From Spirochaeta cellobiosiphila DSM 17781 (GTDB taxonomy: Bacteria > Spirochaetota > Spirochaetia > DSM-17781): a stretch of DNA of 64,000 nucleotides. The translations under genes and the position numbers were made by a program. The notes below the pieces were generated by a model that had not been told where the DNA came from, did not search any database, and saw only the letters and a list, made by a program, of their open reading frames with translations. Of this stretch, positions 1 through 64,000 are shown one piece after another (the stretch's first letter is position 1; the number at the start of each line of letters is the position of its first letter). The stretch is taken from assembly GCF_000426705.1 (NCBI RefSeq), contig NZ_AUFW01000007.1:62001-126000 (forward strand). Direction: 5' to 3'.

Positions 1-172
1 TAAGTAGAGTCCCCTCTTGGGCTGACTCGTATTCCATACTGGCTTTATCAGTCTCAACCTCACACAGAACATCTCCTGTACTGATGGTATCGCCCTCTTT
101 AGCACTCCAGTTAAGTATGGTTCCTTCCTCCATAGTGGGAGAAAGGGCTATCATTAATACATTTTCTGCCAT
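1..172 (-). CDS. pdhC: Pyruvate dehydrogenase E2 (dihydrolipoamide acetyltransferase), N-terminal part
   Basis: Only the first 57 codons lie in the window; the gene runs off the left edge. The visible part is a lipoyl domain: an N-terminal stretch with the P-T-M-E-E-G turn, then the ETDKAS motif with the lipoyl lysine at residue 43. In the complex this swinging arm carries acetyl groups from E1 to the E2 catalytic core. The ATG at 170-172 lies 3 nt after the pdhB stop, so translation is probably coupled. Subunit identity follows from the adjacent E1 genes. A 2-oxoacid dehydrogenase E2 for another substrate cannot be excluded from the lipoyl domain alone. Confidence 0.9.
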
Positions 173-175
173 GTT

Positions 176-1159
176 CTATCCTTCTCTGTATAGGGTTTTC
201 TTCGCTGCCGCCACAATCTTGGCCACAGTGGGTTGAACCTCAAGCTCTAATGTGTGGTTATAAGGCATAGGAACATCTTCTGATGAGACAAACTCAACAG
301 GTGCATCCAGGTCATCAAAACATTTAGCAGAAATTAATCCGCTTATATGGGATCCCACACTTGCCTGGGGCCATGCTTCATCGACGACGACAACATGATT
401 GGTTTTTCTAACAGATCCAAAAATTGTTTCTTCATCTAAGGGTCTGATAGATCGTATATCTATTACTTCTGCACTAATGCCTTCTTTTGCCAACTCTTCA
501 GCGGCCTCTTCCAACATTTTCATAGGCTTTGAGAAACTCACGAGGGTAACATGCTCACCTTCTCGTCGTATAGCAGCCTTTCCAAAAGGTATTGTGTATT
601 CCTCTTCAGGAACTTCTCCTGTCCAGCCATAGTACATTTCAGCTTCTAAGAAGATAACAGGGTTATCATCTCTAATAGCGGTCTTTAACAGACCCTTGGC
701 ATCATAAGGTGTAGATGGTGCAACCACTTTGATACCAGGTATATGCATAAAATAAGAAGCAAAACTTTGACTATGCTGGCTGGATAGGAACTCAGCCGGT
801 CCATTAGGTCCACGCACTACCATGGGAACTTTTAACTGACCACCTGACATGTGTCTTAACTTAGCAGCATTGTTAATAATCTGATCAATAGCTAACAATC
901 CGAATTGGAAAGTCATCCATTCTACTACTGGGCGTAATCCTACAGAGGCGGCACCAACGGCAACACCTGTAAAACCTAATTCGGTGATTGGTGTGTCAAT
1001 GACTCTCTTATCTCCGTATTTTTCCCATAACCCTTTGGATACTTTATAAGCTCCATTATATTGAGCCACTTCTTCACCCATTAAGAGGACGTTCTCGTCA
1101 CGAGTCATTTCCTCATCCAAGGCCTGACGAAGGGCTTCTCTCATTGCTATTATTGCCAT
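176..1159 (-). CDS. pdhB: Pyruvate dehydrogenase E1 component, beta subunit
   Basis: This 327-residue protein is the usual length for E1-beta. It opens with the typical MREALRQALDEEM block and the MGEEV motif near residue 28, followed by the ITELGF segment that lines the thiamine diphosphate site, and ends with the transketolase C-terminal domain. With E1-alpha it forms the thiamine-dependent decarboxylase that feeds acetyl groups to the lipoyl E2. It sits between pdhA (14 nt upstream) and pdhC (3 nt downstream) on the minus strand. The start is ATG, with an AGGAAGAAGAG-like purine stretch just upstream. Pyruvate specificity is inferred from family resemblance and from the linked lplA. Confidence 0.93.
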   Translation of the reverse strand: MAIIAMREALRQALDEEMTRDENVLLMGEEVAQYNGAYKVSKGLWEKYGDKRVIDTPITELGFTGVAVGAASVGLRPVVEWMTFQFGLLAIDQIINNAAKLRHMSGGQLKVPMVVRGPNGPAEFLSSQHSQSFASYFMHIPGIKVVAPSTPYDAKGLLKTAIRDDNPVIFLEAEMYYGWTGEVPEEEYTIPFGKAAIRREGEHVTLVSFSKPMKMLEEAAEELAKEGISAEVIDIRSIRPLDEETIFGSVRKTNHVVVVDEAWPQASVGSHISGLISAKCFDDLDAPVEFVSSEDVPMPYNHTLELEVQPTVAKIVAAAKKTLYREG

Positions 1160-1173
1160 ACTCTTCTTCCTCC

Positions 1174-2148
1174 CTAGGCCAAAATATCTTCGTACATATC
1201 ACTTAATGGTGGTTCTGGTGATTTATCTGCAAACTCTATAGCATCCTGAACCCTTTTCTTATCTTCTTTGTCCCATTCTTTGAATTGTTCATCTGTGATC
1301 AATCCAGCATCCAGCATTCGAGCTTTTAGTCCTAAAATAGGATCCTTTTGTTTGTATGCTTCTAAGTCTTCTTTAGAACGATATTTGGCCGGATCACTCA
1401 TAGAGTGTCCTTTATATCTATATGTTTGAATCTCAATGAAAGCAGGAAGAGCTTGTTCTTTCGCTTGTTTTACTGCTTTACCTAGTTCTTCATACACAGC
1501 GATAACATCCATACCATCTACCTGCCAACTGGGAATTCCATAGCTATTACCCATTATAGAGTAATCAGTTACAGATGATACACGATCATAGGAAGTACCC
1601 ATTCCGTACTGGTTATTTTCACATATAAAAACTACGGGCAGATTCCATATTTTCGCCAGGTTAAGAGTCTCATGGAATGACCCTTGGTGAATCGCTCCAT
1701 CACCAAAAAAGACCAGAGTAGCACCTCCTGTGCCTTTATAGGCCTGCATAAGGGCGACCCCACCTGCAACGGGGATCTGGCCTCCGACGATACCATTTCC
1801 ACCTAGCATATGTTTTTCAACATCAAACATATGCATGGATCCACCTTTACCTCGGCTAACACCAGTTGATTTACCATAAAGTTCGGCCATAATAGCATTG
1901 GGATCCATTCCCACAGCTAAGGCATGTCCGTGATCTCTATATCCTGTCAGAATATAATCCGTCTTCATATCCAGAGCTTTGACTGCACCAATAGCGACGG
2001 CTTCCTGACCATTGTACAAGTGGCAGAACCCTCCGATCTTTTTAAGACCATACATTTGTCCTGCTTTTTCTTCGAATCTTCTAATAAAGTTCATTTCCCT
2101 CAAAATACTTATTAGAAAATCCTTGTCATAAGAATCTATTTTTCGCAT
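1174..2148 (-). CDS. pdhA: Pyruvate dehydrogenase E1 component, alpha subunit
   Basis: This 324-residue protein has the thiamine diphosphate motif: GDGAIHQGSFHE begins near residue 145 and closes with ENNQYGMGT, the GDG-x(n)-NN signature of E1-alpha. The segment RGKGGSMHMFD, typical of PdhA/AcoA-type alpha subunits, lies near residue 100. It binds thiamine diphosphate and decarboxylates pyruvate together with PdhB. It lies 14 nt upstream of pdhB and 14 nt downstream of the PNPOx-like gene, inside the lplA-to-pdhC operon. The related acetoin dehydrogenase E1 is the main alternative, but no acetoin genes are seen here. Confidence 0.92.
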   Translation of the reverse strand: MRKIDSYDKDFLISILREMNFIRRFEEKAGQMYGLKKIGGFCHLYNGQEAVAIGAVKALDMKTDYILTGYRDHGHALAVGMDPNAIMAELYGKSTGVSRGKGGSMHMFDVEKHMLGGNGIVGGQIPVAGGVALMQAYKGTGGATLVFFGDGAIHQGSFHETLNLAKIWNLPVVFICENNQYGMGTSYDRVSSVTDYSIMGNSYGIPSWQVDGMDVIAVYEELGKAVKQAKEQALPAFIEIQTYRYKGHSMSDPAKYRSKEDLEAYKQKDPILGLKARMLDAGLITDEQFKEWDKEDKKRVQDAIEFADKSPEPPLSDMYEDILA

Positions 2149-2162
2149 CCGCCTCTCCTAGC

Positions 2163-2600
2163 CTAAAAATCAACCTTGGCTCTCACACCACCAAGGGGTT
2201 CAAAATATTCAGCTTCCTCTATAACTGTTTCCAAAACGACCATTTCATCGGCGTTCTGGTTTAACTTCCAAAACATACCTAATCGACTACCTATTTCTGT
2301 AAGAACTTCAGCCTTATAGGAAGGATTATCTATTAGGTTTACCGTACCTTTAATGCTGACAACTTTGTCTAAGGCCTTGGTTTGTATTAACCAATGAACC
2401 TTTGGGTTAGCCTCTATCTGGGTTGCCTTCTTGAACTTTGGACTAGTAACGGCATATAAAAAACCTTCTCGATTACGTAACAGACTAGGAGTCATCCAAC
2501 GTGCTTTGGGATTTCCGTCCGCATCTACAGTTGTGAGGACACCTACATTTGAGTCATCAATAACAAAATCTAACTTGTCCAAAATTTCACTAACATTCAT
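2163..2600 (-). CDS. Pyridoxamine 5'-phosphate oxidase-like FMN-binding split-barrel protein
   Basis: This 145-residue protein has the layout of the general-stress-protein-26 branch of the PNPOx-like split barrels: VGVLTTVDADGNPKARWM at residues 19-36, a central KVHWLIQT strand and a C-terminal VRAKVDF end. Members bind flavin or related cofactors and often reduce small substrates; the substrate here is unknown. It is placed between lplA (20 nt upstream) and pdhA (14 nt downstream) on the same strand, so it is co-transcribed with the PDH operon. A role in PDH function is only suggested by position. An AGGAGG-type ribosome site precedes the ATG. Confidence 0.8.
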   Translation of the reverse strand: MNVSEILDKLDFVIDDSNVGVLTTVDADGNPKARWMTPSLLRNREGFLYAVTSPKFKKATQIEANPKVHWLIQTKALDKVVSIKGTVNLIDNPSYKAEVLTEIGSRLGMFWKLNQNADEMVVLETVIEEAEYFEPLGGVRAKVDF

Positions 2601-2619
2601 TCTTTTTCCTCCTGTTTAC

Positions 2620-3531
2620 TTAAAAACGCTCCCAAGCTAACCAGGCAGCGATCCTTTTTCTTATAGGGTTTGGAGCATTGGCCTTCACTAAGACCTGCCT
2701 TTTCCACTCCTTTCCTATGATTTCTGTCCAATCCTTTTCAGATTGATTGTCCTTTACGATGAAGCTCTTAATTATACCATGATCAATTTCAGCACTTAGA
2801 GAATCTTCTTCATTGACATAAAGATAGGAAAATGGTGGTGTTTTTTTGTATACACGATCAGGATCTGTAGCCGAACCATATTCATTAGGTTCCACTGTAA
2901 TGATATTTGTTTGCCATTGTTTTGCGAATAAATCAGCCCACTCTTCACAGAGGCTCATTGCCGTTTGACCTGAAAGTAGCTTGGATAAATTCTTTATGGG
3001 AGAAGGACAGGACTGCACTGCATGAGTTGATATACGGCCTTTAAGCCCCTTAAGGGTTTTTGACGCACGATCCAAATCAGCATTTATAAGTAAAGTCCCA
3101 TGATGTGCCTGCTTGTTTCTCTTATATGCATGAGCACTACCGGAAACTTTTTTACCATCATGGAGGAAATCACCCCTTTCAGTTCTAGTTAAATGTACAC
3201 CTTTGTCCTTGAGCAACTTGTCCACTTCTTGAAATATCCAATTAGGATCCCAGTCTTTGGGACCGAGAAAACTAAAGTTCAGATTCCCTATATCATGATA
3301 AACAGTCCCTCCACCCGAGAATCTACGAAACACAGGAATACCTTCTGCTTCACAATAGGATAGATTACATTCTCTCCAGGGATTCTGAAACTTACCCATA
3401 ACCACAGCGTCTTTGTTGATATAAAAGACAACTCTCACTGTATTCTCAGGAAGATCATCAAAAAGGCTTTCTTCCCAGTTCAGGTTAGCTCCAGGATCAT
3501 GACTAAGAGAACGATATACTTCAAAGTCCAT
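2620..3531 (-). CDS. lplA: Lipoate-protein ligase A
   Basis: This 303-residue protein carries the full LplA signature: RRFSGGGTVYHDIGNLNFSF at residues 89-108 and the catalytic lysine in KKVSGSAHAYKR. A C-terminal accessory domain is present, which fits the ATP-dependent ligase rather than the octanoyltransferase LipM. It activates free lipoate to lipoyl-AMP and attaches it to lipoyl domains such as PdhC. It is first in the leftward operon ending in pdhC, so ligase and acceptor are made together. The ATG is preceded by an excellent AGGAGGAAT ribosome site. Scavenged lipoate is implied; no lipA or lipB is seen nearby. Confidence 0.92.
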   Translation of the reverse strand: MDFEVYRSLSHDPGANLNWEESLFDDLPENTVRVVFYINKDAVVMGKFQNPWRECNLSYCEAEGIPVFRRFSGGGTVYHDIGNLNFSFLGPKDWDPNWIFQEVDKLLKDKGVHLTRTERGDFLHDGKKVSGSAHAYKRNKQAHHGTLLINADLDRASKTLKGLKGRISTHAVQSCPSPIKNLSKLLSGQTAMSLCEEWADLFAKQWQTNIITVEPNEYGSATDPDRVYKKTPPFSYLYVNEEDSLSAEIDHGIIKSFIVKDNQSEKDWTEIIGKEWKRQVLVKANAPNPIRKRIAAWLAWERF

Positions 3532-3793
3532 ATGTTTAGCTTTATTCCTCCTGTATTTAATTTCAAGTAATTAGATCAAGTTTCGTTTCCTGATTAATTT
3601 AGTCACAATCAATTGCATCTGTCTAGTTTTTTTTAAAATTGAGATTAGTAGTAATTTTTATCGATAATACTTTACAAATTAAGACTAATTTCTTATTGTT
3701 GACACTAGAGATTAGGTATGGCTTTTTCCTTGCTTTACTTTAGAAACTCTTTTACTCTTAACCAAAGGATATTCCAAAATTTGAGGTGAAATT

Positions 3794-4723
3794 GTGATCC
3801 AATATCAGAAACAACCTATGATGATGAAAGTGGTCTACAGTCTTATCCCTATCTTTCTTTATTCAATCTACTTATACGGGTGGAGAAGTTTTGCTCTTGT
3901 AGCAATGTCTGTCGTTCTGGCTGTTACAGTAGAATGGATAATGGAGAAGAATAAGAAAAAGAAGACCACGAAAGTTAGTCAAGCGGCCTTTGTGACGGCC
4001 TTACTCTTTGCTCTTTCGTTACCTCCTAAAACGCCTTTCTGGATAGCAGCGATCGGTATTCTATTCGCTTTGCTTTTCGGTAAGATGGCCTACGGTGGTT
4101 TTGGAAGAAATATTTTTAATCCAGCCATAACGGGAAGGCTTTTCATCTATATAACCTTTCCTACAATTATGACAAATGGTAGTTGGATGGCTTTTGGAAA
4201 CTTCGGACTAAATGCCGATGCTGTAACATCAGCAACTCCTTTAAACCTGCTACGGGCAGGTGAGGCAGCCCCCAATATACTGAATTTACTTTTTGGTTTA
4301 CGTACAGGATCCCTTGGTGAAGGGCCTATTTTCCTTATTATTCTAGCCGGTATCTACTTAATAGTTACAAAAACGGCAAGCTGGCGAATTATTCTCTCTA
4401 TGTTATTAACAGGGGGAATCCTTCACTCAGCATTGTATTTTACCGGAGTTACCGGAGCACCACACCCCTTATACGCCCTTATGTCAGGGAGTTATTTATT
4501 TGTAACAGTCTTTATGGCTACAGACCCTGTCAGTGGTCCTAAAAAGAACTCTAGTCAATGGGTATACGGGGCCCTTATTGGTGCTGTTACGGTGCTTGTC
4601 AGAACGTTTAGTCTGTTCCCGGAAGGAACAAGTTTTGGTGTATTAATGGGTAATACCTTTGCCTCATTAATTGATGAGCTAATGCCTAAACCTCAAAAGA
4701 AGAAAAAAGCGGAGGCAGCTTAA
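3794..4723 (+). CDS. nqrB: Na+-NQR/Rnf-type pump, NqrB/RnfD-like membrane subunit
   Basis: This 309-residue integral membrane protein has about eight or nine hydrophobic segments. The motif DAVTSATPL near residue 140 corresponds to the site where FMN is covalently attached to a threonine in NqrB and RnfD. GRNIFNPA near residue 104 is also conserved. At 309 residues it is nearer RnfD in size than the roughly 400-residue NqrB and lacks the long NqrB N-terminal extension. The GTG start is chosen because GAGGTG lies 5 nt upstream. It is the first gene of a tightly packed operon and overlaps the next gene by 1 nt (TAATG). The rnfD name is equally defensible. Confidence 0.85.
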   Translation: MIQYQKQPMMMKVVYSLIPIFLYSIYLYGWRSFALVAMSVVLAVTVEWIMEKNKKKKTTKVSQAAFVTALLFALSLPPKTPFWIAAIGILFALLFGKMAYGGFGRNIFNPAITGRLFIYITFPTIMTNGSWMAFGNFGLNADAVTSATPLNLLRAGEAAPNILNLLFGLRTGSLGEGPIFLIILAGIYLIVTKTASWRIILSMLLTGGILHSALYFTGVTGAPHPLYALMSGSYLFVTVFMATDPVSGPKKNSSQWVYGALIGAVTVLVRTFSLFPEGTSFGVLMGNTFASLIDELMPKPQKKKKAEAA

Positions 4724-5331
4724 TGAACAAGGAAGGAACAATATACACAATAATTTTTACCTTCATTACAGCTTTTTTGTTTGTTTTTCTTCTTGCCTTG
4801 GCAAACGAACAAACAAAGGACATTATTGAGATTAATCAGGAGGTTACAGAAAAAGGATCTATCCTGTCTGCTCTTGGAATCTCAACTAATGATGATAATG
4901 TTTTATCAACCTATGAGACTGAAGTAACTGAAATTGAGAATGACCCCATTCTTTACGAGGCTAAAGTTAACAATAAAGATGTGTATGCCTCGAAATTTTC
5001 GGGTCCCGGCTTGTGGGGAACCATAACAGGTGTCCTGGCAGTTGATAAATCTATGGACAGAATACAAGGTCTTGAAATCATAAGTCACAGTGAAACTCCC
5101 GGTTTAGGAGGAAGAATCTCCGAAGATTGGTTTAAGAAACAATTTATTAACCAAGAGATACCAAGTGATTTAAAATTGATTATCAATCAAGGCTCTGGTA
5201 AGGGTGATAGTAATAAAGATGATGACAGAGTCGATGCTATCACTGGTGCAACAAGAACAAGTGACTCTCTTGAAGCTTTAATAAATCAAGAGCTTATGAA
5301 ACTCAAGAAAACATTGGAGGTGCTTAAATGA
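4723..5331 (+). CDS. nqrC: Na+-NQR/Rnf-type pump, NqrC/RnfG-like FMN-binding subunit
   Basis: This 202-residue protein has one N-terminal transmembrane helix (residues 8-27) and an extracytoplasmic FMN-binding domain. Its motif DAITGATRTS near the C-terminus matches the (S/T)GAT flavinylation site, where FMN is joined to the last threonine. The GLGGRI block upstream of it is typical of the family. Electron flow through these covalent flavins drives ion transport. Its length matches RnfG (about 206) better than NqrC (about 257). It overlaps nqrB by 1 nt and nqrD by 4 nt. A flavin transferase (ApbE) should exist elsewhere; none is in the window. Confidence 0.87.
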   Translation: MNKEGTIYTIIFTFITAFLFVFLLALANEQTKDIIEINQEVTEKGSILSALGISTNDDNVLSTYETEVTEIENDPILYEAKVNNKDVYASKFSGPGLWGTITGVLAVDKSMDRIQGLEIISHSETPGLGGRISEDWFKKQFINQEIPSDLKLIINQGSGKGDSNKDDDRVDAITGATRTSDSLEALINQELMKLKKTLEVLK

Positions 5332-5939
5332 GTTCTAGCCCTTCTCAATTATTAAAAGATAACTTGTGGTACAACAATCCCATATTTGTACAAATATTAG
5401 GGATATGTTCAACACTGGCTGTAACAAACAACCTATCCAATACGATGGTAATGACAGTAAGTTTAGTATTCGTTACTGCCTTCACGAATTTGACTGTATC
5501 ACTCATTAAGAACTTGATTCCAAGAAAGGTACGTATGATAGTGCAAACATTGATCATAGCCTTCTTTGTTATCATTGTTGATATACTTTTACGAGCGTAT
5601 CTACCAGCTATAAGTAAATCCTTAGGACCTTATGTTGGGCTTATCATTACAAACTGTATCATTATGGGTCGGGCAGAAGCCTTTGCCCAAGCCAATCCCC
5701 CTCTCATATCATTTTGGGATGGTATAACAAGTGGTTTAGGATACATGGTAGTCCTTCTAGTTATTGCGTTCTTTAGGGAGCTACTTGGTTTTGGGACATT
5801 ATTTAATATTCCTGTTTTACCTTCCAGCTTCACTCCTTGGACAATCATGGTAATGGCTCCTAGTGCTTTCTTCTTATTGGGAAGCTTTATTTGGATAGCT
5901 AAGACGATCATGCTGAAACAAGAAGGAGGTAAGAAATGA
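5328..5939 (+). CDS. nqrD: Na+-NQR/Rnf-type pump, NqrD/RnfE-like membrane subunit
   Basis: This 203-residue protein has about six membrane helices. Two cysteines sit in mirrored half-helix motifs, LGICSTLAVTNNL near residue 26 and ITNCIIMGRAEAFA near residue 105; in the known complexes these pairs bind an intramembrane iron-sulfur centre together with NqrE. Its first ATG overlaps the nqrC stop (ATGA), and its own stop overlaps the nqrE start in the same way, so stoichiometric translation is likely. NqrD and RnfE are homologous and cannot be told apart by eye; the name follows the NqrF found in this operon. Confidence 0.88.
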   Translation: MSSSPSQLLKDNLWYNNPIFVQILGICSTLAVTNNLSNTMVMTVSLVFVTAFTNLTVSLIKNLIPRKVRMIVQTLIIAFFVIIVDILLRAYLPAISKSLGPYVGLIITNCIIMGRAEAFAQANPPLISFWDGITSGLGYMVVLLVIAFFRELLGFGTLFNIPVLPSSFTPWTIMVMAPSAFFLLGSFIWIAKTIMLKQEGGKK

Positions 5940-6529
5940 GTCCAGATATAAATCCTTTAGTCTTATTATTTGCTTCTATATTCACTAGTAATATTCTACT
6001 AGCTAACTTCTTGGGAATGTGTTCCTTTATATCCATCAGTAAGGATATAAAGTCAGCCAATGGACTAGGAATGGCCGTAACTGTTGTACTAACCATAACA
6101 GCAGCAATTAACTGGGCCGTTCTTAGGTTTATCCTTCTTCCCTTAGATTTACTGTACCTAAGATACATTGTTTTTATCATAGTCATCGCAGCAACAGTAC
6201 AAATGCTCGAAATGGTCATTGATAGATTAAGTCCAGCCTTGTATATGAACTTAGGTATATTTCTACCCCTCATTACAGTAAACTGTGCCATATTGGGTGT
6301 CGCTCTATTCATAGAGATACGAAGTTATAGCTTTGTTCAATCCGTCGTCTACGGTCTTGGTTCTGGATTAGGTTGGTGGTTAGCCATTATGGCACTAGCG
6401 GCCATTCAGAAAAAATTAGAAAAGGCCCCTGTACCAACAGGATTGAAAGGACCGGGAATTACCTTAATAACTATTGGATTCATGGCTATGGCTTTTATGG
6501 GCTTTAGCGGAATGCTAAGTGTACAGTAG
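5936..6529 (+). CDS. nqrE: Na+-NQR/Rnf-type pump, NqrE/RnfA-like membrane subunit
   Basis: This 197-residue protein has six predicted membrane helices, and its length matches NqrE (198). The hallmark cysteines lie in NFLGMCSFISIS near residue 27 and ITVNCAILGVALF near residue 113, the counterparts of those in NqrD. It is the inverted-topology partner of NqrD in the ion-translocating core. It starts at an ATGA overlap with nqrD. Fourteen nucleotides with a GGAGATGCTAAGAAA ribosome site separate it from nqrF. Confidence 0.9.
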   Translation: MSPDINPLVLLFASIFTSNILLANFLGMCSFISISKDIKSANGLGMAVTVVLTITAAINWAVLRFILLPLDLLYLRYIVFIIVIAATVQMLEMVIDRLSPALYMNLGIFLPLITVNCAILGVALFIEIRSYSFVQSVVYGLGSGLGWWLAIMALAAIQKKLEKAPVPTGLKGPGITLITIGFMAMAFMGFSGMLSVQ

Positions 6530-6543
6530 GAGATGCTAAGAAA

Positions 6544-7662
6544 ATGAATGTAACTTTTTTTATTGCCCCCGCTGTTATAGGTGTCATCTCTGCTATTCTG
6601 GCAGCAATGATTTCCATTACAGATAAAATTGTTAATAATTATGGTGATGTAACCATTATTATTAATTCCGGGAAAAAAGAACTGAAAGTAAAAGGGGGAA
6701 GTCCTCTTCTTCATACTCTCTCCAGTGAGGGAATTTTTGTTCCCTCCGCTTGTGGAGGTCGGGGAAGTTGTGGAGCTTGTAAATGTCAGATAACCTCTGA
6801 TGTAGGCCCAATACTTCCAACAGAAGCACCATACCTTACTAAAGATGAGATGGATGATAATGTTAGATTATCTTGTCAGGTAAAAGTGAAACAGGATCTT
6901 AGTATTCACATCCCAGAAGAATTATTTAGTGTTAAACAATACAAGGCAACAGTGGAAACCATAAAAGACCTGACTCATGATATAAAAGAAGTCTATGTTA
7001 GATTGGATAATCCTAATGAGGTTGATTTCAAAGCAGGCCAATATGCCCAATTTGTCGTTCCTCCTTATGACAAGGTTAAAGAATCTACTCAAAGAGCCTA
7101 TTCTCTCTCTTCTCGCCCTTCAGACAAAAACCATATGGAATTCTTGATTAGACTGGTTCCAGGGGGAATCGTAACCACCTATGTACATGAACATTTAAAG
7201 GAAGGCCAGAAAATTGACTTGGTAGGTCCTTTTGGAGATTTCTATGTACAAGATACCAATGCAACCATGATTTGTGTTGCAGGGGGGTCTGGAATGGCAC
7301 CTTTTAAATCTATCCTTTATGATTTATTAGAGAAAGGTATTACCGATCGGGAGATATGGTACTTCTTTGGTGCTCGTACTGTGAAAGATATATACTATCT
7401 TGAAGAATTGAAGGAACTTGAGAAAAAACTTACCAATTTCCATTTTGTTGCTGCTTTGAGTGAACCTCAAGAAGGTGATGGATGGGAAGGGGAAACAGGC
7501 CTCATTACTGACGTTCTTGATAAGTATCTAAAGACTAAGGTCTCTGATAATACTAAAGAGGGCTATTTATGTGGTAGTCCAGGTATGATTAATGCTTGTA
7601 ATGCTGTTATGTCAGCTAATGGAATAGAGAAAGAAAAAATCTATTATGACAGTTTTGCTTAA
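6544..7662 (+). CDS. nqrF: Na+-NQR-type NADH dehydrogenase subunit F (2Fe-2S / FAD)
   Basis: This 372-residue protein contains an N-terminal membrane helix (residues 4-24) and a ferredoxin-like domain with CGGRGSCGACKC at about residues 69-80 plus a fourth cysteine in RLSCQV. A ferredoxin-reductase module follows: the RAYSLSSRP FAD motif near residue 184, a GGSGMAPFKS nucleotide motif near residue 250 and LCGSPGM near the C-terminus. It takes electrons from NADH and passes them through FAD and 2Fe-2S to the membrane subunits. This subunit is specific to Nqr; Rnf complexes use RnfB and RnfC instead. No nqrA, rnfB or rnfC is present. Confidence 0.93.
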   Translation: MNVTFFIAPAVIGVISAILAAMISITDKIVNNYGDVTIIINSGKKELKVKGGSPLLHTLSSEGIFVPSACGGRGSCGACKCQITSDVGPILPTEAPYLTKDEMDDNVRLSCQVKVKQDLSIHIPEELFSVKQYKATVETIKDLTHDIKEVYVRLDNPNEVDFKAGQYAQFVVPPYDKVKESTQRAYSLSSRPSDKNHMEFLIRLVPGGIVTTYVHEHLKEGQKIDLVGPFGDFYVQDTNATMICVAGGSGMAPFKSILYDLLEKGITDREIWYFFGARTVKDIYYLEELKELEKKLTNFHFVAALSEPQEGDGWEGETGLITDVLDKYLKTKVSDNTKEGYLCGSPGMINACNAVMSANGIEKEKIYYDSFA

Positions 7663-7673
7663 GGGGGATGATA

Positions 7674-8129
7674 ATGAAGTTAACTCCAGAAGAAAGAAAA
7701 GCATGGGAAAACATGAAACCAGGAGCTATCACAAGTCAGGGTTTTCTAGGAGATCAAGAAAACATATCACTTCATGATCTTATAGAAGCAGATGAAGAGT
7801 TGATGCAAGCTCATAACCTTGATTTTGATGAGGTGGGAGAAAAGTTACTATACCTACTGGAAGAAGGCAAGAAAGGCCTGGGCGAGCCTATAACTGTCGA
7901 AAAGAAATGGATTGTTCGTACTGATGATACAAGAGGTTTTTTACCTTGTCCTTTTGAGGATGGTATTTACCATAAAACAAACCTTGAACTATCTAATATA
8001 GATGAATCTATTAAACTGATATGTTCAGAGTTATCCATTCACCTATTAACTAAACACCATTTTCTACAAGGGAAAGGGTCTCCTTTCCGTTTGGAACCAA
8101 AAACATTAAAATCACTTCTTGAGTTGTAA
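7674..8129 (+). CDS. Conserved-looking protein of unknown function, last gene of the nqr operon
   Basis: The product (151 residues) is soluble and acidic, with no signal peptide or membrane helix, and I do not recognise a domain. It begins with a charged helix (LTPEERKAWENM). In the middle is a short segment with a single cysteine, FLPCPFEDG. Two in-frame ATGs exist at 7668 and 7674; the second is chosen because the AAGGGGG ribosome site directly abuts the first, leaving no spacer. It begins 11 nt after the nqrF stop and precedes a strong terminator. It is therefore co-expressed with the pump and could be an assembly or regulatory factor, which is inference only. Confidence 0.7.
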   Translation: MKLTPEERKAWENMKPGAITSQGFLGDQENISLHDLIEADEELMQAHNLDFDEVGEKLLYLLEEGKKGLGEPITVEKKWIVRTDDTRGFLPCPFEDGIYHKTNLELSNIDESIKLICSELSIHLLTKHHFLQGKGSPFRLEPKTLKSLLEL

Positions 8130-8150
8130 TAGAACCTGAAATATTGTTTA

Positions 8151-8179
8151 GCTGGACTTAAAGTCCAGCTTTTTTTTTA
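8151..8179 (+). terminator. Rho-independent terminator of the nqr operon
   Basis: A perfect 9-bp stem (AGCTGGACT / AGTCCAGCT) with a TAA loop is followed by a run of nine T. It lies 22 nt after the last gene of the operon and 68 nt before the GGDEF/EAL gene, so the latter must have its own promoter. Confidence 0.9.
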
Positions 8180-8246
8180 TCCTGATTTGCATTTAAACCT
8201 CGAGGGAATTATTCTTTGAAACACAAGGAATTGGGGTACAAATATA

Positions 8247-10340
8247 ATGTCAGAACAGATCTTAATTGTTGAAGATGAAAAAATAATTGCTTTAGATCTA
8301 CGACGTAGATTAGAAAAATTTGGTTACACCGTTTGTAGTACCACATCAAGAGGTGATGAATCTATCCAACTAGCAGGTCAATACAAACCAGACCTTATTC
8401 TTATGGATATTATGTTGGAAGGAGAGATGGATGGAATCACTGCAGCCATTCAAATCAAGAAGCTATACCATTTGCCAGTTATGTTCCTAACAGCTTTTGC
8501 AGATCAAACGACCTTGGAGCGAGCTAAGGAAGCCACGCCTCTTGGTTATATATTAAAGCCATTTAAGGAAAGAGAGCTATCCACAACCATTGAGATGGGA
8601 TTATATAAAAACAAAATAGACCAAAAGCTCAAACAACAGGAAGAGTTGTTTTCTACCATACTTCGTTCCGTAGGGGACTCGATCATTGCCACAGATGAAC
8701 ATTGGAACATACAATTCATAAATCAAGAAGCAGAAAAACTCCTTGGAATAAACAGTGCGACAGCAGTGGGACAACCAATAGTACAGATTGTAAAAATCCT
8801 GGATGCCAAAAGTCTTGTTCCAATAGAACTAACAAAACTATTGGAAGAAGTTAACAAAGATAGCTATCTGATCGAATATGCCCTTATAGAGACTCCTCAG
8901 GGAAGACATATCCATATTGAAGGACTAGTTAATTTCCTCAAAGATACAAAAGGAGAGCATATAGGACTTGTTTGCAGTATCAAAGATATGACTGAGATCA
9001 AGAAACTTTCTGAGAATCTCATTTTTCAATCAACCCATGATAAATTAACAGGTTTAATCAATAGAGATTCTTTTGCTGATAAATTAAGCCAATGCTGGGA
9101 ACTGGCTCATCGTCTCCACCAAGAATTTTCTTTAATGTATGTTGATGTTGATCAATTCAAAGTGGTAAATGACAGCTGTGGTCATCACGCAGGTGATGCT
9201 TTATTAAAAGATATTACCCAAAAGATTTCAAATATGCTCAACCATGGAGATATTCTGGCTCGCTTAGGTGGTGACGAGTTTGGTCTCATTTTATATAACG
9301 CCAACATAGAAGCGGCTCATCAACGAGCCCGTAAAATCAAGAAAGTTCTTAACTCTAATATATTTATTTGGAATGAATATAAGTTTCCCATACGAGTGAG
9401 TATGGGAGTTATTCCCTTGGACCCTCAAACAGGTGGTGTCCATGATCTATTATCAGCTGTGGATGATGCCTGCCAGCTGGCCAAGGAGGAAGGCGGTAAT
9501 AAAATACGTACTTACAATATCAGTGATGATAGCTTTTATCGACGCAGAGGACAGATGCAATGGGTAAGTCAGCTCCAAAAATCCCTGGAAGAAGATAGAT
9601 TTGCCTTATATTTTCAATATATTAAGCCTTTAGATGAGGCAGCAAATCTCCCGCCAAAAGCTGAAATATTAATTCGCTTAAAAGGATTAGAAGGACAAAT
9701 AATCCAACCTTTTGATTTTATTCCTGCTGCTGAAAGATATAATTTTATGAGCCACATTGATATCTGGGTTATCCAAAATGCCTTTCGTTTTGTGCAACGC
9801 TATTTGACCAGTCATGATGAACCACTAGTATTCTGTATAAATCTTTCTGGTGGCTCCTTAACGAATGAAAACCTTTTCCAGGTCATATTAGATTGTTTTA
9901 AAATATATGAAGTACCACCGGAACGTATTTGTTTTGAAGTAACAGAGACAACGGCCATTAATAATCTTACAGCTGCTAACAACTTTATAGATATGCTGGG
10001 AGAAGTAGGTTGTACCTTTGCCCTTGATGATTTTGGTACAGGTTTTGCCAGCTTTTCCTATCTACGCTCCTTACATGTGGATTTTATTAAAATTGATGGT
10101 TCCTTTGTAAAAGAGTTAGATAATAACGAAGTTGATTTTGCAACTGTATCGGCAATTAACCAGATAGCCCATGCTATGGGTAAAAAAACGATAGCCGAAT
10201 ATGTAGCAACACAGAGAGTCTTTGACATACTTAAAGCAGTACATGTTGATTATGCTCAGGGATATTATCTAAATGAACCCTTACCCATAGAGGAGTTGAT
10301 CAATCACAACTTTAAACCATCCCTTTTGGATCAAAGATGA
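8247..10340 (+). CDS. Response regulator with PAS, GGDEF and EAL domains (cyclic-di-GMP turnover)
   Basis: This 697-residue soluble protein has a CheY-like receiver at residues 1-120 (acid pair in VEDEK, phospho-acceptor in LMDIM, conserved Thr and Lys in LTAF and LKPF). A PAS domain follows at about 130-250, a GGDEF domain at 260-420 with an intact GGDEF near residue 341, and an EAL domain at 440-690. The EAL signature reads EIL, but the downstream catalytic motifs FEVTET, DDFGTG and IKIDGSF are intact. The protein therefore could both make and degrade cyclic-di-GMP under control of phosphorylation. No histidine kinase is adjacent. Its 3' end overlaps the convergent fumarase gene by 29 nt. 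Confidence 0.92.
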   Translation: MSEQILIVEDEKIIALDLRRRLEKFGYTVCSTTSRGDESIQLAGQYKPDLILMDIMLEGEMDGITAAIQIKKLYHLPVMFLTAFADQTTLERAKEATPLGYILKPFKERELSTTIEMGLYKNKIDQKLKQQEELFSTILRSVGDSIIATDEHWNIQFINQEAEKLLGINSATAVGQPIVQIVKILDAKSLVPIELTKLLEEVNKDSYLIEYALIETPQGRHIHIEGLVNFLKDTKGEHIGLVCSIKDMTEIKKLSENLIFQSTHDKLTGLINRDSFADKLSQCWELAHRLHQEFSLMYVDVDQFKVVNDSCGHHAGDALLKDITQKISNMLNHGDILARLGGDEFGLILYNANIEAAHQRARKIKKVLNSNIFIWNEYKFPIRVSMGVIPLDPQTGGVHDLLSAVDDACQLAKEEGGNKIRTYNISDDSFYRRRGQMQWVSQLQKSLEEDRFALYFQYIKPLDEAANLPPKAEILIRLKGLEGQIIQPFDFIPAAERYNFMSHIDIWVIQNAFRFVQRYLTSHDEPLVFCINLSGGSLTNENLFQVILDCFKIYEVPPERICFEVTETTAINNLTAANNFIDMLGEVGCTFALDDFGTGFASFSYLRSLHVDFIKIDGSFVKELDNNEVDFATVSAINQIAHAMGKKTIAEYVATQRVFDILKAVHVDYAQGYYLNEPLPIEELINHNFKPSLLDQR

Positions 10341-11694
10341 TCGAGGCCTCTTCTTCTGTTATCAAACCTTCATCCAGAACGATATCCTGGATGGTTCTTT
10401 TCTCTTTGTATGCTCTATAGGCTAATCGAGAAGCTTCATCATAGCCTATCTTTGTGGCTAAAGGGGTTACTAAAGCAAGACTCCATTCTACTTGCTGTTG
10501 ACATTGAATGGAATCAACTTCTATCCCTTTTATGCAACTTTCACTGAAAACAGTAACGGCATTTGTTAATATTCTTATAGCCTCTAAGGTTTCAAATGCA
10601 AGAAGAGGCATCATTATATTCAATTGTAAAGGACTATTTTGACAGGCAATGGTTACTGCTTGGTATTTACCCATTATGTGGGCTGCCACTTGAATAACCA
10701 TCTCTGGAATGACAGGATTAACCTTGCCAGGCATAATGGAACTACCAGGTTGAAGACTAGGTAAAATAAGTTCTCCCAGGCCTGTTCTAGGACCAGAAGA
10801 CAATATTCTTAAATCCTGGGCTATTTTCATTAAAGATACAGCAAGTCCATTAAGAGCCCCCATGAGAGCCATCTGAGGCTCACGAGCGGATATGCCTTCA
10901 AAAAGATTGTCGCTGGAACGAAAAGAGATCTTAGTATAATCATTTAAAGCTTTAATTGCCCCCTCTTTAAAACCATCAGGAGCATTCAGTCCTGTTCCTA
11001 TAGCAGTACCACCAAAAGGAATCTCTTCCAAAATAGAATAACAATCTTTAAGACGTTTTAAGGATTTGCTTATAAGAGCTTCAAAAGCACTGAACTCCTG
11101 CCCTACAGTCATAGGCACGGCGTCCTGGAGATGTGTTCTGCCTATCTTTATTATATCCTTAAAGGCTAAGGTCTTTGATTTGAGACTTGTTTGGAGGGAT
11201 TCAAGTGCCAGTGATAATTCTCCTAAAGCTAAACGATTGGACACATTGAGTGCAGAAGGAATAATACAGTTGGATGATTGGCTATGGTTCACATGATCAT
11301 TAGGATGAACAGGACTACGTCCTCCCCTCACATGATTGATTTCTTCATTACAAAGTGAAGCAATAACTTCATTAATGTTCATATTCCAACTAGTTCCTGA
11401 ACCAGTCTGAAAGACATCGATAGGAAATTGATCAATGTACTTTCCTTGGGCAATTTGGAGAGCTTTCTGCTCAATAAGAGAAGCTATATTCTGAGGCAGA
11501 GTTCCTAGTGAACGATTAGCACTAGCAGCAGAAGCTTTTAAAAAACCAAGAGCTTGTAGAAATACATCAGGAATCCTATATCCACTTATGGGAAAATTGT
11601 TAACAGCTCTCACTGTTTGGGCCCCAAAATGAGCTTCTATAGGAACATGGACATCACCCATACTATCTTTTTCAATTCTATAATCTTCTGCCAT
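10312..11694 (-). CDS. fumC: Class II fumarate hydratase (fumarase C type)
   Basis: This 460-residue protein has the length and motifs of the class II fumarase/aspartase family: TGSGTSWNMNINEVIA near residue 97, GRTHLQDAVPMTVGQEF near 183, and the superfamily signature GSSIMPGKVNP near 313. The His in GRTHLQDA favours fumarase over aspartase, which usually has Gln there. It would interconvert fumarate and malate. One oddity is that the usual SSND active-site segment reads SSNC near residue 139. It is divergent from aroK. Aspartate ammonia-lyase is the alternative activity. Confidence 0.85.
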   Translation of the reverse strand: MAEDYRIEKDSMGDVHVPIEAHFGAQTVRAVNNFPISGYRIPDVFLQALGFLKASAASANRSLGTLPQNIASLIEQKALQIAQGKYIDQFPIDVFQTGSGTSWNMNINEVIASLCNEEINHVRGGRSPVHPNDHVNHSQSSNCIIPSALNVSNRLALGELSLALESLQTSLKSKTLAFKDIIKIGRTHLQDAVPMTVGQEFSAFEALISKSLKRLKDCYSILEEIPFGGTAIGTGLNAPDGFKEGAIKALNDYTKISFRSSDNLFEGISAREPQMALMGALNGLAVSLMKIAQDLRILSSGPRTGLGELILPSLQPGSSIMPGKVNPVIPEMVIQVAAHIMGKYQAVTIACQNSPLQLNIMMPLLAFETLEAIRILTNAVTVFSESCIKGIEVDSIQCQQQVEWSLALVTPLATKIGYDEASRLAYRAYKEKRTIQDIVLDEGLITEEEASIIFDPKGMV

Positions 11695-11839
11695 AATAAA
11701 ACTCCTGCACTTATCATTTTATTAAAGCTAAGGTAAACTGGCTCTCTATTTTAATCAAGATTATACTTGTAAGAACTTAAGCTATGATACTTAATGTTAA
11801 TATTGACTTAAAGACACAAGAGAAACTAAGGTATGACCA

Positions 11840-12382
11840 ATGAATAACCTTATTATAATGGGAATGAAACACACAGGGAAATCAACACAAGGACGTCGAC
11901 TAGCATTGTTCTATAACATGTCGTTTATAGACCTTGATGAGGTGATTTTTAACCAATACCCCACCACAAATACAACCATTAGAGAGATATACAGAACTGA
12001 GGGAAAAGAAGGTTTCCTGCGTTTAGAACAAGAAGCGGCAAAATCCTGTGCCAAAGAACTTTCAGAAAAAGGCAACAGGATTCTGTCTTTAGGTGGAGGG
12101 ACAATAGATAACCCTATTGCTATGGATTCACTAAAAAATAAAGCCCTATCCATTCATCTTCTTGATTCTGCAGAGGTTCTCTACGAACGAATATCCTTAC
12201 ACGGAATCCCTCCTTTCTTAGACAGTGAAGATCCGTATCATTCTTTTCTGGATATTTATACGAGAAGAACGAAGCTCTACACAGATTGGGCAAATATCAC
12301 AGTTGACATAAAAAATAAAAATCAAGATCAAGCTTTTGATTGTATAAACAACAGGGTACAGGAGTATAAAAATGCCAGGTAG
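11840..12382 (+). CDS. aroK: Shikimate kinase
   Basis: This 180-residue P-loop kinase has GMKHTGKST at residues 7-15 (Walker A), FIDLDEVI at about 30 (shikimate-binding Asp), and LSLGGGTI near residue 78 in place of the usual GGG loop. An Arg-rich lid segment, YTRRTKLY, lies near the C-terminus. It phosphorylates shikimate in aromatic amino acid synthesis. The gene overlaps aroC by 11 nt, which supports the assignment, since the enzymes act two steps apart. The start is ATG; the upstream AAGGTATGACCA gives a modest ribosome site. Confidence 0.88.
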   Translation: MNNLIIMGMKHTGKSTQGRRLALFYNMSFIDLDEVIFNQYPTTNTTIREIYRTEGKEGFLRLEQEAAKSCAKELSEKGNRILSLGGGTIDNPIAMDSLKNKALSIHLLDSAEVLYERISLHGIPPFLDSEDPYHSFLDIYTRRTKLYTDWANITVDIKNKNQDQAFDCINNRVQEYKNAR

Positions 12383-13427
12383 CACATTTGGACATAATTT
12401 TCGTATTAGCACTTTTGGGGAATCACATGGAGGTGCAGTAGGGGTGATAGTTGATGGCGCTACACCTGGACTGGAGATATCAGAAGAGGATATCCAGAAA
12501 CAACTAGATCGAAGAAAGCCAGGACAATCTTCCGTTACCACACCCAGACAGGAACCAGATATTGTTCATATCTTAAGTGGTGTATTTGAAGGTAAAACGA
12601 CAGGAACACCTATTTTATTAATCCTTTATAATAAAGATGCCATGCCCTCAGCCTATGATGATATAAAGGAAAAGTTCCGTCCCGGTCATGCGGATTTTAC
12701 CTATCTCAATAAATACGGAATCCGTGATTATAGAGGATCAGGTAGAGCCTCAGGAAGGGAAACAGCGGGAAGAGTTGCCGCAGGTGCTATAGCACAAAAA
12801 TTACTGCAACAAAAAGGTGTTTCAATAACAGCATACACAAAAAGAGCAGCGGGAATATCCTGTGAAACCATAGACTATTCAGTTATTGAACAAAATCCTA
12901 TGAGAGCGGCCGATATGAAGGCAGCTGCCAAAATGATCCCCATCATTGAACAGTTGGCACAAGAAGGTGATAGTGTGGGAGGCATTGTTGAATGCCGCAT
13001 AACTGGAGTGAAACCCGGTCTAGGCGAACCTGTATTTGATAAAATGGATGCGGACCTGGGTAAAGCCATGCTAAGCCTTGGTGCTGTAAAAGGATTTGAA
13101 ATTGGTTCTGGTTTTGACTGTGTAGATATGAAAGGTTCCGAACACAACGATGGAATGGATAGCAAAGGTTTTATAACCAACAATGCAGGTGGAACGTTAG
13201 GAGGAATCACAACGGGAGAGGAAATTGTTTTCCGAATTGCCGTAAAGCCAACATCCAGTATCAGCAAAGAACAAGATACAGTAAATAAATCAGGAGATGA
13301 GGTAAAAATACAGACAGAGGGACGACATGATCCTTGTATCTGTCCTCGTATAGTTCCCGTAGTCGAAGCTATGGCCGCTTTAGTCTTAATAGATCACTAT
13401 AAGAGACAAGAAGCACTTCATAGCTAA
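12372..13427 (+). CDS. aroC: Chorismate synthase
   Basis: This 351-residue protein shows the three chorismate synthase signatures: GESHGGAVGVIVDG at residues 16-29, the RKPGQSSVTTPRQEPD segment near 48, and RGSGRASGRETAGRVAAGA near 120. It converts EPSP to chorismate using reduced FMN. Translation starts inside the end of aroK. It converges on the sucrose phosphorylase gene with a 4-nt overlap and no intervening terminator is visible, so its transcript probably runs into that antisense region. Confidence 0.95.
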   Translation: MPGSTFGHNFRISTFGESHGGAVGVIVDGATPGLEISEEDIQKQLDRRKPGQSSVTTPRQEPDIVHILSGVFEGKTTGTPILLILYNKDAMPSAYDDIKEKFRPGHADFTYLNKYGIRDYRGSGRASGRETAGRVAAGAIAQKLLQQKGVSITAYTKRAAGISCETIDYSVIEQNPMRAADMKAAAKMIPIIEQLAQEGDSVGGIVECRITGVKPGLGEPVFDKMDADLGKAMLSLGAVKGFEIGSGFDCVDMKGSEHNDGMDSKGFITNNAGGTLGGITTGEEIVFRIAVKPTSSISKEQDTVNKSGDEVKIQTEGRHDPCICPRIVPVVEAMAALVLIDHYKRQEALHS

Positions 13428-14857
13428 TAAGACAAGACTTCTTCCTCTCCATTCACGTTATGAGTTATGGTAAAGTGGTAGTTCATCAAATCGGCGTTTA
13501 GCTGAGCATATGAGCTACCCTTTTCTCTTCTAATGATCAGTTTATCATCCTTACTGTCTATTATGTCGCACTTGCCATCAAAGGCTTCAGAGCGATTCCG
13601 GAATTTCATCAGTTCATTTAGTGTTATTATTACAGAGCGATTTTGACTCTCTTCAATTTCTTTAATATTATAATAATGTCTGTTGATATCTCTCCCCTGT
13701 TTTGTTTTCTCTAACAACTCAAGATCGTTCTCTCCAGCCAATAAACCAACATAATACACTTGTGGGATGCCGGGTGAAAAAAACTGTATAGCTCTTGCTA
13801 ATAAATACTTCTGATCATCATTTCCTAAAGCAGAATAGTAAGTACAATTGATTTGATAAATATCCAGATTATTATATTCAGCAGAGCTGTACTTTCTTTT
13901 TACATTAGCCCCTTCAGAATATAAAGTCTCCATGGTGTGCTCGACTTCTTCCTCTGTCAGCAGATCTTTAACATCGACAACACCAATTCCATCATGAGTG
14001 TCTAAGGTAGTGAATTGTTTGGAGGGACAAATTTTAAGCCATTTCTTAAGTTTGTCTCCATTACTCGTGTAGATAGTATGAAGAACTAACATAGGTAAAG
14101 CAAAGTCATAAACCCAGAAATCTTCCTTAGCAATGTCTAATTGAATGGAATAGTGCTCATGAATTTCCGGTAATATTAGAACGTGTTGTTTAGCTACCTC
14201 CGCTTCAATCTTATGAAGTAAATTCCAAATATCCGGTTTGACAAAAAAACAATCTGTCCCCTTTTTCTTAATACAATAAGCAAAGGCATCCAGTCTTATA
14301 ATTTTAGCTCCATGCTTTATCAAATCCTTTAAGGTAGTAGTAAAAAATCTTTGTGTTACCTCACTGTTAACATCCAAATCTAATTGTTCTTCACTAAAGG
14401 TACACCATAGCTGTTCCGTACTACCATCTTCAAAGAGGATCTCTTCAAAAGGAGCTTTGTCTTTTCGTTTGTATATTTTATCAATCTCCGAATCACTAGG
14501 GTTGGTACCTCCCCAGGCCTTCTTTACTGTAAGAAATAAGTCCTTCCATTCAGAAGCTTCATTGTTCTGTAAATAATCCTGAAAATAGGGAGATTTTCTG
14601 GAAATATGGTTCACCATAAAATCAAACATCAAGAAATACTGAGAACCAAGATTCTCTATATCACTCCAATCACCAAATTGAGGATCTACTTTGTCATATC
14701 GGAGAGGGGCAAATCCCCTGTCACCAGAGGAAGGAAAAAAAGGTAGAATATGTATCCCGCCGATACAATCTTTGTACCACCTCTTTAAAACAGTATTTAG
14801 ATCTTTTAGATTGTTACCTAGAGAATCTGCATAAGTGATAAGCATTATTTTATTCAT
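13424..14857 (-). CDS. Sucrose phosphorylase-type glycoside hydrolase (GH13, subfamily 18-like)
   Basis: The 477-residue protein opens with LITYADSLGNNLKDL and GGIHILPFFPSS, the hallmark start of sucrose phosphorylases. Likely catalytic residues are the nucleophile Asp in IRLDAFAY, the acid/base Glu in LPEIHEHY and the transition-state Asp in LDTHDGIG. These enzymes split sucrose with phosphate into glucose 1-phosphate and fructose; close relatives use glucosylglycerate or sucrose 6-phosphate. It is cytoplasmic, with no signal peptide. It lies downstream of the sugar ABC transporter genes but behind a terminator, so it is probably expressed from its own promoter in the 134-nt gap. Exact substrate is not certain. 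Confidence 0.85.
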   Translation of the reverse strand: MNKIMLITYADSLGNNLKDLNTVLKRWYKDCIGGIHILPFFPSSGDRGFAPLRYDKVDPQFGDWSDIENLGSQYFLMFDFMVNHISRKSPYFQDYLQNNEASEWKDLFLTVKKAWGGTNPSDSEIDKIYKRKDKAPFEEILFEDGSTEQLWCTFSEEQLDLDVNSEVTQRFFTTTLKDLIKHGAKIIRLDAFAYCIKKKGTDCFFVKPDIWNLLHKIEAEVAKQHVLILPEIHEHYSIQLDIAKEDFWVYDFALPMLVLHTIYTSNGDKLKKWLKICPSKQFTTLDTHDGIGVVDVKDLLTEEEVEHTMETLYSEGANVKRKYSSAEYNNLDIYQINCTYYSALGNDDQKYLLARAIQFFSPGIPQVYYVGLLAGENDLELLEKTKQGRDINRHYYNIKEIEESQNRSVIITLNELMKFRNRSEAFDGKCDIIDSKDDKLIIRREKGSSYAQLNADLMNYHFTITHNVNGEEEVLSY

Positions 14858-14936
14858 TGACAGAACTACCTTCCTTCCTACTTTGTACCAATCAAATTCT
14901 AAATAAACGGTAATCCAAAATCAATGATGTTCTATA

Positions 14937-14972
14937 AATAAAAGAAGCTGACTAAGATCAGTCAGCTTCTTA
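14937..14972 (-). terminator. Terminator after the sugar ABC transporter operon
   Basis: A perfect 12-bp stem (AAGAAGCTGACT at 14943-14954, AGTCAGCTTCTT at 14961-14972) with a 6-nt loop is followed, read leftwards, by a T-rich run. It lies 18 nt beyond the stop of the second permease gene and separates the transporter from sucrose phosphorylase. Confidence 0.88.
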
Positions 14973-14990
14973 TCGATTAAAAGTTTAGTA

Positions 14991-16106
14991 TTAACCCTTA
15001 ACAGCTCCAGCAACAACACCTTTGGTGATGCTTTGATTGAAAGCAAAATAAACAGCCATTGCAGGTATAGTAGCAATAACCAATGCGGCTATTTGCCAAC
15101 CCAACTGTGTACTGGTAAGACTTGAGAAGGAGAAAACCCCAACTGGTAACGATTTGGTAAAATCGGAACTGGCTAAAACCAATACCAATAGGAACTCATT
15201 CCAAATTCCCAGGGCCGTCATAATACTAATAGTAATGATTACAGGAACACACATAGGAAGAATAATATAAGTGAATGCCTGAAATGTGGTAGCACCATCT
15301 ATGTTAGCAGATTCAACAAGACTATTAGGTAATCCTTGCATAAATTGTGTAGCCAGTAACACGGCTAAAGGTAATCCGAAAGCAACATATACTAGAATAA
15401 TCCCGAGATGAGTATCAGTCAGTCCAATCTTGGATAACATTAGAAAGAGAGGTATCAATACAGAGTTAGTACTGATGAGATACCCCAAACCTACTAATCC
15501 CATTGCCACAGCCGATAGTTTTTTAAACGCCAGTTTACTAATAGCGAAAGCCATCATCAAACCAAAGATTACAACCAGGAATGTTGATACCCCCGAGTAC
15601 AATATGGAGTTAATAAACTTACCACCCAGTTTTCCTCTTTGAAAGGCAGAAGTATAATTAAACCACACAGTCTTCCAATTTATGGCTTGCCTCATGGACC
15701 AGGGTAACTCTCTTACAATAACCGTATCCCCTATCTTTCGATTAGCGATCTCAGGGGGCAACTTTTCTTTTAGAAGAAAATGAACAAAGAGTCTACGACC
15801 TGGTGAGATGGTTTTTGATTCAATTATCAAACGTTCTCTTGTATCTATATCAGGATCATAAGGAGGAATAACACTTACAGACATAGGAATAACCGTATAT
15901 TCATCATCCATATTAGTGAATAATTCCTTTGGTGGCGCAAATATATTTCGGGTTAATTCTTCATTTGATTTAAAAGAAGAATAAAACATCCAAACTAATG
16001 GTAAAATAGTAATGGCTGTCCATAAAATAAAAATAACATAGGATATGGTACGTCCACCAATACCTGTCATAAAGTCATTAGAGGTTTTTATATTATCAGT
16101 CGCCAT
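14991..16106 (-). CDS. Carbohydrate ABC transporter permease (MalG type)
   Basis: This 371-residue membrane protein has a first transmembrane helix at about 19-41 and five more after residue 170. The EAA loop reads ESANIDGATTFQAF, with the Gly and Asp that contact the ATPase. It forms the channel with the adjacent MalF-type subunit for sugar import. At 371 residues it is about 90 longer than typical MalG proteins; the extra length is a hydrophilic loop between helices 1 and 2 (residues about 50-140), probably extracytoplasmic. It overlaps the upstream permease by 1 nt. No ATPase gene is present, so a shared MsmK/UgpC-type ATPase encoded elsewhere is likely. Confidence 0.88.
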   Translation of the reverse strand: MATDNIKTSNDFMTGIGGRTISYVIFILWTAITILPLVWMFYSSFKSNEELTRNIFAPPKELFTNMDDEYTVIPMSVSVIPPYDPDIDTRERLIIESKTISPGRRLFVHFLLKEKLPPEIANRKIGDTVIVRELPWSMRQAINWKTVWFNYTSAFQRGKLGGKFINSILYSGVSTFLVVIFGLMMAFAISKLAFKKLSAVAMGLVGLGYLISTNSVLIPLFLMLSKIGLTDTHLGIILVYVAFGLPLAVLLATQFMQGLPNSLVESANIDGATTFQAFTYIILPMCVPVIITISIMTALGIWNEFLLVLVLASSDFTKSLPVGVFSFSSLTSTQLGWQIAALVIATIPAMAVYFAFNQSITKGVVAGAVKG

Positions 16107-17020
16107 TAGTTTTCCTCCCCGCCACCAACTTTGGCGCTCACCCAGTTGCTAAACATAATTAAACTCACCGATATAATTACTATCGCATTAGATATGGCTG
16201 AACCATATGCGAACCTCATTTCATTAGAATAATTCTGAAATGCTGTCCTATACATAAAGATGGGTAATACTTCAGCATTCTGTCGTTGAAGCCCCTGAGT
16301 AGTAATTGAAAATATTAAATCGAACCCTCTTAAAGAGCCCGCGATTGCCAAAATTGTTGAAACAAGAATGGTTCCGGATAGTACAGGGACGATAATCTTA
16401 GAAAATATCTGAAATTCTGTAGCACCATCGATCTTTGCAGCTTCAATAACACTGGAATTAACCTTCTGAAGGTTAGCCAAGAAGATGATCATATAAAACC
16501 CTGTATAAATCCAAATCAAAGCAAAACCAATAGGAAACATTACTGTCTCTGGTTTTAACATTGCGTCAAATTGTGCATTGGGATTCCCTGTAAAAAGTTG
16601 AATAATTACTGAGGCAGGACCATCAGCAGAAAATAATTTCTTCCATAAAGTACCAATTACAATTGTTGATAGAAAGTTAGGCAAAAAGACCATAGTCTGA
16701 AAGAAACTGGTGCTTTTTACTAAACGGCGATACAAAATATAGGCTAACATAAAGCCAATAGGAATCTGACCGAACACAGAAATTCCAACAACAATCATAT
16801 TATTTTTCAGGGCATGCCAAAACGCTGGATCTTTAAACATTGTTGAATATTGCAACAAACCGACAAAGTTCCAACCCCCTCCTCTATTGGGGTTAAAATC
16901 AGAAAAACTTAAAAGTACAGAATAAATAATAGGATAGGCTACGATTAACAAGTACACCAATAAACCTGGTCCTATAAACCCCAAATAGACCAGCAAGGCC
17001 TTTTTATCTAGTTTTTTCAC
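16106..17020 (-). CDS. Carbohydrate ABC transporter permease (MalF/UgpA type)
   Basis: This 304-residue protein has six transmembrane helices and the permease EAA motif EAAKIDGATEFQIF near residue 195. It is the partner of the downstream MalG-type permease, and its stop overlaps that gene's start (TAATG). It is preceded by AGGAGTTTGAGGTG and by a short hairpin that separates it from the binding-protein gene, an arrangement that usually lets the binding protein be made in excess. Substrate is inferred to be sucrose or a related glucoside from the neighbouring phosphorylase. Confidence 0.9.
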   Translation of the reverse strand: MKKLDKKALLVYLGFIGPGLLVYLLIVAYPIIYSVLLSFSDFNPNRGGGWNFVGLLQYSTMFKDPAFWHALKNNMIVVGISVFGQIPIGFMLAYILYRRLVKSTSFFQTMVFLPNFLSTIVIGTLWKKLFSADGPASVIIQLFTGNPNAQFDAMLKPETVMFPIGFALIWIYTGFYMIIFLANLQKVNSSVIEAAKIDGATEFQIFSKIIVPVLSGTILVSTILAIAGSLRGFDLIFSITTQGLQRQNAEVLPIFMYRTAFQNYSNEMRFAYGSAISNAIVIISVSLIMFSNWVSAKVGGGEEN

Positions 17021-17043
17021 CTCAAACTCCTCACCTATAAAAA

Positions 17044-17062
17044 GGGGCGATAGACGCCCCTA
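17044..17062 (-). terminator. Intercistronic hairpin (attenuator/RNA stabiliser) after the binding-protein gene
   Basis: A 7-bp GC-rich stem (AGGGGCG / CGCCCCT) with a 5-nt loop lies 13 nt after the binding-protein stop and 24 nt before the MalF-type permease start. There is no good T run, so it is probably a partial terminator or 3' stabiliser of the upstream transcript segment, as in many sugar ABC operons. Confidence 0.6.
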
Positions 17063-17075
17063 TAATGAAGGTAAA

Positions 17076-18347
17076 TTATCTTAAACCTTCTACTTGTGCA
17101 GCAACTTCTTCTGCAGTTGCACCACCAGAAACAATTTTCTGCATACCTGCATTAAGTGCATCATTTGGAGCACCAGACAAGAATGCATCAATAACATCTG
17201 AAGTAGTTACACTAGTTGCAAAACGAACTTTTTCCTTAACGATATAAGGCATATCATCAGGAACGACATAGCCCTTAAGAATAGGAGCAACGATAGAACC
17301 AGTTCTTAATCTTTCAGTTACTTCAACTTCAGAATTGAAATAATTGATAAATTTCATGGCTGCTGCTCTAACTTTAGGATCTTCAGCACCTGATTTTGTT
17401 AAACCGTAACCAACCTGAATAGCCGCAGCAACAGAACCAGCTGCACCTTTTTCACCAGGTAATTTAGGCCATGGCATCATTTTAGTATTATTAGCAACTT
17501 CAGGATTTTCGATAGAACCAGCTACCCACTGTCCTTGTACCATGAAAAGAGCCTTTCCATTAGAGAAGTTAGATACGTTTGTACCATAATCAACTAAAAC
17601 TGATTTTTCAGTGATAACACCGTCATCAACCATTTTTCTCAAAAGAGCTAATGAATCTACAAATGGTTTTTCAGTAAACTTGTGTTGTCCTGCAGCAGCC
17701 TTAGACATCCATGCTGGATCTCCTGACATTCTAGCAATAAAAGTAGACATTACACATGAGTTCCATGCCCATCCATCAGCACCATCAATAGTGATGACAT
17801 CTAATCCTCTTTCTCTTGCAGCAGGAACCATAGCTACTAAATCTTCATAAGTTTTAGGAGCACTGAATCCTAATTCTTTGACTAGTTTTTCATTCATGAA
17901 TAAAACAGTACAAAGATTAGAAGTTCCTAATGGTACTTCATAGATTTCTCCATTAGGACCCATTTTAGGAATCAAGTTCATATCATACATTTCTTTATCA
18001 ATGTATGGTGTCATATCTATTTGCTGACTTGCTTCTTTCCAGGGAGCTCCCCATCTGGCATCTGCACCCATATAAGCAAGATCAGGAACATCACCAGAAG
18101 CAAGACGTGCTGTTACTTTTTGGTGATATGCTTCATCATAAAGTAATTCATAATCAATTTTGATTCCGGGATTCGCCTTTTCAAACGCATTTACAATTCT
18201 TACCCAGCTAACACCTTCAGAGTTAGAGTTGTCACCGTAAGCAAGAGCTTTAACAACAACTTGTCCACCTTTGCCTTCTGACTGACCTTCAGCAAATACC
18301 ATATTTGCTGCTAGGATTAAAGCCAAAATACCTAGTAGTTTTCTCAT
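17076..18347 (-). CDS. Sugar ABC transporter extracellular solute-binding protein (family 1)
   Basis: This 423-residue secreted protein begins with a Sec signal peptide (MRKLLGILALILAANMVFA) with probable cleavage after VFA and no lipobox cysteine. The mature part has family 1 features: an N-terminal lobe with FEKANPGIKIDYE, AYMGADARWG in the hinge region and PWPKLPGEKGAAG near residue 300. The start is set at 18347 because an AGGAGG site lies just upstream; a longer reading frame to 18407 would overlap the ROK gene and hide the signal peptide. It delivers sugar to the two permeases downstream. Confidence 0.9.
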   Translation of the reverse strand: MRKLLGILALILAANMVFAEGQSEGKGGQVVVKALAYGDNSNSEGVSWVRIVNAFEKANPGIKIDYELLYDEAYHQKVTARLASGDVPDLAYMGADARWGAPWKEASQQIDMTPYIDKEMYDMNLIPKMGPNGEIYEVPLGTSNLCTVLFMNEKLVKELGFSAPKTYEDLVAMVPAARERGLDVITIDGADGWAWNSCVMSTFIARMSGDPAWMSKAAAGQHKFTEKPFVDSLALLRKMVDDGVITEKSVLVDYGTNVSNFSNGKALFMVQGQWVAGSIENPEVANNTKMMPWPKLPGEKGAAGSVAAAIQVGYGLTKSGAEDPKVRAAAMKFINYFNSEVEVTERLRTGSIVAPILKGYVVPDDMPYIVKEKVRFATSVTTSDVIDAFLSGAPNDALNAGMQKIVSGGATAEEVAAQVEGLR

Positions 18348-18399
18348 ATTGAGATCCTCCTTTTTATTATAACCTTTCAACGAAAGGTACTTTCTACCT

Positions 18400-19554
18400 T
18401 TATACAAAACAGGAATAAAAGGGATATTCCTGAATCTTTTCCATTTCTCGCCCTTTATGACTACTTTGAAAAAACAAATTATCCACTACCATTCCAGCCG
18501 CACCATAGGCCACAGCCTGATTGCCTAAACTTGAGAAAGTAATCTCACAATTAACAGCATTGGAATAAGACCAGTTCGTCTTCAGTTCTTCGATGAATGT
18601 TTGATGAACAGACCCATTCCAATCAAAAAGGTCGCCCCCTAATACAACACGGCTGAGGTTCAATGTATTAACTAAAAAAGCTATATTCTTTGCTAACTCT
18701 CTAACGAATCGATCAAATATTTCCTTGTCATTTTGAACTTTTTTCATCTCATCCTTCGTTAATGTTAACTGTCCACTGGGATTGTTTTCCCAAAATACAG
18801 AACGGAATTCTCCAGCCATACTATTTGGACCACGATACAATTGTCCATTTAATACAATTCCTAACCCAACTGAGATACCAACAAGTCCTTTACGGATTTT
18901 AGGATCATGGAACTCAACCAGACAAAATGTAAAATCCTGTGGACAAGAGTCTTTATGGAAAACGCTTTCACCCCAGGCACCTGCATTGGAATCATTATCT
19001 ATAAAAATGGGAACTCGATGATTGGTACTAATCGTCTCTACTAAAGGAAAATCTTCCATGTTAAAAGGAATCGAAGCTATAACTGTTCCCGTTTCAGGAT
19101 TTACCAAACCTGATATTCCAATACCAATTCCCAATAATGGAGCACCCAGACTTTCCATCAAATCAAATATCTTTGTTTGATTTGAATTAAAAATGTCTAA
19201 AAAATTATCTCTTTGTATCGCAATATTATCTTGCCAAGTATCTATAATCTGACCATATAGATTGGTTACAACCACACGACAACAGTCCGGTTGGAACTCC
19301 ATCCCAGCTACATAACCATAATCTTTGTTCAACTCAAGATATATTGGTTTACGTCCACCTTGAGGACCAGTTTCTCCTTCTTCACGTTCTTGCAATATAC
19401 CTTGACCAATCAAGGCAGAAACTATTTTTGTCACAGTTGATTTGTTCAAATCCACTTGTCGTGATATCTCTATCCTACTGCTCATTCTGTTCATCCAAAC
19501 GGTTCTGAGTATCGATGCTGCATTCTGTAATTGGATATCTTTTATCTTTGCCAT
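18400..19554 (-). CDS. ROK-family transcriptional repressor (NagC/XylR type)
   Basis: This 384-residue protein has an N-terminal winged helix (residues 5-65; SRQVDLNKSTVTKIVSALIG is the recognition part) fused to a ROK sugar-kinase fold with GIGIGISGLVNPETG near 140 and IDNDSNAGAWGE near 180. The zinc-binding Cys cluster usual in ROK proteins is absent, and the equivalent region reads PNSMAGEFRSVFW, so it is probably a sugar sensor and not a kinase. It is the first gene of the sugar module. A palindrome starts 7 nt upstream of its ATG, which suggests autoregulation. Confidence 0.9.
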   Translation of the reverse strand: MAKIKDIQLQNAASILRTVWMNRMSSRIEISRQVDLNKSTVTKIVSALIGQGILQEREEGETGPQGGRKPIYLELNKDYGYVAGMEFQPDCCRVVVTNLYGQIIDTWQDNIAIQRDNFLDIFNSNQTKIFDLMESLGAPLLGIGIGISGLVNPETGTVIASIPFNMEDFPLVETISTNHRVPIFIDNDSNAGAWGESVFHKDSCPQDFTFCLVEFHDPKIRKGLVGISVGLGIVLNGQLYRGPNSMAGEFRSVFWENNPSGQLTLTKDEMKKVQNDKEIFDRFVRELAKNIAFLVNTLNLSRVVLGGDLFDWNGSVHQTFIEELKTNWSYSNAVNCEITFSSLGNQAVAYGAAGMVVDNLFFQSSHKGREMEKIQEYPFYSCFV

Positions 19555-19560
19555 AATTCG

Positions 19561-19590
19561 TTTAGTTAGTTTTTAAAACAACTAACTAAA
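19561..19590 (-). promoter_or_regulatory. Palindromic operator for the ROK repressor
   Basis: An 11-bp perfect inverted repeat, TTTAGTTAGTT and AACTAACTAAA, is separated by 8 nt. It begins 7 nt upstream of the ROK start codon. TTAGTT...AACTAA half-sites are characteristic of XylR/NagC-type ROK operators, so self-repression and control of the sugar operon is the natural reading. Binding has not been shown. Confidence 0.75.
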
Positions 19591-19668
19591 CCATCGTAAG
19601 ACCAACCTACCGAGCTGTCAAGAAAAACTTTTTAACTTTTTAAACTAATTTATCTATACCAGTATCAA

Positions 19669-19702
19669 TAAAAAAAGCCTGAATCATAAGACTCAGGCTT
19701 TT
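19669..19702 (-). terminator. Terminator between topA and the ROK gene (distal)
   Basis: A 10-bp stem (AAAAGCCTGA / TCAGGCTTTT) has a 10-nt loop and, read leftwards, runs into a further T tract. It is the second of two strong terminators behind topA and shields the ROK promoter. Confidence 0.8.
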
Positions 19703-19711
19703 CGTAAGGAT

Positions 19712-19751
19712 AAAAAAAAAGAAGAGCACAGTGCCGTACGCGCTCCTCTTT
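19712..19751 (-). terminator. Terminator after topA (proximal)
   Basis: Read leftwards, a 12-bp stem with two G-U pairs (AAAGAGGAGCGC with GTGCTCTTCTTT) runs directly into nine T. It lies about 65 nt after the topA stop. A third hairpin without T run (TTATCCG / CGGATAA, 19761-19782) lies between it and the gene. Confidence 0.82.
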
Positions 19752-19816
19752 ACTCCTTTGTTATCCGACCCTAAACGGATAAGAATATTCTCTCATCACT
19801 TCTTTAGGGTGTCAAC

Positions 19817-22171
19817 TTATTTTTCTGTACCCTCTTCATTTTCTGTACCATCCTTGGGTAAGGGCTTTGCATTACGGCATTTAGGATAATTGCTGCACCC
19901 AAGAAAAGGACCACGTCTCGACATACGAACAACCATAGGGGAACCACATTTTTCACAGGTCTGTTCCTCAACCTTTGGCAACTCTATAACATTACCATTC
20001 TTATCCATTGGTAGGGTAAAGCTACATTCAGGATAACCAGTACATGCCAGGAACATCCCTCTTCGCCCAGTTTTAACAGCCATGGGCTTACCGCATTTAT
20101 CACAAGTACGTTCTATGTGAGGCAATTCGACAATATTACCATCTTTGTCCAAACTCAAAGTCGTCTTACACTCAGGATACCCGGAACAAGCCAGAAAGGA
20201 TCCATACCGAGAACTTTTTTTAAGCATAGGCTTACCACAAGTAGGACAATCGACTTTAAGTTCTTCTTCCTGACCATCTTCATCACCTTCACCAGGCATG
20301 GGAAGAAGACCTTTACATTCAGGATAATTACTACAACCTAAAAAGGCACCTTTCTTACTATAGCGAACAACTAAGGAAGAACCACAGAGAGGACATTTCT
20401 CATCACCGTCCCACTCTCTTCCTTTTAGGGATTCTACTTTATCCATCGCGACATCAAGCTCTTCGAGGAATTCCTCATAGAATTCTTTTATAACATTGAC
20501 CCATTCTGTATTTCCCGATTCAATGTTATCGAGTTTTCCTTCCATATCTGCGGTAAAGCTTTTATTCATAATGTCACTGAAACCAGCCTCTAACATGTCC
20601 GTAACAGCCATACCAAGTTCGGAAGCATGGAAAGCCCGTTTTTCAAGCCAAACATAGCCCCTATCCTTTATGGTTGCAATAATAGGAGCATAGGTGGAAG
20701 GACGTCCAATGCCTTCTTTCTCTAATGCCCTAACAAGACTAGCCTCTGAATATCTAGCAGGTGGTTTTGTAAAATGTTGCGTAGTGCTTAATTCATCCAG
20801 ATCTACTTTGTCATTTTGACCTAAAGGAGGAAGAATTTGATCTTTAATATCATCTTCTTTTTTTGGTTCTTCAGGCTGCAATACGGTATGCCCCCGGAAA
20901 ACAACCCGTCGTCCTTTGGCCTCCAAAATACCATCAGCTGCTTCAATCTTAGCTGTTGTAATCATGGAACGGGAAGGGGCCATCTGACTGGCCAAAAATC
21001 GTTTCCAGATTAAATCATATAATTTGAATTGATCTGCACTTAGAAAGGGCTTCACCTTTTCCGGAGTTTGATCAATATAAGTGGGCCGTATAGCTTCGTG
21101 AGCATCCTGGGCATTTTTCTTAGTTGTATACTGGGGGGCCTTTTCCGGAAGATACTCTTTATCATAATTCTGAGTAATAAAATCTCTTGCTTGATCAATG
21201 GCTTCAGGATCAATTCGTGTTGAGTCAGTTCGCATATAGGTTATTAATCCCACAGGACCCCCATCTAACTCAATTCCTTCATATAAAGTCTGGGCAACAC
21301 GCATAGTCTTGGAAGTCCCAAATCTTAATTGACTGGAAGCAGCCTGCTGTAGAGTAGACGTTATAAAAGGAGGACTAGGTCTTCCAGAATTCTCTTTCTC
21401 CTCTACAGAGATAACAACATAATCGGCTTTCTTTAGAGCTTCTTCAACGGCACGAGCCATTTCTTCAGTCTTAGCATATTCTCCACCAAGAACAAACTTA
21501 GTGTCTTTCCAATTTACCAATTGGGCCTTGAAGCTCTGCCCCTCTTTATTGAGATCTGCAATAATTTTCCAATATTCTTCTGGAACAAAGGCCTGAATCT
21601 CACGTTCTTTCTCGACAACCATCTTCACAGCGACCGATTGAACACGTCCAGCACTTAAACCAGTACATACTTTTTTCCAAAGAAAAGGAGACAATTGAAA
21701 CCCAACCAATCTATCCAGAACCCGTCGGCCTTGTTGAGCATCCACTAAGTTTTGATCGATTTTCCGTGGGTTCTCAATAGCTGTCTGAACGGCTTTCTTT
21801 GTTACAGCCTGGTAAGTTATACGAGATACATTTTCATCAGAAGCACCTATGACTTCTTTCAAATGCCAGGCAATAGCTTCTCCCTCACGGTCAGGGTCAG
21901 GAGCCAGATAAATATGTGAAGCCTTAGAAGCGGCTGTCTTTAATTCCTCAATAACTTTCTCTTTTCCAGAGATAACAATGTAGTCAGGATCAAAATTACC
22001 TTTAACATTGATCCCAAATTTATATCCTCCACGGCCCTTTTTGGACAGATCTCTGATGTGACCGACGGAAGCTTTTACATCAAATCCTGAGCCTAAAAAC
22101 TTCTTGATTGTTTTAGCTTTTGCCGGACTTTCAACTATGAGCAGGTTTTTTCCTGTACTCTTTTTGGCCAT
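19817..22171 (-). CDS. topA: DNA topoisomerase I
   Basis: This 784-residue type IA topoisomerase has a Toprim domain with LLIVESPAKAKTIKKFLG at residues 9-26 and the PDPDREGEAIAWHL metal-binding motif near 91. The active-site Tyr is in GLITYMRTDST near 308. Four C-terminal Cys4 zinc ribbons (each CxxCG ... GCSNYPEC-like) occupy about residues 590-775. It relaxes negative supercoils by single-strand passage. It is monocistronic: two terminators follow, and the gap to recD upstream is 147 nt. Confidence 0.97.
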   Translation of the reverse strand: MAKKSTGKNLLIVESPAKAKTIKKFLGSGFDVKASVGHIRDLSKKGRGGYKFGINVKGNFDPDYIVISGKEKVIEELKTAASKASHIYLAPDPDREGEAIAWHLKEVIGASDENVSRITYQAVTKKAVQTAIENPRKIDQNLVDAQQGRRVLDRLVGFQLSPFLWKKVCTGLSAGRVQSVAVKMVVEKEREIQAFVPEEYWKIIADLNKEGQSFKAQLVNWKDTKFVLGGEYAKTEEMARAVEEALKKADYVVISVEEKENSGRPSPPFITSTLQQAASSQLRFGTSKTMRVAQTLYEGIELDGGPVGLITYMRTDSTRIDPEAIDQARDFITQNYDKEYLPEKAPQYTTKKNAQDAHEAIRPTYIDQTPEKVKPFLSADQFKLYDLIWKRFLASQMAPSRSMITTAKIEAADGILEAKGRRVVFRGHTVLQPEEPKKEDDIKDQILPPLGQNDKVDLDELSTTQHFTKPPARYSEASLVRALEKEGIGRPSTYAPIIATIKDRGYVWLEKRAFHASELGMAVTDMLEAGFSDIMNKSFTADMEGKLDNIESGNTEWVNVIKEFYEEFLEELDVAMDKVESLKGREWDGDEKCPLCGSSLVVRYSKKGAFLGCSNYPECKGLLPMPGEGDEDGQEEELKVDCPTCGKPMLKKSSRYGSFLACSGYPECKTTLSLDKDGNIVELPHIERTCDKCGKPMAVKTGRRGMFLACTGYPECSFTLPMDKNGNVIELPKVEEQTCEKCGSPMVVRMSRRGPFLGCSNYPKCRNAKPLPKDGTENEEGTEK

Positions 22172-22318
22172 AGAAGTTCTCCTAATTCTTTGTCTTTGTT
22201 CCTATGTTATATATTCAAGGAGTATATCAAAAGCTCCTGAAAGGCAAATTTTTTCTTAATCTATAGGGGTTTTTATATTTTTTTCAAGACCCTAGCGTCA
22301 TAACAACCTATAAACAAA

Positions 22319-23977
22319 CTATATTCCTAATAATTGTTCCTTTAATCCACTTTGTCGGTGCATTTTCTTTGATATCACCTTTTCTAGCAGTTCATCATCT
22401 GCGATAAGGTATAATTTGTTTCTTGCCCTCGTCACACCTGTATAGAACAATTCTTTTGTCATTAAGCGTTCAGATCTACTTGTCATGATCATTAATACTT
22501 CATCCGCCTCAGAGCCTTGACTCTTATGAATCGTCGTAGCAAAAGCCGGCTCCCAGGAAGGAAGACGTCCGGGGCTGTAAAAATTATACCCATGAGCTTG
22601 AGGAAAAAAGGCAAAGATCGATCCACCAAAGGACAGTAAAGCCCCCCTATCCCCGTTATATAATCCAAGACTATAATCATTCTTGTTGATCATAATAGGT
22701 AACCCTGCAGATAAGACAGAATCCAGACCACAACGAAGTCTAACCCTATCATTGACTTGATCAACGCCCCAATAAGATCCATATTCAGGAGACAGTATCC
22801 AACCATGGTTCAATAAAGAGAAGAAGTCATCAATGTTCTGTTGCTCCCTTTTCCAATCACGAATGTCACAAGAGAATGTTCCCTTATATTTCAGTTGATT
22901 CCAGGACCACCTGTGTAACACTTCTTCAAAGAAGGGATTCTCCTGATTATCCTTTGATTGCTGTACTTCCTCATGATCTTTTATCGTTTGTTTTAGGGCA
23001 TCAAAATCATCCCGAACAATACAGCTGGCCACCTTCGACAAAGCAGAGTTAGCTCTCAAGGACTTGTCTAGTGTGACCATACAGGAACTATGGTGTTCCC
23101 TTAGATATTCCAGAATATCACCATAAAAATCTCCTCCTTCAACAGAGGGTAATTGGTCTCTGTCCCCCACAAGTAACAATTGGGACTTCTCTGGCATAGC
23201 CTCTAATATCCTACGCATCATCACAAAATCGAGCATAGATGCTTCATCAATAATAAGGAGATCTAATTTGAAGGGATTCTTCTTATTGCGGGTGGGCCTT
23301 CCTTTCTGGGAAAACCCCAACAACTTATGAACAGTAGAAGCTGTGTCCATAATAACATCCAGCCAAGGCGTCTTATCTAATTGATGAGAGATACTCTCTA
23401 CCATTCTTTTGGCGCCACGTCCGGTTGGAGCCGCTAACTGAATAACCGCCTTAGGAAAAGCTTTATTATAATTAAGCAGCACAGAAGAAAGGACAGTGGT
23501 TTTTCCCGTTCCAGGGCCACCAGTGATGATGGACAAACCATGTTCTAAAGGAAGAGTAGCCGCTTTTAACTGATTTTCTGTTAAACGAATACCATGGGGA
23601 GATAAAAGAGCATGATCAAGACTAATATAGCTTTGGGACAAATAGTTCCCAATATACTGGGCTAACTCCTGTTCTATCACAAACTGATTATAAAAATAGA
23701 TACAGTTGTTTTTATAAATGAATGGGCTGCGAGCTTTGGGGTCTGAACTGAAGTTCCTGTCATCAGCAATTAATTCCAACACATCATCTTTATCTAATGT
23801 GATGGTGTCATTAATTCCTATTGTCTTTAGATCCTCAAGAAAACTATCCAGGTTCATACATATGTGACCAGCTAACACCAGTTCCATCACTATACACACT
23901 AACAATGATTTATCTTTGTCTTCTGGATACCACTGATGGCCCATGGCTAAGCTTAGATACTCCCAATCCCTATCCAT
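22319..23977 (-). CDS. recD: Exodeoxyribonuclease V subunit RecD (SF1B 5'-3' helicase)
   Basis: This 552-residue helicase has Walker A ITGGPGTGKTTVLSS near residue 150, DEAS motif II in LLIIDEASMLDF, motif III LLLVGDRDQLPSVEGG and the C-terminal motif VI region VTRARNKLYLIA. With RecB and RecC it forms the helicase-nuclease that resects double-strand ends and degrades foreign linear DNA. It overlaps recB by 8 nt and is the last gene of ank-recC-recB-recD. Position next to RecB and RecC, plus length, separates it from the longer RecD2. Confidence 0.92.
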   Translation of the reverse strand: MDRDWEYLSLAMGHQWYPEDKDKSLLVCIVMELVLAGHICMNLDSFLEDLKTIGINDTITLDKDDVLELIADDRNFSSDPKARSPFIYKNNCIYFYNQFVIEQELAQYIGNYLSQSYISLDHALLSPHGIRLTENQLKAATLPLEHGLSIITGGPGTGKTTVLSSVLLNYNKAFPKAVIQLAAPTGRGAKRMVESISHQLDKTPWLDVIMDTASTVHKLLGFSQKGRPTRNKKNPFKLDLLIIDEASMLDFVMMRRILEAMPEKSQLLLVGDRDQLPSVEGGDFYGDILEYLREHHSSCMVTLDKSLRANSALSKVASCIVRDDFDALKQTIKDHEEVQQSKDNQENPFFEEVLHRWSWNQLKYKGTFSCDIRDWKREQQNIDDFFSLLNHGWILSPEYGSYWGVDQVNDRVRLRCGLDSVLSAGLPIMINKNDYSLGLYNGDRGALLSFGGSIFAFFPQAHGYNFYSPGRLPSWEPAFATTIHKSQGSEADEVLMIMTSRSERLMTKELFYTGVTRARNKLYLIADDELLEKVISKKMHRQSGLKEQLLGI

Positions 23978-26900
23978 GACTCTTAACTCCTAGTACTGAT
24001 TTGGGATCAAAGGCCTGAAGCTCAGTGAGACTAAGCTCATGATGATAGATTCCATACCCCTGTTTTTCCATTCCCCTTAAAAAGAGATAGTACACACCAC
24101 CAAAGGTTACATCAGGATGCCACTCAAGATATTGGGCTATCGCTGAATAATACAAATAGTACTGAAGATTGTAATGATGATGAAGCATACCATCCTCGAC
24201 ATGAGCATCATCATAATAACTCACATCATTACCAAGATAATTCGTTTTCCAATCCAATATATATAGTTGATTTTTATAGATAAAGAGAACATCGATAAAA
24301 CCTTTGATATAACCTTTATGAACTTCCCACCTATCATCCAGGATAAGGCTACCCTGTTGTTCCACTTTAAATAAAAACTCGATTTCACATTTTATATCTT
24401 GTGTATCTAAATGGGATAAAAAGATATCCCCCTGCTTATTCGGCAGAGGAAAATTCAATGTGTTATAAATCATCTGACCAAATATAACGAATAAATCATC
24501 ATCCATATCATGAAAAACCTTACACCATTGCTGGCACCACTCCTGACCTGTAGGGGAAGACCAGAATTCTTCAAAAGAAGAATAACCGGAAAAGGATGAA
24601 AAATCGGTATTTTCTAATACGTGGTGAACAAAATCTCCAAACTCAGGACCTTTGGGCAATACCCCAAACCCCTGGGGTTCATCAGGAACCTCTGTAATAA
24701 CTTCTAAATAATTATCTGATACATCACTAACATTATGATAGTCACTAACCAGTCCGGAAAAACTTGATATCCAAGTCCTGCTTCTCTGTATAGATTCAGA
24801 AGCCGTAAAGATTCGAGGCCCCTTCCTCTTCTCAGATTTCTGATGCCCCCTATACTCAGCAGGTCCCAGGTCATCCAATGTAATGACTTCAAAAACTTCA
24901 GAATGGGTTATGAAAAGTTCTCTTATTGATTCTGTAATAATCGAGTTAAGCCCCTTCATGTATTGCTTCTTGGTCTTATACTCATTAGTAGTAAAGATTC
25001 TATTATTTGTATTAAGAGTTGTTGTTAAAGGCATCGCACTGGGGAATCCTATCTGCTTTAAAAAGACACGAACATCGGACCAACATTGAGAAGCCCATAG
25101 ATTGGTTAGGTAGTTTAAGGATCCGTTATCTACAAAGGGAATATACAAACGAGACACAGGTCGTGTAAAAGCTACATAATAAAGACGTTTCCGTTCTTCC
25201 CAATCTTCATTATTAAAGAAGGTTTTTTGTTCATGGTCATAACAAAAATCACAAACCTTTCCCTGTTCGCCATTATAGATAATATAATCATGAGAATCAC
25301 CTGAAGCAGGCCCTGTCTTATATCCTCCATGGAAGAAAACAATGGGATATTCCAATCCCTTACTAGCATGCATAGTAACGATTTGGGTAGCATGCTGATC
25401 CTGATCAAGACGTACTGAGTTCTCAGATTTTTCTTTTTGTATCTGGCCTAGCAAATAACGATGTAAATCCTCTATCGGAGCTAGGGATTTATTCTGCCTT
25501 TCCATAAGAATCTCTATAATATGTTGAGAATCTGTAATGTGTCGTTCCCCTCCCACGACTGCCAATTGCCTTTTTAAATAATCGAAGTGGCTACAGATAA
25601 GGTTAAAAATAGAAAACAATCCCTTAGTCTGCACATTCTGTTGATGGTCATAGAATAGACTGACTATTTTTTCCATTCCTCCAGAATCAAGTCCCTCCTG
25701 AATATCCCCCATATTGTATCCACAAAAAGGTGTTAACAGGGCCTTCTTAATAGAACCCATATGACTGGGCTGACATATCCCTTCCAATAGATCAAGTAAG
25801 TCTAAAGCCGCCTGACTTTGAAATAAATCCTGGCCGCCCCCAACGACCGAAGGAACTCCTAATTGGGTTAATTGATTTTGCACCAATACACCTTCAGAAT
25901 GGGTCTCTACCAGAATAGCAATGTCTCCAGGTGAGATCCTCCTGGGAACGTCTCCCTGTATCAACTTATGATGATTAAGTAGACTAATCACTTCCTGACA
26001 GATGGCTAAACGTATTTGTTTTGTTAGCTGCTCCTTTGTTAGAGGATTATCTTCTTCGTTTGATATATGAAGAATACCTACTCCCTGTGATTTGCCTTCA
26101 ATATAAGCATGACCTGAGTTAGCTTTTTTGACAGGTAAAAAAGGAATAGGGTCTCCCGAACCAGTATGAATATCAAATATATTCTGGAATAATAAATTCA
26201 CCCCATCGATCACTCGAGAGTAGGAGCGATAATTCGTATCAAGGATAAAGCGCTTTTGTACAGATTTTGTGGCCCTAAAATAAACATCTAAATCTGCGCC
26301 ACGAAATCCATAAATGGATTGTTTAGGATCACCAATGATAATCTTATTATGTCCCTGATGAGAAAAAATAGAATCAAATATAGCCCATTGTCTTTGATCC
26401 GTATCCTGGAACTCATCAATTAAGCAAACCTTGTATTTCTTCCTTAACTTATTAACAAGAGGAGCTGACTCCTGGCCTAAAAGCACTTGAAAAACTTTCT
26501 CAATCAAATCGTCATAATCGTAGATTCCTTGCAAAGCTTTTTTATCTCTTAATATCTTGAGAAGTTTCTGATTATGACGGGAGTAGAACTTCACAGCTCT
26601 ATAATATTTACTTAGCACTTTGCCCCTATAGAGACTATACAAAAGAGTGAGCCCATCTTCTAATTTATCTATAAGAAGAAAAACAGCTTCCACATCAGAA
26701 GTGATATCCCCTAAGGCGATACTCCAGTTCGATAAAGTGTCCTCCCTCTGTTGAGAGCATAACAACAATAAGTATTTGGCGAGGTTTTCCTTATCATCTG
26801 ATGTTCGCTTCTGTAATAAAAGAGTCTCTAAAGTTTCGAAGGATTCCAATGCTTTCATTTCTTTGGCAATAAACTGAAGAGTCTTAAAAGGAACCCCATT

Positions 26901-27593
26901 CTTTTTTAACTTTATATCCTGAGCCCATTCGACAAGAATACTTGATTTCTTACACACTTCATTCCAAGTCTGAAAAAACGAACCTTGATTTTGATCGATC
27001 TGTTCTACAAGAGAATCAAAGGTTTCTATATCCCTAAGAGTAGGACGTAAGCTGATTCCCTTTTCAAATCCCACTTTTAATTGAAGGAAGCGGGTCAAAC
27101 CATCAACCATACCATCGAAATCAGAAAAGAGTTCGCGAAAAGCTTTATAATCCTGGAGATCCTCATCTAACCGACTAAGGTAATCAAGGATCACTTCCCT
27201 ATAGATGTCATCAGAATTATCAACTTCAAACTCAAAGGGAGAAGAGGTTTCAAGGGTAAAAGTCTTGAGGATATAACTGCAAAATCCATGAATTGTATAA
27301 ATCGAGCTCTTATCGAAAGCCTTTACACTTTCTGATAAACGGAGCTTTTTTCTGTCATCCTCTTCTGATAGAGACCAATCTTTCAACAGACTCCTAATTC
27401 TCGTTTTCATCTCTTTAGCCGCTTTATCTGTGAATGTTACAACAAGAATGCTTTCTATACTTATACCTTCATCCCGTATAAGACGACCTACAATTCTTTC
27501 CAGACTATAGGTCTTCCCCGTTCCTGCAGAAGCTTCCAATGATAGATCACTTAATAAAGGAATATTGCCATTAATATCGAGGGCTTCCATCAT
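23970..27593 (-). CDS. recB: Exodeoxyribonuclease V subunit RecB (UvrD-type helicase and nuclease)
   Basis: This 1207-residue protein has an N-terminal SF1A helicase with Walker A LEASAGTGKTYSLERI near residue 18, LIDEFQDTDQRQW near 393 and a motif VI YVAFTRPVSRLYIP near 805. The C-terminal PD-(D/E)XK nuclease has GFIDVLF and ILDWKTN near residue 1140. It tracks 3'-5' on DNA ends and cuts the strands. The start overlaps the recC stop by 4 nt. Two ATGs are adjacent, and either may be used. Confidence 0.95.
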   Translation of the reverse strand: MMEALDINGNIPLLSDLSLEASAGTGKTYSLERIVGRLIRDEGISIESILVVTFTDKAAKEMKTRIRSLLKDWSLSEEDDRKKLRLSESVKAFDKSSIYTIHGFCSYILKTFTLETSSPFEFEVDNSDDIYREVILDYLSRLDEDLQDYKAFRELFSDFDGMVDGLTRFLQLKVGFEKGISLRPTLRDIETFDSLVEQIDQNQGSFFQTWNEVCKKSSILVEWAQDIKLKKNGVPFKTLQFIAKEMKALESFETLETLLLQKRTSDDKENLAKYLLLLCSQQREDTLSNWSIALGDITSDVEAVFLLIDKLEDGLTLLYSLYRGKVLSKYYRAVKFYSRHNQKLLKILRDKKALQGIYDYDDLIEKVFQVLLGQESAPLVNKLRKKYKVCLIDEFQDTDQRQWAIFDSIFSHQGHNKIIIGDPKQSIYGFRGADLDVYFRATKSVQKRFILDTNYRSYSRVIDGVNLLFQNIFDIHTGSGDPIPFLPVKKANSGHAYIEGKSQGVGILHISNEEDNPLTKEQLTKQIRLAICQEVISLLNHHKLIQGDVPRRISPGDIAILVETHSEGVLVQNQLTQLGVPSVVGGGQDLFQSQAALDLLDLLEGICQPSHMGSIKKALLTPFCGYNMGDIQEGLDSGGMEKIVSLFYDHQQNVQTKGLFSIFNLICSHFDYLKRQLAVVGGERHITDSQHIIEILMERQNKSLAPIEDLHRYLLGQIQKEKSENSVRLDQDQHATQIVTMHASKGLEYPIVFFHGGYKTGPASGDSHDYIIYNGEQGKVCDFCYDHEQKTFFNNEDWEERKRLYYVAFTRPVSRLYIPFVDNGSLNYLTNLWASQCWSDVRVFLKQIGFPSAMPLTTTLNTNNRIFTTNEYKTKKQYMKGLNSIITESIRELFITHSEVFEVITLDDLGPAEYRGHQKSEKRKGPRIFTASESIQRSRTWISSFSGLVSDYHNVSDVSDNYLEVITEVPDEPQGFGVLPKGPEFGDFVHHVLENTDFSSFSGYSSFEEFWSSPTGQEWCQQWCKVFHDMDDDLFVIFGQMIYNTLNFPLPNKQGDIFLSHLDTQDIKCEIEFLFKVEQQGSLILDDRWEVHKGYIKGFIDVLFIYKNQLYILDWKTNYLGNDVSYYDDAHVEDGMLHHHYNLQYYLYYSAIAQYLEWHPDVTFGGVYYLFLRGMEKQGYGIYHHELSLTELQAFDPKSVLGVKSHG

Positions 27594-30500
27594 TTTACCT
27601 TCTCCAACTTGATCATATCCATAATTTGCATGTACTCATCAATGCGAGAATCTTCTCCAGCTTTTGATAATTCAAAGACATTACTGAATAATGTTCGATC
27701 CACCTCTCCTTCATTCAGAACTCTCTGTAATTGTTCTCTGTAGGGAATGTCCGTATTTTTTGTTAAGCACAATGTTTTTGATAGTTCATAATTCAAAGGA
27801 ATAGGAACCTTTAAATTGGATTCATAAAGCCGAAGAATGGCCAATAGAACTTCATGACTATTATCTACACCTTGAACACTATAACAGTCCTTCTTTGTTC
27901 CTCCCCATATAGAACTAATAGGATGTTTAAGATCGCTTGAGGAGTTAAGGACTAACTGAGTCATAAAACCTTCCAACAAATGATACTGCCAAACCTGGCT
28001 AGTCATTAGGGTGCGCCAGAAACACAGACCATCTCCCTGGGAGTACAAGAACCTGAGCGATCCTTTTAGAACAATGTCTTTTCTGCCCATATTTATAGTA
28101 AGGGCCTGATAATCATAAGAGTCTCTGGGGTGATCCGTTAAGACAACGGGAACAGGAGCCCCTAATTGGCTTAATCCTGTTTTGGAAAGCTGTTGTTTGT
28201 ATTTATCAAAAACATCTCTTAAGAGCTTCTCTTCTTCTAAACCAATTTTATCAAGAGGTAAAAAGCCTCCCATCCTTAATAAATCTATCCGTTCCTCTAT
28301 GGCTCCATCACTCAAACTATCTTGAATCAAGGAAATCATTTTATGCCTATCCAGATAGCGCAGGTCTTCTATTTGTTCTTCCAGAAGAATCATTTGTCCC
28401 CAATCCAGGCCTTGAACTTTTTTCATATGATAACTAAGAGGATCCCTCATAAACTGGAATAGGTCATACATAGATATTTCAACGATAGGATCAGGCTCTG
28501 TTATATATTTGATCTCCCTATGGGGAACTTCCTGGAGTTCTACATAAGCATTCTGGTTATAAGTAAAAAAGCTGGAGGCTTCCTCATAATACAAAGGGTT
28601 AAAACTCTGTAGGGGATGCTCTATGATCTGTGCACTATTACGATACTCCATAAGCTGTTCCAGCATGAGACTGGGAGGAATATTCTCCCCATTTACAGGA
28701 TTAACGCCATTAAAAAAGACAAACAACTTATCCCTGGTAGATAGTAATGTTTCTATGATCCCATACAGGTCGGTTGACCTCTTGTCCATTCGCATAATCT
28801 GGTCAATATGTTCTGATAAATCAAAGCTCAAGACTCTCTCTTCTGTAGGATACTCCCCCTCATTCATACCTAAGAGAAAAATCACTTTGAAAGGGATAGC
28901 CCTTAAAGGTTTTAAATTAGAACAAGTAACTCCAGCAGTTAAATACTGGCCTTTAGAACCGATAGTGGAGCTCAGGATTTCACGTAATATATATTGAAAG
29001 AGATTAAAATCCATTTCACTATCAAAAGAATCATTACCATCAAGGTTATCTGTTAGAGCATTCAAGTTACGCAATACATCTCTAAAACTTTTTCTATCTA
29101 TCTGATCCTCTGGATGTTCTGATCTGACACCGGACAAGGAGAGAAATAATTCTTCAAACTCAAGGACCCATGCCTGGAGGTTTTGCTTCTTACTATTCCA
29201 GTTTTTACTTACTTGGAATAGTCTTCTATGGGCTTTCATGAGCTTAGCTAATTCCCGACTCATTGATATACTTTTAGGATCGTAGGGAATACGCCCTTCA
29301 TAGGGATCTCTTGATATAACTATTCCAGTGAGAAATCTCTGAAACCCCGAATCATAGGTACCTGTTGGAGCATAGGAAGCCCCTTTTGAGTAGCGAAACT
29401 CTTTGTCTGCTCCCCACCTGACATTAGTATCTTCCAGGAATTCCATCCATTCCTTGAGAAGACTATCATCAATGGCTATTTTTTTCTGAATACAAGGATT
29501 ATGAAATAACCCATATAAGTCCTGCCGTGTAAATCGAGAACTCAGAAGATCTATTAAGTCTATAGCGGCTTGAATAAAAGGAGATTCCGAACCATAACTC
29601 AAATCAATCATATTATAAGGTAAGGAAGGACCATTAAGGTCACTACCAAAAACCCCTTCTATGTACGTACCATAATTACGAATATCAGGGGCCAGGACAC
29701 CTATATCTTCCGGTTTATACCCAGACTCAATCAAATCCAATATTTGGTCTTTTAAGCCTTCTACCTCCCGTAAAGGACTAGAAAAACTGTGAATTCTAAT
29801 CCGTTCCTCTATATTAGATAGGGGGGCATTATCTCGCAGATTATTATGAACCACTTCCATAGGATAGGATTCAGTATTCTCTATTGGGGAAGCTTGAATG
29901 ACATTTATGTCCTTTTCCTCTATTAATGTAAAAAAATCATGAATCAAGACAGCCCATTCCCTAAGGAGGGGATGATTTTCCCCGAAGGAAGGATCATAGT
30001 AAGGGCAGAGAAGATATTGTGTCACATTCATCCTGTGAGACAAATAATAAAAAAATTCCAAACTCCGATGACTCAAGAAGACAGAACCAAAAAGGACAAT
30101 ATCCGCCACAGGGCCATCATACATTTGTCCCGAATGAATGACTAACTTGATTAGTTCCCCTAAATGGATGTATTTATCTTCAAAAACAATATTCCACAAT
30201 TCCCTTTGCCATAATTCATCCTCATGATTATTATGACCTTCAGGAAACAAGTAAGAATCCTTCCCCCAGGCATCCAATAAGGGAGAAGCATTCATAGCGT
30301 ATTGATGGAAAAGACCAGCAATCTGATTGGCCATTTTATAAATCAATACAGAAGAAATCTCACTTTGTTGATACTGAAAATATTGAATAATAGGCGTAAA
30401 GATAGCTTCTTTATTTTCCATTATTTTTTCTAAATGCTTATAGATAAGCAGCTTTAGATCATCCATGTAGAGGATGGCCCTATTCTGTTGAATCTCTTTA

Positions 30501-30730
30501 ACCAAATCTGAGTGTTCCAGAAAATAACGAATTCTATTATCAGGGAAATCAAACTCAAGTCCCGCCGTAATCGACCAGGCATCAGTCAATTTAAGACGCA
30601 TCCATTGTTCCATGCTTTTATTTTGTAAAACATAAAAGCGTGATTGTCCCCACAAAGAAGGAGGAATAAAACTCTGAGCATGCTGTTCTATTAAATCCTC
30701 TAACTGATTGCTAATAACCAACTGATACAA
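27590..30730 (-). CDS. recC: Exodeoxyribonuclease V subunit RecC
   Basis: This 1046-residue protein is a little shorter than E. coli RecC (1122). The N-terminal YVLQNKSMEQWMRLKL, the QIAGLFHQYAMN segment near 205 and the FLLGMNEGEYP block near 620 match the RecC/AddB-type inactive helicase fold. RecC holds the complex together and, in relatives, scans for Chi. Start is TTG, chosen because AGGAGGATC lies upstream and the codon directly abuts the ankyrin-gene stop. Its place ahead of recB confirms identity. Whether it recognises a Chi-like site cannot be read from sequence. Confidence 0.92.
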   Translation of the reverse strand: MYQLVISNQLEDLIEQHAQSFIPPSLWGQSRFYVLQNKSMEQWMRLKLTDAWSITAGLEFDFPDNRIRYFLEHSDLVKEIQQNRAILYMDDLKLLIYKHLEKIMENKEAIFTPIIQYFQYQQSEISSVLIYKMANQIAGLFHQYAMNASPLLDAWGKDSYLFPEGHNNHEDELWQRELWNIVFEDKYIHLGELIKLVIHSGQMYDGPVADIVLFGSVFLSHRSLEFFYYLSHRMNVTQYLLCPYYDPSFGENHPLLREWAVLIHDFFTLIEEKDINVIQASPIENTESYPMEVVHNNLRDNAPLSNIEERIRIHSFSSPLREVEGLKDQILDLIESGYKPEDIGVLAPDIRNYGTYIEGVFGSDLNGPSLPYNMIDLSYGSESPFIQAAIDLIDLLSSRFTRQDLYGLFHNPCIQKKIAIDDSLLKEWMEFLEDTNVRWGADKEFRYSKGASYAPTGTYDSGFQRFLTGIVISRDPYEGRIPYDPKSISMSRELAKLMKAHRRLFQVSKNWNSKKQNLQAWVLEFEELFLSLSGVRSEHPEDQIDRKSFRDVLRNLNALTDNLDGNDSFDSEMDFNLFQYILREILSSTIGSKGQYLTAGVTCSNLKPLRAIPFKVIFLLGMNEGEYPTEERVLSFDLSEHIDQIMRMDKRSTDLYGIIETLLSTRDKLFVFFNGVNPVNGENIPPSLMLEQLMEYRNSAQIIEHPLQSFNPLYYEEASSFFTYNQNAYVELQEVPHREIKYITEPDPIVEISMYDLFQFMRDPLSYHMKKVQGLDWGQMILLEEQIEDLRYLDRHKMISLIQDSLSDGAIEERIDLLRMGGFLPLDKIGLEEEKLLRDVFDKYKQQLSKTGLSQLGAPVPVVLTDHPRDSYDYQALTINMGRKDIVLKGSLRFLYSQGDGLCFWRTLMTSQVWQYHLLEGFMTQLVLNSSSDLKHPISSIWGGTKKDCYSVQGVDNSHEVLLAILRLYESNLKVPIPLNYELSKTLCLTKNTDIPYREQLQRVLNEGEVDRTLFSNVFELSKAGEDSRIDEYMQIMDMIKLEKVK

Positions 30731-31360
30731 TCAAGATCCTCCTTCTAATACGTCGATCATATATTGATCTTCCTTCATTAGAGCATAATCAAGAGCGGTT
30801 TTACCATCCTTGTCAGTGATCGATTTGTCCGCTTCCTTAGCTAATAATATCTCTACATAATCAGGATACCCTAGATAACTGGCCACCATTAAGGGAGTCA
30901 TTCCAAATTTATCCTGATGGTTCAAATCGGAATCAGCATTCATAAGCAATTCGAACAAGACTTTATTATCATCATATATACTAATCATCAGAGGAGATAT
31001 ACCATCCTCATCACCAAGATTCGCCGTAAAACCATAACTGAGTAATAAGCGTACAATATCCACACGCTGATCCTTAGTGGCAATCAAGACTCCCTTATTA
31101 GCTTGATTATCAATATCATAATTAGACAGTAGATAGTCGATCATAGGGTATTGGCCATAATCTATGGCTATATTGAGGTACTTAATCAGTGTTTGCTGAT
31201 CAAGAGACAGGATCTCTTCCTTTGGGTTTAATTGCTTATTCACATAGAAGATATCACCATTAGCCACTGGAATGGATAAATCAGGGATTTCACTCGCTTG
31301 ACTAAACAGAATCCCTCTTAAGCCTATAAATAGAATAGAGAAAAACATTCTTTTACACAT
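30731..31360 (-). CDS. Secreted ankyrin-repeat protein
   Basis: This 209-residue protein has a probable signal peptide (hydrophobic residues 5-20, ending around SQA) and about four ankyrin repeats from residue 55 to the end; DEDGISPLMISIYDDN, DKFGMTPLMVASYLGY and DKDGKTALDYAL are clear copies. Ankyrin repeats mediate protein contacts; no catalytic domain is present. Its stop codon abuts the recC start, so the two genes share a transcript, although a periplasmic ankyrin protein has no obvious link to RecBCD. The partner is unknown. Confidence 0.8.
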   Translation of the reverse strand: MCKRMFFSILFIGLRGILFSQASEIPDLSIPVANGDIFYVNKQLNPKEEILSLDQQTLIKYLNIAIDYGQYPMIDYLLSNYDIDNQANKGVLIATKDQRVDIVRLLLSYGFTANLGDEDGISPLMISIYDDNKVLFELLMNADSDLNHQDKFGMTPLMVASYLGYPDYVEILLAKEADKSITDKDGKTALDYALMKEDQYMIDVLEGGS

Positions 31361-31482
31361 ATACTGTTATACTAGAGAGTGTTTGATGTGCTGACAAGGT
31401 AAATATTTTATCCCAAAGGTAGGCATTTTGGTACTTTTTTCATCGTCGAGCTTGCTTTATAAGTCAATCCATAGGTAGACTC

Positions 31483-33657
31483 ATGTCTGTGAAATGGACT
31501 TATACATTATTAATACTACTAATGATCTCATGTTCTCCCAAGCCTCAACTATCAGAGGAAAGAGAAGTAAATAATAAGGTAGAAACGAGTCAAACAGTCC
31601 CTACGAGCGCTCCCTCAGATAGTAGAGTTCCCACAGAAGAAACGAATTATAATCCTTCCTTAGTTATTGAGGAAAACTTCAAACAACAACAGCCTGAATG
31701 GGAAAAAATATCAGGAAGTTGGGAAAAAACAAAAAACGGCTTCATCGCTATGGTAGAAGACAGCAACAGCCAGTTAGCTATCAATCTAAAAAAGGGTCGA
31801 ATCATTCTGGCCATCTCTCCTGGACAGCCATCAAAATGGGGCTTCACCCTTATAAGTACCATTCCCTATCAGTTCACCATAGACAACAAAGGAAATCTTC
31901 AAATAGATTATCAGGGAATCACCCATAATATCCCCTTAGACCTACGACCTAGTTATTTAATCACTGTAGAATACAGCCAAGGTCAGATACGCCTTTACCA
32001 GCAGGATCAATTAAGATTCATACTTGGTGCCATAAAAACAGAGCCTCTGAAAGGATTAGCCATACAAGGGGGGAAAGGGAGTCTGGTCTCATCTGTGAAT
32101 GTGTATGATGACAGCCTGGCAGAACCTAACTTTTTCTTTTCCCTTCCTCCTAATAAAGTCGGAGATATTGAGGTCAACTGTTATCAGATACTCCCCAATG
32201 GTAACACCCTTTTCTACACATCAGCAAAAGCACAAGGCACAGTAAGCTTTAGACTCTTTGATAAAAATAGTTATTTGTTTCAGATCGAACAGGGAAATGA
32301 CATACTCTGGACACCAGATATAAAGAGCAAAGATTTTGTTATCGAAAACACCTTTGGTGATAAAGCATTAGACACAGTTCTGAAGAATTACAGCCAAAAA
32401 CTATCGGATTTGGATTTAAAATTAATGGCCAATAGTAACTTTAGCACTGATGATCCCAAGGATCCTTACTATATCGATTACTTACATATATTAAGAGACA
32501 AAGAGCAATTACTACGACAATACAGATTCTTAAAGTCAGCCAATCTGGAATCCCCTCCTTTATCAAAGGAAGGAGACTTTTTCTGGCCTCAACAGATACA
32601 GGAAATTCCAGAAGAACAGATGTCACAATGGATAGAAATGAGCAAAAGCAATTTCTTTAATGAGACATTAAGACAATTAACAAAGCCCTATGTTCTGAAC
32701 CGATTCAAAGAACGATTAAGCACCTCTGAGAATCTTGATCCTTTAGTAGCTGAAGTCTTCAAAGAGATTAATGGGGATAGACAGGAATTAGATACTTACT
32801 GGGATCAGTGGACAAGTAAACTTAAAGATGGTCTCAGAGATTATTTGAGTTACACTTCCACAATGCCCTACTATGGTTTGGTTATTGACAGGTATTCACA
32901 AATGATAAGTCTTAACGAGGTCCTACTCAAAGATACAGCACTCGTTACCCAAGTGGATTCTATGGCTATACAACTCATTAATATAGCCAGTGCCTATGCG
33001 CCAGCCCTCTCTATAATAGATGCCTATGGGATCTGGAAGGAACAGCAAAATCCAGAATCAACAGATAGCTTATCCCCCCAGTCCTTGAATTATCTCAAGC
33101 GATTTGACGCAGCTATTGATAGACAATATGAATTAATGTCCATGACCAAAGAAGACAATCCCAATCTTCAAAAAGATTTGCAAAGTCAGAATGATCTTCT
33201 TGATAATTTGTCCTTCGAAGGACAAAATCTTTTGGACTATAAAAGAAACAATTCACCTGCAGAATTCTATATTCTTGAAAAGAGGATTACAGACCTTAAT
33301 ACAAAATGGGACCGTAACCTTAGTCAGATGAAACCCATAATATCTGACACACAGCAAACGGAGACCTTTTATGGGAACTTAGCCCTTCTAACAGATCAAC
33401 AAGCTATTGACTTTCTAATTAGATACTATAACTTCTTAGAAGAGTATCTTCTATACAGTTATCAAGCTAGCCAAAATGATCCCAAGGCGATCGAAATGGC
33501 GAGAGCCAAAGAGGAAGAGTTTTCCACATTGGTAGCACAGGAAAATAAAATCCGCCTCCAATTAGTGGAAAGTAATCATCCTGACTCACAACTCTTTGAC
33601 AAGATGACAAGTTCTATCAAAGATAGATTTTTAGAAGCCGCTTCACAACTACAATAA
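31483..33657 (+). CDS. Large lipoprotein of unknown function
   Basis: This 724-residue protein starts with a type II signal peptide (LLILLMISC; lipidated Cys at residue 17). A low-complexity Ser/Thr/Glu linker is followed by a beta-rich domain at about residues 60-215 (WEKISGSWEKTKNGFIAMVE, then QIRLYQQDQLRFILG) that resembles laminin-G/concanavalin-like folds. The rest is mostly helical and acidic. I do not recognise a family. It is presumably anchored in the outer or inner membrane. It is followed 9 nt later by the M18 peptidase gene. Start ATG has only a weak ribosome site (ATAGGTAG). Confidence 0.7.
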   Translation: MSVKWTYTLLILLMISCSPKPQLSEEREVNNKVETSQTVPTSAPSDSRVPTEETNYNPSLVIEENFKQQQPEWEKISGSWEKTKNGFIAMVEDSNSQLAINLKKGRIILAISPGQPSKWGFTLISTIPYQFTIDNKGNLQIDYQGITHNIPLDLRPSYLITVEYSQGQIRLYQQDQLRFILGAIKTEPLKGLAIQGGKGSLVSSVNVYDDSLAEPNFFFSLPPNKVGDIEVNCYQILPNGNTLFYTSAKAQGTVSFRLFDKNSYLFQIEQGNDILWTPDIKSKDFVIENTFGDKALDTVLKNYSQKLSDLDLKLMANSNFSTDDPKDPYYIDYLHILRDKEQLLRQYRFLKSANLESPPLSKEGDFFWPQQIQEIPEEQMSQWIEMSKSNFFNETLRQLTKPYVLNRFKERLSTSENLDPLVAEVFKEINGDRQELDTYWDQWTSKLKDGLRDYLSYTSTMPYYGLVIDRYSQMISLNEVLLKDTALVTQVDSMAIQLINIASAYAPALSIIDAYGIWKEQQNPESTDSLSPQSLNYLKRFDAAIDRQYELMSMTKEDNPNLQKDLQSQNDLLDNLSFEGQNLLDYKRNNSPAEFYILEKRITDLNTKWDRNLSQMKPIISDTQQTETFYGNLALLTDQQAIDFLIRYYNFLEEYLLYSYQASQNDPKAIEMARAKEEEFSTLVAQENKIRLQLVESNHPDSQLFDKMTSSIKDRFLEAASQLQ

Positions 33658-33666
33658 GGATTTAAC

Positions 33667-34920
33667 ATGACACTTATCGACTATATAAATGATAGTCCAA
33701 CCTCCTTTCATGCCGTTGCCAATAGTCTGCAAAAGCTTAAGGAGTCCGGGTATAAAGAAATCACAGAAAAGGAAATCTGGAATCTGGAATGGAATCAAAA
33801 ATACGTCCTCACCAGAGGAGATGCCGCATTAGTAGCCTTTTATACAGGAGGGGAATCCCCTACTTCAGGTTTTCACATGGCAGCTGCCCATACCGAAAGT
33901 CCTTCCCTAAGAATTAAGACATCATCCTTTAAATATCAGGATAATCAATTAACAGCCACAACAGATATCTACGGAGGCCCTATTATTTCTTCCTGGTTAG
34001 ATAGAGATCTATCTGTTGCAGGAAAAATCACGGCTCTCATGAATGGGGAAATCCTGGAAGGATTTATCAACTGGGCTGAACCTGTGGGCAGAGTCTCTAA
34101 TGCTCCTATTCACTTCAATAGAAACATAAATAAAGGGAAGGAATACAATCCCCAGACAGAGTTATTGGTAAGTTTTGGAGACGCAACAGAAGAAGAATTC
34201 TGGAATCATATCTATCAGGAATTATCCTGGTCCAAAGAGGCAAAAATCATTGGAACAGAGTTATATCTCTATCCTAGTGAAAAAGCTCAAACCATAGGTG
34301 TTAAGGCAGATCAGATTGCCGCAGCTCGACTTGATAATTTAGCCATGTGCTATAGTCTCACTGAGAGTATGCTAAACCTTAAATCAGCCTCTCAGATTTC
34401 AATCATATTCTTATACGATAATGAAGAAGTAGGTAGTCGCACTCGCCGAGGGGCAGACAGCGCCTTTACAGAACAAATCCTCCGACGTATTCATAACGCC
34501 TTAAAAGGTTCACAAGAAGAATATAATGTGCGTATAGCCAATAGCTTTAACTTAAGTGCTGATGCAGCCCATGGATCCAATCCAAACTATTCCCAGGATT
34601 TTGATCCAGATTATAAACCTCTGCTCAATAAAGGTCCTGTCATTAAGGTTAATACAAAACAAATGTATGCCACAACATCCTACGGATTCGCCCGTTATGT
34701 CCAACTATGTGACCAGGAGAATGTACCTTATCAACAATTCATAATACGCTCTGATAAGCCCTGCGGCTCAACCATAGGACCTGCCGCTTCTTCTCTTACA
34801 GGTATCGAAACAGTGGATATTGGTTTACCCCTGATGTCTATGCATTCTATTAGGGAAGTGATATCCAAACTGGATCTGGAATACTTCCAAAAAGTGCTGA
34901 ACAGCTTCTTGCACAAATAA
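33667..34920 (+). CDS. M18 family aminopeptidase
   Basis: This 417-residue cytoplasmic zinc aminopeptidase has ligand motifs AAHTESPSLRIK near residue 75, DNEEVGSRTRRGADS near 257 and a final MHSIREV block near 393 typical of M18. It removes acidic or other N-terminal residues from peptides and forms large oligomers in relatives (ApeB, aspartyl aminopeptidase). It is translated 9 nt after the lipoprotein gene with AAGGAT as ribosome site. Convergence or read-through into marR is possible, since no terminator is evident in the 80-nt gap. Confidence 0.9.
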   Translation: MTLIDYINDSPTSFHAVANSLQKLKESGYKEITEKEIWNLEWNQKYVLTRGDAALVAFYTGGESPTSGFHMAAAHTESPSLRIKTSSFKYQDNQLTATTDIYGGPIISSWLDRDLSVAGKITALMNGEILEGFINWAEPVGRVSNAPIHFNRNINKGKEYNPQTELLVSFGDATEEEFWNHIYQELSWSKEAKIIGTELYLYPSEKAQTIGVKADQIAAARLDNLAMCYSLTESMLNLKSASQISIIFLYDNEEVGSRTRRGADSAFTEQILRRIHNALKGSQEEYNVRIANSFNLSADAAHGSNPNYSQDFDPDYKPLLNKGPVIKVNTKQMYATTSYGFARYVQLCDQENVPYQQFIIRSDKPCGSTIGPAASSLTGIETVDIGLPLMSMHSIREVISKLDLEYFQKVLNSFLHK

Positions 34921-34976
34921 TTCTGATAGTTATTGTCATTTTTTTTATCGAAAAGGGACAATAACTATTGCTTTTA

Positions 34977-34990
34977 TTACTAACTAGTAA
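34977..34990 (+). promoter_or_regulatory. Palindromic operator upstream of the MarR gene
   Basis: The palindrome TTACTA-AC-TAGTAA lies 14 nt upstream of the chosen marR start codon. A near copy occurs after marR at 35460. Autoregulation by a MarR dimer is the likely meaning, inferred from position and duplication. Confidence 0.6.
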
Positions 34991-35003
34991 TATATTTCCG
35001 GCT

Positions 35004-35447
35004 ATGAGACAGACCGACTATGGTGAGGAAAACGAAGAGAACTTAAAACTTGTCATTGCTTTACTTCGTACCGTTCAAGATCTTCGTAAGAATGAACTTA
35101 TTTACATAAAAGACTCAGGTCTAACCATAGCCCAATTTGGCGTACTAGAGACCCTGTACCACAAGGGAGATATGAGAGTATGTGAGATCATTGATAAGAC
35201 ACTCTCAACTGGTGGTAATATGACTGTTATCATTAATAATCTCATTAGGGATGGGCTTATTACTAGATATCAGGATCCAGAAGACAAAAGGGCCTTTATC
35301 TGTCAACTAACAGAAAAGGGTGAGGAAATCATCATGTCCATTTGGCCTAAACACCTTAAGGAATTAGGGAAAACCTTCAAGAATCTCAGCCTTGAAGAAA
35401 AGCGCCAATTAAGACAATTGATGAAGAAGTTAAATGGTCTATCTTGA
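35004..35447 (+). CDS. MarR-family transcriptional regulator
   Basis: This 147-residue protein has the MarR winged helix: LTIAQFGVLETLYHKGDMRVCEI, then the recognition helix ending in MTVIINNLIRDGLI, and the wing DPEDKRAFICQLTEKG. A TTG-initiated extension to 34968 is possible but would run across the palindromic operator, so the ATG at 35004 is preferred; it lacks a clear ribosome site. It probably represses itself and the pirin-nitroreductase pair downstream in response to a small redox-active or phenolic ligand, as is common in the family. Confidence 0.87.
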   Translation: MRQTDYGEENEENLKLVIALLRTVQDLRKNELIYIKDSGLTIAQFGVLETLYHKGDMRVCEIIDKTLSTGGNMTVIINNLIRDGLITRYQDPEDKRAFICQLTEKGEEIIMSIWPKHLKELGKTFKNLSLEEKRQLRQLMKKLNGLS

Positions 35448-35459
35448 TTTGACCATTTA

Positions 35460-35473
35460 TTACTAATTAGTAT
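35460..35473 (+). promoter_or_regulatory. Second MarR-type palindrome, upstream of the pirin gene
   Basis: TTACTA-AT-TAGTAT matches the site at 34977 in both half-sites, with one mismatch at the last base. It sits in the 42-nt gap between marR and the pirin gene, 17 nt before the pirin ATG, where it could control an internal promoter. Confidence 0.6.
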
Positions 35474-35489
35474 TAGTTAAGGAATAACA

Positions 35490-36188
35490 ATGATTACGGT
35501 AAGAAAAGCAGATAAAATGGGAAGCTCTCATCTAGGATGGCTCACTAGCCGGTTCCATTTCTCTTTTGCCGAATACTATAACCCATCGAATATCAACTAT
35601 GGGGTATTAAGGGTCCTCAATGATGACAGAGTACAGCCCGGAACCGGATTCGATACTCATCCTCATAAGGATATGGAAATCATCTCCTATATTATTCAGG
35701 GCGAATTAACCCATCAGGATAATATGGGACATAAACGCAGCTTAACGAGAGGAATGATTCAGTACATGAGTGCAGGAACGGGAGTCTTGCATAGTGAACA
35801 TAACCAGGGGAAGGATCTATTAAGATTCTTGCAAATATGGATATTCCCTACACACAAAAGCCTGGAACCTAATTATGGTGATTATGAATTCCCCTTAAAT
35901 GATCGGGAAGGGAAATGGCTTCATATGGTTTCAGGACAAACCAAGGAAGCGCCAGTAAACATACATCAAGACGCAAACATTCATTCCCTTATTCTCCAGG
36001 AAGAAGAAAACAATACCTTCACCATAAGTCAGGATAGAATGGGCTATCTCGTTCAAATCGAAGGACAATCCCAGATAAATAACAACCTTCTGGAAGAAGG
36101 TGATGCCGCTGAATTATCAGAAGGCGAATATAAATTAAACACACAAACAATGAGTCACTACTTACTCATTGAAATGGCACAACAATGA
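35490..36188 (+). CDS. Pirin-family protein (bicupin)
   Basis: This 232-residue protein has the pirin N-terminal cupin with metal ligands in FDTHPHKDMEIISYI near residue 55 and SAGTGVLHSEHN near residue 97. The C-terminal half is the YhhW-type second cupin. Bacterial relatives show quercetin 2,3-dioxygenase-like activity or act as redox-linked regulators; the substrate here is unknown. AAGGAATAACA is the ribosome site. It follows marR and precedes a nitroreductase, a grouping often tied to quinone, flavonoid or electrophile stress. Confidence 0.88.
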   Translation: MITVRKADKMGSSHLGWLTSRFHFSFAEYYNPSNINYGVLRVLNDDRVQPGTGFDTHPHKDMEIISYIIQGELTHQDNMGHKRSLTRGMIQYMSAGTGVLHSEHNQGKDLLRFLQIWIFPTHKSLEPNYGDYEFPLNDREGKWLHMVSGQTKEAPVNIHQDANIHSLILQEEENNTFTISQDRMGYLVQIEGQSQINNNLLEEGDAAELSEGEYKLNTQTMSHYLLIEMAQQ

Positions 36189-36216
36189 ATATAAAAGAGC
36201 CGATAGGAGGAATACA

Positions 36217-36816
36217 ATGGCTTTAGTTTTTGATAGACGATCTGTAAATTTTTTTGATGGTAAGAAAGAAATCAGTAATGACAAACTTAAGGAAATTATT
36301 GATTTAGCGAATACAGCACCATCAGCATTCAATCTTCAACCATGGAAGATCATTGCTGTAAAATCTGAAGAAGCAAAAAAGAAGCTTCATCCTTTAGCTT
36401 TTAACCAGGATAAGGTATTAGAAGCTCCTGTAACTCTCATCATCGTAAGTGACAGAGAAGGTTACAAATCGGATAAACCAATCTGGACAGAACTCGCTAA
36501 AATGATGGGTGAAGGAACAGAAGGAGCACAGCAAATGTCTGCGAACCTTTATGGTACTACTGAAGAAAGAAAGATTAAGTTTGCAGAAAGCAACGCAGGT
36601 CTTCTTGCTATGTCTATTATGTATGCAGCTAAACACCATGGAATCGATTCTCACCCCATGAGTGGTGTAGATTTTGACGGACTTAAGAAAGCTTACAACC
36701 TTGCAGAGAATGAAGATGTTGTTATGCTTATCTCCTTAGGTTACCATGATTCTTCCAAAGAAGTATGGCCTAAAGGATTCAGAAAACCATTCGAAGAATT
36801 GGTTGAAATCCTTTAA
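36217..36816 (+). CDS. Nitroreductase-family protein (FMN-dependent)
   Basis: This 199-residue protein has the nitroreductase start DRRSVNFFDGKK, the FMN-contacting APSAFNLQPWKIIAV near residue 30 and the central SNAGLLAMSIMYAAKHHGID. It would reduce nitroaromatics, quinones or similar compounds with NAD(P)H. The start is placed at 36217, where AGGAGG lies 6 nt upstream; a longer frame from 36169 would overlap the pirin gene. It ends in a strong terminator, closing the marR-pirin-nitroreductase unit. Confidence 0.88.
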   Translation: MALVFDRRSVNFFDGKKEISNDKLKEIIDLANTAPSAFNLQPWKIIAVKSEEAKKKLHPLAFNQDKVLEAPVTLIIVSDREGYKSDKPIWTELAKMMGEGTEGAQQMSANLYGTTEERKIKFAESNAGLLAMSIMYAAKHHGIDSHPMSGVDFDGLKKAYNLAENEDVVMLISLGYHDSSKEVWPKGFRKPFEELVEIL

Positions 36817-36829
36817 GCCCCTCCCCCCT

Positions 36830-36858
36830 AACCGGCTCCCTAAGAGCCGGTTTCTTTT
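36830..36858 (+). terminator. Terminator after the nitroreductase gene
   Basis: A perfect 9-bp stem (AACCGGCTC / GAGCCGGTT) with a 5-nt loop is followed by TTCTTTTTG. It lies 13 nt after the stop codon. Confidence 0.88.
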
Positions 36859-36984
36859 TGCCCTACCCTTTTCTCTATAATTACAATAAAATATTTAAAG
36901 ATATACTTTAGGAAAGATTGAAAAAAATAGTTCCTAGGAATAAAGTAGTTTCCATTAGTTTTTAATACAGAGGAGACAATCACT

Positions 36985-38010
36985 ATGAATAAGAAAAACT
37001 TAGACTGGAATAACTTAGGATTCTCCTATATTAAAACGGATCACAGATTCGTATCTAACTTCAAAGACGGTGCGTGGGATAAGGGACAACTCGTATCAGA
37101 TGAAACCATTGTCATCCATGAAAGCGCTGGAGTACTGCAATATTCACAATCCTGTTTTGAAGGAATGAAGGCATACACAACGGAGAAGGGACAAACCGTC
37201 ATATTTAGACCAGATCTAAACGCTCAAAGAATGGCTGATACCTGTACCAGATTAGAAATGGCCGTTTACCCAACAGAATCTTTTATTGATGCTGTGAAAG
37301 CAACAGTTAAAGCCAATATCGAATGGGTTCCCCCCTATGGAAGTGGAGCAACCTTATATATTAGACCGTACATCTTTGGATCAGGGCCTGTTATTGGCGT
37401 AAAACCATCTAGTGAATATCAGTTCCGAGTGTTTACCACACCAGTGGGTCCTTACTTCAAAGGAGGTGTTCACCCCTTAACCTTATGTGTAAGTGATTTT
37501 GACAGAGCCGCTCCCAGAGGAACAGGGAACATCAAAGCAGGATTAAATTATGCTATGAGTTTACATCCTAGCGTATTGGCCCATCAAAATGGTTATGATG
37601 AAAATATTTACTTAGATCCAGAGACGCGAACAAAGGTTGAAGAAACAGGAGGAGCAAACTTTATCTTTGTCACTAAGGACAACAAAGTAGTGACTCCCAA
37701 GTCTCCCAGTATCTTACCCTCAATCACAAGAAGATCTCTCATGTATGTGGCCAAAGAATACTTAGGACTAGAAGTAGAAGAAAGGGAAGTTCTCCTGGAA
37801 GAGGTAAAGGATTTTGCCGAATGTGGTCTCTGTGGAACAGCTGCCGTTATCTCGCCTGTGGGAAGGATTGTAGATCATGGTAAGGTTATTGATTTACCAA
37901 GTGGTATGGATAAAATGGGAACCATCACACAGAAACTCTATAACACACTTAATGATATTCAACTTGGCCGTATAGAAGCACCAAAGGGATGGCTTCAGGT
38001 TATCGAATAA
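36985..38010 (+). CDS. ilvE: Branched-chain amino acid aminotransferase
   Basis: This 341-residue class IV PLP aminotransferase is the longer, type II (BCAT-like) form. The PLP lysine is in GTGNIKAGLNYAMSLH near residue 180, and CGLCGTAAVISPVGRI near residue 278 is the usual C-terminal signature. It makes leucine, isoleucine and valine from 2-oxoacids with glutamate. It is monocistronic, between two terminators, with GAGGAGA as ribosome site. Confidence 0.92.
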   Translation: MNKKNLDWNNLGFSYIKTDHRFVSNFKDGAWDKGQLVSDETIVIHESAGVLQYSQSCFEGMKAYTTEKGQTVIFRPDLNAQRMADTCTRLEMAVYPTESFIDAVKATVKANIEWVPPYGSGATLYIRPYIFGSGPVIGVKPSSEYQFRVFTTPVGPYFKGGVHPLTLCVSDFDRAAPRGTGNIKAGLNYAMSLHPSVLAHQNGYDENIYLDPETRTKVEETGGANFIFVTKDNKVVTPKSPSILPSITRRSLMYVAKEYLGLEVEEREVLLEEVKDFAECGLCGTAAVISPVGRIVDHGKVIDLPSGMDKMGTITQKLYNTLNDIQLGRIEAPKGWLQVIE

Positions 38011-38027
38011 TATGTCAAAGGATACTC

Positions 38028-38053
38028 ACCCGCAACTATGTTAAGTTGCGGGT
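38028..38053. terminator. Hairpin between ilvE and the convergent prs operon
   Basis: A 10-bp perfect stem (ACCCGCAACT / AGTTGCGGGT) with a 6-nt loop lies 17 nt after ilvE and 13 nt from the end of the opposing operon. The T tract is weak on both sides (TTCGTT rightwards), so it probably serves both converging transcripts. Confidence 0.7.
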
Positions 38054-38066
38054 TCGTTACACCATA

Positions 38067-38435
38067 CTAGTTTATCGTCTCATCAAGGGGGGACGATTCT
38101 TTTCTTGTGGTGAATAAGTAGAAACCAATATTAAAATAAAGTAGAGCGATGATAAGGGAACTCACATCTATATAAGATTTTGTGCTCCACTGAACAATAA
38201 AGGCTATCACTTGCCCCACACTAGCTAAAACGTAAATAACACTAAAGCCAATAACGGCCCACCTGTAGTTTTTGGTAGTGAGGACAATAGAAATCAAAAC
38301 AAAAACCGAGCGTCCGATTTCATAAGGGAGCTTGTCATAACGCATTTGAACAACAAGAAATATTGACCACATTACTGTTAACAAATAAACGATAATACCT
38401 ATGAGCATATAATCTTTACGTATACCTGATTTCAT
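38067..38435 (-). CDS. Small membrane protein of unknown function
   Basis: The product is 122 residues with four hydrophobic helices (about 10-30, 38-53, 60-80 and 88-107) and a short polar C-terminus. No family is recognised. It starts 12 nt after the prs stop on the same strand, so it is co-transcribed with prs. Nothing in it suggests a role in nucleotide metabolism. Confidence 0.65.
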   Translation of the reverse strand: MKSGIRKDYMLIGIIVYLLTVMWSIFLVVQMRYDKLPYEIGRSVFVLISIVLTTKNYRWAVIGFSVIYVLASVGQVIAFIVQWSTKSYIDVSSLIIALLYFNIGFYLFTTRKESSPLDETIN

Positions 38436-38447
38436 ATTAAACCCTTA

Positions 38448-39434
38448 TTATTTATCTAAGGCATATTTGATCATCTGTTCTGAAGGACGATCAAATAAAC
38501 TACTGACAGACTCATGGGAATGAATATGCCGCAATGTTTCAGCAAATAACGGGGCGACAGATAAAATCTTTATCTTGTTACTTTTCCAGACAGCAGGATT
38601 ATAGACCGAATCGGTAGATACCAAAACTTCAATAGGACTATCTTCTATGCGCTTCAAATTATCAGAATTAAGGAGAATATGGCTCAGACAAGCGATAACT
38701 CTCGTGGCCCCTTTCTCTATTAAACCTCTGGCAAGATCAATTAAGGTACCACCAGATATGGAAAAATCATCAACAATAACGGCTTCTTTACCAGCCACAT
38801 CACCAATGATATCCAAAACGATAGCATCATCGTCATAGCCCTTACGAGTTTTATCACCAATGGCCACAGGAAAACCTAAAGCTAATGCAAACTTCCGGGC
38901 ATCTTTGGCAAACCCTGCATCAGGAGAAACGATAACTGGATTCTTCAATTTCAATCGTTTAATGTACTCTACCAGAATGGGTCTTGCCCTAATATGATCA
39001 ACCGTTTTGCGAAAAAAACCTTGTATCTGAGGTGAATGGAGATCCATGGTCACAACACGATCAGCACCGGCCATTTCTATGGCATCTGCACAAACACGTG
39101 CACGAATCGAAACGCGAGGCTCATCCTTTTTATCCCCTTTAGCATAACCATAATAAGGGATGATAGCTGTAACGGTATGGGCACTGGCACGCTTAAAAGC
39201 ATCCATCCAGAAGAGTATCTCCGTAAACTGCTCATTAGGATTGAGGCCAATAGATTGAACCAGATAAACATCTTTGCCTCTCACCGTCTCATTAGCCTTA
39301 ACAAAGATGTTCCCATCAGCAAACTTATGAACAACACCATCTGCGATATCCATATTTAAATAGCGAGCTATCTTAGTGGCAAAGTCTTTGCCCGTGCTTC
39401 CTGCGAATATCTTCATATCTTTATAGTCGTTCAT
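38448..39434 (-). CDS. prs: Ribose-phosphate pyrophosphokinase (PRPP synthetase)
   Basis: This 328-residue protein has the Prs layout: KIFAGSTGKDFATKIA at the start, DLHSPQIQGFFRKTVD near residue 135, and a PRPP-binding loop VIVDDFSISGGTLIDLA near residue 222. It makes PRPP from ribose 5-phosphate and ATP for nucleotide, His and Trp synthesis. It deviates from the common bacterial form: the PRPP loop lacks the usual DDMIDTGGT wording and the flexible loop reads DKTRKG. This suggests a divergent subfamily rather than loss of function. It is followed by the small membrane protein gene. Confidence 0.88.
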   Translation of the reverse strand: MNDYKDMKIFAGSTGKDFATKIARYLNMDIADGVVHKFADGNIFVKANETVRGKDVYLVQSIGLNPNEQFTEILFWMDAFKRASAHTVTAIIPYYGYAKGDKKDEPRVSIRARVCADAIEMAGADRVVTMDLHSPQIQGFFRKTVDHIRARPILVEYIKRLKLKNPVIVSPDAGFAKDARKFALALGFPVAIGDKTRKGYDDDAIVLDIIGDVAGKEAVIVDDFSISGGTLIDLARGLIEKGATRVIACLSHILLNSDNLKRIEDSPIEVLVSTDSVYNPAVWKSNKIKILSVAPLFAETLRHIHSHESVSSLFDRPSEQMIKYALDK

Positions 39435-39559
39435 TACCTAATCCTTTTATGGAGAAAAGTGTATAGAAAACACCAATATATGCCAAGGAGTCCGCCGATC
39501 TATTCGATTTTTTTCAATTTTTCATTAGAATATCCTTATTACTATGTACGAGGCTGCTT

Positions 39560-41464
39560 ATGAAGACATCAGATCTACACTTAGGATCACATTACTTTCC
39601 AGATCATACAAGTTTTAGACTATATGCCCCCACCAGTCAAAAAGTAATACTTCATATCTATGAATCAGACAGAGAATTAATGCCCTTCCGAACTCTTAAT
39701 CTGGAACAAACAGAAAAGGGAATATGGGAAGGGGTGCTTCAAGGGGACTGGCATAACCATTATTATACCTTTCAAACCCTGATTGATGGAGAATTACAAC
39801 AGGAAGCAGTCGACCCCTATGCAAAGGCCGTAGATAGTATGGGACAAAAAGGTCTCATTGTCGATCTAACACAGACGAATCCCCTGGGCTGGGAACAGGA
39901 TAACAAACCAGAATTACCCCATCCTACAGATGCCATCATTTATGAAATCCATGTGACAGACTTTTCTATATCAGAATCATCTGGTATACAAAATAAAGGG
40001 AGCTTCCTCGGTTTTACCGAGCATGGAACCGTAAGTCCGGATAATGAAGTCACAGGAATCGATCACCTGCAGGATTTGGGAATCACCCATGTTCATCTCC
40101 TGCCTATCTTTGACTATTGCGGATCTGAAGAAGGGGTAAGCAATAAAGGCTATTATAACTGGGGATACAATCCTCGTAATTACAATGCCTTAGCCAACTG
40201 CTACTCCACCCATCCCTATGATCCCCTGGAAACAATAAAAGAATTTAAGACATTAGTACTGGAACTACATAAAACAGGAATCAGAGTGATTATGGATGTG
40301 GTCTATAATCATACAGGCCAGACTCAAAACTCGAACTTTCATCAAATCGTTCCCAACTTTTATCACCGTCAATGGGACAACGGAGAATTCGCTAACGGGT
40401 CAGGATGCGGGAACGAAATAGCCTCAGAAAAAGAAATCGTCCGTCAGTACATCCTTGATTCTGTGCTTCATTGGGTAAGGGAATATCATATAGATGGATT
40501 TCGTTTTGACCTCATGGGATTACATGATATTGATACGATGAACTTAATAGAGAAGAGTTTGCATGAGATAGATCCCAGTCTATTGATCTATGGGGAAGGA
40601 TGGCGAGGAGGGGATTCCCCCTTAAATCAGGAGATCGCCGCTGTTAAATTCAATGGTCCCAGACTCCCTGGAATAGGCCTCTTTTCTGATGATATGCGGG
40701 ACGGGATCAAAGGTCATATCTTCCATCAAGAATCGAGAGGATTCATTTCAGGAGCTACCGATAAGGATGAGACAATCAAATTCGGTATTGCCGGGGCGAC
40801 CTTACATCACCAGATCAATTACAACCAAGTTCCTTACTCTCAGGCGCCCTGGGCCCTAAGCCCGCAACAAGCGATCAATTATGCTTCCTGCCATGACAAC
40901 CATACCCTATGGGATAGACTCCTCTTATCCATGGAGGAAGAAGATAGGACCGAGAGAGTTAAAATGCAAAAATTAGCCAATGCCATTGTCCTTACCAGCC
41001 AGGGGATACCCTTTCTGCATGGTGGTGTAGAACTATGCCGGACCAAGCAGGGTGTGGAGAACTCTTATAACTCAGGGGAATATATCAACCAAATAGATTG
41101 GTCCCGAAAGGCCTTCTACAAGGATGTGTACCTCTATCATAAGGGGCTGATTGCCATAAGGAAGGCCCATCCCGCCTTTCGCTTGACAACGACAGAACAG
41201 ATTCAAAAGCATCTTATCTTTCTCTCACCACCTCATGCGGGAGTGATCGGCTACCTTCTGAAGAACCATGCAGGAGGAGATAGTGCTAATACCATTCTGG
41301 TCTATTTCAATGGACAACCAGAGAGCAAACAAGTCTACATACCAGAGGGCAATTGGACGATTGTCGTTGATCAGGACAGGGCAGAAAACACCGGCTTAGG
41401 AACATTGTCAGAAGGTAAGCATGTAATACCCGGAAGATCAGCTTTGGTATGCATTAGCTCATGA
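39560..41464 (+). CDS. pulA: Type I pullulanase-like debranching enzyme (GH13)
   Basis: This 634-residue protein has an N-terminal CBM48 domain (residues about 5-95; FRLYAPTSQKVILHIY) and a GH13 barrel. YYNWGYNPRNYN near residue 195 is the type I pullulanase signature (YNWGYDP class). Catalytic residues are the Asp in GFRFDLMG near 313, the Glu in IYGEGWRGG near 345 and the Asp in SCHDNHTLWDR. It hydrolyses alpha-1,6 links in glycogen or pullulan-type polymers. It has no signal peptide, so it is cytoplasmic and probably acts on glycogen or imported maltodextrin. It starts a five-gene run on the plus strand. Confidence 0.93.
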   Translation: MKTSDLHLGSHYFPDHTSFRLYAPTSQKVILHIYESDRELMPFRTLNLEQTEKGIWEGVLQGDWHNHYYTFQTLIDGELQQEAVDPYAKAVDSMGQKGLIVDLTQTNPLGWEQDNKPELPHPTDAIIYEIHVTDFSISESSGIQNKGSFLGFTEHGTVSPDNEVTGIDHLQDLGITHVHLLPIFDYCGSEEGVSNKGYYNWGYNPRNYNALANCYSTHPYDPLETIKEFKTLVLELHKTGIRVIMDVVYNHTGQTQNSNFHQIVPNFYHRQWDNGEFANGSGCGNEIASEKEIVRQYILDSVLHWVREYHIDGFRFDLMGLHDIDTMNLIEKSLHEIDPSLLIYGEGWRGGDSPLNQEIAAVKFNGPRLPGIGLFSDDMRDGIKGHIFHQESRGFISGATDKDETIKFGIAGATLHHQINYNQVPYSQAPWALSPQQAINYASCHDNHTLWDRLLLSMEEEDRTERVKMQKLANAIVLTSQGIPFLHGGVELCRTKQGVENSYNSGEYINQIDWSRKAFYKDVYLYHKGLIAIRKAHPAFRLTTTEQIQKHLIFLSPPHAGVIGYLLKNHAGGDSANTILVYFNGQPESKQVYIPEGNWTIVVDQDRAENTGLGTLSEGKHVIPGRSALVCISS

Positions 41465-41489
41465 CAAGTCCTGTATTTTGGTTCATAAT

Positions 41490-42704
41490 ATGACTATGAA
41501 AGATATTGTACTACTTAATATGTCCGGTGAAGACAAACCGGGAATCATGAGTTCTTTTTTGAATATTCTCAGTCAACACCAAGCTGATATTCTGGATATA
41601 GGACAAGCGGTTATTCATAATACCCTTAGTCTGGGAATCCTGGTTCGTATATCAGAAGCCAAAGACTCCCCCCTCCTTAAGGATCTTCTCTATAAAGCTC
41701 ATGAAGTAGGAGTCAATATTAAATTCACTCCCATCATAGAAGATAATTACTCCTCCTGGGTTAAACAACAAAGACTTCCCCGTTATATTATTACCTTATT
41801 AAGTCGTCGTATAACCAGTGATCATTTGGCTCAGGTAACAAAAGCCATCTATGAACAGGAACTCAATATCGATACCATAGACAGACTATCAGGCCGTCTG
41901 CCCCTGGAAGAAAACAATGCTCCCAACCGGGCCAGTATTGAGATTGCCGTAAAAGGAGAACCTCGCAATATAAATCAGCTAAGGGAAAGCTTCATGGAGA
42001 TAAGCCGTAATCAAGGTTTGGATGTAGCTTTTCAGGAAGATACAGTCTACAGACGGAACAGACGTCTTGTATGCTTTGATATGGATTCCACCTTAATACA
42101 AACAGAAGTTATTGTAGAACTAGCCAAAGCCGCCGGGGCTGGACAAAAGGTAGCTGATATAACAGAAAGGGCCATGCGAGGGGAGATAGACTTTAAAGAA
42201 AGCTTTAAACAAAGGATCAAAACCCTAAAAGGACTTCCTGAGACTGTCCTTCAAGAAATAGCCCAAAATCTACCTATCACGGAAGGAGCAGAAAGGCTCA
42301 TATCCACCTTAAAACACCATGGCTACAAGACAGCTATCCTTTCAGGAGGATTTACCTACTTCGGTCATTACCTTCAAGAAAAACTGGGTTTGGACTATGT
42401 GTATGCTAACCAGCTTGAGATCCTGGAAGGAGAACTAACAGGGAACTATCTGGGAGAAATCGTTGATGGCCAACGGAAAGCAGAACTGCTCCAGCAGATC
42501 GCAACAGAAGAAGGCATCACTCTGGATCAGGTTATCGCCGTTGGAGACGGAGCCAATGACCTTCCTATGCTCGCCAAAGCGGGACTGGGAATCGCCTTCC
42601 ATGCCAAACCCATAGTGCAGGAATCAGCAAAGCAAGCCATAAGCCATCTAGGTCTGGATGGCGTTTTGTATTTGTTAGGATTCCGAGACCGTGATATCAT
42701 ATGA
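41490..42704 (+). CDS. serB: Phosphoserine phosphatase with N-terminal ACT domains
   Basis: This protein of about 404 residues has two ACT-like domains at the N-terminus (residues about 1-180; MSGEDKPGIMSSFLNILS) and a HAD phosphatase C-terminal. HAD motifs are CFDMDSTLIQTE, AILSGGFTYFG, and VGDGANDLPML. It makes serine from phosphoserine; the ACT domains suggest amino acid feedback. Start choice is uncertain: ATGs at 41490 and 41496, and a TTG at 41478, all lack a clear ribosome site, so coupling to pulA (stop at 41464) is possible. It overlaps dgkA by 4 nt. Confidence 0.92.
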   Translation: MTMKDIVLLNMSGEDKPGIMSSFLNILSQHQADILDIGQAVIHNTLSLGILVRISEAKDSPLLKDLLYKAHEVGVNIKFTPIIEDNYSSWVKQQRLPRYIITLLSRRITSDHLAQVTKAIYEQELNIDTIDRLSGRLPLEENNAPNRASIEIAVKGEPRNINQLRESFMEISRNQGLDVAFQEDTVYRRNRRLVCFDMDSTLIQTEVIVELAKAAGAGQKVADITERAMRGEIDFKESFKQRIKTLKGLPETVLQEIAQNLPITEGAERLISTLKHHGYKTAILSGGFTYFGHYLQEKLGLDYVYANQLEILEGELTGNYLGEIVDGQRKAELLQQIATEEGITLDQVIAVGDGANDLPMLAKAGLGIAFHAKPIVQESAKQAISHLGLDGVLYLLGFRDRDII

Positions 42705-43054
42705 CCTATAAAGATTTATATAATAAGTTCAAGTATGCCTTTCGAGGTATCATCACCGCCTTCACAACGGATAATAGCTTTAAATTCCATTTGATAGCTG
42801 CCCTAGTCGTCATGATTATGGCGATCTTATTGCATTTTACTATCATCGAATGGATTATAGCCTTATTCAGCATAGCTTTTGTAATCGTGGCGGAGATGTT
42901 CAACACAGCTATTGAATATCTAGTCCGTCTCATTACGGATACCTATCATGAAGAAGCGGAAAAGCTTCTGGACATCAGTGCAGGAGCTGTTCTCCTCGCC
43001 TCAATCACAAGTATTGTCGGAGGAGTCCTTATACTATTAAGAAGGATTATTTAA
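42701..43054 (+). CDS. dgkA: Diacylglycerol kinase family protein (DgkA/undecaprenol kinase type)
   Basis: This 117-residue protein has three membrane helices. The family motif AEMFNTAIEYLVRLI supplies the catalytic Glu and Asn near residue 66, and DISAGAVLLASI follows near residue 90. Relatives phosphorylate diacylglycerol or undecaprenol with ATP at the inner membrane; which lipid is used cannot be read here. ATGA overlap with serB and a 1-nt gap to the next gene indicate tight co-translation. Confidence 0.88.
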   Translation: MTYKDLYNKFKYAFRGIITAFTTDNSFKFHLIAALVVMIMAILLHFTIIEWIIALFSIAFVIVAEMFNTAIEYLVRLITDTYHEEAEKLLDISAGAVLLASITSIVGGVLILLRRII

Positions 43055-43055
43055 C

Positions 43056-43922
43056 ATGCCGACCCGCCCAATCGTTGTAGTCACCGGAATTTTAGAAAAA
43101 GAGGGTAAATACCTCATCACCAGAAGGAAAATGGAACAAAACACAGGGGATCAATGGGAATTCCCAGGTGGTAAAGTCCAGAGCAAGGAAAGTGACCAGA
43201 AAGCTCTCATGAGGGAATTCAAAGAGGAATTAGGATTAACTGTAGAAGTGAGCCAATTCCTTTGTGAAATCAACTTCACCTTTGCCAATGGAAAACCAGG
43301 AATCTTACGGGCTTATACTGTCGAATACCAAAAGGGCAATATGACACTCTATGTACATGAAGAGGCCCGTTATATATTTCCCCATGAATTAGGGAAATAC
43401 GACTTCACCCCAGCCTACCTCGAGATTTTAGACAAATTACAGCAGATGAGTTATTCCAAAGTCATTAATAGAGCAGAACAGCTTCGTAATGAAGGAGAAC
43501 ACCAGAAAGCCCTGGAGCTTTTACAGGATTTAAGTAATAGCCAACCGAAGAATCCCATAATCCACTATCATCTAGCCTGGACATTACAAAGCATGGGAGA
43601 AGAAGACTCTGCCCTCACCCACTATGTAAAAGCTCTGGAATATGGACTGGAAGGGGACAAAAGACGGGAAACCATCTTTGGTTTAGCCATTCAGGATCTA
43701 TTCCATAACCGTCTGAGCGCTTGTCAGGACAAACTCAATCAAGCGGCAGAAGAATGTGGATTTGATTATGACATTCAAGTATTTCATAGTATATTGGACT
43801 TCAAGAAGGACAATATAAAGTCCGGACTGGAGCAATTAGTAAATGTCATTATAGAGACAACGAGTTCAGAATCTGTCAAAAAATATAAACAGGTTCTTCA
43901 ATATCTTATTCAAAATTGGTAG
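43056..43922 (+). CDS. MutT-type NUDIX hydrolase fused to a TPR-like domain
   Basis: This 288-residue protein has an N-terminal NUDIX domain (residues 1-130) with a complete Nudix box: GGKVQSKES at about residues 36-44 followed by REFKEELGL, close to the MutT 8-oxo-dGTP hydrolase pattern. The C-terminal 150 residues are helical with tetratricopeptide-like repeats (NRAEQLRNEGEHQKALELL, then IHYHLAWTLQSMGEEDSALT). The NUDIX part alone is MutT size, so the TPR region is an added module, perhaps for protein contacts. It lies between dgkA and a coiled-coil gene with gaps of 1 and 6 nt. Confidence 0.85.
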   Translation: MPTRPIVVVTGILEKEGKYLITRRKMEQNTGDQWEFPGGKVQSKESDQKALMREFKEELGLTVEVSQFLCEINFTFANGKPGILRAYTVEYQKGNMTLYVHEEARYIFPHELGKYDFTPAYLEILDKLQQMSYSKVINRAEQLRNEGEHQKALELLQDLSNSQPKNPIIHYHLAWTLQSMGEEDSALTHYVKALEYGLEGDKRRETIFGLAIQDLFHNRLSACQDKLNQAAEECGFDYDIQVFHSILDFKKDNIKSGLEQLVNVIIETTSSESVKKYKQVLQYLIQNW

Positions 43923-43928
43923 GAAATT

Positions 43929-44960
43929 ATGGACAATAGGATCAAAGACATAGACAAACAACAAAAAGTACTAGAAAAAGAAAAACAACAAATCATCCTG
44001 GATATAGCTAGAGAAGCGGAAAAGCTTAACCCAAAAGATACACAGGAAGGGCATATTCCGCTCTTGCTGAATAAATCAAAGGAAATCCTCGAAAAGCTGG
44101 ATGAAAAGCAAAAAGATATAGAGCACATACACAGTCTGGAAGAGGAAAAGACAGAATTAACCTCCCGGATCCAGGAAAATCAAAAGCAGATAGCCAATAT
44201 TGAAAGGAAGATCAGCCCCCATTATGAGACAATTGGGAAATTAGCCTATACGAAAAGCCAGGAAGAAGCAGATCTCATTCCTTCAAGTCAAATAAAAGAA
44301 ATCGAAGAAATCCTCGCTGATATTGATGAAGAAAAGTCTGAAGGACGGGACGGTAAAGAAAACAACCTCATCTCCTTTGGGAGGGAACTATTTAAAAAAG
44401 GAAAAGTCTCCCTCAAGGAAAGCCAACTAACAGCAAAGTATAAGAAACTCGGTCAATCCATCTTATCCATGAAAGCCTGGGAACAACTGGATATGGAACC
44501 AGAGCTCAAGGACAGCATAACCGAGTTGATACGCAATAGGTCAGAACTGGATACGGCAAATAAGGAAGCCCAATCCACATTGGATAACCACAAACAAGAA
44601 CTTAAGGATCTTAAAGAGGCACAAATCCTCAAAGACATAGACAGCCTGAAAAAGGTGCTCTTCAATCATCGCATACTACTTGGTCGAGAGTTTCTCGATA
44701 CGATAGCAGGAATGACCAATGATGAGGGCCTTCAAGAGTTACTGTCAAAGCTCAACAAGAATGAAGAGAACTCAAATCTGTTAAAATTAGAAGCAGAAGA
44801 GATTGAAAGAAATGAAAAAATTAGTGATCTATCTGAAGAAATCCAAAAGCTAAGCAGCGACATTAAGTCCCTGGAAGATAATATTCAGAAGAAAAAAGCC
44901 AAACAGCAAGCTCTGGAAGAAGAAAAGCAAAACCTGGAAAAAGAAGGGGAAGGCAAATAG
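43929..44960 (+). CDS. Coiled-coil protein of unknown function
   Basis: This 343-residue, highly charged protein is dominated by heptad-like Lys/Glu/Leu coiled coils at the N-terminus (1-95) and C-terminus (260-343), with a more globular centre (about 130-230). There is no signal peptide or membrane helix. No family is recognised. It is last in the pulA-serB-dgkA-mutT/TPR run, 6 nt after the NUDIX-TPR gene; its stop codon lies in the loop of the terminator hairpin. Confidence 0.7.
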   Translation: MDNRIKDIDKQQKVLEKEKQQIILDIAREAEKLNPKDTQEGHIPLLLNKSKEILEKLDEKQKDIEHIHSLEEEKTELTSRIQENQKQIANIERKISPHYETIGKLAYTKSQEEADLIPSSQIKEIEEILADIDEEKSEGRDGKENNLISFGRELFKKGKVSLKESQLTAKYKKLGQSILSMKAWEQLDMEPELKDSITELIRNRSELDTANKEAQSTLDNHKQELKDLKEAQILKDIDSLKKVLFNHRILLGREFLDTIAGMTNDEGLQELLSKLNKNEENSNLLKLEAEEIERNEKISDLSEEIQKLSSDIKSLEDNIQKKKAKQQALEEEKQNLEKEGEGK

Positions 44961-44971
44961 CCTCCCCTTTT
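44946..44971 (+). terminator. Terminator of the pulA operon
   Basis: A GGGGAAGGC / GCCTCCCC stem with one bulged A and a loop containing the stop codon is followed by TTTT. It also faces the end of typA on the other strand. Confidence 0.75.
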
Positions 44972-44982
44972 CTATCTATATA

Positions 44983-46812
44983 TTACTTTCTATTACGAGC
45001 CTGTTTACGTTGTTGGGCACCTAAGATTGTTTTACGTAATCGAATAGATTGAGGTGTGATTTCTACCATCTCATCTGCCCGAATAAAGTTAAGAGCCTGT
45101 TCCAAAGTAAGGGGAACGACAGGAGTAAGAACAACGTTTTCATCCCGACCGGAAGCTCTCATGTTTGATAACTTCTTTTCCTTAGTAGGATTAACGTCAA
45201 GGTCATTATCTCGGTTATGCTCACCTACAACCATTCCTTCATAGACTACATCACCAGCCTGGATAAACATTTTACCCCTTGGTTCAAGGTTGTATATTGC
45301 ATAAGGAACCGCTTTTCCCTGTCTATCAGCGACAAGGGAACCGGTACTTCTGGAAGGGAATTCTCCTCTAAAAGGTTCATAACCATCTACATAGGAGTGA
45401 AGCATTCCTGTACCTTTTGTATCTGTTAAGAACTCATCCCGATAACCAATAAGAGATCGACTAGGAGCTGTGAATTCCATTCTAACTCGGCCAGTACCGT
45501 TATTGACCATGTTAGTCATTAGACACTTACGAATCGATAGTTTTTCCATAACCACACCCATGTAAGGTTCGTCACAGTCAACACCTAAGTATTCGATAGG
45601 TTCTAAAAGCTTACCATCTTCATCTCTTTTGTAGATTACTTCAGGTCGCCCTACACATAACTCATAACCTTCCCGTCTCATGGTTTCAATAAGGATAGCC
45701 ATTTGAAATTCTCCACGGCCTTTTACAATGAAACCTTCCCCTTCTGAATTCTGTTCTATCTTAATAGCAACGTTTGTCAAAACTTCTTTTTCTAGTCTCT
45801 CCCAGATTCTGGAACCTTGTACAAACTTACCTTCCTGTCCAGCAATAGGTCCTGTATTAGCGGTAAACTTCATAGATACTGTTGGTTCATCAACTTGAAT
45901 ACGAGGAAGAGCAACAGGTCTTTCTTTGGTACAGATAGTATCTCCGATGGTTACTTCTTCAATACCAGCAAGGGCAATAATGTCCCCTGTTTGTACCACA
46001 TCAACATCTTCATAATCCATACCTTTATAGGCTTGAAGCTTACTAACACGGAGGGCCTTAGCCTTACCATCAGCGCCGATACACACTAAGGGGGCATTAG
46101 CTTTTACGGAACCAGAAGCGACTTTACCAACACATATTCTTCCTAAAAAGTCAGAATAATCCAAGTCGGCTACAAGCATCTGGAAGGGATCTGCTGGATC
46201 ATATTGAGGGCCAGGGATTTCCTCTACTATGGTGTCGAATAAATCAATAAGATTATCCGCATCACCATCAATATCTTTCTTAGCAATACCATCACGACCG
46301 ATAGCATAAAGTAAGGGAAACTCTAACTGATCTTCTGTAGCATCCAAATCAATAAGGAGGTCATATACCTCGTTAAGAACTTCCTGTGGTCTGGCATCTG
46401 CTCTATCAATCTTGTTGATGATACAGATCATGGGAAGACGATTCTTAAGGGCCTTCTGTAATACAAATCGTGTCTGAGGTAATGGTCCTTCAGAAGCATC
46501 AACCAACAGGATAACACCATCAGCCATTGAGAGAGATCGTTCCACCTCTCCGCCGAAGTCAGCGTGCCCCGGAGTATCAATGATATTGATTTTAACCCCT
46601 TTCCAATTAACGGAACAGTTCTTAGCGGAGATAGTAATTCCCCGTTCTCGTTCCAAATCCATACTATCCATTAGCCGGTCATCGACCTGCTGACCTTCGC
46701 GAAATATTCCACTCTGCTTGAACATGGCATCAACTAATGTTGTTTTTCCATGGTCAACGTGAGCTATAATGGCCACATTCCGAATGGCTTTGTTTTGTTC
46801 TAAACTACTCAT
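44983..46812 (-). CDS. typA: TypA/BipA ribosome-associated GTPase
   Basis: This 609-residue translational GTPase has G1 [10 protein letters not shown] at residues 17-26, G2 RGITI, G3 DTPGHADF, G4 NKID, and EF-G-like domains III and V. The TypA-specific C-terminal domain includes [15 protein letters not shown] and [19 protein letters not shown]. It acts on the ribosome in stress and low-temperature growth and in ribosome assembly. It is monocistronic. Confidence 0.96.
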
Positions 46813-46881
46813 GAACAGGAGAATATCTTAAATGGCCTTGCAGGTCTAGCCAGAGATTGATTGGTTGTGTATTTTGAAGCT

Positions 46882-47268
46882 ATGAATTTGACAATAACGA
46901 CACCAGCTTTGTTATTTCCGGCCATTAGTTTGCTATTATTGGCCTATACTAACAGATATCTCACGTTAGCATCGTTAGTTAGGGATCTCCATGATCGTTA
47001 TAAAAAGTTCTCCGAAGACCATTTGACCGGTCAAATCAAGAACTTGAGAGTTCGTATCAAAATCATTAAAAACATGCAGATCCTGGGTGTGGCCAGCTTT
47101 TTTCTCTGTGTGGCGACAATGCTTGTTCTATTCGTAGAATGGGAACTAGCAGGTACCATATTATTCGCTATTAGCCTGATTCTTCTTCTAGCTTCTTTGG
47201 CCCTTTCCATTGCGGAACTTCGCATATCGGCAGATGCCCTGGATATTCAGCTTCAGGATTGTGAATAG
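46882..47268 (+). CDS. DUF2721-family membrane protein
   Basis: The product is about 128 residues with an N-terminal helix (TTPALLFPAISLLLLAYTN), a charged cytoplasmic loop (residues 35-60) and two C-terminal helices. The layout and the final LRISADALDIQL match DUF2721 proteins, whose role is unknown. A TTG at 46861 would extend it by 7 residues; the ATG is preferred. Its 3' end overlaps the convergent LspA-like gene by 81 nt, an unusually long antisense overlap. Confidence 0.75.
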   Translation: MNLTITTPALLFPAISLLLLAYTNRYLTLASLVRDLHDRYKKFSEDHLTGQIKNLRVRIKIIKNMQILGVASFFLCVATMLVLFVEWELAGTILFAISLILLLASLALSIAELRISADALDIQLQDCE

Positions 47269-47898
47269 GGACAGAAGGATCCGTAACAAAAAGAGAATCC
47301 CAAAAAGATAAACTAGCACATCAGCGAAGTTAAAGATTCCCATGCCTATGCGCCTGGTTAAATATTCTGAACTAATAAAATCCACAGCCCCATAGGGGGG
47401 AATGAGATAATTAACGGCGTTGCCCAAGGCTGCCGCCAGTAGCATTCCCCATAGATAGGCATAGGACTTGATCTTTGTGTAATGGAAAAAGAGAAACACC
47501 ATCCAAATGATACCACTGAACTTAATAAGGGCGATACTTCGAGGGCTCCAGGAGTGGAGGAAGCCAATTGATGGCAGCTGTATGTTAATGTAGGAAAGGC
47601 CATATATGAGAGCTATAAAAATTACGATCCGTAGCTTGTCGCCTCTAATAATCTTATTAACTAGCAGAAAGAGAGAACCATAAAGAAAGCCCAATAATGC
47701 TGAGTAGATAGCAGCATCCACATTATCCATTCCCAGGTAGAATGTTCCTGCACCGAAGGGTGTCTTATTATAAGTCAGGTAAAAGGATAGATCATCATTA
47801 ATGGGGACGTACTCGTTGAAAGGTAAGAGGAGCACCGCTAGTAGCTTGGTTACTGCGTCTATGAGGAACAGGAAGATGGGGAATTTGAGTTTATTCAT
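47188..47898 (-). CDS. Signal peptidase II (LspA)-like membrane protein with an altered active site
   Basis: This 236-residue protein has about five or six membrane helices. It carries LspA landmarks: an early IDAVTKLL segment, then GNAVNYL, GAVDFI and FNFADVLVYL. True LspA uses two Asp, one in GNxxDR and one in FNxAD. Here the second is kept, but the first position reads Asn (GNAVNY). At 236 residues it is longer than LspA (about 160). It may be a non-peptidase paralogue, or use a variant mechanism. Start is the ATG at 47898, with AGGGAG upstream. Confidence 0.65.
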   Translation of the reverse strand: MNKLKFPIFLFLIDAVTKLLAVLLLPFNEYVPINDDLSFYLTYNKTPFGAGTFYLGMDNVDAAIYSALLGFLYGSLFLLVNKIIRGDKLRIVIFIALIYGLSYINIQLPSIGFLHSWSPRSIALIKFSGIIWMVFLFFHYTKIKSYAYLWGMLLAAALGNAVNYLIPPYGAVDFISSEYLTRRIGMGIFNFADVLVYLFGILFLLRILLSLFTILKLNIQGICRYAKFRNGKGQRS

Positions 47899-48047
47899 GT
47901 ATGTTTTAAAACTCCCTTAAATAGGGCCTTCCCTTCTAATATAATCATCACTTCGTTAAAAAACCTGTTCCTCATGGTGTATGCAATATTTCTTATATTT
48001 AACAATTTCTTAACACTCTTATCCTATATTCAGGAAGGGAGTTAGTC

Positions 48048-48480
48048 ATGAAAAAAAAGAAAGTCTTATTTGTCTGTGTTCATAATAGTGCAAGAAGCCA
48101 ACTAGCGGAAGAGTCTCTACGAATAATATGGAAGTGAATGGTTTGAAGTCGAAAGTGCTGGTTTGGAACCGGGGAATATCAACCCTTATGTTATTGAAGC
48201 ATTAAAGCTTGAAGGAATCGATGTCACTCAGAAACAAACGAAAAGCGTTATGGATTTGTTTAAGGCTGAAAGACAATATGATTATGTCATTACTGTTTGT
48301 AGCAGAGATGTGGAAGAGAAATGCCCAGTATTCCCAGGAACAATGAAAAGAATGAACTGGCCGTTCCCTGATCCTGAAAAATTTCAAGGGAGCAAGGAAG
48401 AAATACTCCAACAGGTCATTGAACTTAAAGATGTCATAGGTGAAATGATTAAACAATTTATCGAAGCGAAAACAAAATAA
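48048..48480 (+). pseudogene. arsC: Arsenate reductase (low-molecular-weight phosphatase type), frameshifted
   Basis: A good ribosome site (GGAAGGGAG) precedes an ATG whose first 29 codons encode VLFVCVHNSARSQLAEE, including the phosphatase/arsenate reductase loop C-x5-R. The frame then hits TGA at 48135. Homology continues in the +1 frame from 48130 (GSEWFEVESAGLEPG) to the stop at 48478-48480, including TKSVMDLF and the VCSRDVEEKCPVFPG region. The break lies in an AT repeat (ATAATATGG), consistent with loss of two bases where a Tyr codon is expected. No other ars gene is nearby. It is either a real pseudogene or an assembly error. Confidence 0.85.
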
Positions 48481-48489
48481 GAATCTTAT

Positions 48490-48515
48490 AGGGGGATAGG
48501 ATGATCCCCTTTGTT
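48490..48515 (+). terminator. Weak terminator-like hairpin after arsC
   Basis: AGGGGGAT at 48490-48497 pairs with ATCCCCTT at 48504-48511, with a 6-nt loop and a short T-rich tail (TTTGTTTG). It lies 9 nt after the arsC stop. Confidence 0.55.
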
Positions 48516-48703
48516 TGAAAGGAAACAAAGATATCAGGTACTACTTAGGAACCTCTGTGATTTCAGTATTTACAAGCCAAACACAAATTGTTAAGTACTT
48601 TTGTTAAGCTAAATAAGAAAAAAAGCACAAAAAACTTCAAAATTCGCAAAAAAAGTTTCAAAAAACTTCTCGATATTCCAGAAACAGCTGAGAAGAAGCC
48701 TAT

Positions 48704-49066
48704 GTAAGGGGAAGAACCAAAGCCCACAAGCCAAGGACCCAAGCATACCGGCTTTCACCCCCTCTCCTTACCCCCGAGCGTTGCTCAGGGAAATAAACAA
48801 CAAAAGAAAAGGAACACGACAACAAAGCAACCCAACGCCAAAGGCCACGGCAAAGGGAAACAAGGTTACAGAGTTCCAGGCTTACGAAAAAAATCAGTAA
48901 GCCGCAAGGGCAGGCAAGAGCAAAGTTCAAAAAAGTGAACTTGCCAGAAAGCCGAAAGTCGAAAGATTTGTCCCAAGGACAAGGAAGAGATCTGAAGCCA
49001 AAGCGCAGTGTACTCCCTGTACATGAGCATTTGTCTTCAGATCGATGACGCCGTAGTTGGGACAAA
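48704..49066. ncRNA. Possible structured RNA or complex repeat: run of nested inverted repeats
   Basis: This gene-free stretch holds five consecutive inverted repeats. They are GTAAGGGG/CTCCTTAC enclosing AAAGCC/GGCTTT (48704-48771); CCCGAGC/GCTCAGGG (48773-48790); GGCTTAC/GTAAGCC (48879-48903); AAGTTCA/TGAACTT (48923-48942); and a three-tier hairpin, TTTGTCCCAA/TTGGGACAAA (48967-49066) enclosing GATCTGAAG/CTTCAGATC enclosing TGTAC/GTACA. It ends 28 nt before the HU/DUF4469 start codon. It is richer in G and C than the flanks. Either strand could be the functional one. It matches no RNA family I recognise. Confidence 0.45.
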
Positions 49067-49094
49067 GATGAGACGCCCCAGGAGAGTTATATTT

Positions 49095-49793
49095 ATGATT
49101 AATTACTATTTACACCAAAACAAACTAGGAACAGCAAAAGAAGACAGCCTCTTCATCGCCCGAGTCAAACCCAATCTTCATGTTAACCATGATGATATGA
49201 TTGGCTTGATGGCGAACAAGAACACCACCGTATCCCGACAGGACATTGTGGTTGTTATGGATCTACTAAAGGAAGTGTTAGAAGAACAACTGGTATTAGG
49301 AAATACGGTTAGTACGAACATTGGACGCTTTTATGTATCCCTGGGAGGAGGCTTTGCTTCGACTTCCGATGAATATGATAATACTAAGCATAGCCTTAGG
49401 ATAAAAGCTAAACCTAACACCCAATTAGTGAGTACCGTGCAAGGTAAGAGTAGCGTTTCCAGAGTTCGCTATAATCCTGTGACTCCTGTTATCGATACGA
49501 TCTATGATATGACAAGCCAAAGTTTTAGTTCTGATTTAGTAGCAGGTGCTCTTATTGAACTTAGGGGTAACTTATTTAAGGGTGAAGATTCTGATAAGGC
49601 AGGAGTGTTCTTTGTTAATTCTGATACGGATGTTGTGACTAAGATCAGCTCTGTTTATAGGACTTTGCCTTCTAGTATTTTGCTCTCTATACCCGAGGAT
49701 TTGGAAGCAGGGAATTACACGGTTGAGGTTCGGACTATGTCGGGATCTGTGTTGAGAACTGGATCTTATTATGATGAAGTGACTGTTATGTAG
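49095..49793 (+). CDS. HU-like DNA-binding protein with C-terminal DUF4469 (Ig-like) domain
   Basis: This 232-residue protein has an N-terminal HU/IHF-like fold (residues 1-95: LFIARVKPNLHVNHDDMIGLMA, VVVMDLLKEVLEEQL, GNTVSTNIGRFYVSLGG) and a beta-rich C-terminal domain of the DUF4469 type (about 130-230; IELRGNLFKGEDSDKAGVFF). Such proteins are abundant in Bacteroidetes and spirochaetes and are thought to bind DNA, with an unknown role for the Ig-like part. The start at 49095 is chosen because AGGAGAG lies 8 nt upstream; upstream in-frame ATGs fall inside the hairpin region. Strong terminator follows. Confidence 0.8.
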   Translation: MINYYLHQNKLGTAKEDSLFIARVKPNLHVNHDDMIGLMANKNTTVSRQDIVVVMDLLKEVLEEQLVLGNTVSTNIGRFYVSLGGGFASTSDEYDNTKHSLRIKAKPNTQLVSTVQGKSSVSRVRYNPVTPVIDTIYDMTSQSFSSDLVAGALIELRGNLFKGEDSDKAGVFFVNSDTDVVTKISSVYRTLPSSILLSIPEDLEAGNYTVEVRTMSGSVLRTGSYYDEVTVM

Positions 49794-49825
49794 ATCTCCC
49801 GTAGAACTTGTTTAAGTGATAATTT

Positions 49826-49859
49826 AAGCCCTCTTGGTTACGGCCAAGGGGGCTTTTTT
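49826..49859 (+). terminator. Terminator after the HU/DUF4469 gene
   Basis: A 12-bp stem with one G-T pair (AAGCCCTCTTGG / CCAAGGGGGCTT) and a TTACGG loop is followed by a T run. It marks the end of the core-like part of the window. Confidence 0.92.
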
Positions 49860-49879
49860 ATTTGTCCAGTGGAGAATTC

Positions 49880-50010
49880 TGTAGGTGACAAGTGTGGGTG
49901 AGGGAATTTGTCAATTGAGGAATTCTGTCATTGTCAATTGTCAGGTTGTCTGGGTGACAGGCTAAAATTGTCTGGGTGACAGGCTAAAATTCTGTCAGTG
50001 GCAATTGGGA
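49880..50010. repeat. Cluster of TGTCA/TGACA boxes with a perfect 22-bp tandem duplication
   Basis: The 22-bp unit TTGTCTGGGTGACAGGCTAAAA occurs twice head to tail at 49946-49967 and 49968-49989. Around it are further TGTCA or TGACA words (GGTGACAAG, TTTGTCAAT, CTGTCATTGTCAATTGTCAGG, TTCTGTCAGT), at least nine in about 130 bp. There is no gene in 49860-50287. The arrangement looks like clustered protein-binding sites or decayed tandem repeats. Confidence 0.7.
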
Positions 50011-50161
50011 GGGGGGAGATATGGGTAACAGTTGAGGTTCAGGATGGGATGGCAAACCCAATTATGTCACTTTTTACGAACATATATTCATATTGATCTA
50101 ATCTGTCTTTCATATGGCCCTCTGAACAGTTGTTAATATTGTTCATAACTATTGATTTTTT

Positions 50162-50192
50162 TTTACATTGATTGAGGATTTGCGTTTATAAT
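50162..50192 (+). promoter_or_regulatory. Possible promoter for the PHP-ATPase operon
   Basis: TTTACA at 50162 and a consensus TATAAT at 50187-50192 are 19 nt apart, slightly long for a vegetative promoter. They lie about 95 nt upstream of the PHP-ATPase start in the gene-free approach to the accessory region. Confidence 0.4.
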
Positions 50193-50287
50193 GGGGATTA
50201 TTTTGTATTTTTTAGGATTTTATTTGATCACGGGAAAAGTTGGGATGTAGTATGTTACATTCACAAAGGACAAAATTGAGGAGTAAT

Positions 50288-52426
50288 ATGAAAATTGATA
50301 TCCATGCACATACAAAAAAAGTAAAAAGCGGTGATGCTCCTCAAAGAAATATAGATGTTGAAAGATTTTATCAAATAATTAGAGAAACAGACGTACAAAT
50401 TTTAGCAATTACGAACCATAATCATTTTGATTTAGATCAATATTCAAGTTTTAGGGAAAAAGTAGAAGAATATTGTCAAATTTGGCCAGGTGTAGAATTA
50501 GATGTTCAAATAAAAGACGGTAGAGGTCATTTATTAATAATTGTTAATCCTACAAATTCTGAACAATTATCAGAAGAGATGGAAATATTACTTTCTCACT
50601 CGAGTGAAGAAAACTTATCGTTATCAATACAACAGGTAACTAAAATTTTTGACAAATTAGATCCAGTATATATATCTCATTATAATGTAAAGAAACCAGC
50701 ATTTTCAGATGACGATATAGAACTTCTTTTAAGCTTAGTTCAAAATAAAAATAGAGTTATAAAAGAAGCTATTGATTCGATTTCATGTGGAATCTTTTTA
50801 AGTCATGGTCACAGATCAATTTATGGATCTGATGTTACCAATTGGGATGACTACATTAGCAAATCAGAAGATCTACCGAATTTAAGATTACCCGTGGACA
50901 GCTTTGAACAATTTTGTTTTTTGTTACAAAAAGATGATTCCACAATAAATAGCATTTTAGAAAAGAAAAATTATGAAACAATAGTCCTTAATCCTTTTGG
51001 AGAAGATGAGCCTATTTCACTAAAGATTTACAATGATATAAATATTCTATTTGGATCTAAAGGAACAGGAAAAACTGAAATCTTAAAATCATTGAAAGAG
51101 TATTACAACAATCGTGGTATGAAAACAACCGTATATGAATCAAATAATGTTAATCTTTATGATCATTATGATATAAAAAGAAATAGTTTTAGATTTAATT
51201 TTGAACAAAACGGTATTGATTCTTGTGAGGAAGAAATTACATTTTTAAGAGATTCTACAGAATCAGGAATAACAAGTATTTCACAATACAAAAATTATTA
51301 CACGAATGAGATTCGAAATAAGATAGCTAAAAAATTAAAAATTGATAAATTAAAACTTATTGACGATTCTGAATATCATAGAAAATTCTCAAAAATTGAT
51401 GAATTATCACGAACTATAGATGATTTCTATAAATACTACTCAGATAACAAATTGTTTAAGGAAATCATTGGAGAGGTAATCCTTCAAAAATTTGATGTAT
51501 TATTTAATGAAATTTACGATCTTATTGATAATGATCTTGAAGAAAAATATATAAATTATCAATCAACCAAATTTTTTAATACAATTGTTAATGTATTCAA
51601 TAAACAGGTGAGTCGAAAAACTGGACAACCCAGAAAACCTACAAGTTGTGGTTTTAAATCTTACGCGAGTAATAGAATTAATGTTGAAAAATCAATAAAT
51701 AAAATTACAGATACACTAGAAATAAATATAAAACCAGCGAAAGAGCTCGTTGGTAATTTAGGAAAAAAAGGTAACCTATATTGCCAAACAAATGTTAAAT
51801 TCCAAAATGGAAAAATTTCTAAAAGTGAATATAAACCGATTATCGGCCGACAAAAAAATCCACAAAAATACTTTGCACGAAAATTATATAAAGTGAAAAG
51901 TAATGTATATGAAAGCCAGCTTTTTGAGCATATTTCAGAGTTAATATCTGATGAGTATGAAGAAATCACGAGTCTTGAAGATTTAATACTATTTTACAGA
52001 CATTTCTCAATTGAAGATGAATTATATAATCCTTCAAATGGTGAATCCTCAATGCTACTATTATACAATGAGTTAAAACAAGAAAAAGATGTCTACATGA
52101 TAGATGAACCAGAAAAAAGCTTAGGAAATGATTATATAAGTGATGTTATCGTTCCTTTATTAAATGAACATGCAAAACAAGATAAAAGAGTCATTATAGC
52201 AACTCATGATGCTAATATCGCAGTGCGTACTTTACCATACAATTCAATATATAGAGAGCATGATATAAAACAATATAATACGTATGAAGGAAATCCATTT
52301 TCTAATAACCTTATTTGTTCTAGTGATATAACAAAAAAAATTGACTGGAAGGAAATCAGTATGAGAACACTAGAAGGTGGAAAAAATGCATTTGGGGAAA
52401 GAGGTAAAATTTATGGAAATGTATAA
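50288..52426 (+). CDS. PHP-domain / SMC-like ATPase fusion (TrlF- or Ppl-like defence protein)
   Basis: This 712-residue protein has an N-terminal PHP domain: HAHT at residues 5-8, TNHNHFD near 40, GVELDV near 70 and GSDVTNWDDY near 180 supply metal ligands. An ABC/SMC-type ATPase follows: Walker A FGSKGTGKTEIL near 253, a signature-like NGESSMLLL near 582, Walker B MIDEPEKS near 603, and H-loop ATHDAN. This architecture is known from single-protein antiphage systems (Ppl class) and TrlF-like ATPases. The PHP part probably cuts phosphodiesters in an ATP-gated way. Start ATG at 50288 follows GAGGAGTAAT. It overlaps a small partner gene by 14 nt. Confidence 0.8.
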   Translation: MKIDIHAHTKKVKSGDAPQRNIDVERFYQIIRETDVQILAITNHNHFDLDQYSSFREKVEEYCQIWPGVELDVQIKDGRGHLLIIVNPTNSEQLSEEMEILLSHSSEENLSLSIQQVTKIFDKLDPVYISHYNVKKPAFSDDDIELLLSLVQNKNRVIKEAIDSISCGIFLSHGHRSIYGSDVTNWDDYISKSEDLPNLRLPVDSFEQFCFLLQKDDSTINSILEKKNYETIVLNPFGEDEPISLKIYNDINILFGSKGTGKTEILKSLKEYYNNRGMKTTVYESNNVNLYDHYDIKRNSFRFNFEQNGIDSCEEEITFLRDSTESGITSISQYKNYYTNEIRNKIAKKLKIDKLKLIDDSEYHRKFSKIDELSRTIDDFYKYYSDNKLFKEIIGEVILQKFDVLFNEIYDLIDNDLEEKYINYQSTKFFNTIVNVFNKQVSRKTGQPRKPTSCGFKSYASNRINVEKSINKITDTLEINIKPAKELVGNLGKKGNLYCQTNVKFQNGKISKSEYKPIIGRQKNPQKYFARKLYKVKSNVYESQLFEHISELISDEYEEITSLEDLILFYRHFSIEDELYNPSNGESSMLLLYNELKQEKDVYMIDEPEKSLGNDYISDVIVPLLNEHAKQDKRVIIATHDANIAVRTLPYNSIYREHDIKQYNTYEGNPFSNNLICSSDITKKIDWKEISMRTLEGGKNAFGERGKIYGNV

Positions 52427-52700
52427 TGCTGAAATAACAGAGGACGGAGAAAATAAATTTCTTACTTTAGAATTACCAGACAATGAATTACATATACCTC
52501 TAACTGAAGATGAAGAACAAAAGATAAAAGAAATATTTAATATACTTATTAAGGAATTAAAAAAAGGTGAATTTAACTTTCAATTTGAACAAACAAGAAA
52601 TAACCTCTATCAAAACATATCAGCAGAATATATAAGTCACCTCAATATAGAATTATCAGCAGTATATAATGAACTTAATGATTTTGGATTATTAGATTAA
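52413..52700 (+). CDS. Small acidic partner protein of the PHP-ATPase
   Basis: The product is 95 residues, soluble and acidic, with an early beta segment (ITEDGENKFLTLELPDNELH) and two helices. No family is recognised. It starts inside the end of the PHP-ATPase gene (14-nt overlap) with GAGGTAAAATTT as ribosome site; an upstream GTG at 52377 is less likely because it has no spaced ribosome site. Coupled translation suggests it works with the ATPase, possibly as an inhibitor or sensor. An attC-like site begins 15 nt after its stop. Confidence 0.7.
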   Translation: MEMYNAEITEDGENKFLTLELPDNELHIPLTEDEEQKIKEIFNILIKELKKGEFNFQFEQTRNNLYQNISAEYISHLNIELSAVYNELNDFGLLD

Positions 52701-52714
52701 AAGTAACACATGGG

Positions 52715-52822
52715 ATATAACAAAAAAATGAACCTGTCAATATCCGTTGTCATGCAAATTGCTTGCGCAATTTACACGCCAATCCCTTTGGGACGATCTT
52801 TCAGGTTATTTTGGCGTTATAT
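52715..52822 (+). mobile_element. attC-like recombination site A (complete)
   Basis: The outer boxes ATATAAC (52715-52721) and GTTATAT (52816-52822) are perfect complements. Inside them are 5-nt unpaired spacers (AAAAA and TTGGC). Inner boxes AATGAACCTG (52727-52736) and CAGGTTATT (52802-52810) pair fully once the G at 52730 is bulged out. This R''-spacer-L''-loop-L'-spacer-R' order with an extrahelical base is the hallmark of integron attC sites, whose bottom strand folds for the integrase. The 65-nt middle contains AAATTGC/GCAATTT. The R' core GTTATAT deviates from the GTTRRRY consensus at one position. Confidence 0.72.
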
Positions 52823-52911
52823 TGATATAGGGTAAAAGTTAAAATATGATTTAATGGGATAACCATCAAATATTTAACAATATGAGATAATCGACTAAGA
52901 GGTATGTGAAA

Positions 52912-55116
52912 ATGAAATCTATTACAAGTTTTGCTGATATTGATTCTCTAAGTCCAAATGATTTTGAGTCTTTTGTAAAAGATGTTTTTGAAAAATCTGG
53001 TTGGAGTGACGCATATATTACGAAAGTTGGAGTAGATTTTTCACATGGTGATGGTGGTGTAGACATTATTGCATATAAAAGAAAAAGGAAATTTGGAATA
53101 GAAGTTAAGCAGAGATCCATAAAAAATATTGTAGGAGTAAAAGCTCTTAATCAGGCCGTAACTGGAGCAAAATTATATAATGCAGAACAAGTTGTTTTAG
53201 TAACAAACTCATATTTTTCTTCGGAAGTAGTTCAAAGAGCTTTAACCTTAGGCGTTGAATTAGTTGATAGAGATAATCTACAAGATATGTGGATAAAAAA
53301 ATCATCTGAAATTGGGCGAAGTGATATCAAACCTAGATTATATCAAAAAGCTGTAATTGATGATTGTATTGAACACACAGAAAATGGCGCAACAAAGCTA
53401 TTGATTGAAATGGCTACAGGGTTAGGTAAAACTTACACTTCTGCATTATTGATAAAAGAAATTCTGAATATTTATCCATATAAGAAAATTCTTTTCCTTG
53501 TACATCAACTAGAAATAATGAACCAGTCTTATATTGCATATAAAAATGTTTTTGGTATTGGGAACTATAGTTATGCTGCATCTGTAGGTGGACAATTGTC
53601 TAATTTTAGTGAAGATTTTTCGTTTGGAGTGGTTAATTCTATTTATACCAATTTACCAAAGCTACAAAAAAATCTGTTTGATATTATTGTTATTGATGAA
53701 GCACACCATGCTCCGGCAAACATGTATACCCAGGTTTTGCATTATCTTTCACCAAAACTTCTAATAGGAATGACTGCTACTCCTTTCAGAGAAGATGGAA
53801 AGGATGTTTTTCATGTTTTTGGTGGTTTTGATGGGCACATAGGAAAATATGATTTAGTTTGGGCTCTAAAAAATAGAAGACTTGCATTTCCTAAATATGT
53901 TGTAATGCTCAATGATTTGAATGAGAAAGAGATTTCAAAGATTGAAAAAGGACTTTCTTTAGAAGATTTAGATAAAAAGTTTTTTCTTAATAAGAAAGAT
54001 GATGAAGTTATTAGATTAATTGAAGAAGCGGTAGAACAAGAAAATATTGAAAATCCCAAAGCCATCGTGTTTTGTCAGTCAATTGAACATATCAATCATT
54101 TAGTTCCTTTTTTTAAGCCAGGAACGGCAACTTACGTACATTCAAAAATGGCATCAGAGCAGAGAAGAAGTAATATAAGGAATTTTAGGGAACATGAGTT
54201 TCGTTATATTTTAGTATGCGATCTTTTTAATGAAGGAATTGACATACCTGAAACCAATATTCTTGTTTTTTTGAGGAATACAAAAAGCCGAAGAATTTGG
54301 TTACAGCAATTAGGACGTGGATTAAGAAAGACACCAAATAAAGAATATGTTCATGTCTTTGACTTTGTTGGTTCATTAGAAAGAATTAATGAGATTAATA
54401 GGTTGCAGAATGATTTAGGTGGTATTAAGAAAAAAGTCGAAAGCTACGATCTCGATGACGAGATCATAATTAACGATTTTATTGAAGTCAAATATAGTAA
54501 AAATGCGGTTCAAGTTCTTACTTTACTTGAAGAGCAAAAATGGAAATTGCTTCCTGTAATAAGGGCAAGAGAAATACTAGAAAATTATTATACTGTTAAC
54601 AATTCAATCCCTACTCCTGAAAAGATGTGTGAAGAATTAAAAGACATTTCAACAGATCAAATAAATACTCATTTTGGATCATATTGGGGCTATATTACAG
54701 CTGTATTTGGTAAGAATGAATCAATTTATTGCGATCTAAAAAAAAGATATGAAGAATGTTGTCGTAAGTTTAAAAGAGTCAATACAATACCTAAACCTTT
54801 AGATATTATTGTTGATACAAGAGTTGAAGGACTTGATATATTTGATTTAAAGAATATAAAAGATTTTAGCTTTCTCGAATCAGATACATTTAAACAAAAT
54901 GATACTACTTTAGAGATAGAAAATAAAAATGGAAGCATGAGACAGGAAGATGAAAATAGTTTTTTTCTAGAAATAATGAATGTCTTTAAAGATTTCAAAG
55001 ATCTTAATAAATTGACTGAAGAACAATTATCCTATATTGATGCTGAGTTCACTTCAAGATTTAATTTTTTAAATGAGTATAAAAAATGGGGTGAGAGTAG
55101 ACATGAGTCTAACTGA
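52912..55116 (+). CDS. Mrr-type nuclease fused to a superfamily 2 DEAH helicase
   Basis: This 734-residue protein has an N-terminal restriction-endonuclease-like (Mrr) domain at about residues 8-115. GDGGVDIIA near 47 supplies the Asp and GIEVKQR near 62 the E-x-K pair. A full SF2 helicase follows: MATGLGKTYTS near 167, VIDEAHH near 260, GMTATPF near 286, and QQLGRGLRK near 463. The last 250 residues match nothing I recognise. Proteins of this kind act in restriction-like phage defence. The ATG at 52912 is preferred to GTG 52906 because AAGAGGT is correctly spaced from it. It overlaps the next gene by 14 nt. Confidence 0.85.
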   Translation: MKSITSFADIDSLSPNDFESFVKDVFEKSGWSDAYITKVGVDFSHGDGGVDIIAYKRKRKFGIEVKQRSIKNIVGVKALNQAVTGAKLYNAEQVVLVTNSYFSSEVVQRALTLGVELVDRDNLQDMWIKKSSEIGRSDIKPRLYQKAVIDDCIEHTENGATKLLIEMATGLGKTYTSALLIKEILNIYPYKKILFLVHQLEIMNQSYIAYKNVFGIGNYSYAASVGGQLSNFSEDFSFGVVNSIYTNLPKLQKNLFDIIVIDEAHHAPANMYTQVLHYLSPKLLIGMTATPFREDGKDVFHVFGGFDGHIGKYDLVWALKNRRLAFPKYVVMLNDLNEKEISKIEKGLSLEDLDKKFFLNKKDDEVIRLIEEAVEQENIENPKAIVFCQSIEHINHLVPFFKPGTATYVHSKMASEQRRSNIRNFREHEFRYILVCDLFNEGIDIPETNILVFLRNTKSRRIWLQQLGRGLRKTPNKEYVHVFDFVGSLERINEINRLQNDLGGIKKKVESYDLDDEIIINDFIEVKYSKNAVQVLTLLEEQKWKLLPVIRAREILENYYTVNNSIPTPEKMCEELKDISTDQINTHFGSYWGYITAVFGKNESIYCDLKKRYEECCRKFKRVNTIPKPLDIIVDTRVEGLDIFDLKNIKDFSFLESDTFKQNDTTLEIENKNGSMRQEDENSFFLEIMNVFKDFKDLNKLTEEQLSYIDAEFTSRFNFLNEYKKWGESRHESN

Positions 55117-57433
55117 AAAAAATAGAAAAATACTTGAAAAAATTGAAAAATTCTGGACTCGAATAAGTAATGAATTTGAAAGTATCGAAATATATCCCGA
55201 TGATCTTGAGAAATTGACTCCTTCTTTATTATCTGAAGTAAAAGGTTTTGGGGCTAAATATATTTCTGATTATGAAGAATTATATTATAATTTACTTAGT
55301 GCGACTGAAAGGCCTTTACTTAAAGAAGAAAAAAAGGCTTCCCTGAATTTTCAATTATCAGAACTCTGGATACAACAGAAAGACCTTCCAGTTCTTGAGA
55401 AATTATATGTTCTATTTGGGGACGAATTTTATAATTTTGAATATATTCATTCTCTAGATCTTAATAATATTCCAGGACTTGGAACAAAGTATAAAGACAG
55501 CATATACAATTTACTATATAGTCTAGCAGATAAAAATGAAGAATATCATAAAATGGAATTACTCATTAAAGAAATAGATTCAGTCTATCTTAAAGATGAA
55601 AGTCAATCTGTTTTATTGAAAAGATATCTTTGTGAATGCTCGAAAATAAGAGATGATTCTACATTAAAAAAGATCATTTTTATTGATTTTAGATGTCTTA
55701 TTGGCAGAATTAATAAAAATGATCTTATCAAAGTTGTTCAATTTAGAGATAAAATAATATGCGAATATTTGAAATTTAAAGAAGGAAACATTTCAAATAT
55801 TGATTCTTTTTTTTACTGGTCTTATGAAGAATATTTAAAAAAAGGATTTGATATAATGCAGGACTTGATCAAACTGCATTATAATATTTCATCAATACTA
55901 GATAGTCGTTCTTTTGAAATTTATAAACATAGAACAGGCTTTACTGACGAAATAAAAGTCTTGGAAGAGATTGGAGAAATATATGGTGTAAAAAGAGAAC
56001 GTATTCGACAAATACAGGTAAAGAATATTAATAAAATACAGAAATGTTTACCTGTTAATCCTTCTGACTTATCGTTGATATTATTGAATGAGCTCGAGAA
56101 AAATGTAAATAAAATTGATGAGCTAACACAATATTTTTCAGACGAAAATTTTTTTTGCCTATATCTAGATTCATTGAGTAACAACGAAGATGGTTTTTGG
56201 AAAGATCAATTTTTTCCAGTGTTTGATTACAAAATCTTCGATGAATTGATTCTAACCCAGCCATCACCATATAGTTACCAAACAATTTCCGAAACAATAT
56301 ATAATTATTACGGATATGAGGGATTTCAACTAAAACGAGTTTTTCACAATGAAATAAAGAAAATATTTCAAGTTGATGAGTCCGGATATAGTCCTAAAAG
56401 CTTAAGTCAGCATTATGCAATAACCCATGTATTAGCAAGTTGGCCAAACGGTTTAAAATGGAATACCGTTTTGGAGATTTCAAATAATAGAAAGTTAAGA
56501 GACAAAGATTTTGATATTAATAGGTTGATTGGTGATCGCTTTCTACAATCCGGTTATGTATACTTTTCAAATAGATCAAAAATTAGTGAGTATCGTCATA
56601 CTAAATTTCTTCCAGGTTATGATAAGCTATATGATGACGGTCTAAAAAGATTACGAGATTTTTTAGAATTAAATGATAGGGATGAATATACTCTTGGAGA
56701 GTTCTTGGAAACGGATGATATTTTGAGTTTCGGTGTCACCTATTATGATTTCAGGTACTGGATCAGAGAAAATGGAATTAATTATGGTATATATTTTAAT
56801 GGGAAATCAGGTTCAGATATCATAAGTCTCAAAGAAATTGATGCAAATAATAAGTATACTCAAAAGCAATCAGTCTTAAATCTTATAGAGAAAAATAGTG
56901 GATTAACTTTTGTTGATGATATTGTATTTAAGATAAGATCGAAGTCTTATGGTCATGCATATTATTATCTCAATGAACTAATTGATGAACAAAAGATTTT
57001 ACATTATAAAGAAAGAGCATTCTGTAGCCCAAAATATCTATTTAAGAACGATATAAAAAAAGATAAAATTATAAAGATAATTACGAATTTACCATTTGAT
57101 AATCATAAAATTATAGAAGTTGACTATCTCAGAATGATTGCAAATCGATTACTCAGTAAGAGTCATTCAAAAATCCTCTATTCTAGCTTGTTGAATTATT
57201 TTTCTGATGAATTAAACATTTATAAATCATTTGGATTAGTTTCAAAATCACCTATTCCTTACTTAGGATTCATTTCTATTGCAAATGAGAATTGTGATGA
57301 AAAAATGAGTGATAAAGAAAATATTGAGAGATTAAAACAGGTTGTTTTTACAACAGAAGAAGCTTATCGTGTTGTATTAGCGAAATGGAAGCAAGGTCAA
57401 AAAAACGTAAGAGGTATAAGCGATACAATATAA
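55103..57433 (+). CDS. Large protein with helix-hairpin-helix motifs and a sigma-70 region 4-like HTH
   Basis: The product is 776 residues. Two helix-hairpin-helix-like motifs lie near residues 41-60 (VKGFGAKYISDYEE) and 121-140 (IPGLGTKYKDSIYNLL). At about 283-315, LEEIGEIYGVKRERIRQIQ is almost a textbook sigma-70 region 4 helix-turn-helix. The C-terminal 450 residues are of unknown fold, with repeated winged-helix-like patches. There is no nuclease or ATPase motif. It begins within the helicase gene and its stop overlaps attC-like site B. It presumably gives DNA binding or target recognition to the nuclease-helicase. No named system with this pair comes to mind. Confidence 0.78.
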   Translation: MSLTEKNRKILEKIEKFWTRISNEFESIEIYPDDLEKLTPSLLSEVKGFGAKYISDYEELYYNLLSATERPLLKEEKKASLNFQLSELWIQQKDLPVLEKLYVLFGDEFYNFEYIHSLDLNNIPGLGTKYKDSIYNLLYSLADKNEEYHKMELLIKEIDSVYLKDESQSVLLKRYLCECSKIRDDSTLKKIIFIDFRCLIGRINKNDLIKVVQFRDKIICEYLKFKEGNISNIDSFFYWSYEEYLKKGFDIMQDLIKLHYNISSILDSRSFEIYKHRTGFTDEIKVLEEIGEIYGVKRERIRQIQVKNINKIQKCLPVNPSDLSLILLNELEKNVNKIDELTQYFSDENFFCLYLDSLSNNEDGFWKDQFFPVFDYKIFDELILTQPSPYSYQTISETIYNYYGYEGFQLKRVFHNEIKKIFQVDESGYSPKSLSQHYAITHVLASWPNGLKWNTVLEISNNRKLRDKDFDINRLIGDRFLQSGYVYFSNRSKISEYRHTKFLPGYDKLYDDGLKRLRDFLELNDRDEYTLGEFLETDDILSFGVTYYDFRYWIRENGINYGIYFNGKSGSDIISLKEIDANNKYTQKQSVLNLIEKNSGLTFVDDIVFKIRSKSYGHAYYYLNELIDEQKILHYKERAFCSPKYLFKNDIKKDKIIKIITNLPFDNHKIIEVDYLRMIANRLLSKSHSKILYSSLLNYFSDELNIYKSFGLVSKSPIPYLGFISIANENCDEKMSDKENIERLKQVVFTTEEAYRVVLAKWKQGQKNVRGISDTI

Positions 57434-57532
57434 CAAACGCATTCAACTGACAACTTTTTGTCATAGTTTTTGAGTTCTCAAAAACTACGCCACCCCTTCG
57501 GAATAAAATTGCAGGTGATTCGAACGTTAGAC
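57428..57532 (+). mobile_element. attC-like recombination site B (complete)
   Basis: The site begins ATATAAC at 57428, overlapping the stop codon of the upstream gene, and ends with the canonical core GTTAGAC at 57526-57532 (GTTRRRY). Spacers are AAACG and CGAAC. Inner boxes ATTCAACTG (57441-57449) and CAGGTGATT (57512-57520) pair at seven of nine positions. The middle holds a perfect 11-bp hairpin, TAGTTTTTGAG/CTCAAAAACTA. Its left end (ATATAACAA) and right end (CAGGTnATT, then CGTTA) match site A, showing that the two belong to one family. Its first bases also resemble Vibrio cassette sites (TATAACAAACGC). Confidence 0.78.
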
Positions 57533-57559
57533 GGACCCTGCGGGCACAAGGAGTTATAG

Positions 57560-57834
57560 TTGATACTAGAAGTAGCTTTTTTACATATAAAGAAAGGTCA
57601 GAAAACTCGTTTGAGAGTTCATTTTCAGAAGCTCAACATATTATTTCTCAAAGATTGGAAAGATGTATTGAGACAAAATCTAAATACCTTTTGCTAGTAA
57701 ATTAGGAAAAAATAGAAGATCATCAAATTGGATTCAGGAAATCGGACCTATATATAAAATGGAAAAATCTATTACACCGCTTCTACGAACCATTTCCTAT
57801 CGTAGAGCATTTTGAAATGGGAATAGAAAAATGA
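57560..57834 (+). pseudogene. Antibiotic biosynthesis monooxygenase (ABM)-domain protein, decayed
   Basis: After AAGGAG, a TTG start gives ILEVAFLHIKKGQK. The match then jumps frame to FESSFSEAQHIIS, skips roughly ten codons, continues LERCIETKSKYLLLV, meets TAG where a Trp is expected, and resumes as IEDHQIGFRKSDLYIKW and FYEPFPIVEHFEMG. This order matches the small ABM-fold monooxygenase family. There is thus one frameshift, one short deletion and one nonsense codon. Its terminal TGA overlaps the next gene's ATG. It is the first gene after attC-like site B. Confidence 0.7.
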
Positions 57835-58265
57835 TTAAGATAAGGCCACCAAAAGAAAATGAAGAAATTGAACTGGCTGAAATTAGAGCCAGGTCGATGC
57901 GAGAAAGTTTAGAGTCTGTAGGTAGATTTGATGAAACCCGTGTAAGAAAAAGGTTTTTCGATTCATATGATAAAAATGAAACATATGTTGTCGAGGAAAA
58001 TGCTGATGTGATTGGTTTCTTTTCTATTTCAGAAAATGAACATGAATATTATTTAAAACATCTCTATATAGATCTTAACTACCAGAATAAAGGATTTGGA
58101 ACTTTAATCTTGAGACATATTATTAACACTTTTTCTGAGAAAGAAATAAAATTGAACGCGCTTAAGGGAAGTAAGTCAAATTGTTTCTATTTAAAAAATA
58201 ATTTTGTAAAAATCGATGAAGATGAATATGACAATTACTATATTAGGAAAATAGATTTCGTCTGA
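57831..58265 (+). CDS. GNAT-family N-acetyltransferase
   Basis: This 144-residue protein has the GNAT fold: an N-terminal helix pair, a central strand VVEENADVIGFFSI, then LKHLYIDLNYQNKGFGTLIL with the acetyl-CoA loop (Q-N-K-G-F-G) near residue 84, and the C-terminal SNCFYLKNNFVKID. Substrate is unknown. GNAT genes are among the commonest integron cassette cargo. Its stop codon lies in a small imperfect hairpin (GTCTGACAAC...GTTATGTAGAC, 58260-58285) that could be a worn recombination site. Confidence 0.85.
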   Translation: MIKIRPPKENEEIELAEIRARSMRESLESVGRFDETRVRKRFFDSYDKNETYVVEENADVIGFFSISENEHEYYLKHLYIDLNYQNKGFGTLILRHIINTFSEKEIKLNALKGSKSNCFYLKNNFVKIDEDEYDNYYIRKIDFV

Positions 58266-58388
58266 CAACGCTATGTTATGTAGACTCTAGAATATATAAT
58301 ATTTTATTGGTTGAAACGATTTATTTCAAAAAGTAGAATTGTTCAATAAACTTACGGTTATGATGACCTATAAAAGGATTTAGAAGTT

Positions 58389-58850
58389 ATGAATGATATT
58401 AAAATAAAATGTCTAGAAAGTGATGAGATTAATAATGTAGTTGAAATGATTATCAAAGATAAAAATGAACAAGGTCTTGAAATAACCGAAGAACAATCAA
58501 ATAGTATAAAAAACCAATTAAAAGAATTAGTAAATTCTAATAACGCATTAACTTTAATTGCTAAAAATAATAAAGATATTGTAGGTTATATAAATGGACA
58601 CATAATCCCCTTCCCACTTATCATGAATAAAGAATGTTATATAAGTTGTTTATTAGTCAACTCAGAACAACGTGGAAATAAAATAGGTCACCAACTTTTA
58701 GTTGAAATTGAAAATAAAGCAAAAAAAATAGGATGTTGCAGATTAATACTAAATAATCCTAAAAATGCAGATTCATATAAAAGACATTTCTACGCAAAGG
58801 AAAATTTTACTGAAAGAGTTCAATTTGCAAACTTTATAAAGACAATATAA
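58389..58850 (+). CDS. GNAT-family N-acetyltransferase
   Basis: This 153-residue protein has GNAT features: LIAKNNKDIVGYINGHI near residue 55, then the beta4-alpha3 region YISCLLVNSEQRGNKIGHQLL with the acetyl-CoA loop (QRGNKIG) near residue 97, and a Cys-Cys-containing strand after it. It shows no close similarity to the preceding GNAT. AAAGGATTTAGAAGTT precedes the ATG. Its end reads AATATAAG, one base from the ATATAAC box of the attC-like sites. Substrate unknown. Confidence 0.85.
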   Translation: MNDIKIKCLESDEINNVVEMIIKDKNEQGLEITEEQSNSIKNQLKELVNSNNALTLIAKNNKDIVGYINGHIIPFPLIMNKECYISCLLVNSEQRGNKIGHQLLVEIENKAKKIGCCRLILNNPKNADSYKRHFYAKENFTERVQFANFIKTI

Positions 58851-58888
58851 GTAATGTTCATTAATTTCGTTAATAGACAAACCTATAA

Positions 58889-59155
58889 CTAGAAGAATAT
58901 GCTGAAAGCAATACAGATATATCAAGAGTAATAAAAATACTTTTAATTCGTGATTTAGTTGAAATATATACTGGAGATATATTCTTATACGATAAAAAAG
59001 GTCGAGAAGATGTAAAACTTCATGAGCAAAGAACAACTAATAAAATTTTTGGATTATTACCTAAATCTCAGATCATAAAAAAGACAGGTTTTATTAAAGA
59101 TTACTCTTCAGAACTATGGGATTTTACTTTAGATATAATTAAAACCAGACACTAA
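58889..59155 (+). pseudogene. Start-less gene fragment, unknown family
   Basis: A frame of 88 codons opens right after a TAA and ends at TAA 59153. It encodes LEEYAESNTDISRVIKILLI, then DLVEIYTGDIFLYDKKGRED and a LWDFTLDIIKTRH end. No start codon with a ribosome site is available, so this is most likely the C-terminal remainder of a longer gene. Codon use is like the neighbours. No family is recognised. Confidence 0.5.
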
Positions 59156-59218
59156 AGTCGATATTGTTTTATTGAAATAAATAATATATCTTATAATTTT
59201 TTAATGTGAGGATTTGGA

Positions 59219-59791
59219 ATGAAAACATATTATATAAGAGATATTCAGGAAAGTGATTTAAAATTATATAGAGAATTAATTCAGCCAGATAAAGAATATC
59301 ATAAATTTAATGGCCCCTATTATAAGAATAAAACTGAAGAAGAAATAGACGTATATATTCAAGAAATACGAAATAATCTATCTGAAAATAAACTCCCACA
59401 AAAGTTCAAAAAACAGATTGTTGATTCAACAAATGAAAATCTCGTTGGTGAAGTTAACTGGTATTGGAAATCAGAAGAAACTAATTGGTTAGAAGTTGGA
59501 ATTGTCATTTTCAATGATAAATATTGGGGAAAGGGTATTGGATCTATAATACTCCCTGAATGGATAAATCAAGTATTTGATATGTTTCCAGAAATCATAA
59601 GAATAGGTTTAACAACATGGTCTGGAAATCTAAGAATGATGAAATTAGCTGAAAAACTTGGGTTAATAAAAGAAGCAGAATTTAAGAAAGCTAGAATAGT
59701 AGATAATAATTATTATGATTCAATAAGCTATGGCATCCTAAAAGAAAACTGGTTACAAATTAAAGAACCTACGGTAAGCACACCATTATAA
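59219..59791 (+). CDS. GNAT-family N-acetyltransferase (RimJ/RimL-like)
   Basis: This 190-residue protein resembles the RimJ/L-type acetyltransferases: YYIRDIQESDLKLYRELI at the start, VGEVNWYWKSEETNWLEVGI in the middle, the acetyl-CoA loop YWGKGIGS near residue 102, and the NLRMMKLAEKLGLIKEAE tail. Relatives modify ribosomal protein N-termini, antibiotics or other amines; the substrate cannot be inferred. GTGAGGATTTGGA precedes the ATG. Confidence 0.87.
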   Translation: MKTYYIRDIQESDLKLYRELIQPDKEYHKFNGPYYKNKTEEEIDVYIQEIRNNLSENKLPQKFKKQIVDSTNENLVGEVNWYWKSEETNWLEVGIVIFNDKYWGKGIGSIILPEWINQVFDMFPEIIRIGLTTWSGNLRMMKLAEKLGLIKEAEFKKARIVDNNYYDSISYGILKENWLQIKEPTVSTPL

Positions 59792-59825
59792 TTGTGTACT
59801 GGTTCTAATACTTGTGGGACTTCAA

Positions 59826-59933
59826 ATTGTAAAGGGAATGATTGTTATAGGTTCTGATTACTGGCCTGTTCATACCGCATCATATAATAATATGCGAAAA
59901 TTATCGAAGAATATAATAGATTTAATTAGATAA
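59826..59933 (+). pseudogene. Gene fragment, unknown (possible flavodoxin-fold C-terminus)
   Basis: The readable frame gives MIVIGSDYWPVHTASYNNM and ends KNIIDLIR at TAA 59931. A second frame just upstream reads FxGSNTCGTSN-like residues, as if one base had been lost between them. The pattern is reminiscent of the end of a flavodoxin/NADPH-dependent oxidoreductase, but the evidence is thin. No start codon with a ribosome site is visible. Confidence 0.35.
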
Positions 59934-59947
59934 TTTTGACTATTTTA

Positions 59948-60133
59948 ATGATCCTATTTACAGTTTGTTGTATGGGGGAACTAGTAAGTCGGTATTTTTT
60001 TAACAAAATTTTTATTTTAAAGGATGCAGATTTGTTTGATTTAATCAGTTATCCATTAGCCTTTTTGATAATTTAGATCATCATATTTTTTAAGAAAATA
60101 CTTAAAAGAGACAATAAAACAGATGAAATATAA
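59948..60133 (+). pseudogene. Small membrane protein with an internal stop
   Basis: An ATG frame reads MILFTVCCMGELVSRYFFNK, has hydrophobic segments, and hits TAG at 60074-60076. The same frame then continues for 18 codons (IIIFFKKILKRDNK) to TAA at 60131-60133. Reading through the TAG gives a two-helix protein of 60 residues. The last TAA lies in the ATATAAC box of the truncated attC-like site, the same gene-to-site geometry as site B, which argues that the full frame was once the cassette gene. Confidence 0.45.
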
Positions 60134-60170
60134 CAATCACTTGAAACTTTCAGCCTACTGTCATGCTTTT
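60128..60170 (+). repeat. Truncated attC-like site C (left half only)
   Basis: It starts ATATAACAA at 60128 like sites A and B. It has a 5-nt spacer, an inner-box-like CTTGAAACTTTCAG, and the TGTCATGCTTTTTGCTT segment that aligns with TGTCATGCAAATTGCTT in site A and TGTCATAGTTTTTGAG in site B. No CAGGT...GTTRRRY right half follows; the HNH gene starts at 60185. The right side was probably deleted. Confidence 0.55.
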
Positions 60171-60184
60171 TGCTTGGATAGAAG

Positions 60185-61018
60185 ATGGTAGATTTCACCA
60201 CTATACTAGTTGGAAATAAATATGATCGACCTTATCTTGCAAAACTCTGGGGCTATAAATCATTCAATGCAATAAGCAGAGGGGTGTTCACACCACAAAA
60301 TCAAAAAATTATCGTCCTATTTATAACCAAAGAAAAACAAGAATCATTAACTCAATATGAAGACCATATCGATGAGGATATTTTACATTGGGAAGGTGAA
60401 AAGAAGCATGGGTCAGATAAAAGGATATTAACAAAACAGGATGATATACATGTATTTTATCGAGATAGACATCACTCAGATTTTACCTACAAAGGAAAGG
60501 CATTTCTAAATAAATTTAGGTTGTATAATGATCGTCCTTCAAAATTTCAATTTGTATTAGTTCAACAGAAAAGATCCTACGCCGATATTATTGCCGAAAT
60601 CGAATCCGAATATTCTGTTGGTGAAACAGAAAAGAAAGCTATAATAAGTGCTAGGAAAGGACAGGGACTATATCGGAAAAAGTCGATAGATCTGTGGAAG
60701 GAATGTTCTGTCACAAAATTTTCAAAAACGAATTTGCTAATTGCTTCTCATATTAAACCTTGGAAAGTATCAAATAATGATGAGCGAATTAATCCATATA
60801 ATTCGTTATTGCTTATTCCCACATTAGATAAGTTATTCGATCACGGTTACTTAAGTTTCAATAATCACGGTAATATATTAATCTCAAATAAAATATCAGC
60901 GGCTGATTATCAAAAAATACATATAAGTGAAGACCTAAAACTGAAAATAGTTCCAGAAAAGACAAAGCCTTTTCTTGAATATCATAATGAATATGTATTT
61001 GATTTAATTAATGCCTAA
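60185..61018 (+). CDS. HNH endonuclease with DUF3427-like N-terminal domain (restriction-type)
   Basis: This 277-residue protein has an N-terminal module with WGYKSFNAISRGVFTPQN, LTQYEDHIDEDILHWEGE and IHVFYRDRHHSDFTYKGKA, resembling the DUF3427-type domain often fused to defence helicases. A C-terminal HNH_2 nuclease follows: GQGLYRKKSIDLW, LLIASHIKPWKVSNNDE, and LLLIPTLDKLFDHGYLSF. It is probably a restriction-like nuclease, possibly for modified DNA. The start ATG has only AGAAG upstream. It lies just after truncated site C. Confidence 0.82.
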   Translation: MVDFTTILVGNKYDRPYLAKLWGYKSFNAISRGVFTPQNQKIIVLFITKEKQESLTQYEDHIDEDILHWEGEKKHGSDKRILTKQDDIHVFYRDRHHSDFTYKGKAFLNKFRLYNDRPSKFQFVLVQQKRSYADIIAEIESEYSVGETEKKAIISARKGQGLYRKKSIDLWKECSVTKFSKTNLLIASHIKPWKVSNNDERINPYNSLLLIPTLDKLFDHGYLSFNNHGNILISNKISAADYQKIHISEDLKLKIVPEKTKPFLEYHNEYVFDLINA

Positions 61019-61039
61019 GTGGCATTTATGAATCATTTA

Positions 61040-61076
61040 GAGTTCGACAAAGCCTATGTCATGGTTTTTGCAGAGG
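61040..61076 (+). repeat. Partial copy D of the attC-like site family
   Basis: The sequence AGAGTTCGACAAAGCC followed by TATGTCATGGTTTTTGC, 22 nt after the HNH stop, aligns with the inner-left part of site C (CAGCCTACTGTCATGCTTTTTGC). Neither the ATATAAC box nor a GTTRRRY core is present. Confidence 0.4.
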
Positions 61077-61096
61077 TCCCGGGCGAGGAATAATAA

Positions 61097-61197
61097 AAGA
61101 ACCAAGGGACAAGGGCATTGGAGCTTCACAGCGTTGCAAAAACGCACGCCATGCTTTCGCTACGCTCCAGCACGGCTTTGCGACTCAAATGGTTCTT
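61097..61197. repeat. Imperfect inverted-repeat element of about 100 bp
   Basis: Outer arms AAGAACCA (61097-61104) and TGGTTCTT (61190-61197) are perfect complements. Nested inside are TGGAGC (61119-61124) / GCTCCA (61164-61169) and AGCG/CGCT. It is more GC-rich than the surrounding AT-rich DNA. It could be a small non-autonomous element, an unrelated recombination site or a bidirectional RNA hairpin. Confidence 0.6.
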
Positions 61198-61290
61198 ATA
61201 TTCAATTAAATCTAAACATTTGAAAAAAATATCGCAAATAGAAGAAAAGAAAGACAGAAATTTAGAATTGTACTAAAATGGCAAATTGAA

Positions 61291-61812
61291 ATGACTAAAA
61301 ACATTAAAATACGTCTATATATATCATTATTCATAATTATGTTTGCTATTATCTTCCAAGCTGTACTTTTTCCATTTAATACGATAAAAGCGGAAAACGC
61401 GGTTATAAAACTACTTGATATATACAAAATCAGTGAATATAAAATTAATAGCAATCTAACAAATAAAAAAGTAGATTTTTATTTGTCAATTAATGACGAA
61501 AAAGATATTCAATCTATAGAGTCTGATATAAGAGAGATTGCAGATCGTTACTATAGAGGATTTGAAAGTGAAATTATCGTCTTAACACATCATTCAAGCT
61601 TTACTACAAATAAACCAGAAGGTACATTTTTTAGATTTGTATCAAAATATGAAATTGATTCGAAATTAAGAATGAATAACCTCGAAAACATAAAGTATTA
61701 TATCTTTACAAGTGAAATTGAATCGCAAACTAAAGTGACTTTTTCAACAAGTGAAGAAGTTCCACCTTCAGTCTTAGATGAAATATATTTAATATTGAGG
61801 AATTATGAATAG
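61291..61812 (+). CDS. Membrane-anchored protein of unknown function
   Basis: The product is 173 residues, with one N-terminal membrane helix (residues 8-28) and an exported soluble domain of alternating strands and helices. No family is recognised. The lack of a Cys argues against a lipoprotein. It overlaps the next gene by 8 nt and begins a run of three membrane-protein genes. Ribosome site is weak. Confidence 0.65.
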   Translation: MTKNIKIRLYISLFIIMFAIIFQAVLFPFNTIKAENAVIKLLDIYKISEYKINSNLTNKKVDFYLSINDEKDIQSIESDIREIADRYYRGFESEIIVLTHHSSFTTNKPEGTFFRFVSKYEIDSKLRMNNLENIKYYIFTSEIESQTKVTFSTSEEVPPSVLDEIYLILRNYE

Positions 61813-62254
61813 CAATGTAAATAATCCAATAAAAGTGAAAGGATGGCTTTTAGTTCTATGTATATATAATACTATTATAAATCCAATTCTTCTTATAATT
61901 GGAACTATCGTACCTAAAAATACTGAGGGTTTATTTAGCTATTCAAACTCTCATCAAATGAACTTAGTTTTTCAGTATATAATACTATTTTCAGCAATAA
62001 TTTCACTTATAGAATTCATTAGTGGCATTTTCATATGGAAAAAGAAAGAATATGCTATCTATTTTTATAAGTTTGTACTAATTATCTCATTAATTATACA
62101 GATATATTTAAACGTATTTTCATTAAGTGTATTTAATGAAATGTCATATATCGTTATAGAAACTTTCTTTAAAAATTTATTGAGAGATTTTATCTGGTTT
62201 ATTATTCCATGGCAATTTATAAAACATTCAGCAGATATAAAAAAATATTTATGA
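61805..62254 (+). CDS. DUF2569-like membrane protein
   Basis: This 149-residue protein has four membrane helices. The start IKVKGWLLVLCIYNTIINPI resembles the GGWLLL opening of DUF2569 proteins, and the helix spacing fits. Function of the family is unknown. It overlaps the gene on each side, so the three membrane-protein genes are probably one operon. Confidence 0.65.
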   Translation: MNSNVNNPIKVKGWLLVLCIYNTIINPILLIIGTIVPKNTEGLFSYSNSHQMNLVFQYIILFSAIISLIEFISGIFIWKKKEYAIYFYKFVLIISLIIQIYLNVFSLSVFNEMSYIVIETFFKNLLRDFIWFIIPWQFIKHSADIKKYL

Positions 62255-62871
62255 AAAATGATATAAATTACCCTAATGAAATAAACTATTTAATAATATC
62301 TGTTAGTTTCTACATTTATTCTCTTTTCGTAAAATTATTACCTGAAATATTACTATTATTTAATGATCATATTGTAATTACACCTCTTCACTATGAGTAC
62401 GGCTGTATTTTTTCTTATTTAATATTATCAATGTTTGTTCCATTAGTTATATTTAAGAATATCAATTTATATAAAAAAATAATTATCTTATTCTTATCAA
62501 TATCTATGGCTGATATTTTAGGAATATTTTTTACAAGTTATAAATATGCTCGAATAAATAAATTGCTAATGTTTTTACTATCTCTGGACCGTTTAGAATT
62601 TTATATGACAACACTAGTTTTTTCGATTTTTATTGTTCTAATATATAATATCAGAGAGATATCTAAAATTAAAATTCTTTTTGTTTCAATTATGACTGGG
62701 CTATTAACTTCTGGAATTAAAATAATGTTTGCCTTCATACAAAATGAACATTATAAGTTTTCAAGTATAGAACATTTATTACTTGGGATTACAATAATCT
62801 CCTATGTTTATTTTTTCATTGGCTATGGATATAGTCACATTTCAAAAACAAATTATGTTAATCAAAACTAA
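62251..62871 (+). CDS. Polytopic membrane protein of unknown function
   Basis: The product is about 206 residues with six or seven hydrophobic helices and few charged residues; no family is recognised. The ATG at 62251 overlaps the DUF2569-like stop (ATGA). An in-frame ATG at 62209 would add 14 residues. Neither has a clear ribosome site, so translation is probably coupled to the upstream gene. Confidence 0.6.
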   Translation: MKNDINYPNEINYLIISVSFYIYSLFVKLLPEILLLFNDHIVITPLHYEYGCIFSYLILSMFVPLVIFKNINLYKKIIILFLSISMADILGIFFTSYKYARINKLLMFLLSLDRLEFYMTTLVFSIFIVLIYNIREISKIKILFVSIMTGLLTSGIKIMFAFIQNEHYKFSSIEHLLLGITIISYVYFFIGYGYSHISKTNYVNQN

Positions 62872-62913
62872 AAATCTAACCGTAAACACTTAAAAATATA
62901 CGGAGGATCCTAT

Positions 62914-62982
62914 ATGTATGGTTCGATAAGCTGTGTATATGAAGCTTATTGTAAAAAATGTGGATTTTCAATTTCTAATTAA
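62914..62982 (+). CDS. 22-residue micro-ORF with strong ribosome site (possible truncated zinc ribbon)
   Basis: ACGGAGGATCCTAT precedes an ATG encoding MYGSISCVYEAYCKKCGFSI and ending in SN before TAA. The CKKCG knuckle is like the first half of a zinc ribbon. The excellent ribosome site and short length suggest either a small protein or the stump of a longer gene. Positions 62983-63162 hold nothing recognisable. Confidence 0.4.
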   Translation: MYGSISCVYEAYCKKCGFSISN

Positions 62983-63162
62983 ATGGTAAAATAAATAAAC
63001 TTTCTTAAAAGATAATAGTGAATAGATTTTTAAAATATTCCTTAAAGACACTTTTCATAAATAATAAGAAACTAATATGAAAAAAGGTATTCCTGAAAAG
63101 AATTGTCTCTATGGTGTATTTTAATCGTCACCTTTTCTTCCTCTACTGCCTGCCAGCAAAAC

Positions 63163-63720
63163 CTAAGATCGTTTTTCAAGTGCTTCTTTAAGAAGCCCCT
63201 TTATTTTCTCATCCTTGATATCACAAACCAGATCCCATGGTGAATAATCATGGTTGTCATACTTTAAAGGGTTCGCTCCCTTCTCAAGAAGTAACTTAAC
63301 AGTTTCAAATCTTTTAGACCCCACAGCTTCCATGAGTGGAGAGCATCCGTCTGAATCGGAGACATCAACATCAAAACCTGCATCCATAAGCTTCAGTAGA
63401 ATATTGTTATGACCCTTTGTTGCCGCGGCATGCATTGGTGTTCTATTGCTGTCGCCCTTCTCCTTTTGAGCGCCAAGACTTATAAGATAATCTACCGTTT
63501 CTTCAAATCCGTTCTGGCTGGCATAAAAAAGTGATTTTCCAATTCCAATACCATATCCATCGGTGTCTTTGCCTTTAGAGACAAGGAATTTCAAAACTTC
63601 AAGATGACCGTCCTGAGCGGCCATAGCCATGGCACCATCAATTTCACGCCCCTCTTCATAAATCTTCTTTACTTCTTCAAGATCTCCTCTGGATGCTGCT
63701 TCTTCAAATTCGTACGACAT
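63163..63720 (-). CDS. Cytoplasmic ankyrin-repeat protein
   Basis: This 185-residue protein is made almost wholly of about five ankyrin repeats; AAQDGHLEVLKFLVSKGKD, SNRTPMHAAATKGHNNILLK and DSDGCSPLMEAVGSKRFE are clear. There is no signal peptide, unlike the ankyrin protein at 30731. GAAGGAATAAAAA precedes the ATG. Its base composition is nearer the core than the neighbouring AT-rich genes, so it may mark return to the chromosome backbone. Partner unknown. Confidence 0.85.
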   Translation of the reverse strand: MSYEFEEAASRGDLEEVKKIYEEGREIDGAMAMAAQDGHLEVLKFLVSKGKDTDGYGIGIGKSLFYASQNGFEETVDYLISLGAQKEKGDSNRTPMHAAATKGHNNILLKLMDAGFDVDVSDSDGCSPLMEAVGSKRFETVKLLLEKGANPLKYDNHDYSPWDLVCDIKDEKIKGLLKEALEKRS

Positions 63721-64000
63721 TTTTTATTCCTTCTTAGATTTTATAAGTTCTGTGAGTTTTGCTTTTTCCTTAGGGTAATTTAATGATAGGAAAAGTTATA
63801 TTTTCTGTCAAAAGGAATTTATGTCAAAAATGATTGTTTACGAAAAAAAGCTGTCTAAATGACGAGAACAGTATGAGAATATTCAGTTCTCAGAATAAAG
63901 CTCTTCCAGATGCAAATACGAGAGAGGAAAATATTATTTTCTATGCGATCAAACCCCACCCAAGGAGGGGCCCTATCAACCTTTAACATGGTGGACAGAA
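63721..64000. other. Right edge without a supported gene
   Basis: No frame here has a convincing start and ribosome site plus family resemblance. Short open frames exist near 63870-64000, and the last 40 bases could be the beginning of a feature that continues past the window. Confidence 0.5.

Follow-up and report, generated by a model that had tools for sequence, protein, structure and literature searches.

A probable decayed chromosomal integron with large defence-like cassettes in Spirochaeta cellobiosiphila

The AT-rich region near the right end of the analysed DNA (the window, 64,000 nucleotides of contig NZ_AUFW01000007.1 of Spirochaeta cellobiosiphila DSM 17781, here C1) is very probably a decayed chromosomal integron, with an attI site, a divergent and almost wholly deleted intI gene, and cassettes that in part still carry their attC sites. 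A preliminary description of this DNA had proposed an integron-type cassette cluster, a CALIN, between 50288 and 60170. The class was right, but the attI site had been missed and the locus is larger: the array starts at attI (50254) and ends at about 135.4 kb of C1, ~9 kb beyond the right end of the window. Since attI and a 27-nt remnant of intI are present at the left edge, we regard the locus as a degraded integron and not only as a loose attC cluster. The earlier wording that the cluster is without an integrase holds for function, whereas the platform itself persists.

Two intact attC sites were located, both on the forward strand. Site A (52715-52822) has ATATAAC as R'' and GTTATAT as R' with an extra G in L'', and site B (57428-57532) has ATATAAC as R'' and GTTAGAC as R'. 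The R''/R' core boxes with AAC and GTT are present in both, and the attC stem is a covarying imperfect palindrome with L boxes and an unpaired column in L''. The shared end motifs noticed before are real, but the motif common to the right ends, CAGGTnATTnnnnCGTTA, has four and not five free bases before CGTTA, and therefore the exact pattern proposed with five matched neither A nor B, even at up to 3 mismatches. The spacers between the R and L boxes are 3 nt in the aligned structure instead of the 5 nt given earlier. The bulged G of site A is indeed an extra base, located on the gene-sense strand, so that the bottom strand which folds carries a C. Both sites had been placed at or just after the stop codon of the upstream gene, which is approximately so: the stop codon TAA of the gene upstream of B sits within R'' of B, and A starts ~15 bp past the stop of a 107-aa ORF. 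A third site, C (about 60125-60165, forward strand), is truncated, as had been recognised. Its left half aligns with the left halves of the intact sites, with which it has the CCTACTGTCATG loop in common, and the right half is absent. A further attC at 61.03-61.18 kb in the window found no support from folding.

To evaluate the stem, 13 sites of the genome, A and B included, were aligned on their arms with the unpaired column in L''. The named stem paired in 84.2% of the cells; shuffles gave 64.2% and slid partners 30-40%. It contained 56 two-sided changes, and 0 of 500 shuffles were as high, although this measure is biased towards structure because the sites were chosen partly by palindromy. 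For this reason nine other sites of the same genome, without A and B, were used to build a covariance model (R1), which was run genome-wide. Site A was matched with 48.0 bits (E 6.9e-7, 3.95 Mb) and site B with 28.0 bits (E 0.037 genome-wide, weak on its own), and in a smaller search space of 293 kb the E values were 5.1e-8 and 0.0027, respectively. Both sites are thus at the positions originally assigned to them, beyond chance. At least 25 matches to R1 were found in the genome, A and B among them, with 150 of 554 candidates scored. The matches listed were confined to contigs C1, C2, C9 and C24, which are the contigs with attI, and the R1 matches had the same orientation as the local attI, rather than being scattered in unrelated intergenic positions. 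A focused model search of selected stretches revealed more attC sites on these four contigs, including C1 beyond the window.

Many weak palindromes occur in AT-rich DNA, and a simple palindrome scan could not separate the sites from shuffled sequence. Nevertheless, it is extremely improbable that the sites arose as palindromes by chance or belong to a repeat that has nothing to do with integrons. Sites of similar type occur close to full-length intI in other genomes, and we consider this reading refuted: the listed matches cluster on the four contigs with attI and follow the orientation of the local attI throughout, the stem covaries, and the sites are linked to attI. An Rfam scan matched no attC-like family. 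With filters off, R1 gave local alignments in the window that were short and without meaning, a 12-bit piece of A among them. That run was set aside because the default search recovers full sites.

Integron integrases recombine the folded bottom strand of attC with a double-stranded attI. The bottom strand of site A folded at -23.8 kcal/mol (z -5.65) and the top strand at -16.3 kcal/mol (z -2.4), while the two strands of site B folded almost equally well. The energy of the bottom strand was the lower one at 5 of 5 sites tested, strongly at A and weakly at B. Judged from sequence, A and B are attC sites, and their recombination by an integron integrase is predicted.

The attI region was found at 50113-50256 (forward strand), where the GC content, about 0.40 before, drops to 0.22-0.31. 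With 161 bp from this left edge of the AT-rich DNA as query, an element of ~150 bp was identified in seven genome copies: a pair on each of C1, C2 and C24 and a single one on C9. The crossover core GTTACAT is located at 50254-50260, with the cut between 50254 and 50255 (G|TT). In the alignment, all seven copies lose similarity exactly at G|TT, right after GATGTARTATGTT, and insertion of different cassettes at the attI G|TT would leave such an end. A TATAAT at 50187-50192 is conserved, and TATAAT or TATAAA is found in the attI region across the copies as a candidate cassette promoter; a consensus promoter scan of the region found none. An exact attI pattern had no match among the genome contigs searched, and the element was not found in the relatives. 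We conclude that the window contains an attI site, with predicted activity.

The intI remnant in the window consists of 27 nt of the 5' region (50087-50113, reverse strand), reads ATGAAAGACAGATTAGATCAATATGAA, and was aligned with the copies upstream of other attI sites. A functional intI next to the array is absent, and only broken copies exist elsewhere: no intact intI was found in the assembly (96% complete, 29 contigs), and the genome has no IntI above the family cut-off. Fragments of intI lie upstream of three attI copies, so that integrase sequence does occur in this genome beside the same attI element. They are divergent from the following cassettes, which is the arrangement of most integrons. 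Missing from them are residues ~70-124 and ~175-274 of the family model, among these the segment with the conserved histidine-arginine box. The copies on C2 and C24 have both deletion junctions in common, over 0.9 kb at 92% identity. The C9 copy matches these junctions in part and retains the normal 3' end of intI, SRKNKLGIVSPMDNL. At the second C1 platform only small fragments are left (L063:7330-7435). Because the surviving copies have internal deletions in common, they would derive from one already broken ancestor or have been homogenised by gene conversion.

Sites A and B, and more attC sites on the contig, stand without a neighbouring integrase, and the threshold for a CALIN is at least two attC sites (PMC9024848). 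Off-target insertion has been proposed as an origin of CALINs (PMC8618304), and the absence of an intact intI at the locus would agree with cassettes inserted by an integrase acting from elsewhere at a place that was never an integron. However, the cassettes start exactly at the attI core, which is conserved, with 27 nt from the 5' region of intI beside it. These features make such an origin very unlikely and argue for a former integron.

The window array is one of four decayed arrays in the genome, found on C1, C2, C9 and C24. Beyond the cassettes described below it continues as AT-rich DNA (61019-64000, forward strand, and on to the end of the array) with attC sites, remnants and a second attI (L063:7409-7576). 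On C1, C2 and C24, the first attI is located downstream of a copy of an HU-like/DUF4469 gene and is followed by cassettes; on C24, 2.7 kb of other sequence lies between the gene copy and this attI. The last attC on C2 and on C24 directly adjoins a broken intI at the 3' side of the gene, and this intI is followed by its own attI and further cassettes. The platforms are near-identical, with different cassettes behind each. The C2 array also contains a transposase gene of two overlapping ORFs, IS30-like by eye (L017:6863-7905, reverse strand), and partial copies of the transposase end are found at L017:10030-10113 and 12366-12447.

The HU-like DNA-binding/DUF4469 gene that flanks the platform in the window (49008-49793, forward strand; PF14848, PF14734) is part of a block including its leader (48588-49900), of which full or partial copies occur at about nine places, including C2, C4, C6, C19, C24, C26 and C29. 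Three copies adjoin integron platforms and several are located at contig ends. As this repeat breaks several contigs, missing sequence at contig ends has to be taken into account. The start of the block, GTTAAGT, was considered as an integron crossover and dropped, since the repeat is also found away from integrons. The gene belongs to a separate repeat family and is not itself an integron. A sub-threshold Rfam match to ctRNA_pGA1 at 49793-49870 (E 0.0064, under the gathering score) overlaps with the terminator that follows the HU-like gene and probably reflects no more than this hairpin.

With 29 contigs, several ending in the HU block, and an assembly 96% complete, an intact intI could lie in an assembly gap and work on the arrays in trans, and the different cassettes behind near-identical platforms would be expected of such a living integron. 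We consider this unlikely, because full-length IntI was not found in the assembly, and both the truncation of attC sites and the debris of transposons point to decay.

The platform was multiplied within the genome, to seven copies on four contigs. At four places the sequence on the 3' side of the broken intI starts with TTATCTAC or nearly so, immediately after an attC or after a right arm of attC-like form. Two intI-attI copies, with the same internal deletions, are flanked by G|TT at both ends, the attI core on one side and attC|TTATC on the other, and two more are truncated but have the TTATC end. In place of the normal intI 3' end kept by C9, these copies have ~65 bp from TTATC to the intI fragment, and this segment may therefore represent the beginning of an old cassette that was fused by a deletion. 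Movement of the intI-attI unit as a cassette is possible and is not needed to explain the history of the arrays. That the broken unit travels in this way, as a non-autonomous platform inserted by an integrase in trans and thereby multiplied, appears quite improbable.

Cassette 1 (50255-52816, forward strand, 2.56 kb) extends from the attI core to the core of attC A. It encodes a PHP plus AAA ATPase protein (50288-52426, forward strand; TrlF-like, PDC-M49A with E 3e-31) and the 107-aa ORF (52377-52700, forward strand). By sequence resemblance, the first protein is a relative of TrlF and of the candidate defence family PDC-M49A. A relative search with this protein gave no match, and no other genome yielded a cassette homologue that carries its own attC. 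Cassette 2 (52817-57526, forward strand, 4.7 kb) encodes an Mrr-type nuclease-helicase (52906-55116, forward strand; Mrr_cat, ResIII, Helicase_C) overlapping a 786-aa protein with a sigma-70 region 4-like segment (55073-57433, forward strand), and these proteins are mREase_IV/PbeA-like and weakly MzaA-like. The third unit (57527-60124, forward strand) contains three GNAT acetyltransferase ORFs (57831-58265, 58389-58850 and 59219-59791, all forward) with Pfam acetyltransferase domains; no intact attC was found between them, and the unit has none. An HNH endonuclease gene (60185-61018, forward strand; PF13391 with E 5e-10, HNH/REase_II) is joined to truncated site C. Several of the cassette contents thus resemble anti-phage defence genes, and a defensive role may be suggested from the protein matches. 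In the C24 array, the first gene past the second attI (L018:5290-7050, reverse strand) matches PDC-S39 with E 1e-83, and an OLD/GajA-like ATPase gene split into two ORFs (L018:4803-5168 and 3448-4611, reverse strand) lies between attC sites.

The precise G|TT joints and the strand bias are observed here, and the proposed mechanism follows established integron biology. An integrase, when available, would have joined bottom-strand attC to attI at G|TT and so placed the cassettes beside attI. Several platforms would have existed, and an integrase, since lost or hidden in an assembly gap, would have exchanged cassettes. Duplication or gene conversion may have spread the broken intI copies. Most likely the arrays are frozen now, and the cassettes may persist for their contents.

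Integrons had been said to occur in some spirochaetes, and 21 of the 78 genomes of the class indeed have a full-length IntI above the family cut-off. Attachment sites matching R1 were found in 9 of the 21 genomes with full IntI versus 4 of the 56 without, plus the S. cellobiosiphila genome. With the model built on sites of the S. cellobiosiphila genome, attC sites were found near IntI in L068, L069, L077, L080, L081, L082, L085 and L086. The intI gene points away from the array in L077, L080, L081, L082 and L086, and toward it in the Treponema-like L068 and L069, which is the Treponema arrangement (PMC3607928). We compared the extrahelical base closer to the R box, and on the sense strand it is G in 17 of 18 own attC sites and in most sites of L077, L081, L082 and L086, and C in L068, L069 and L085. 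The folded bottom strand of the own sites thus carries C, where G is the usual base. Sites with C at this position are excised by several integrases (PMC3053210), and C here is therefore a known variation.

Pseudo-integrons, CALINs and the loss of intI in spirochaetes have already been described, and the locus belongs to this known kind; what is new, if modest, is four arrays with seven attI copies and intI lesions in common. A spirochaete lineage without close relatives among the compared genomes joins those with integrons, and a chromosomal integron system has been caught in decay, with several platforms, dead integrases and large defence-like cassettes still carried. The common intI lesions beside different cassettes allow a test between two histories of the platforms, seeding in trans and homogenisation by gene conversion.

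Published work treats CALINs as degraded integrons (PMC9024848, PMC8618304), and the locus supports this view of them as relics. Of the intI genes surveyed, about one third are pseudogenes (PMC2426708). CALINs and pseudo-integrons are alike in having attC clusters without a working integrase, but here attI is kept, the platform occurs seven times in a single genome and the intI lesions are held in common. The Treponema chromosomal integrons share the spirochaete host, the attC arrays and, in T. phagedenis, the loss of intI with attC sites kept (PMC3607928). In Treponema, however, intI faces attI and the cassettes (PMC3607928), whereas the remnants here are divergent from the cassettes, and the attC sites here are longer, with another extrahelical base. 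The attC of dfrA1 and its variants (A-N7/8-C or T-N6-C; PMC3053210) likewise have a bottom-strand C nearer the R box, which is the rule here. Cassettes with attI-derived ends are documented in mobile integrons (PMC12901181); they are alike in using attI as a cassette end and offer a precedent for a travelling intI-attI unit, but they carry resistance genes, whereas the unit here would carry a broken intI.
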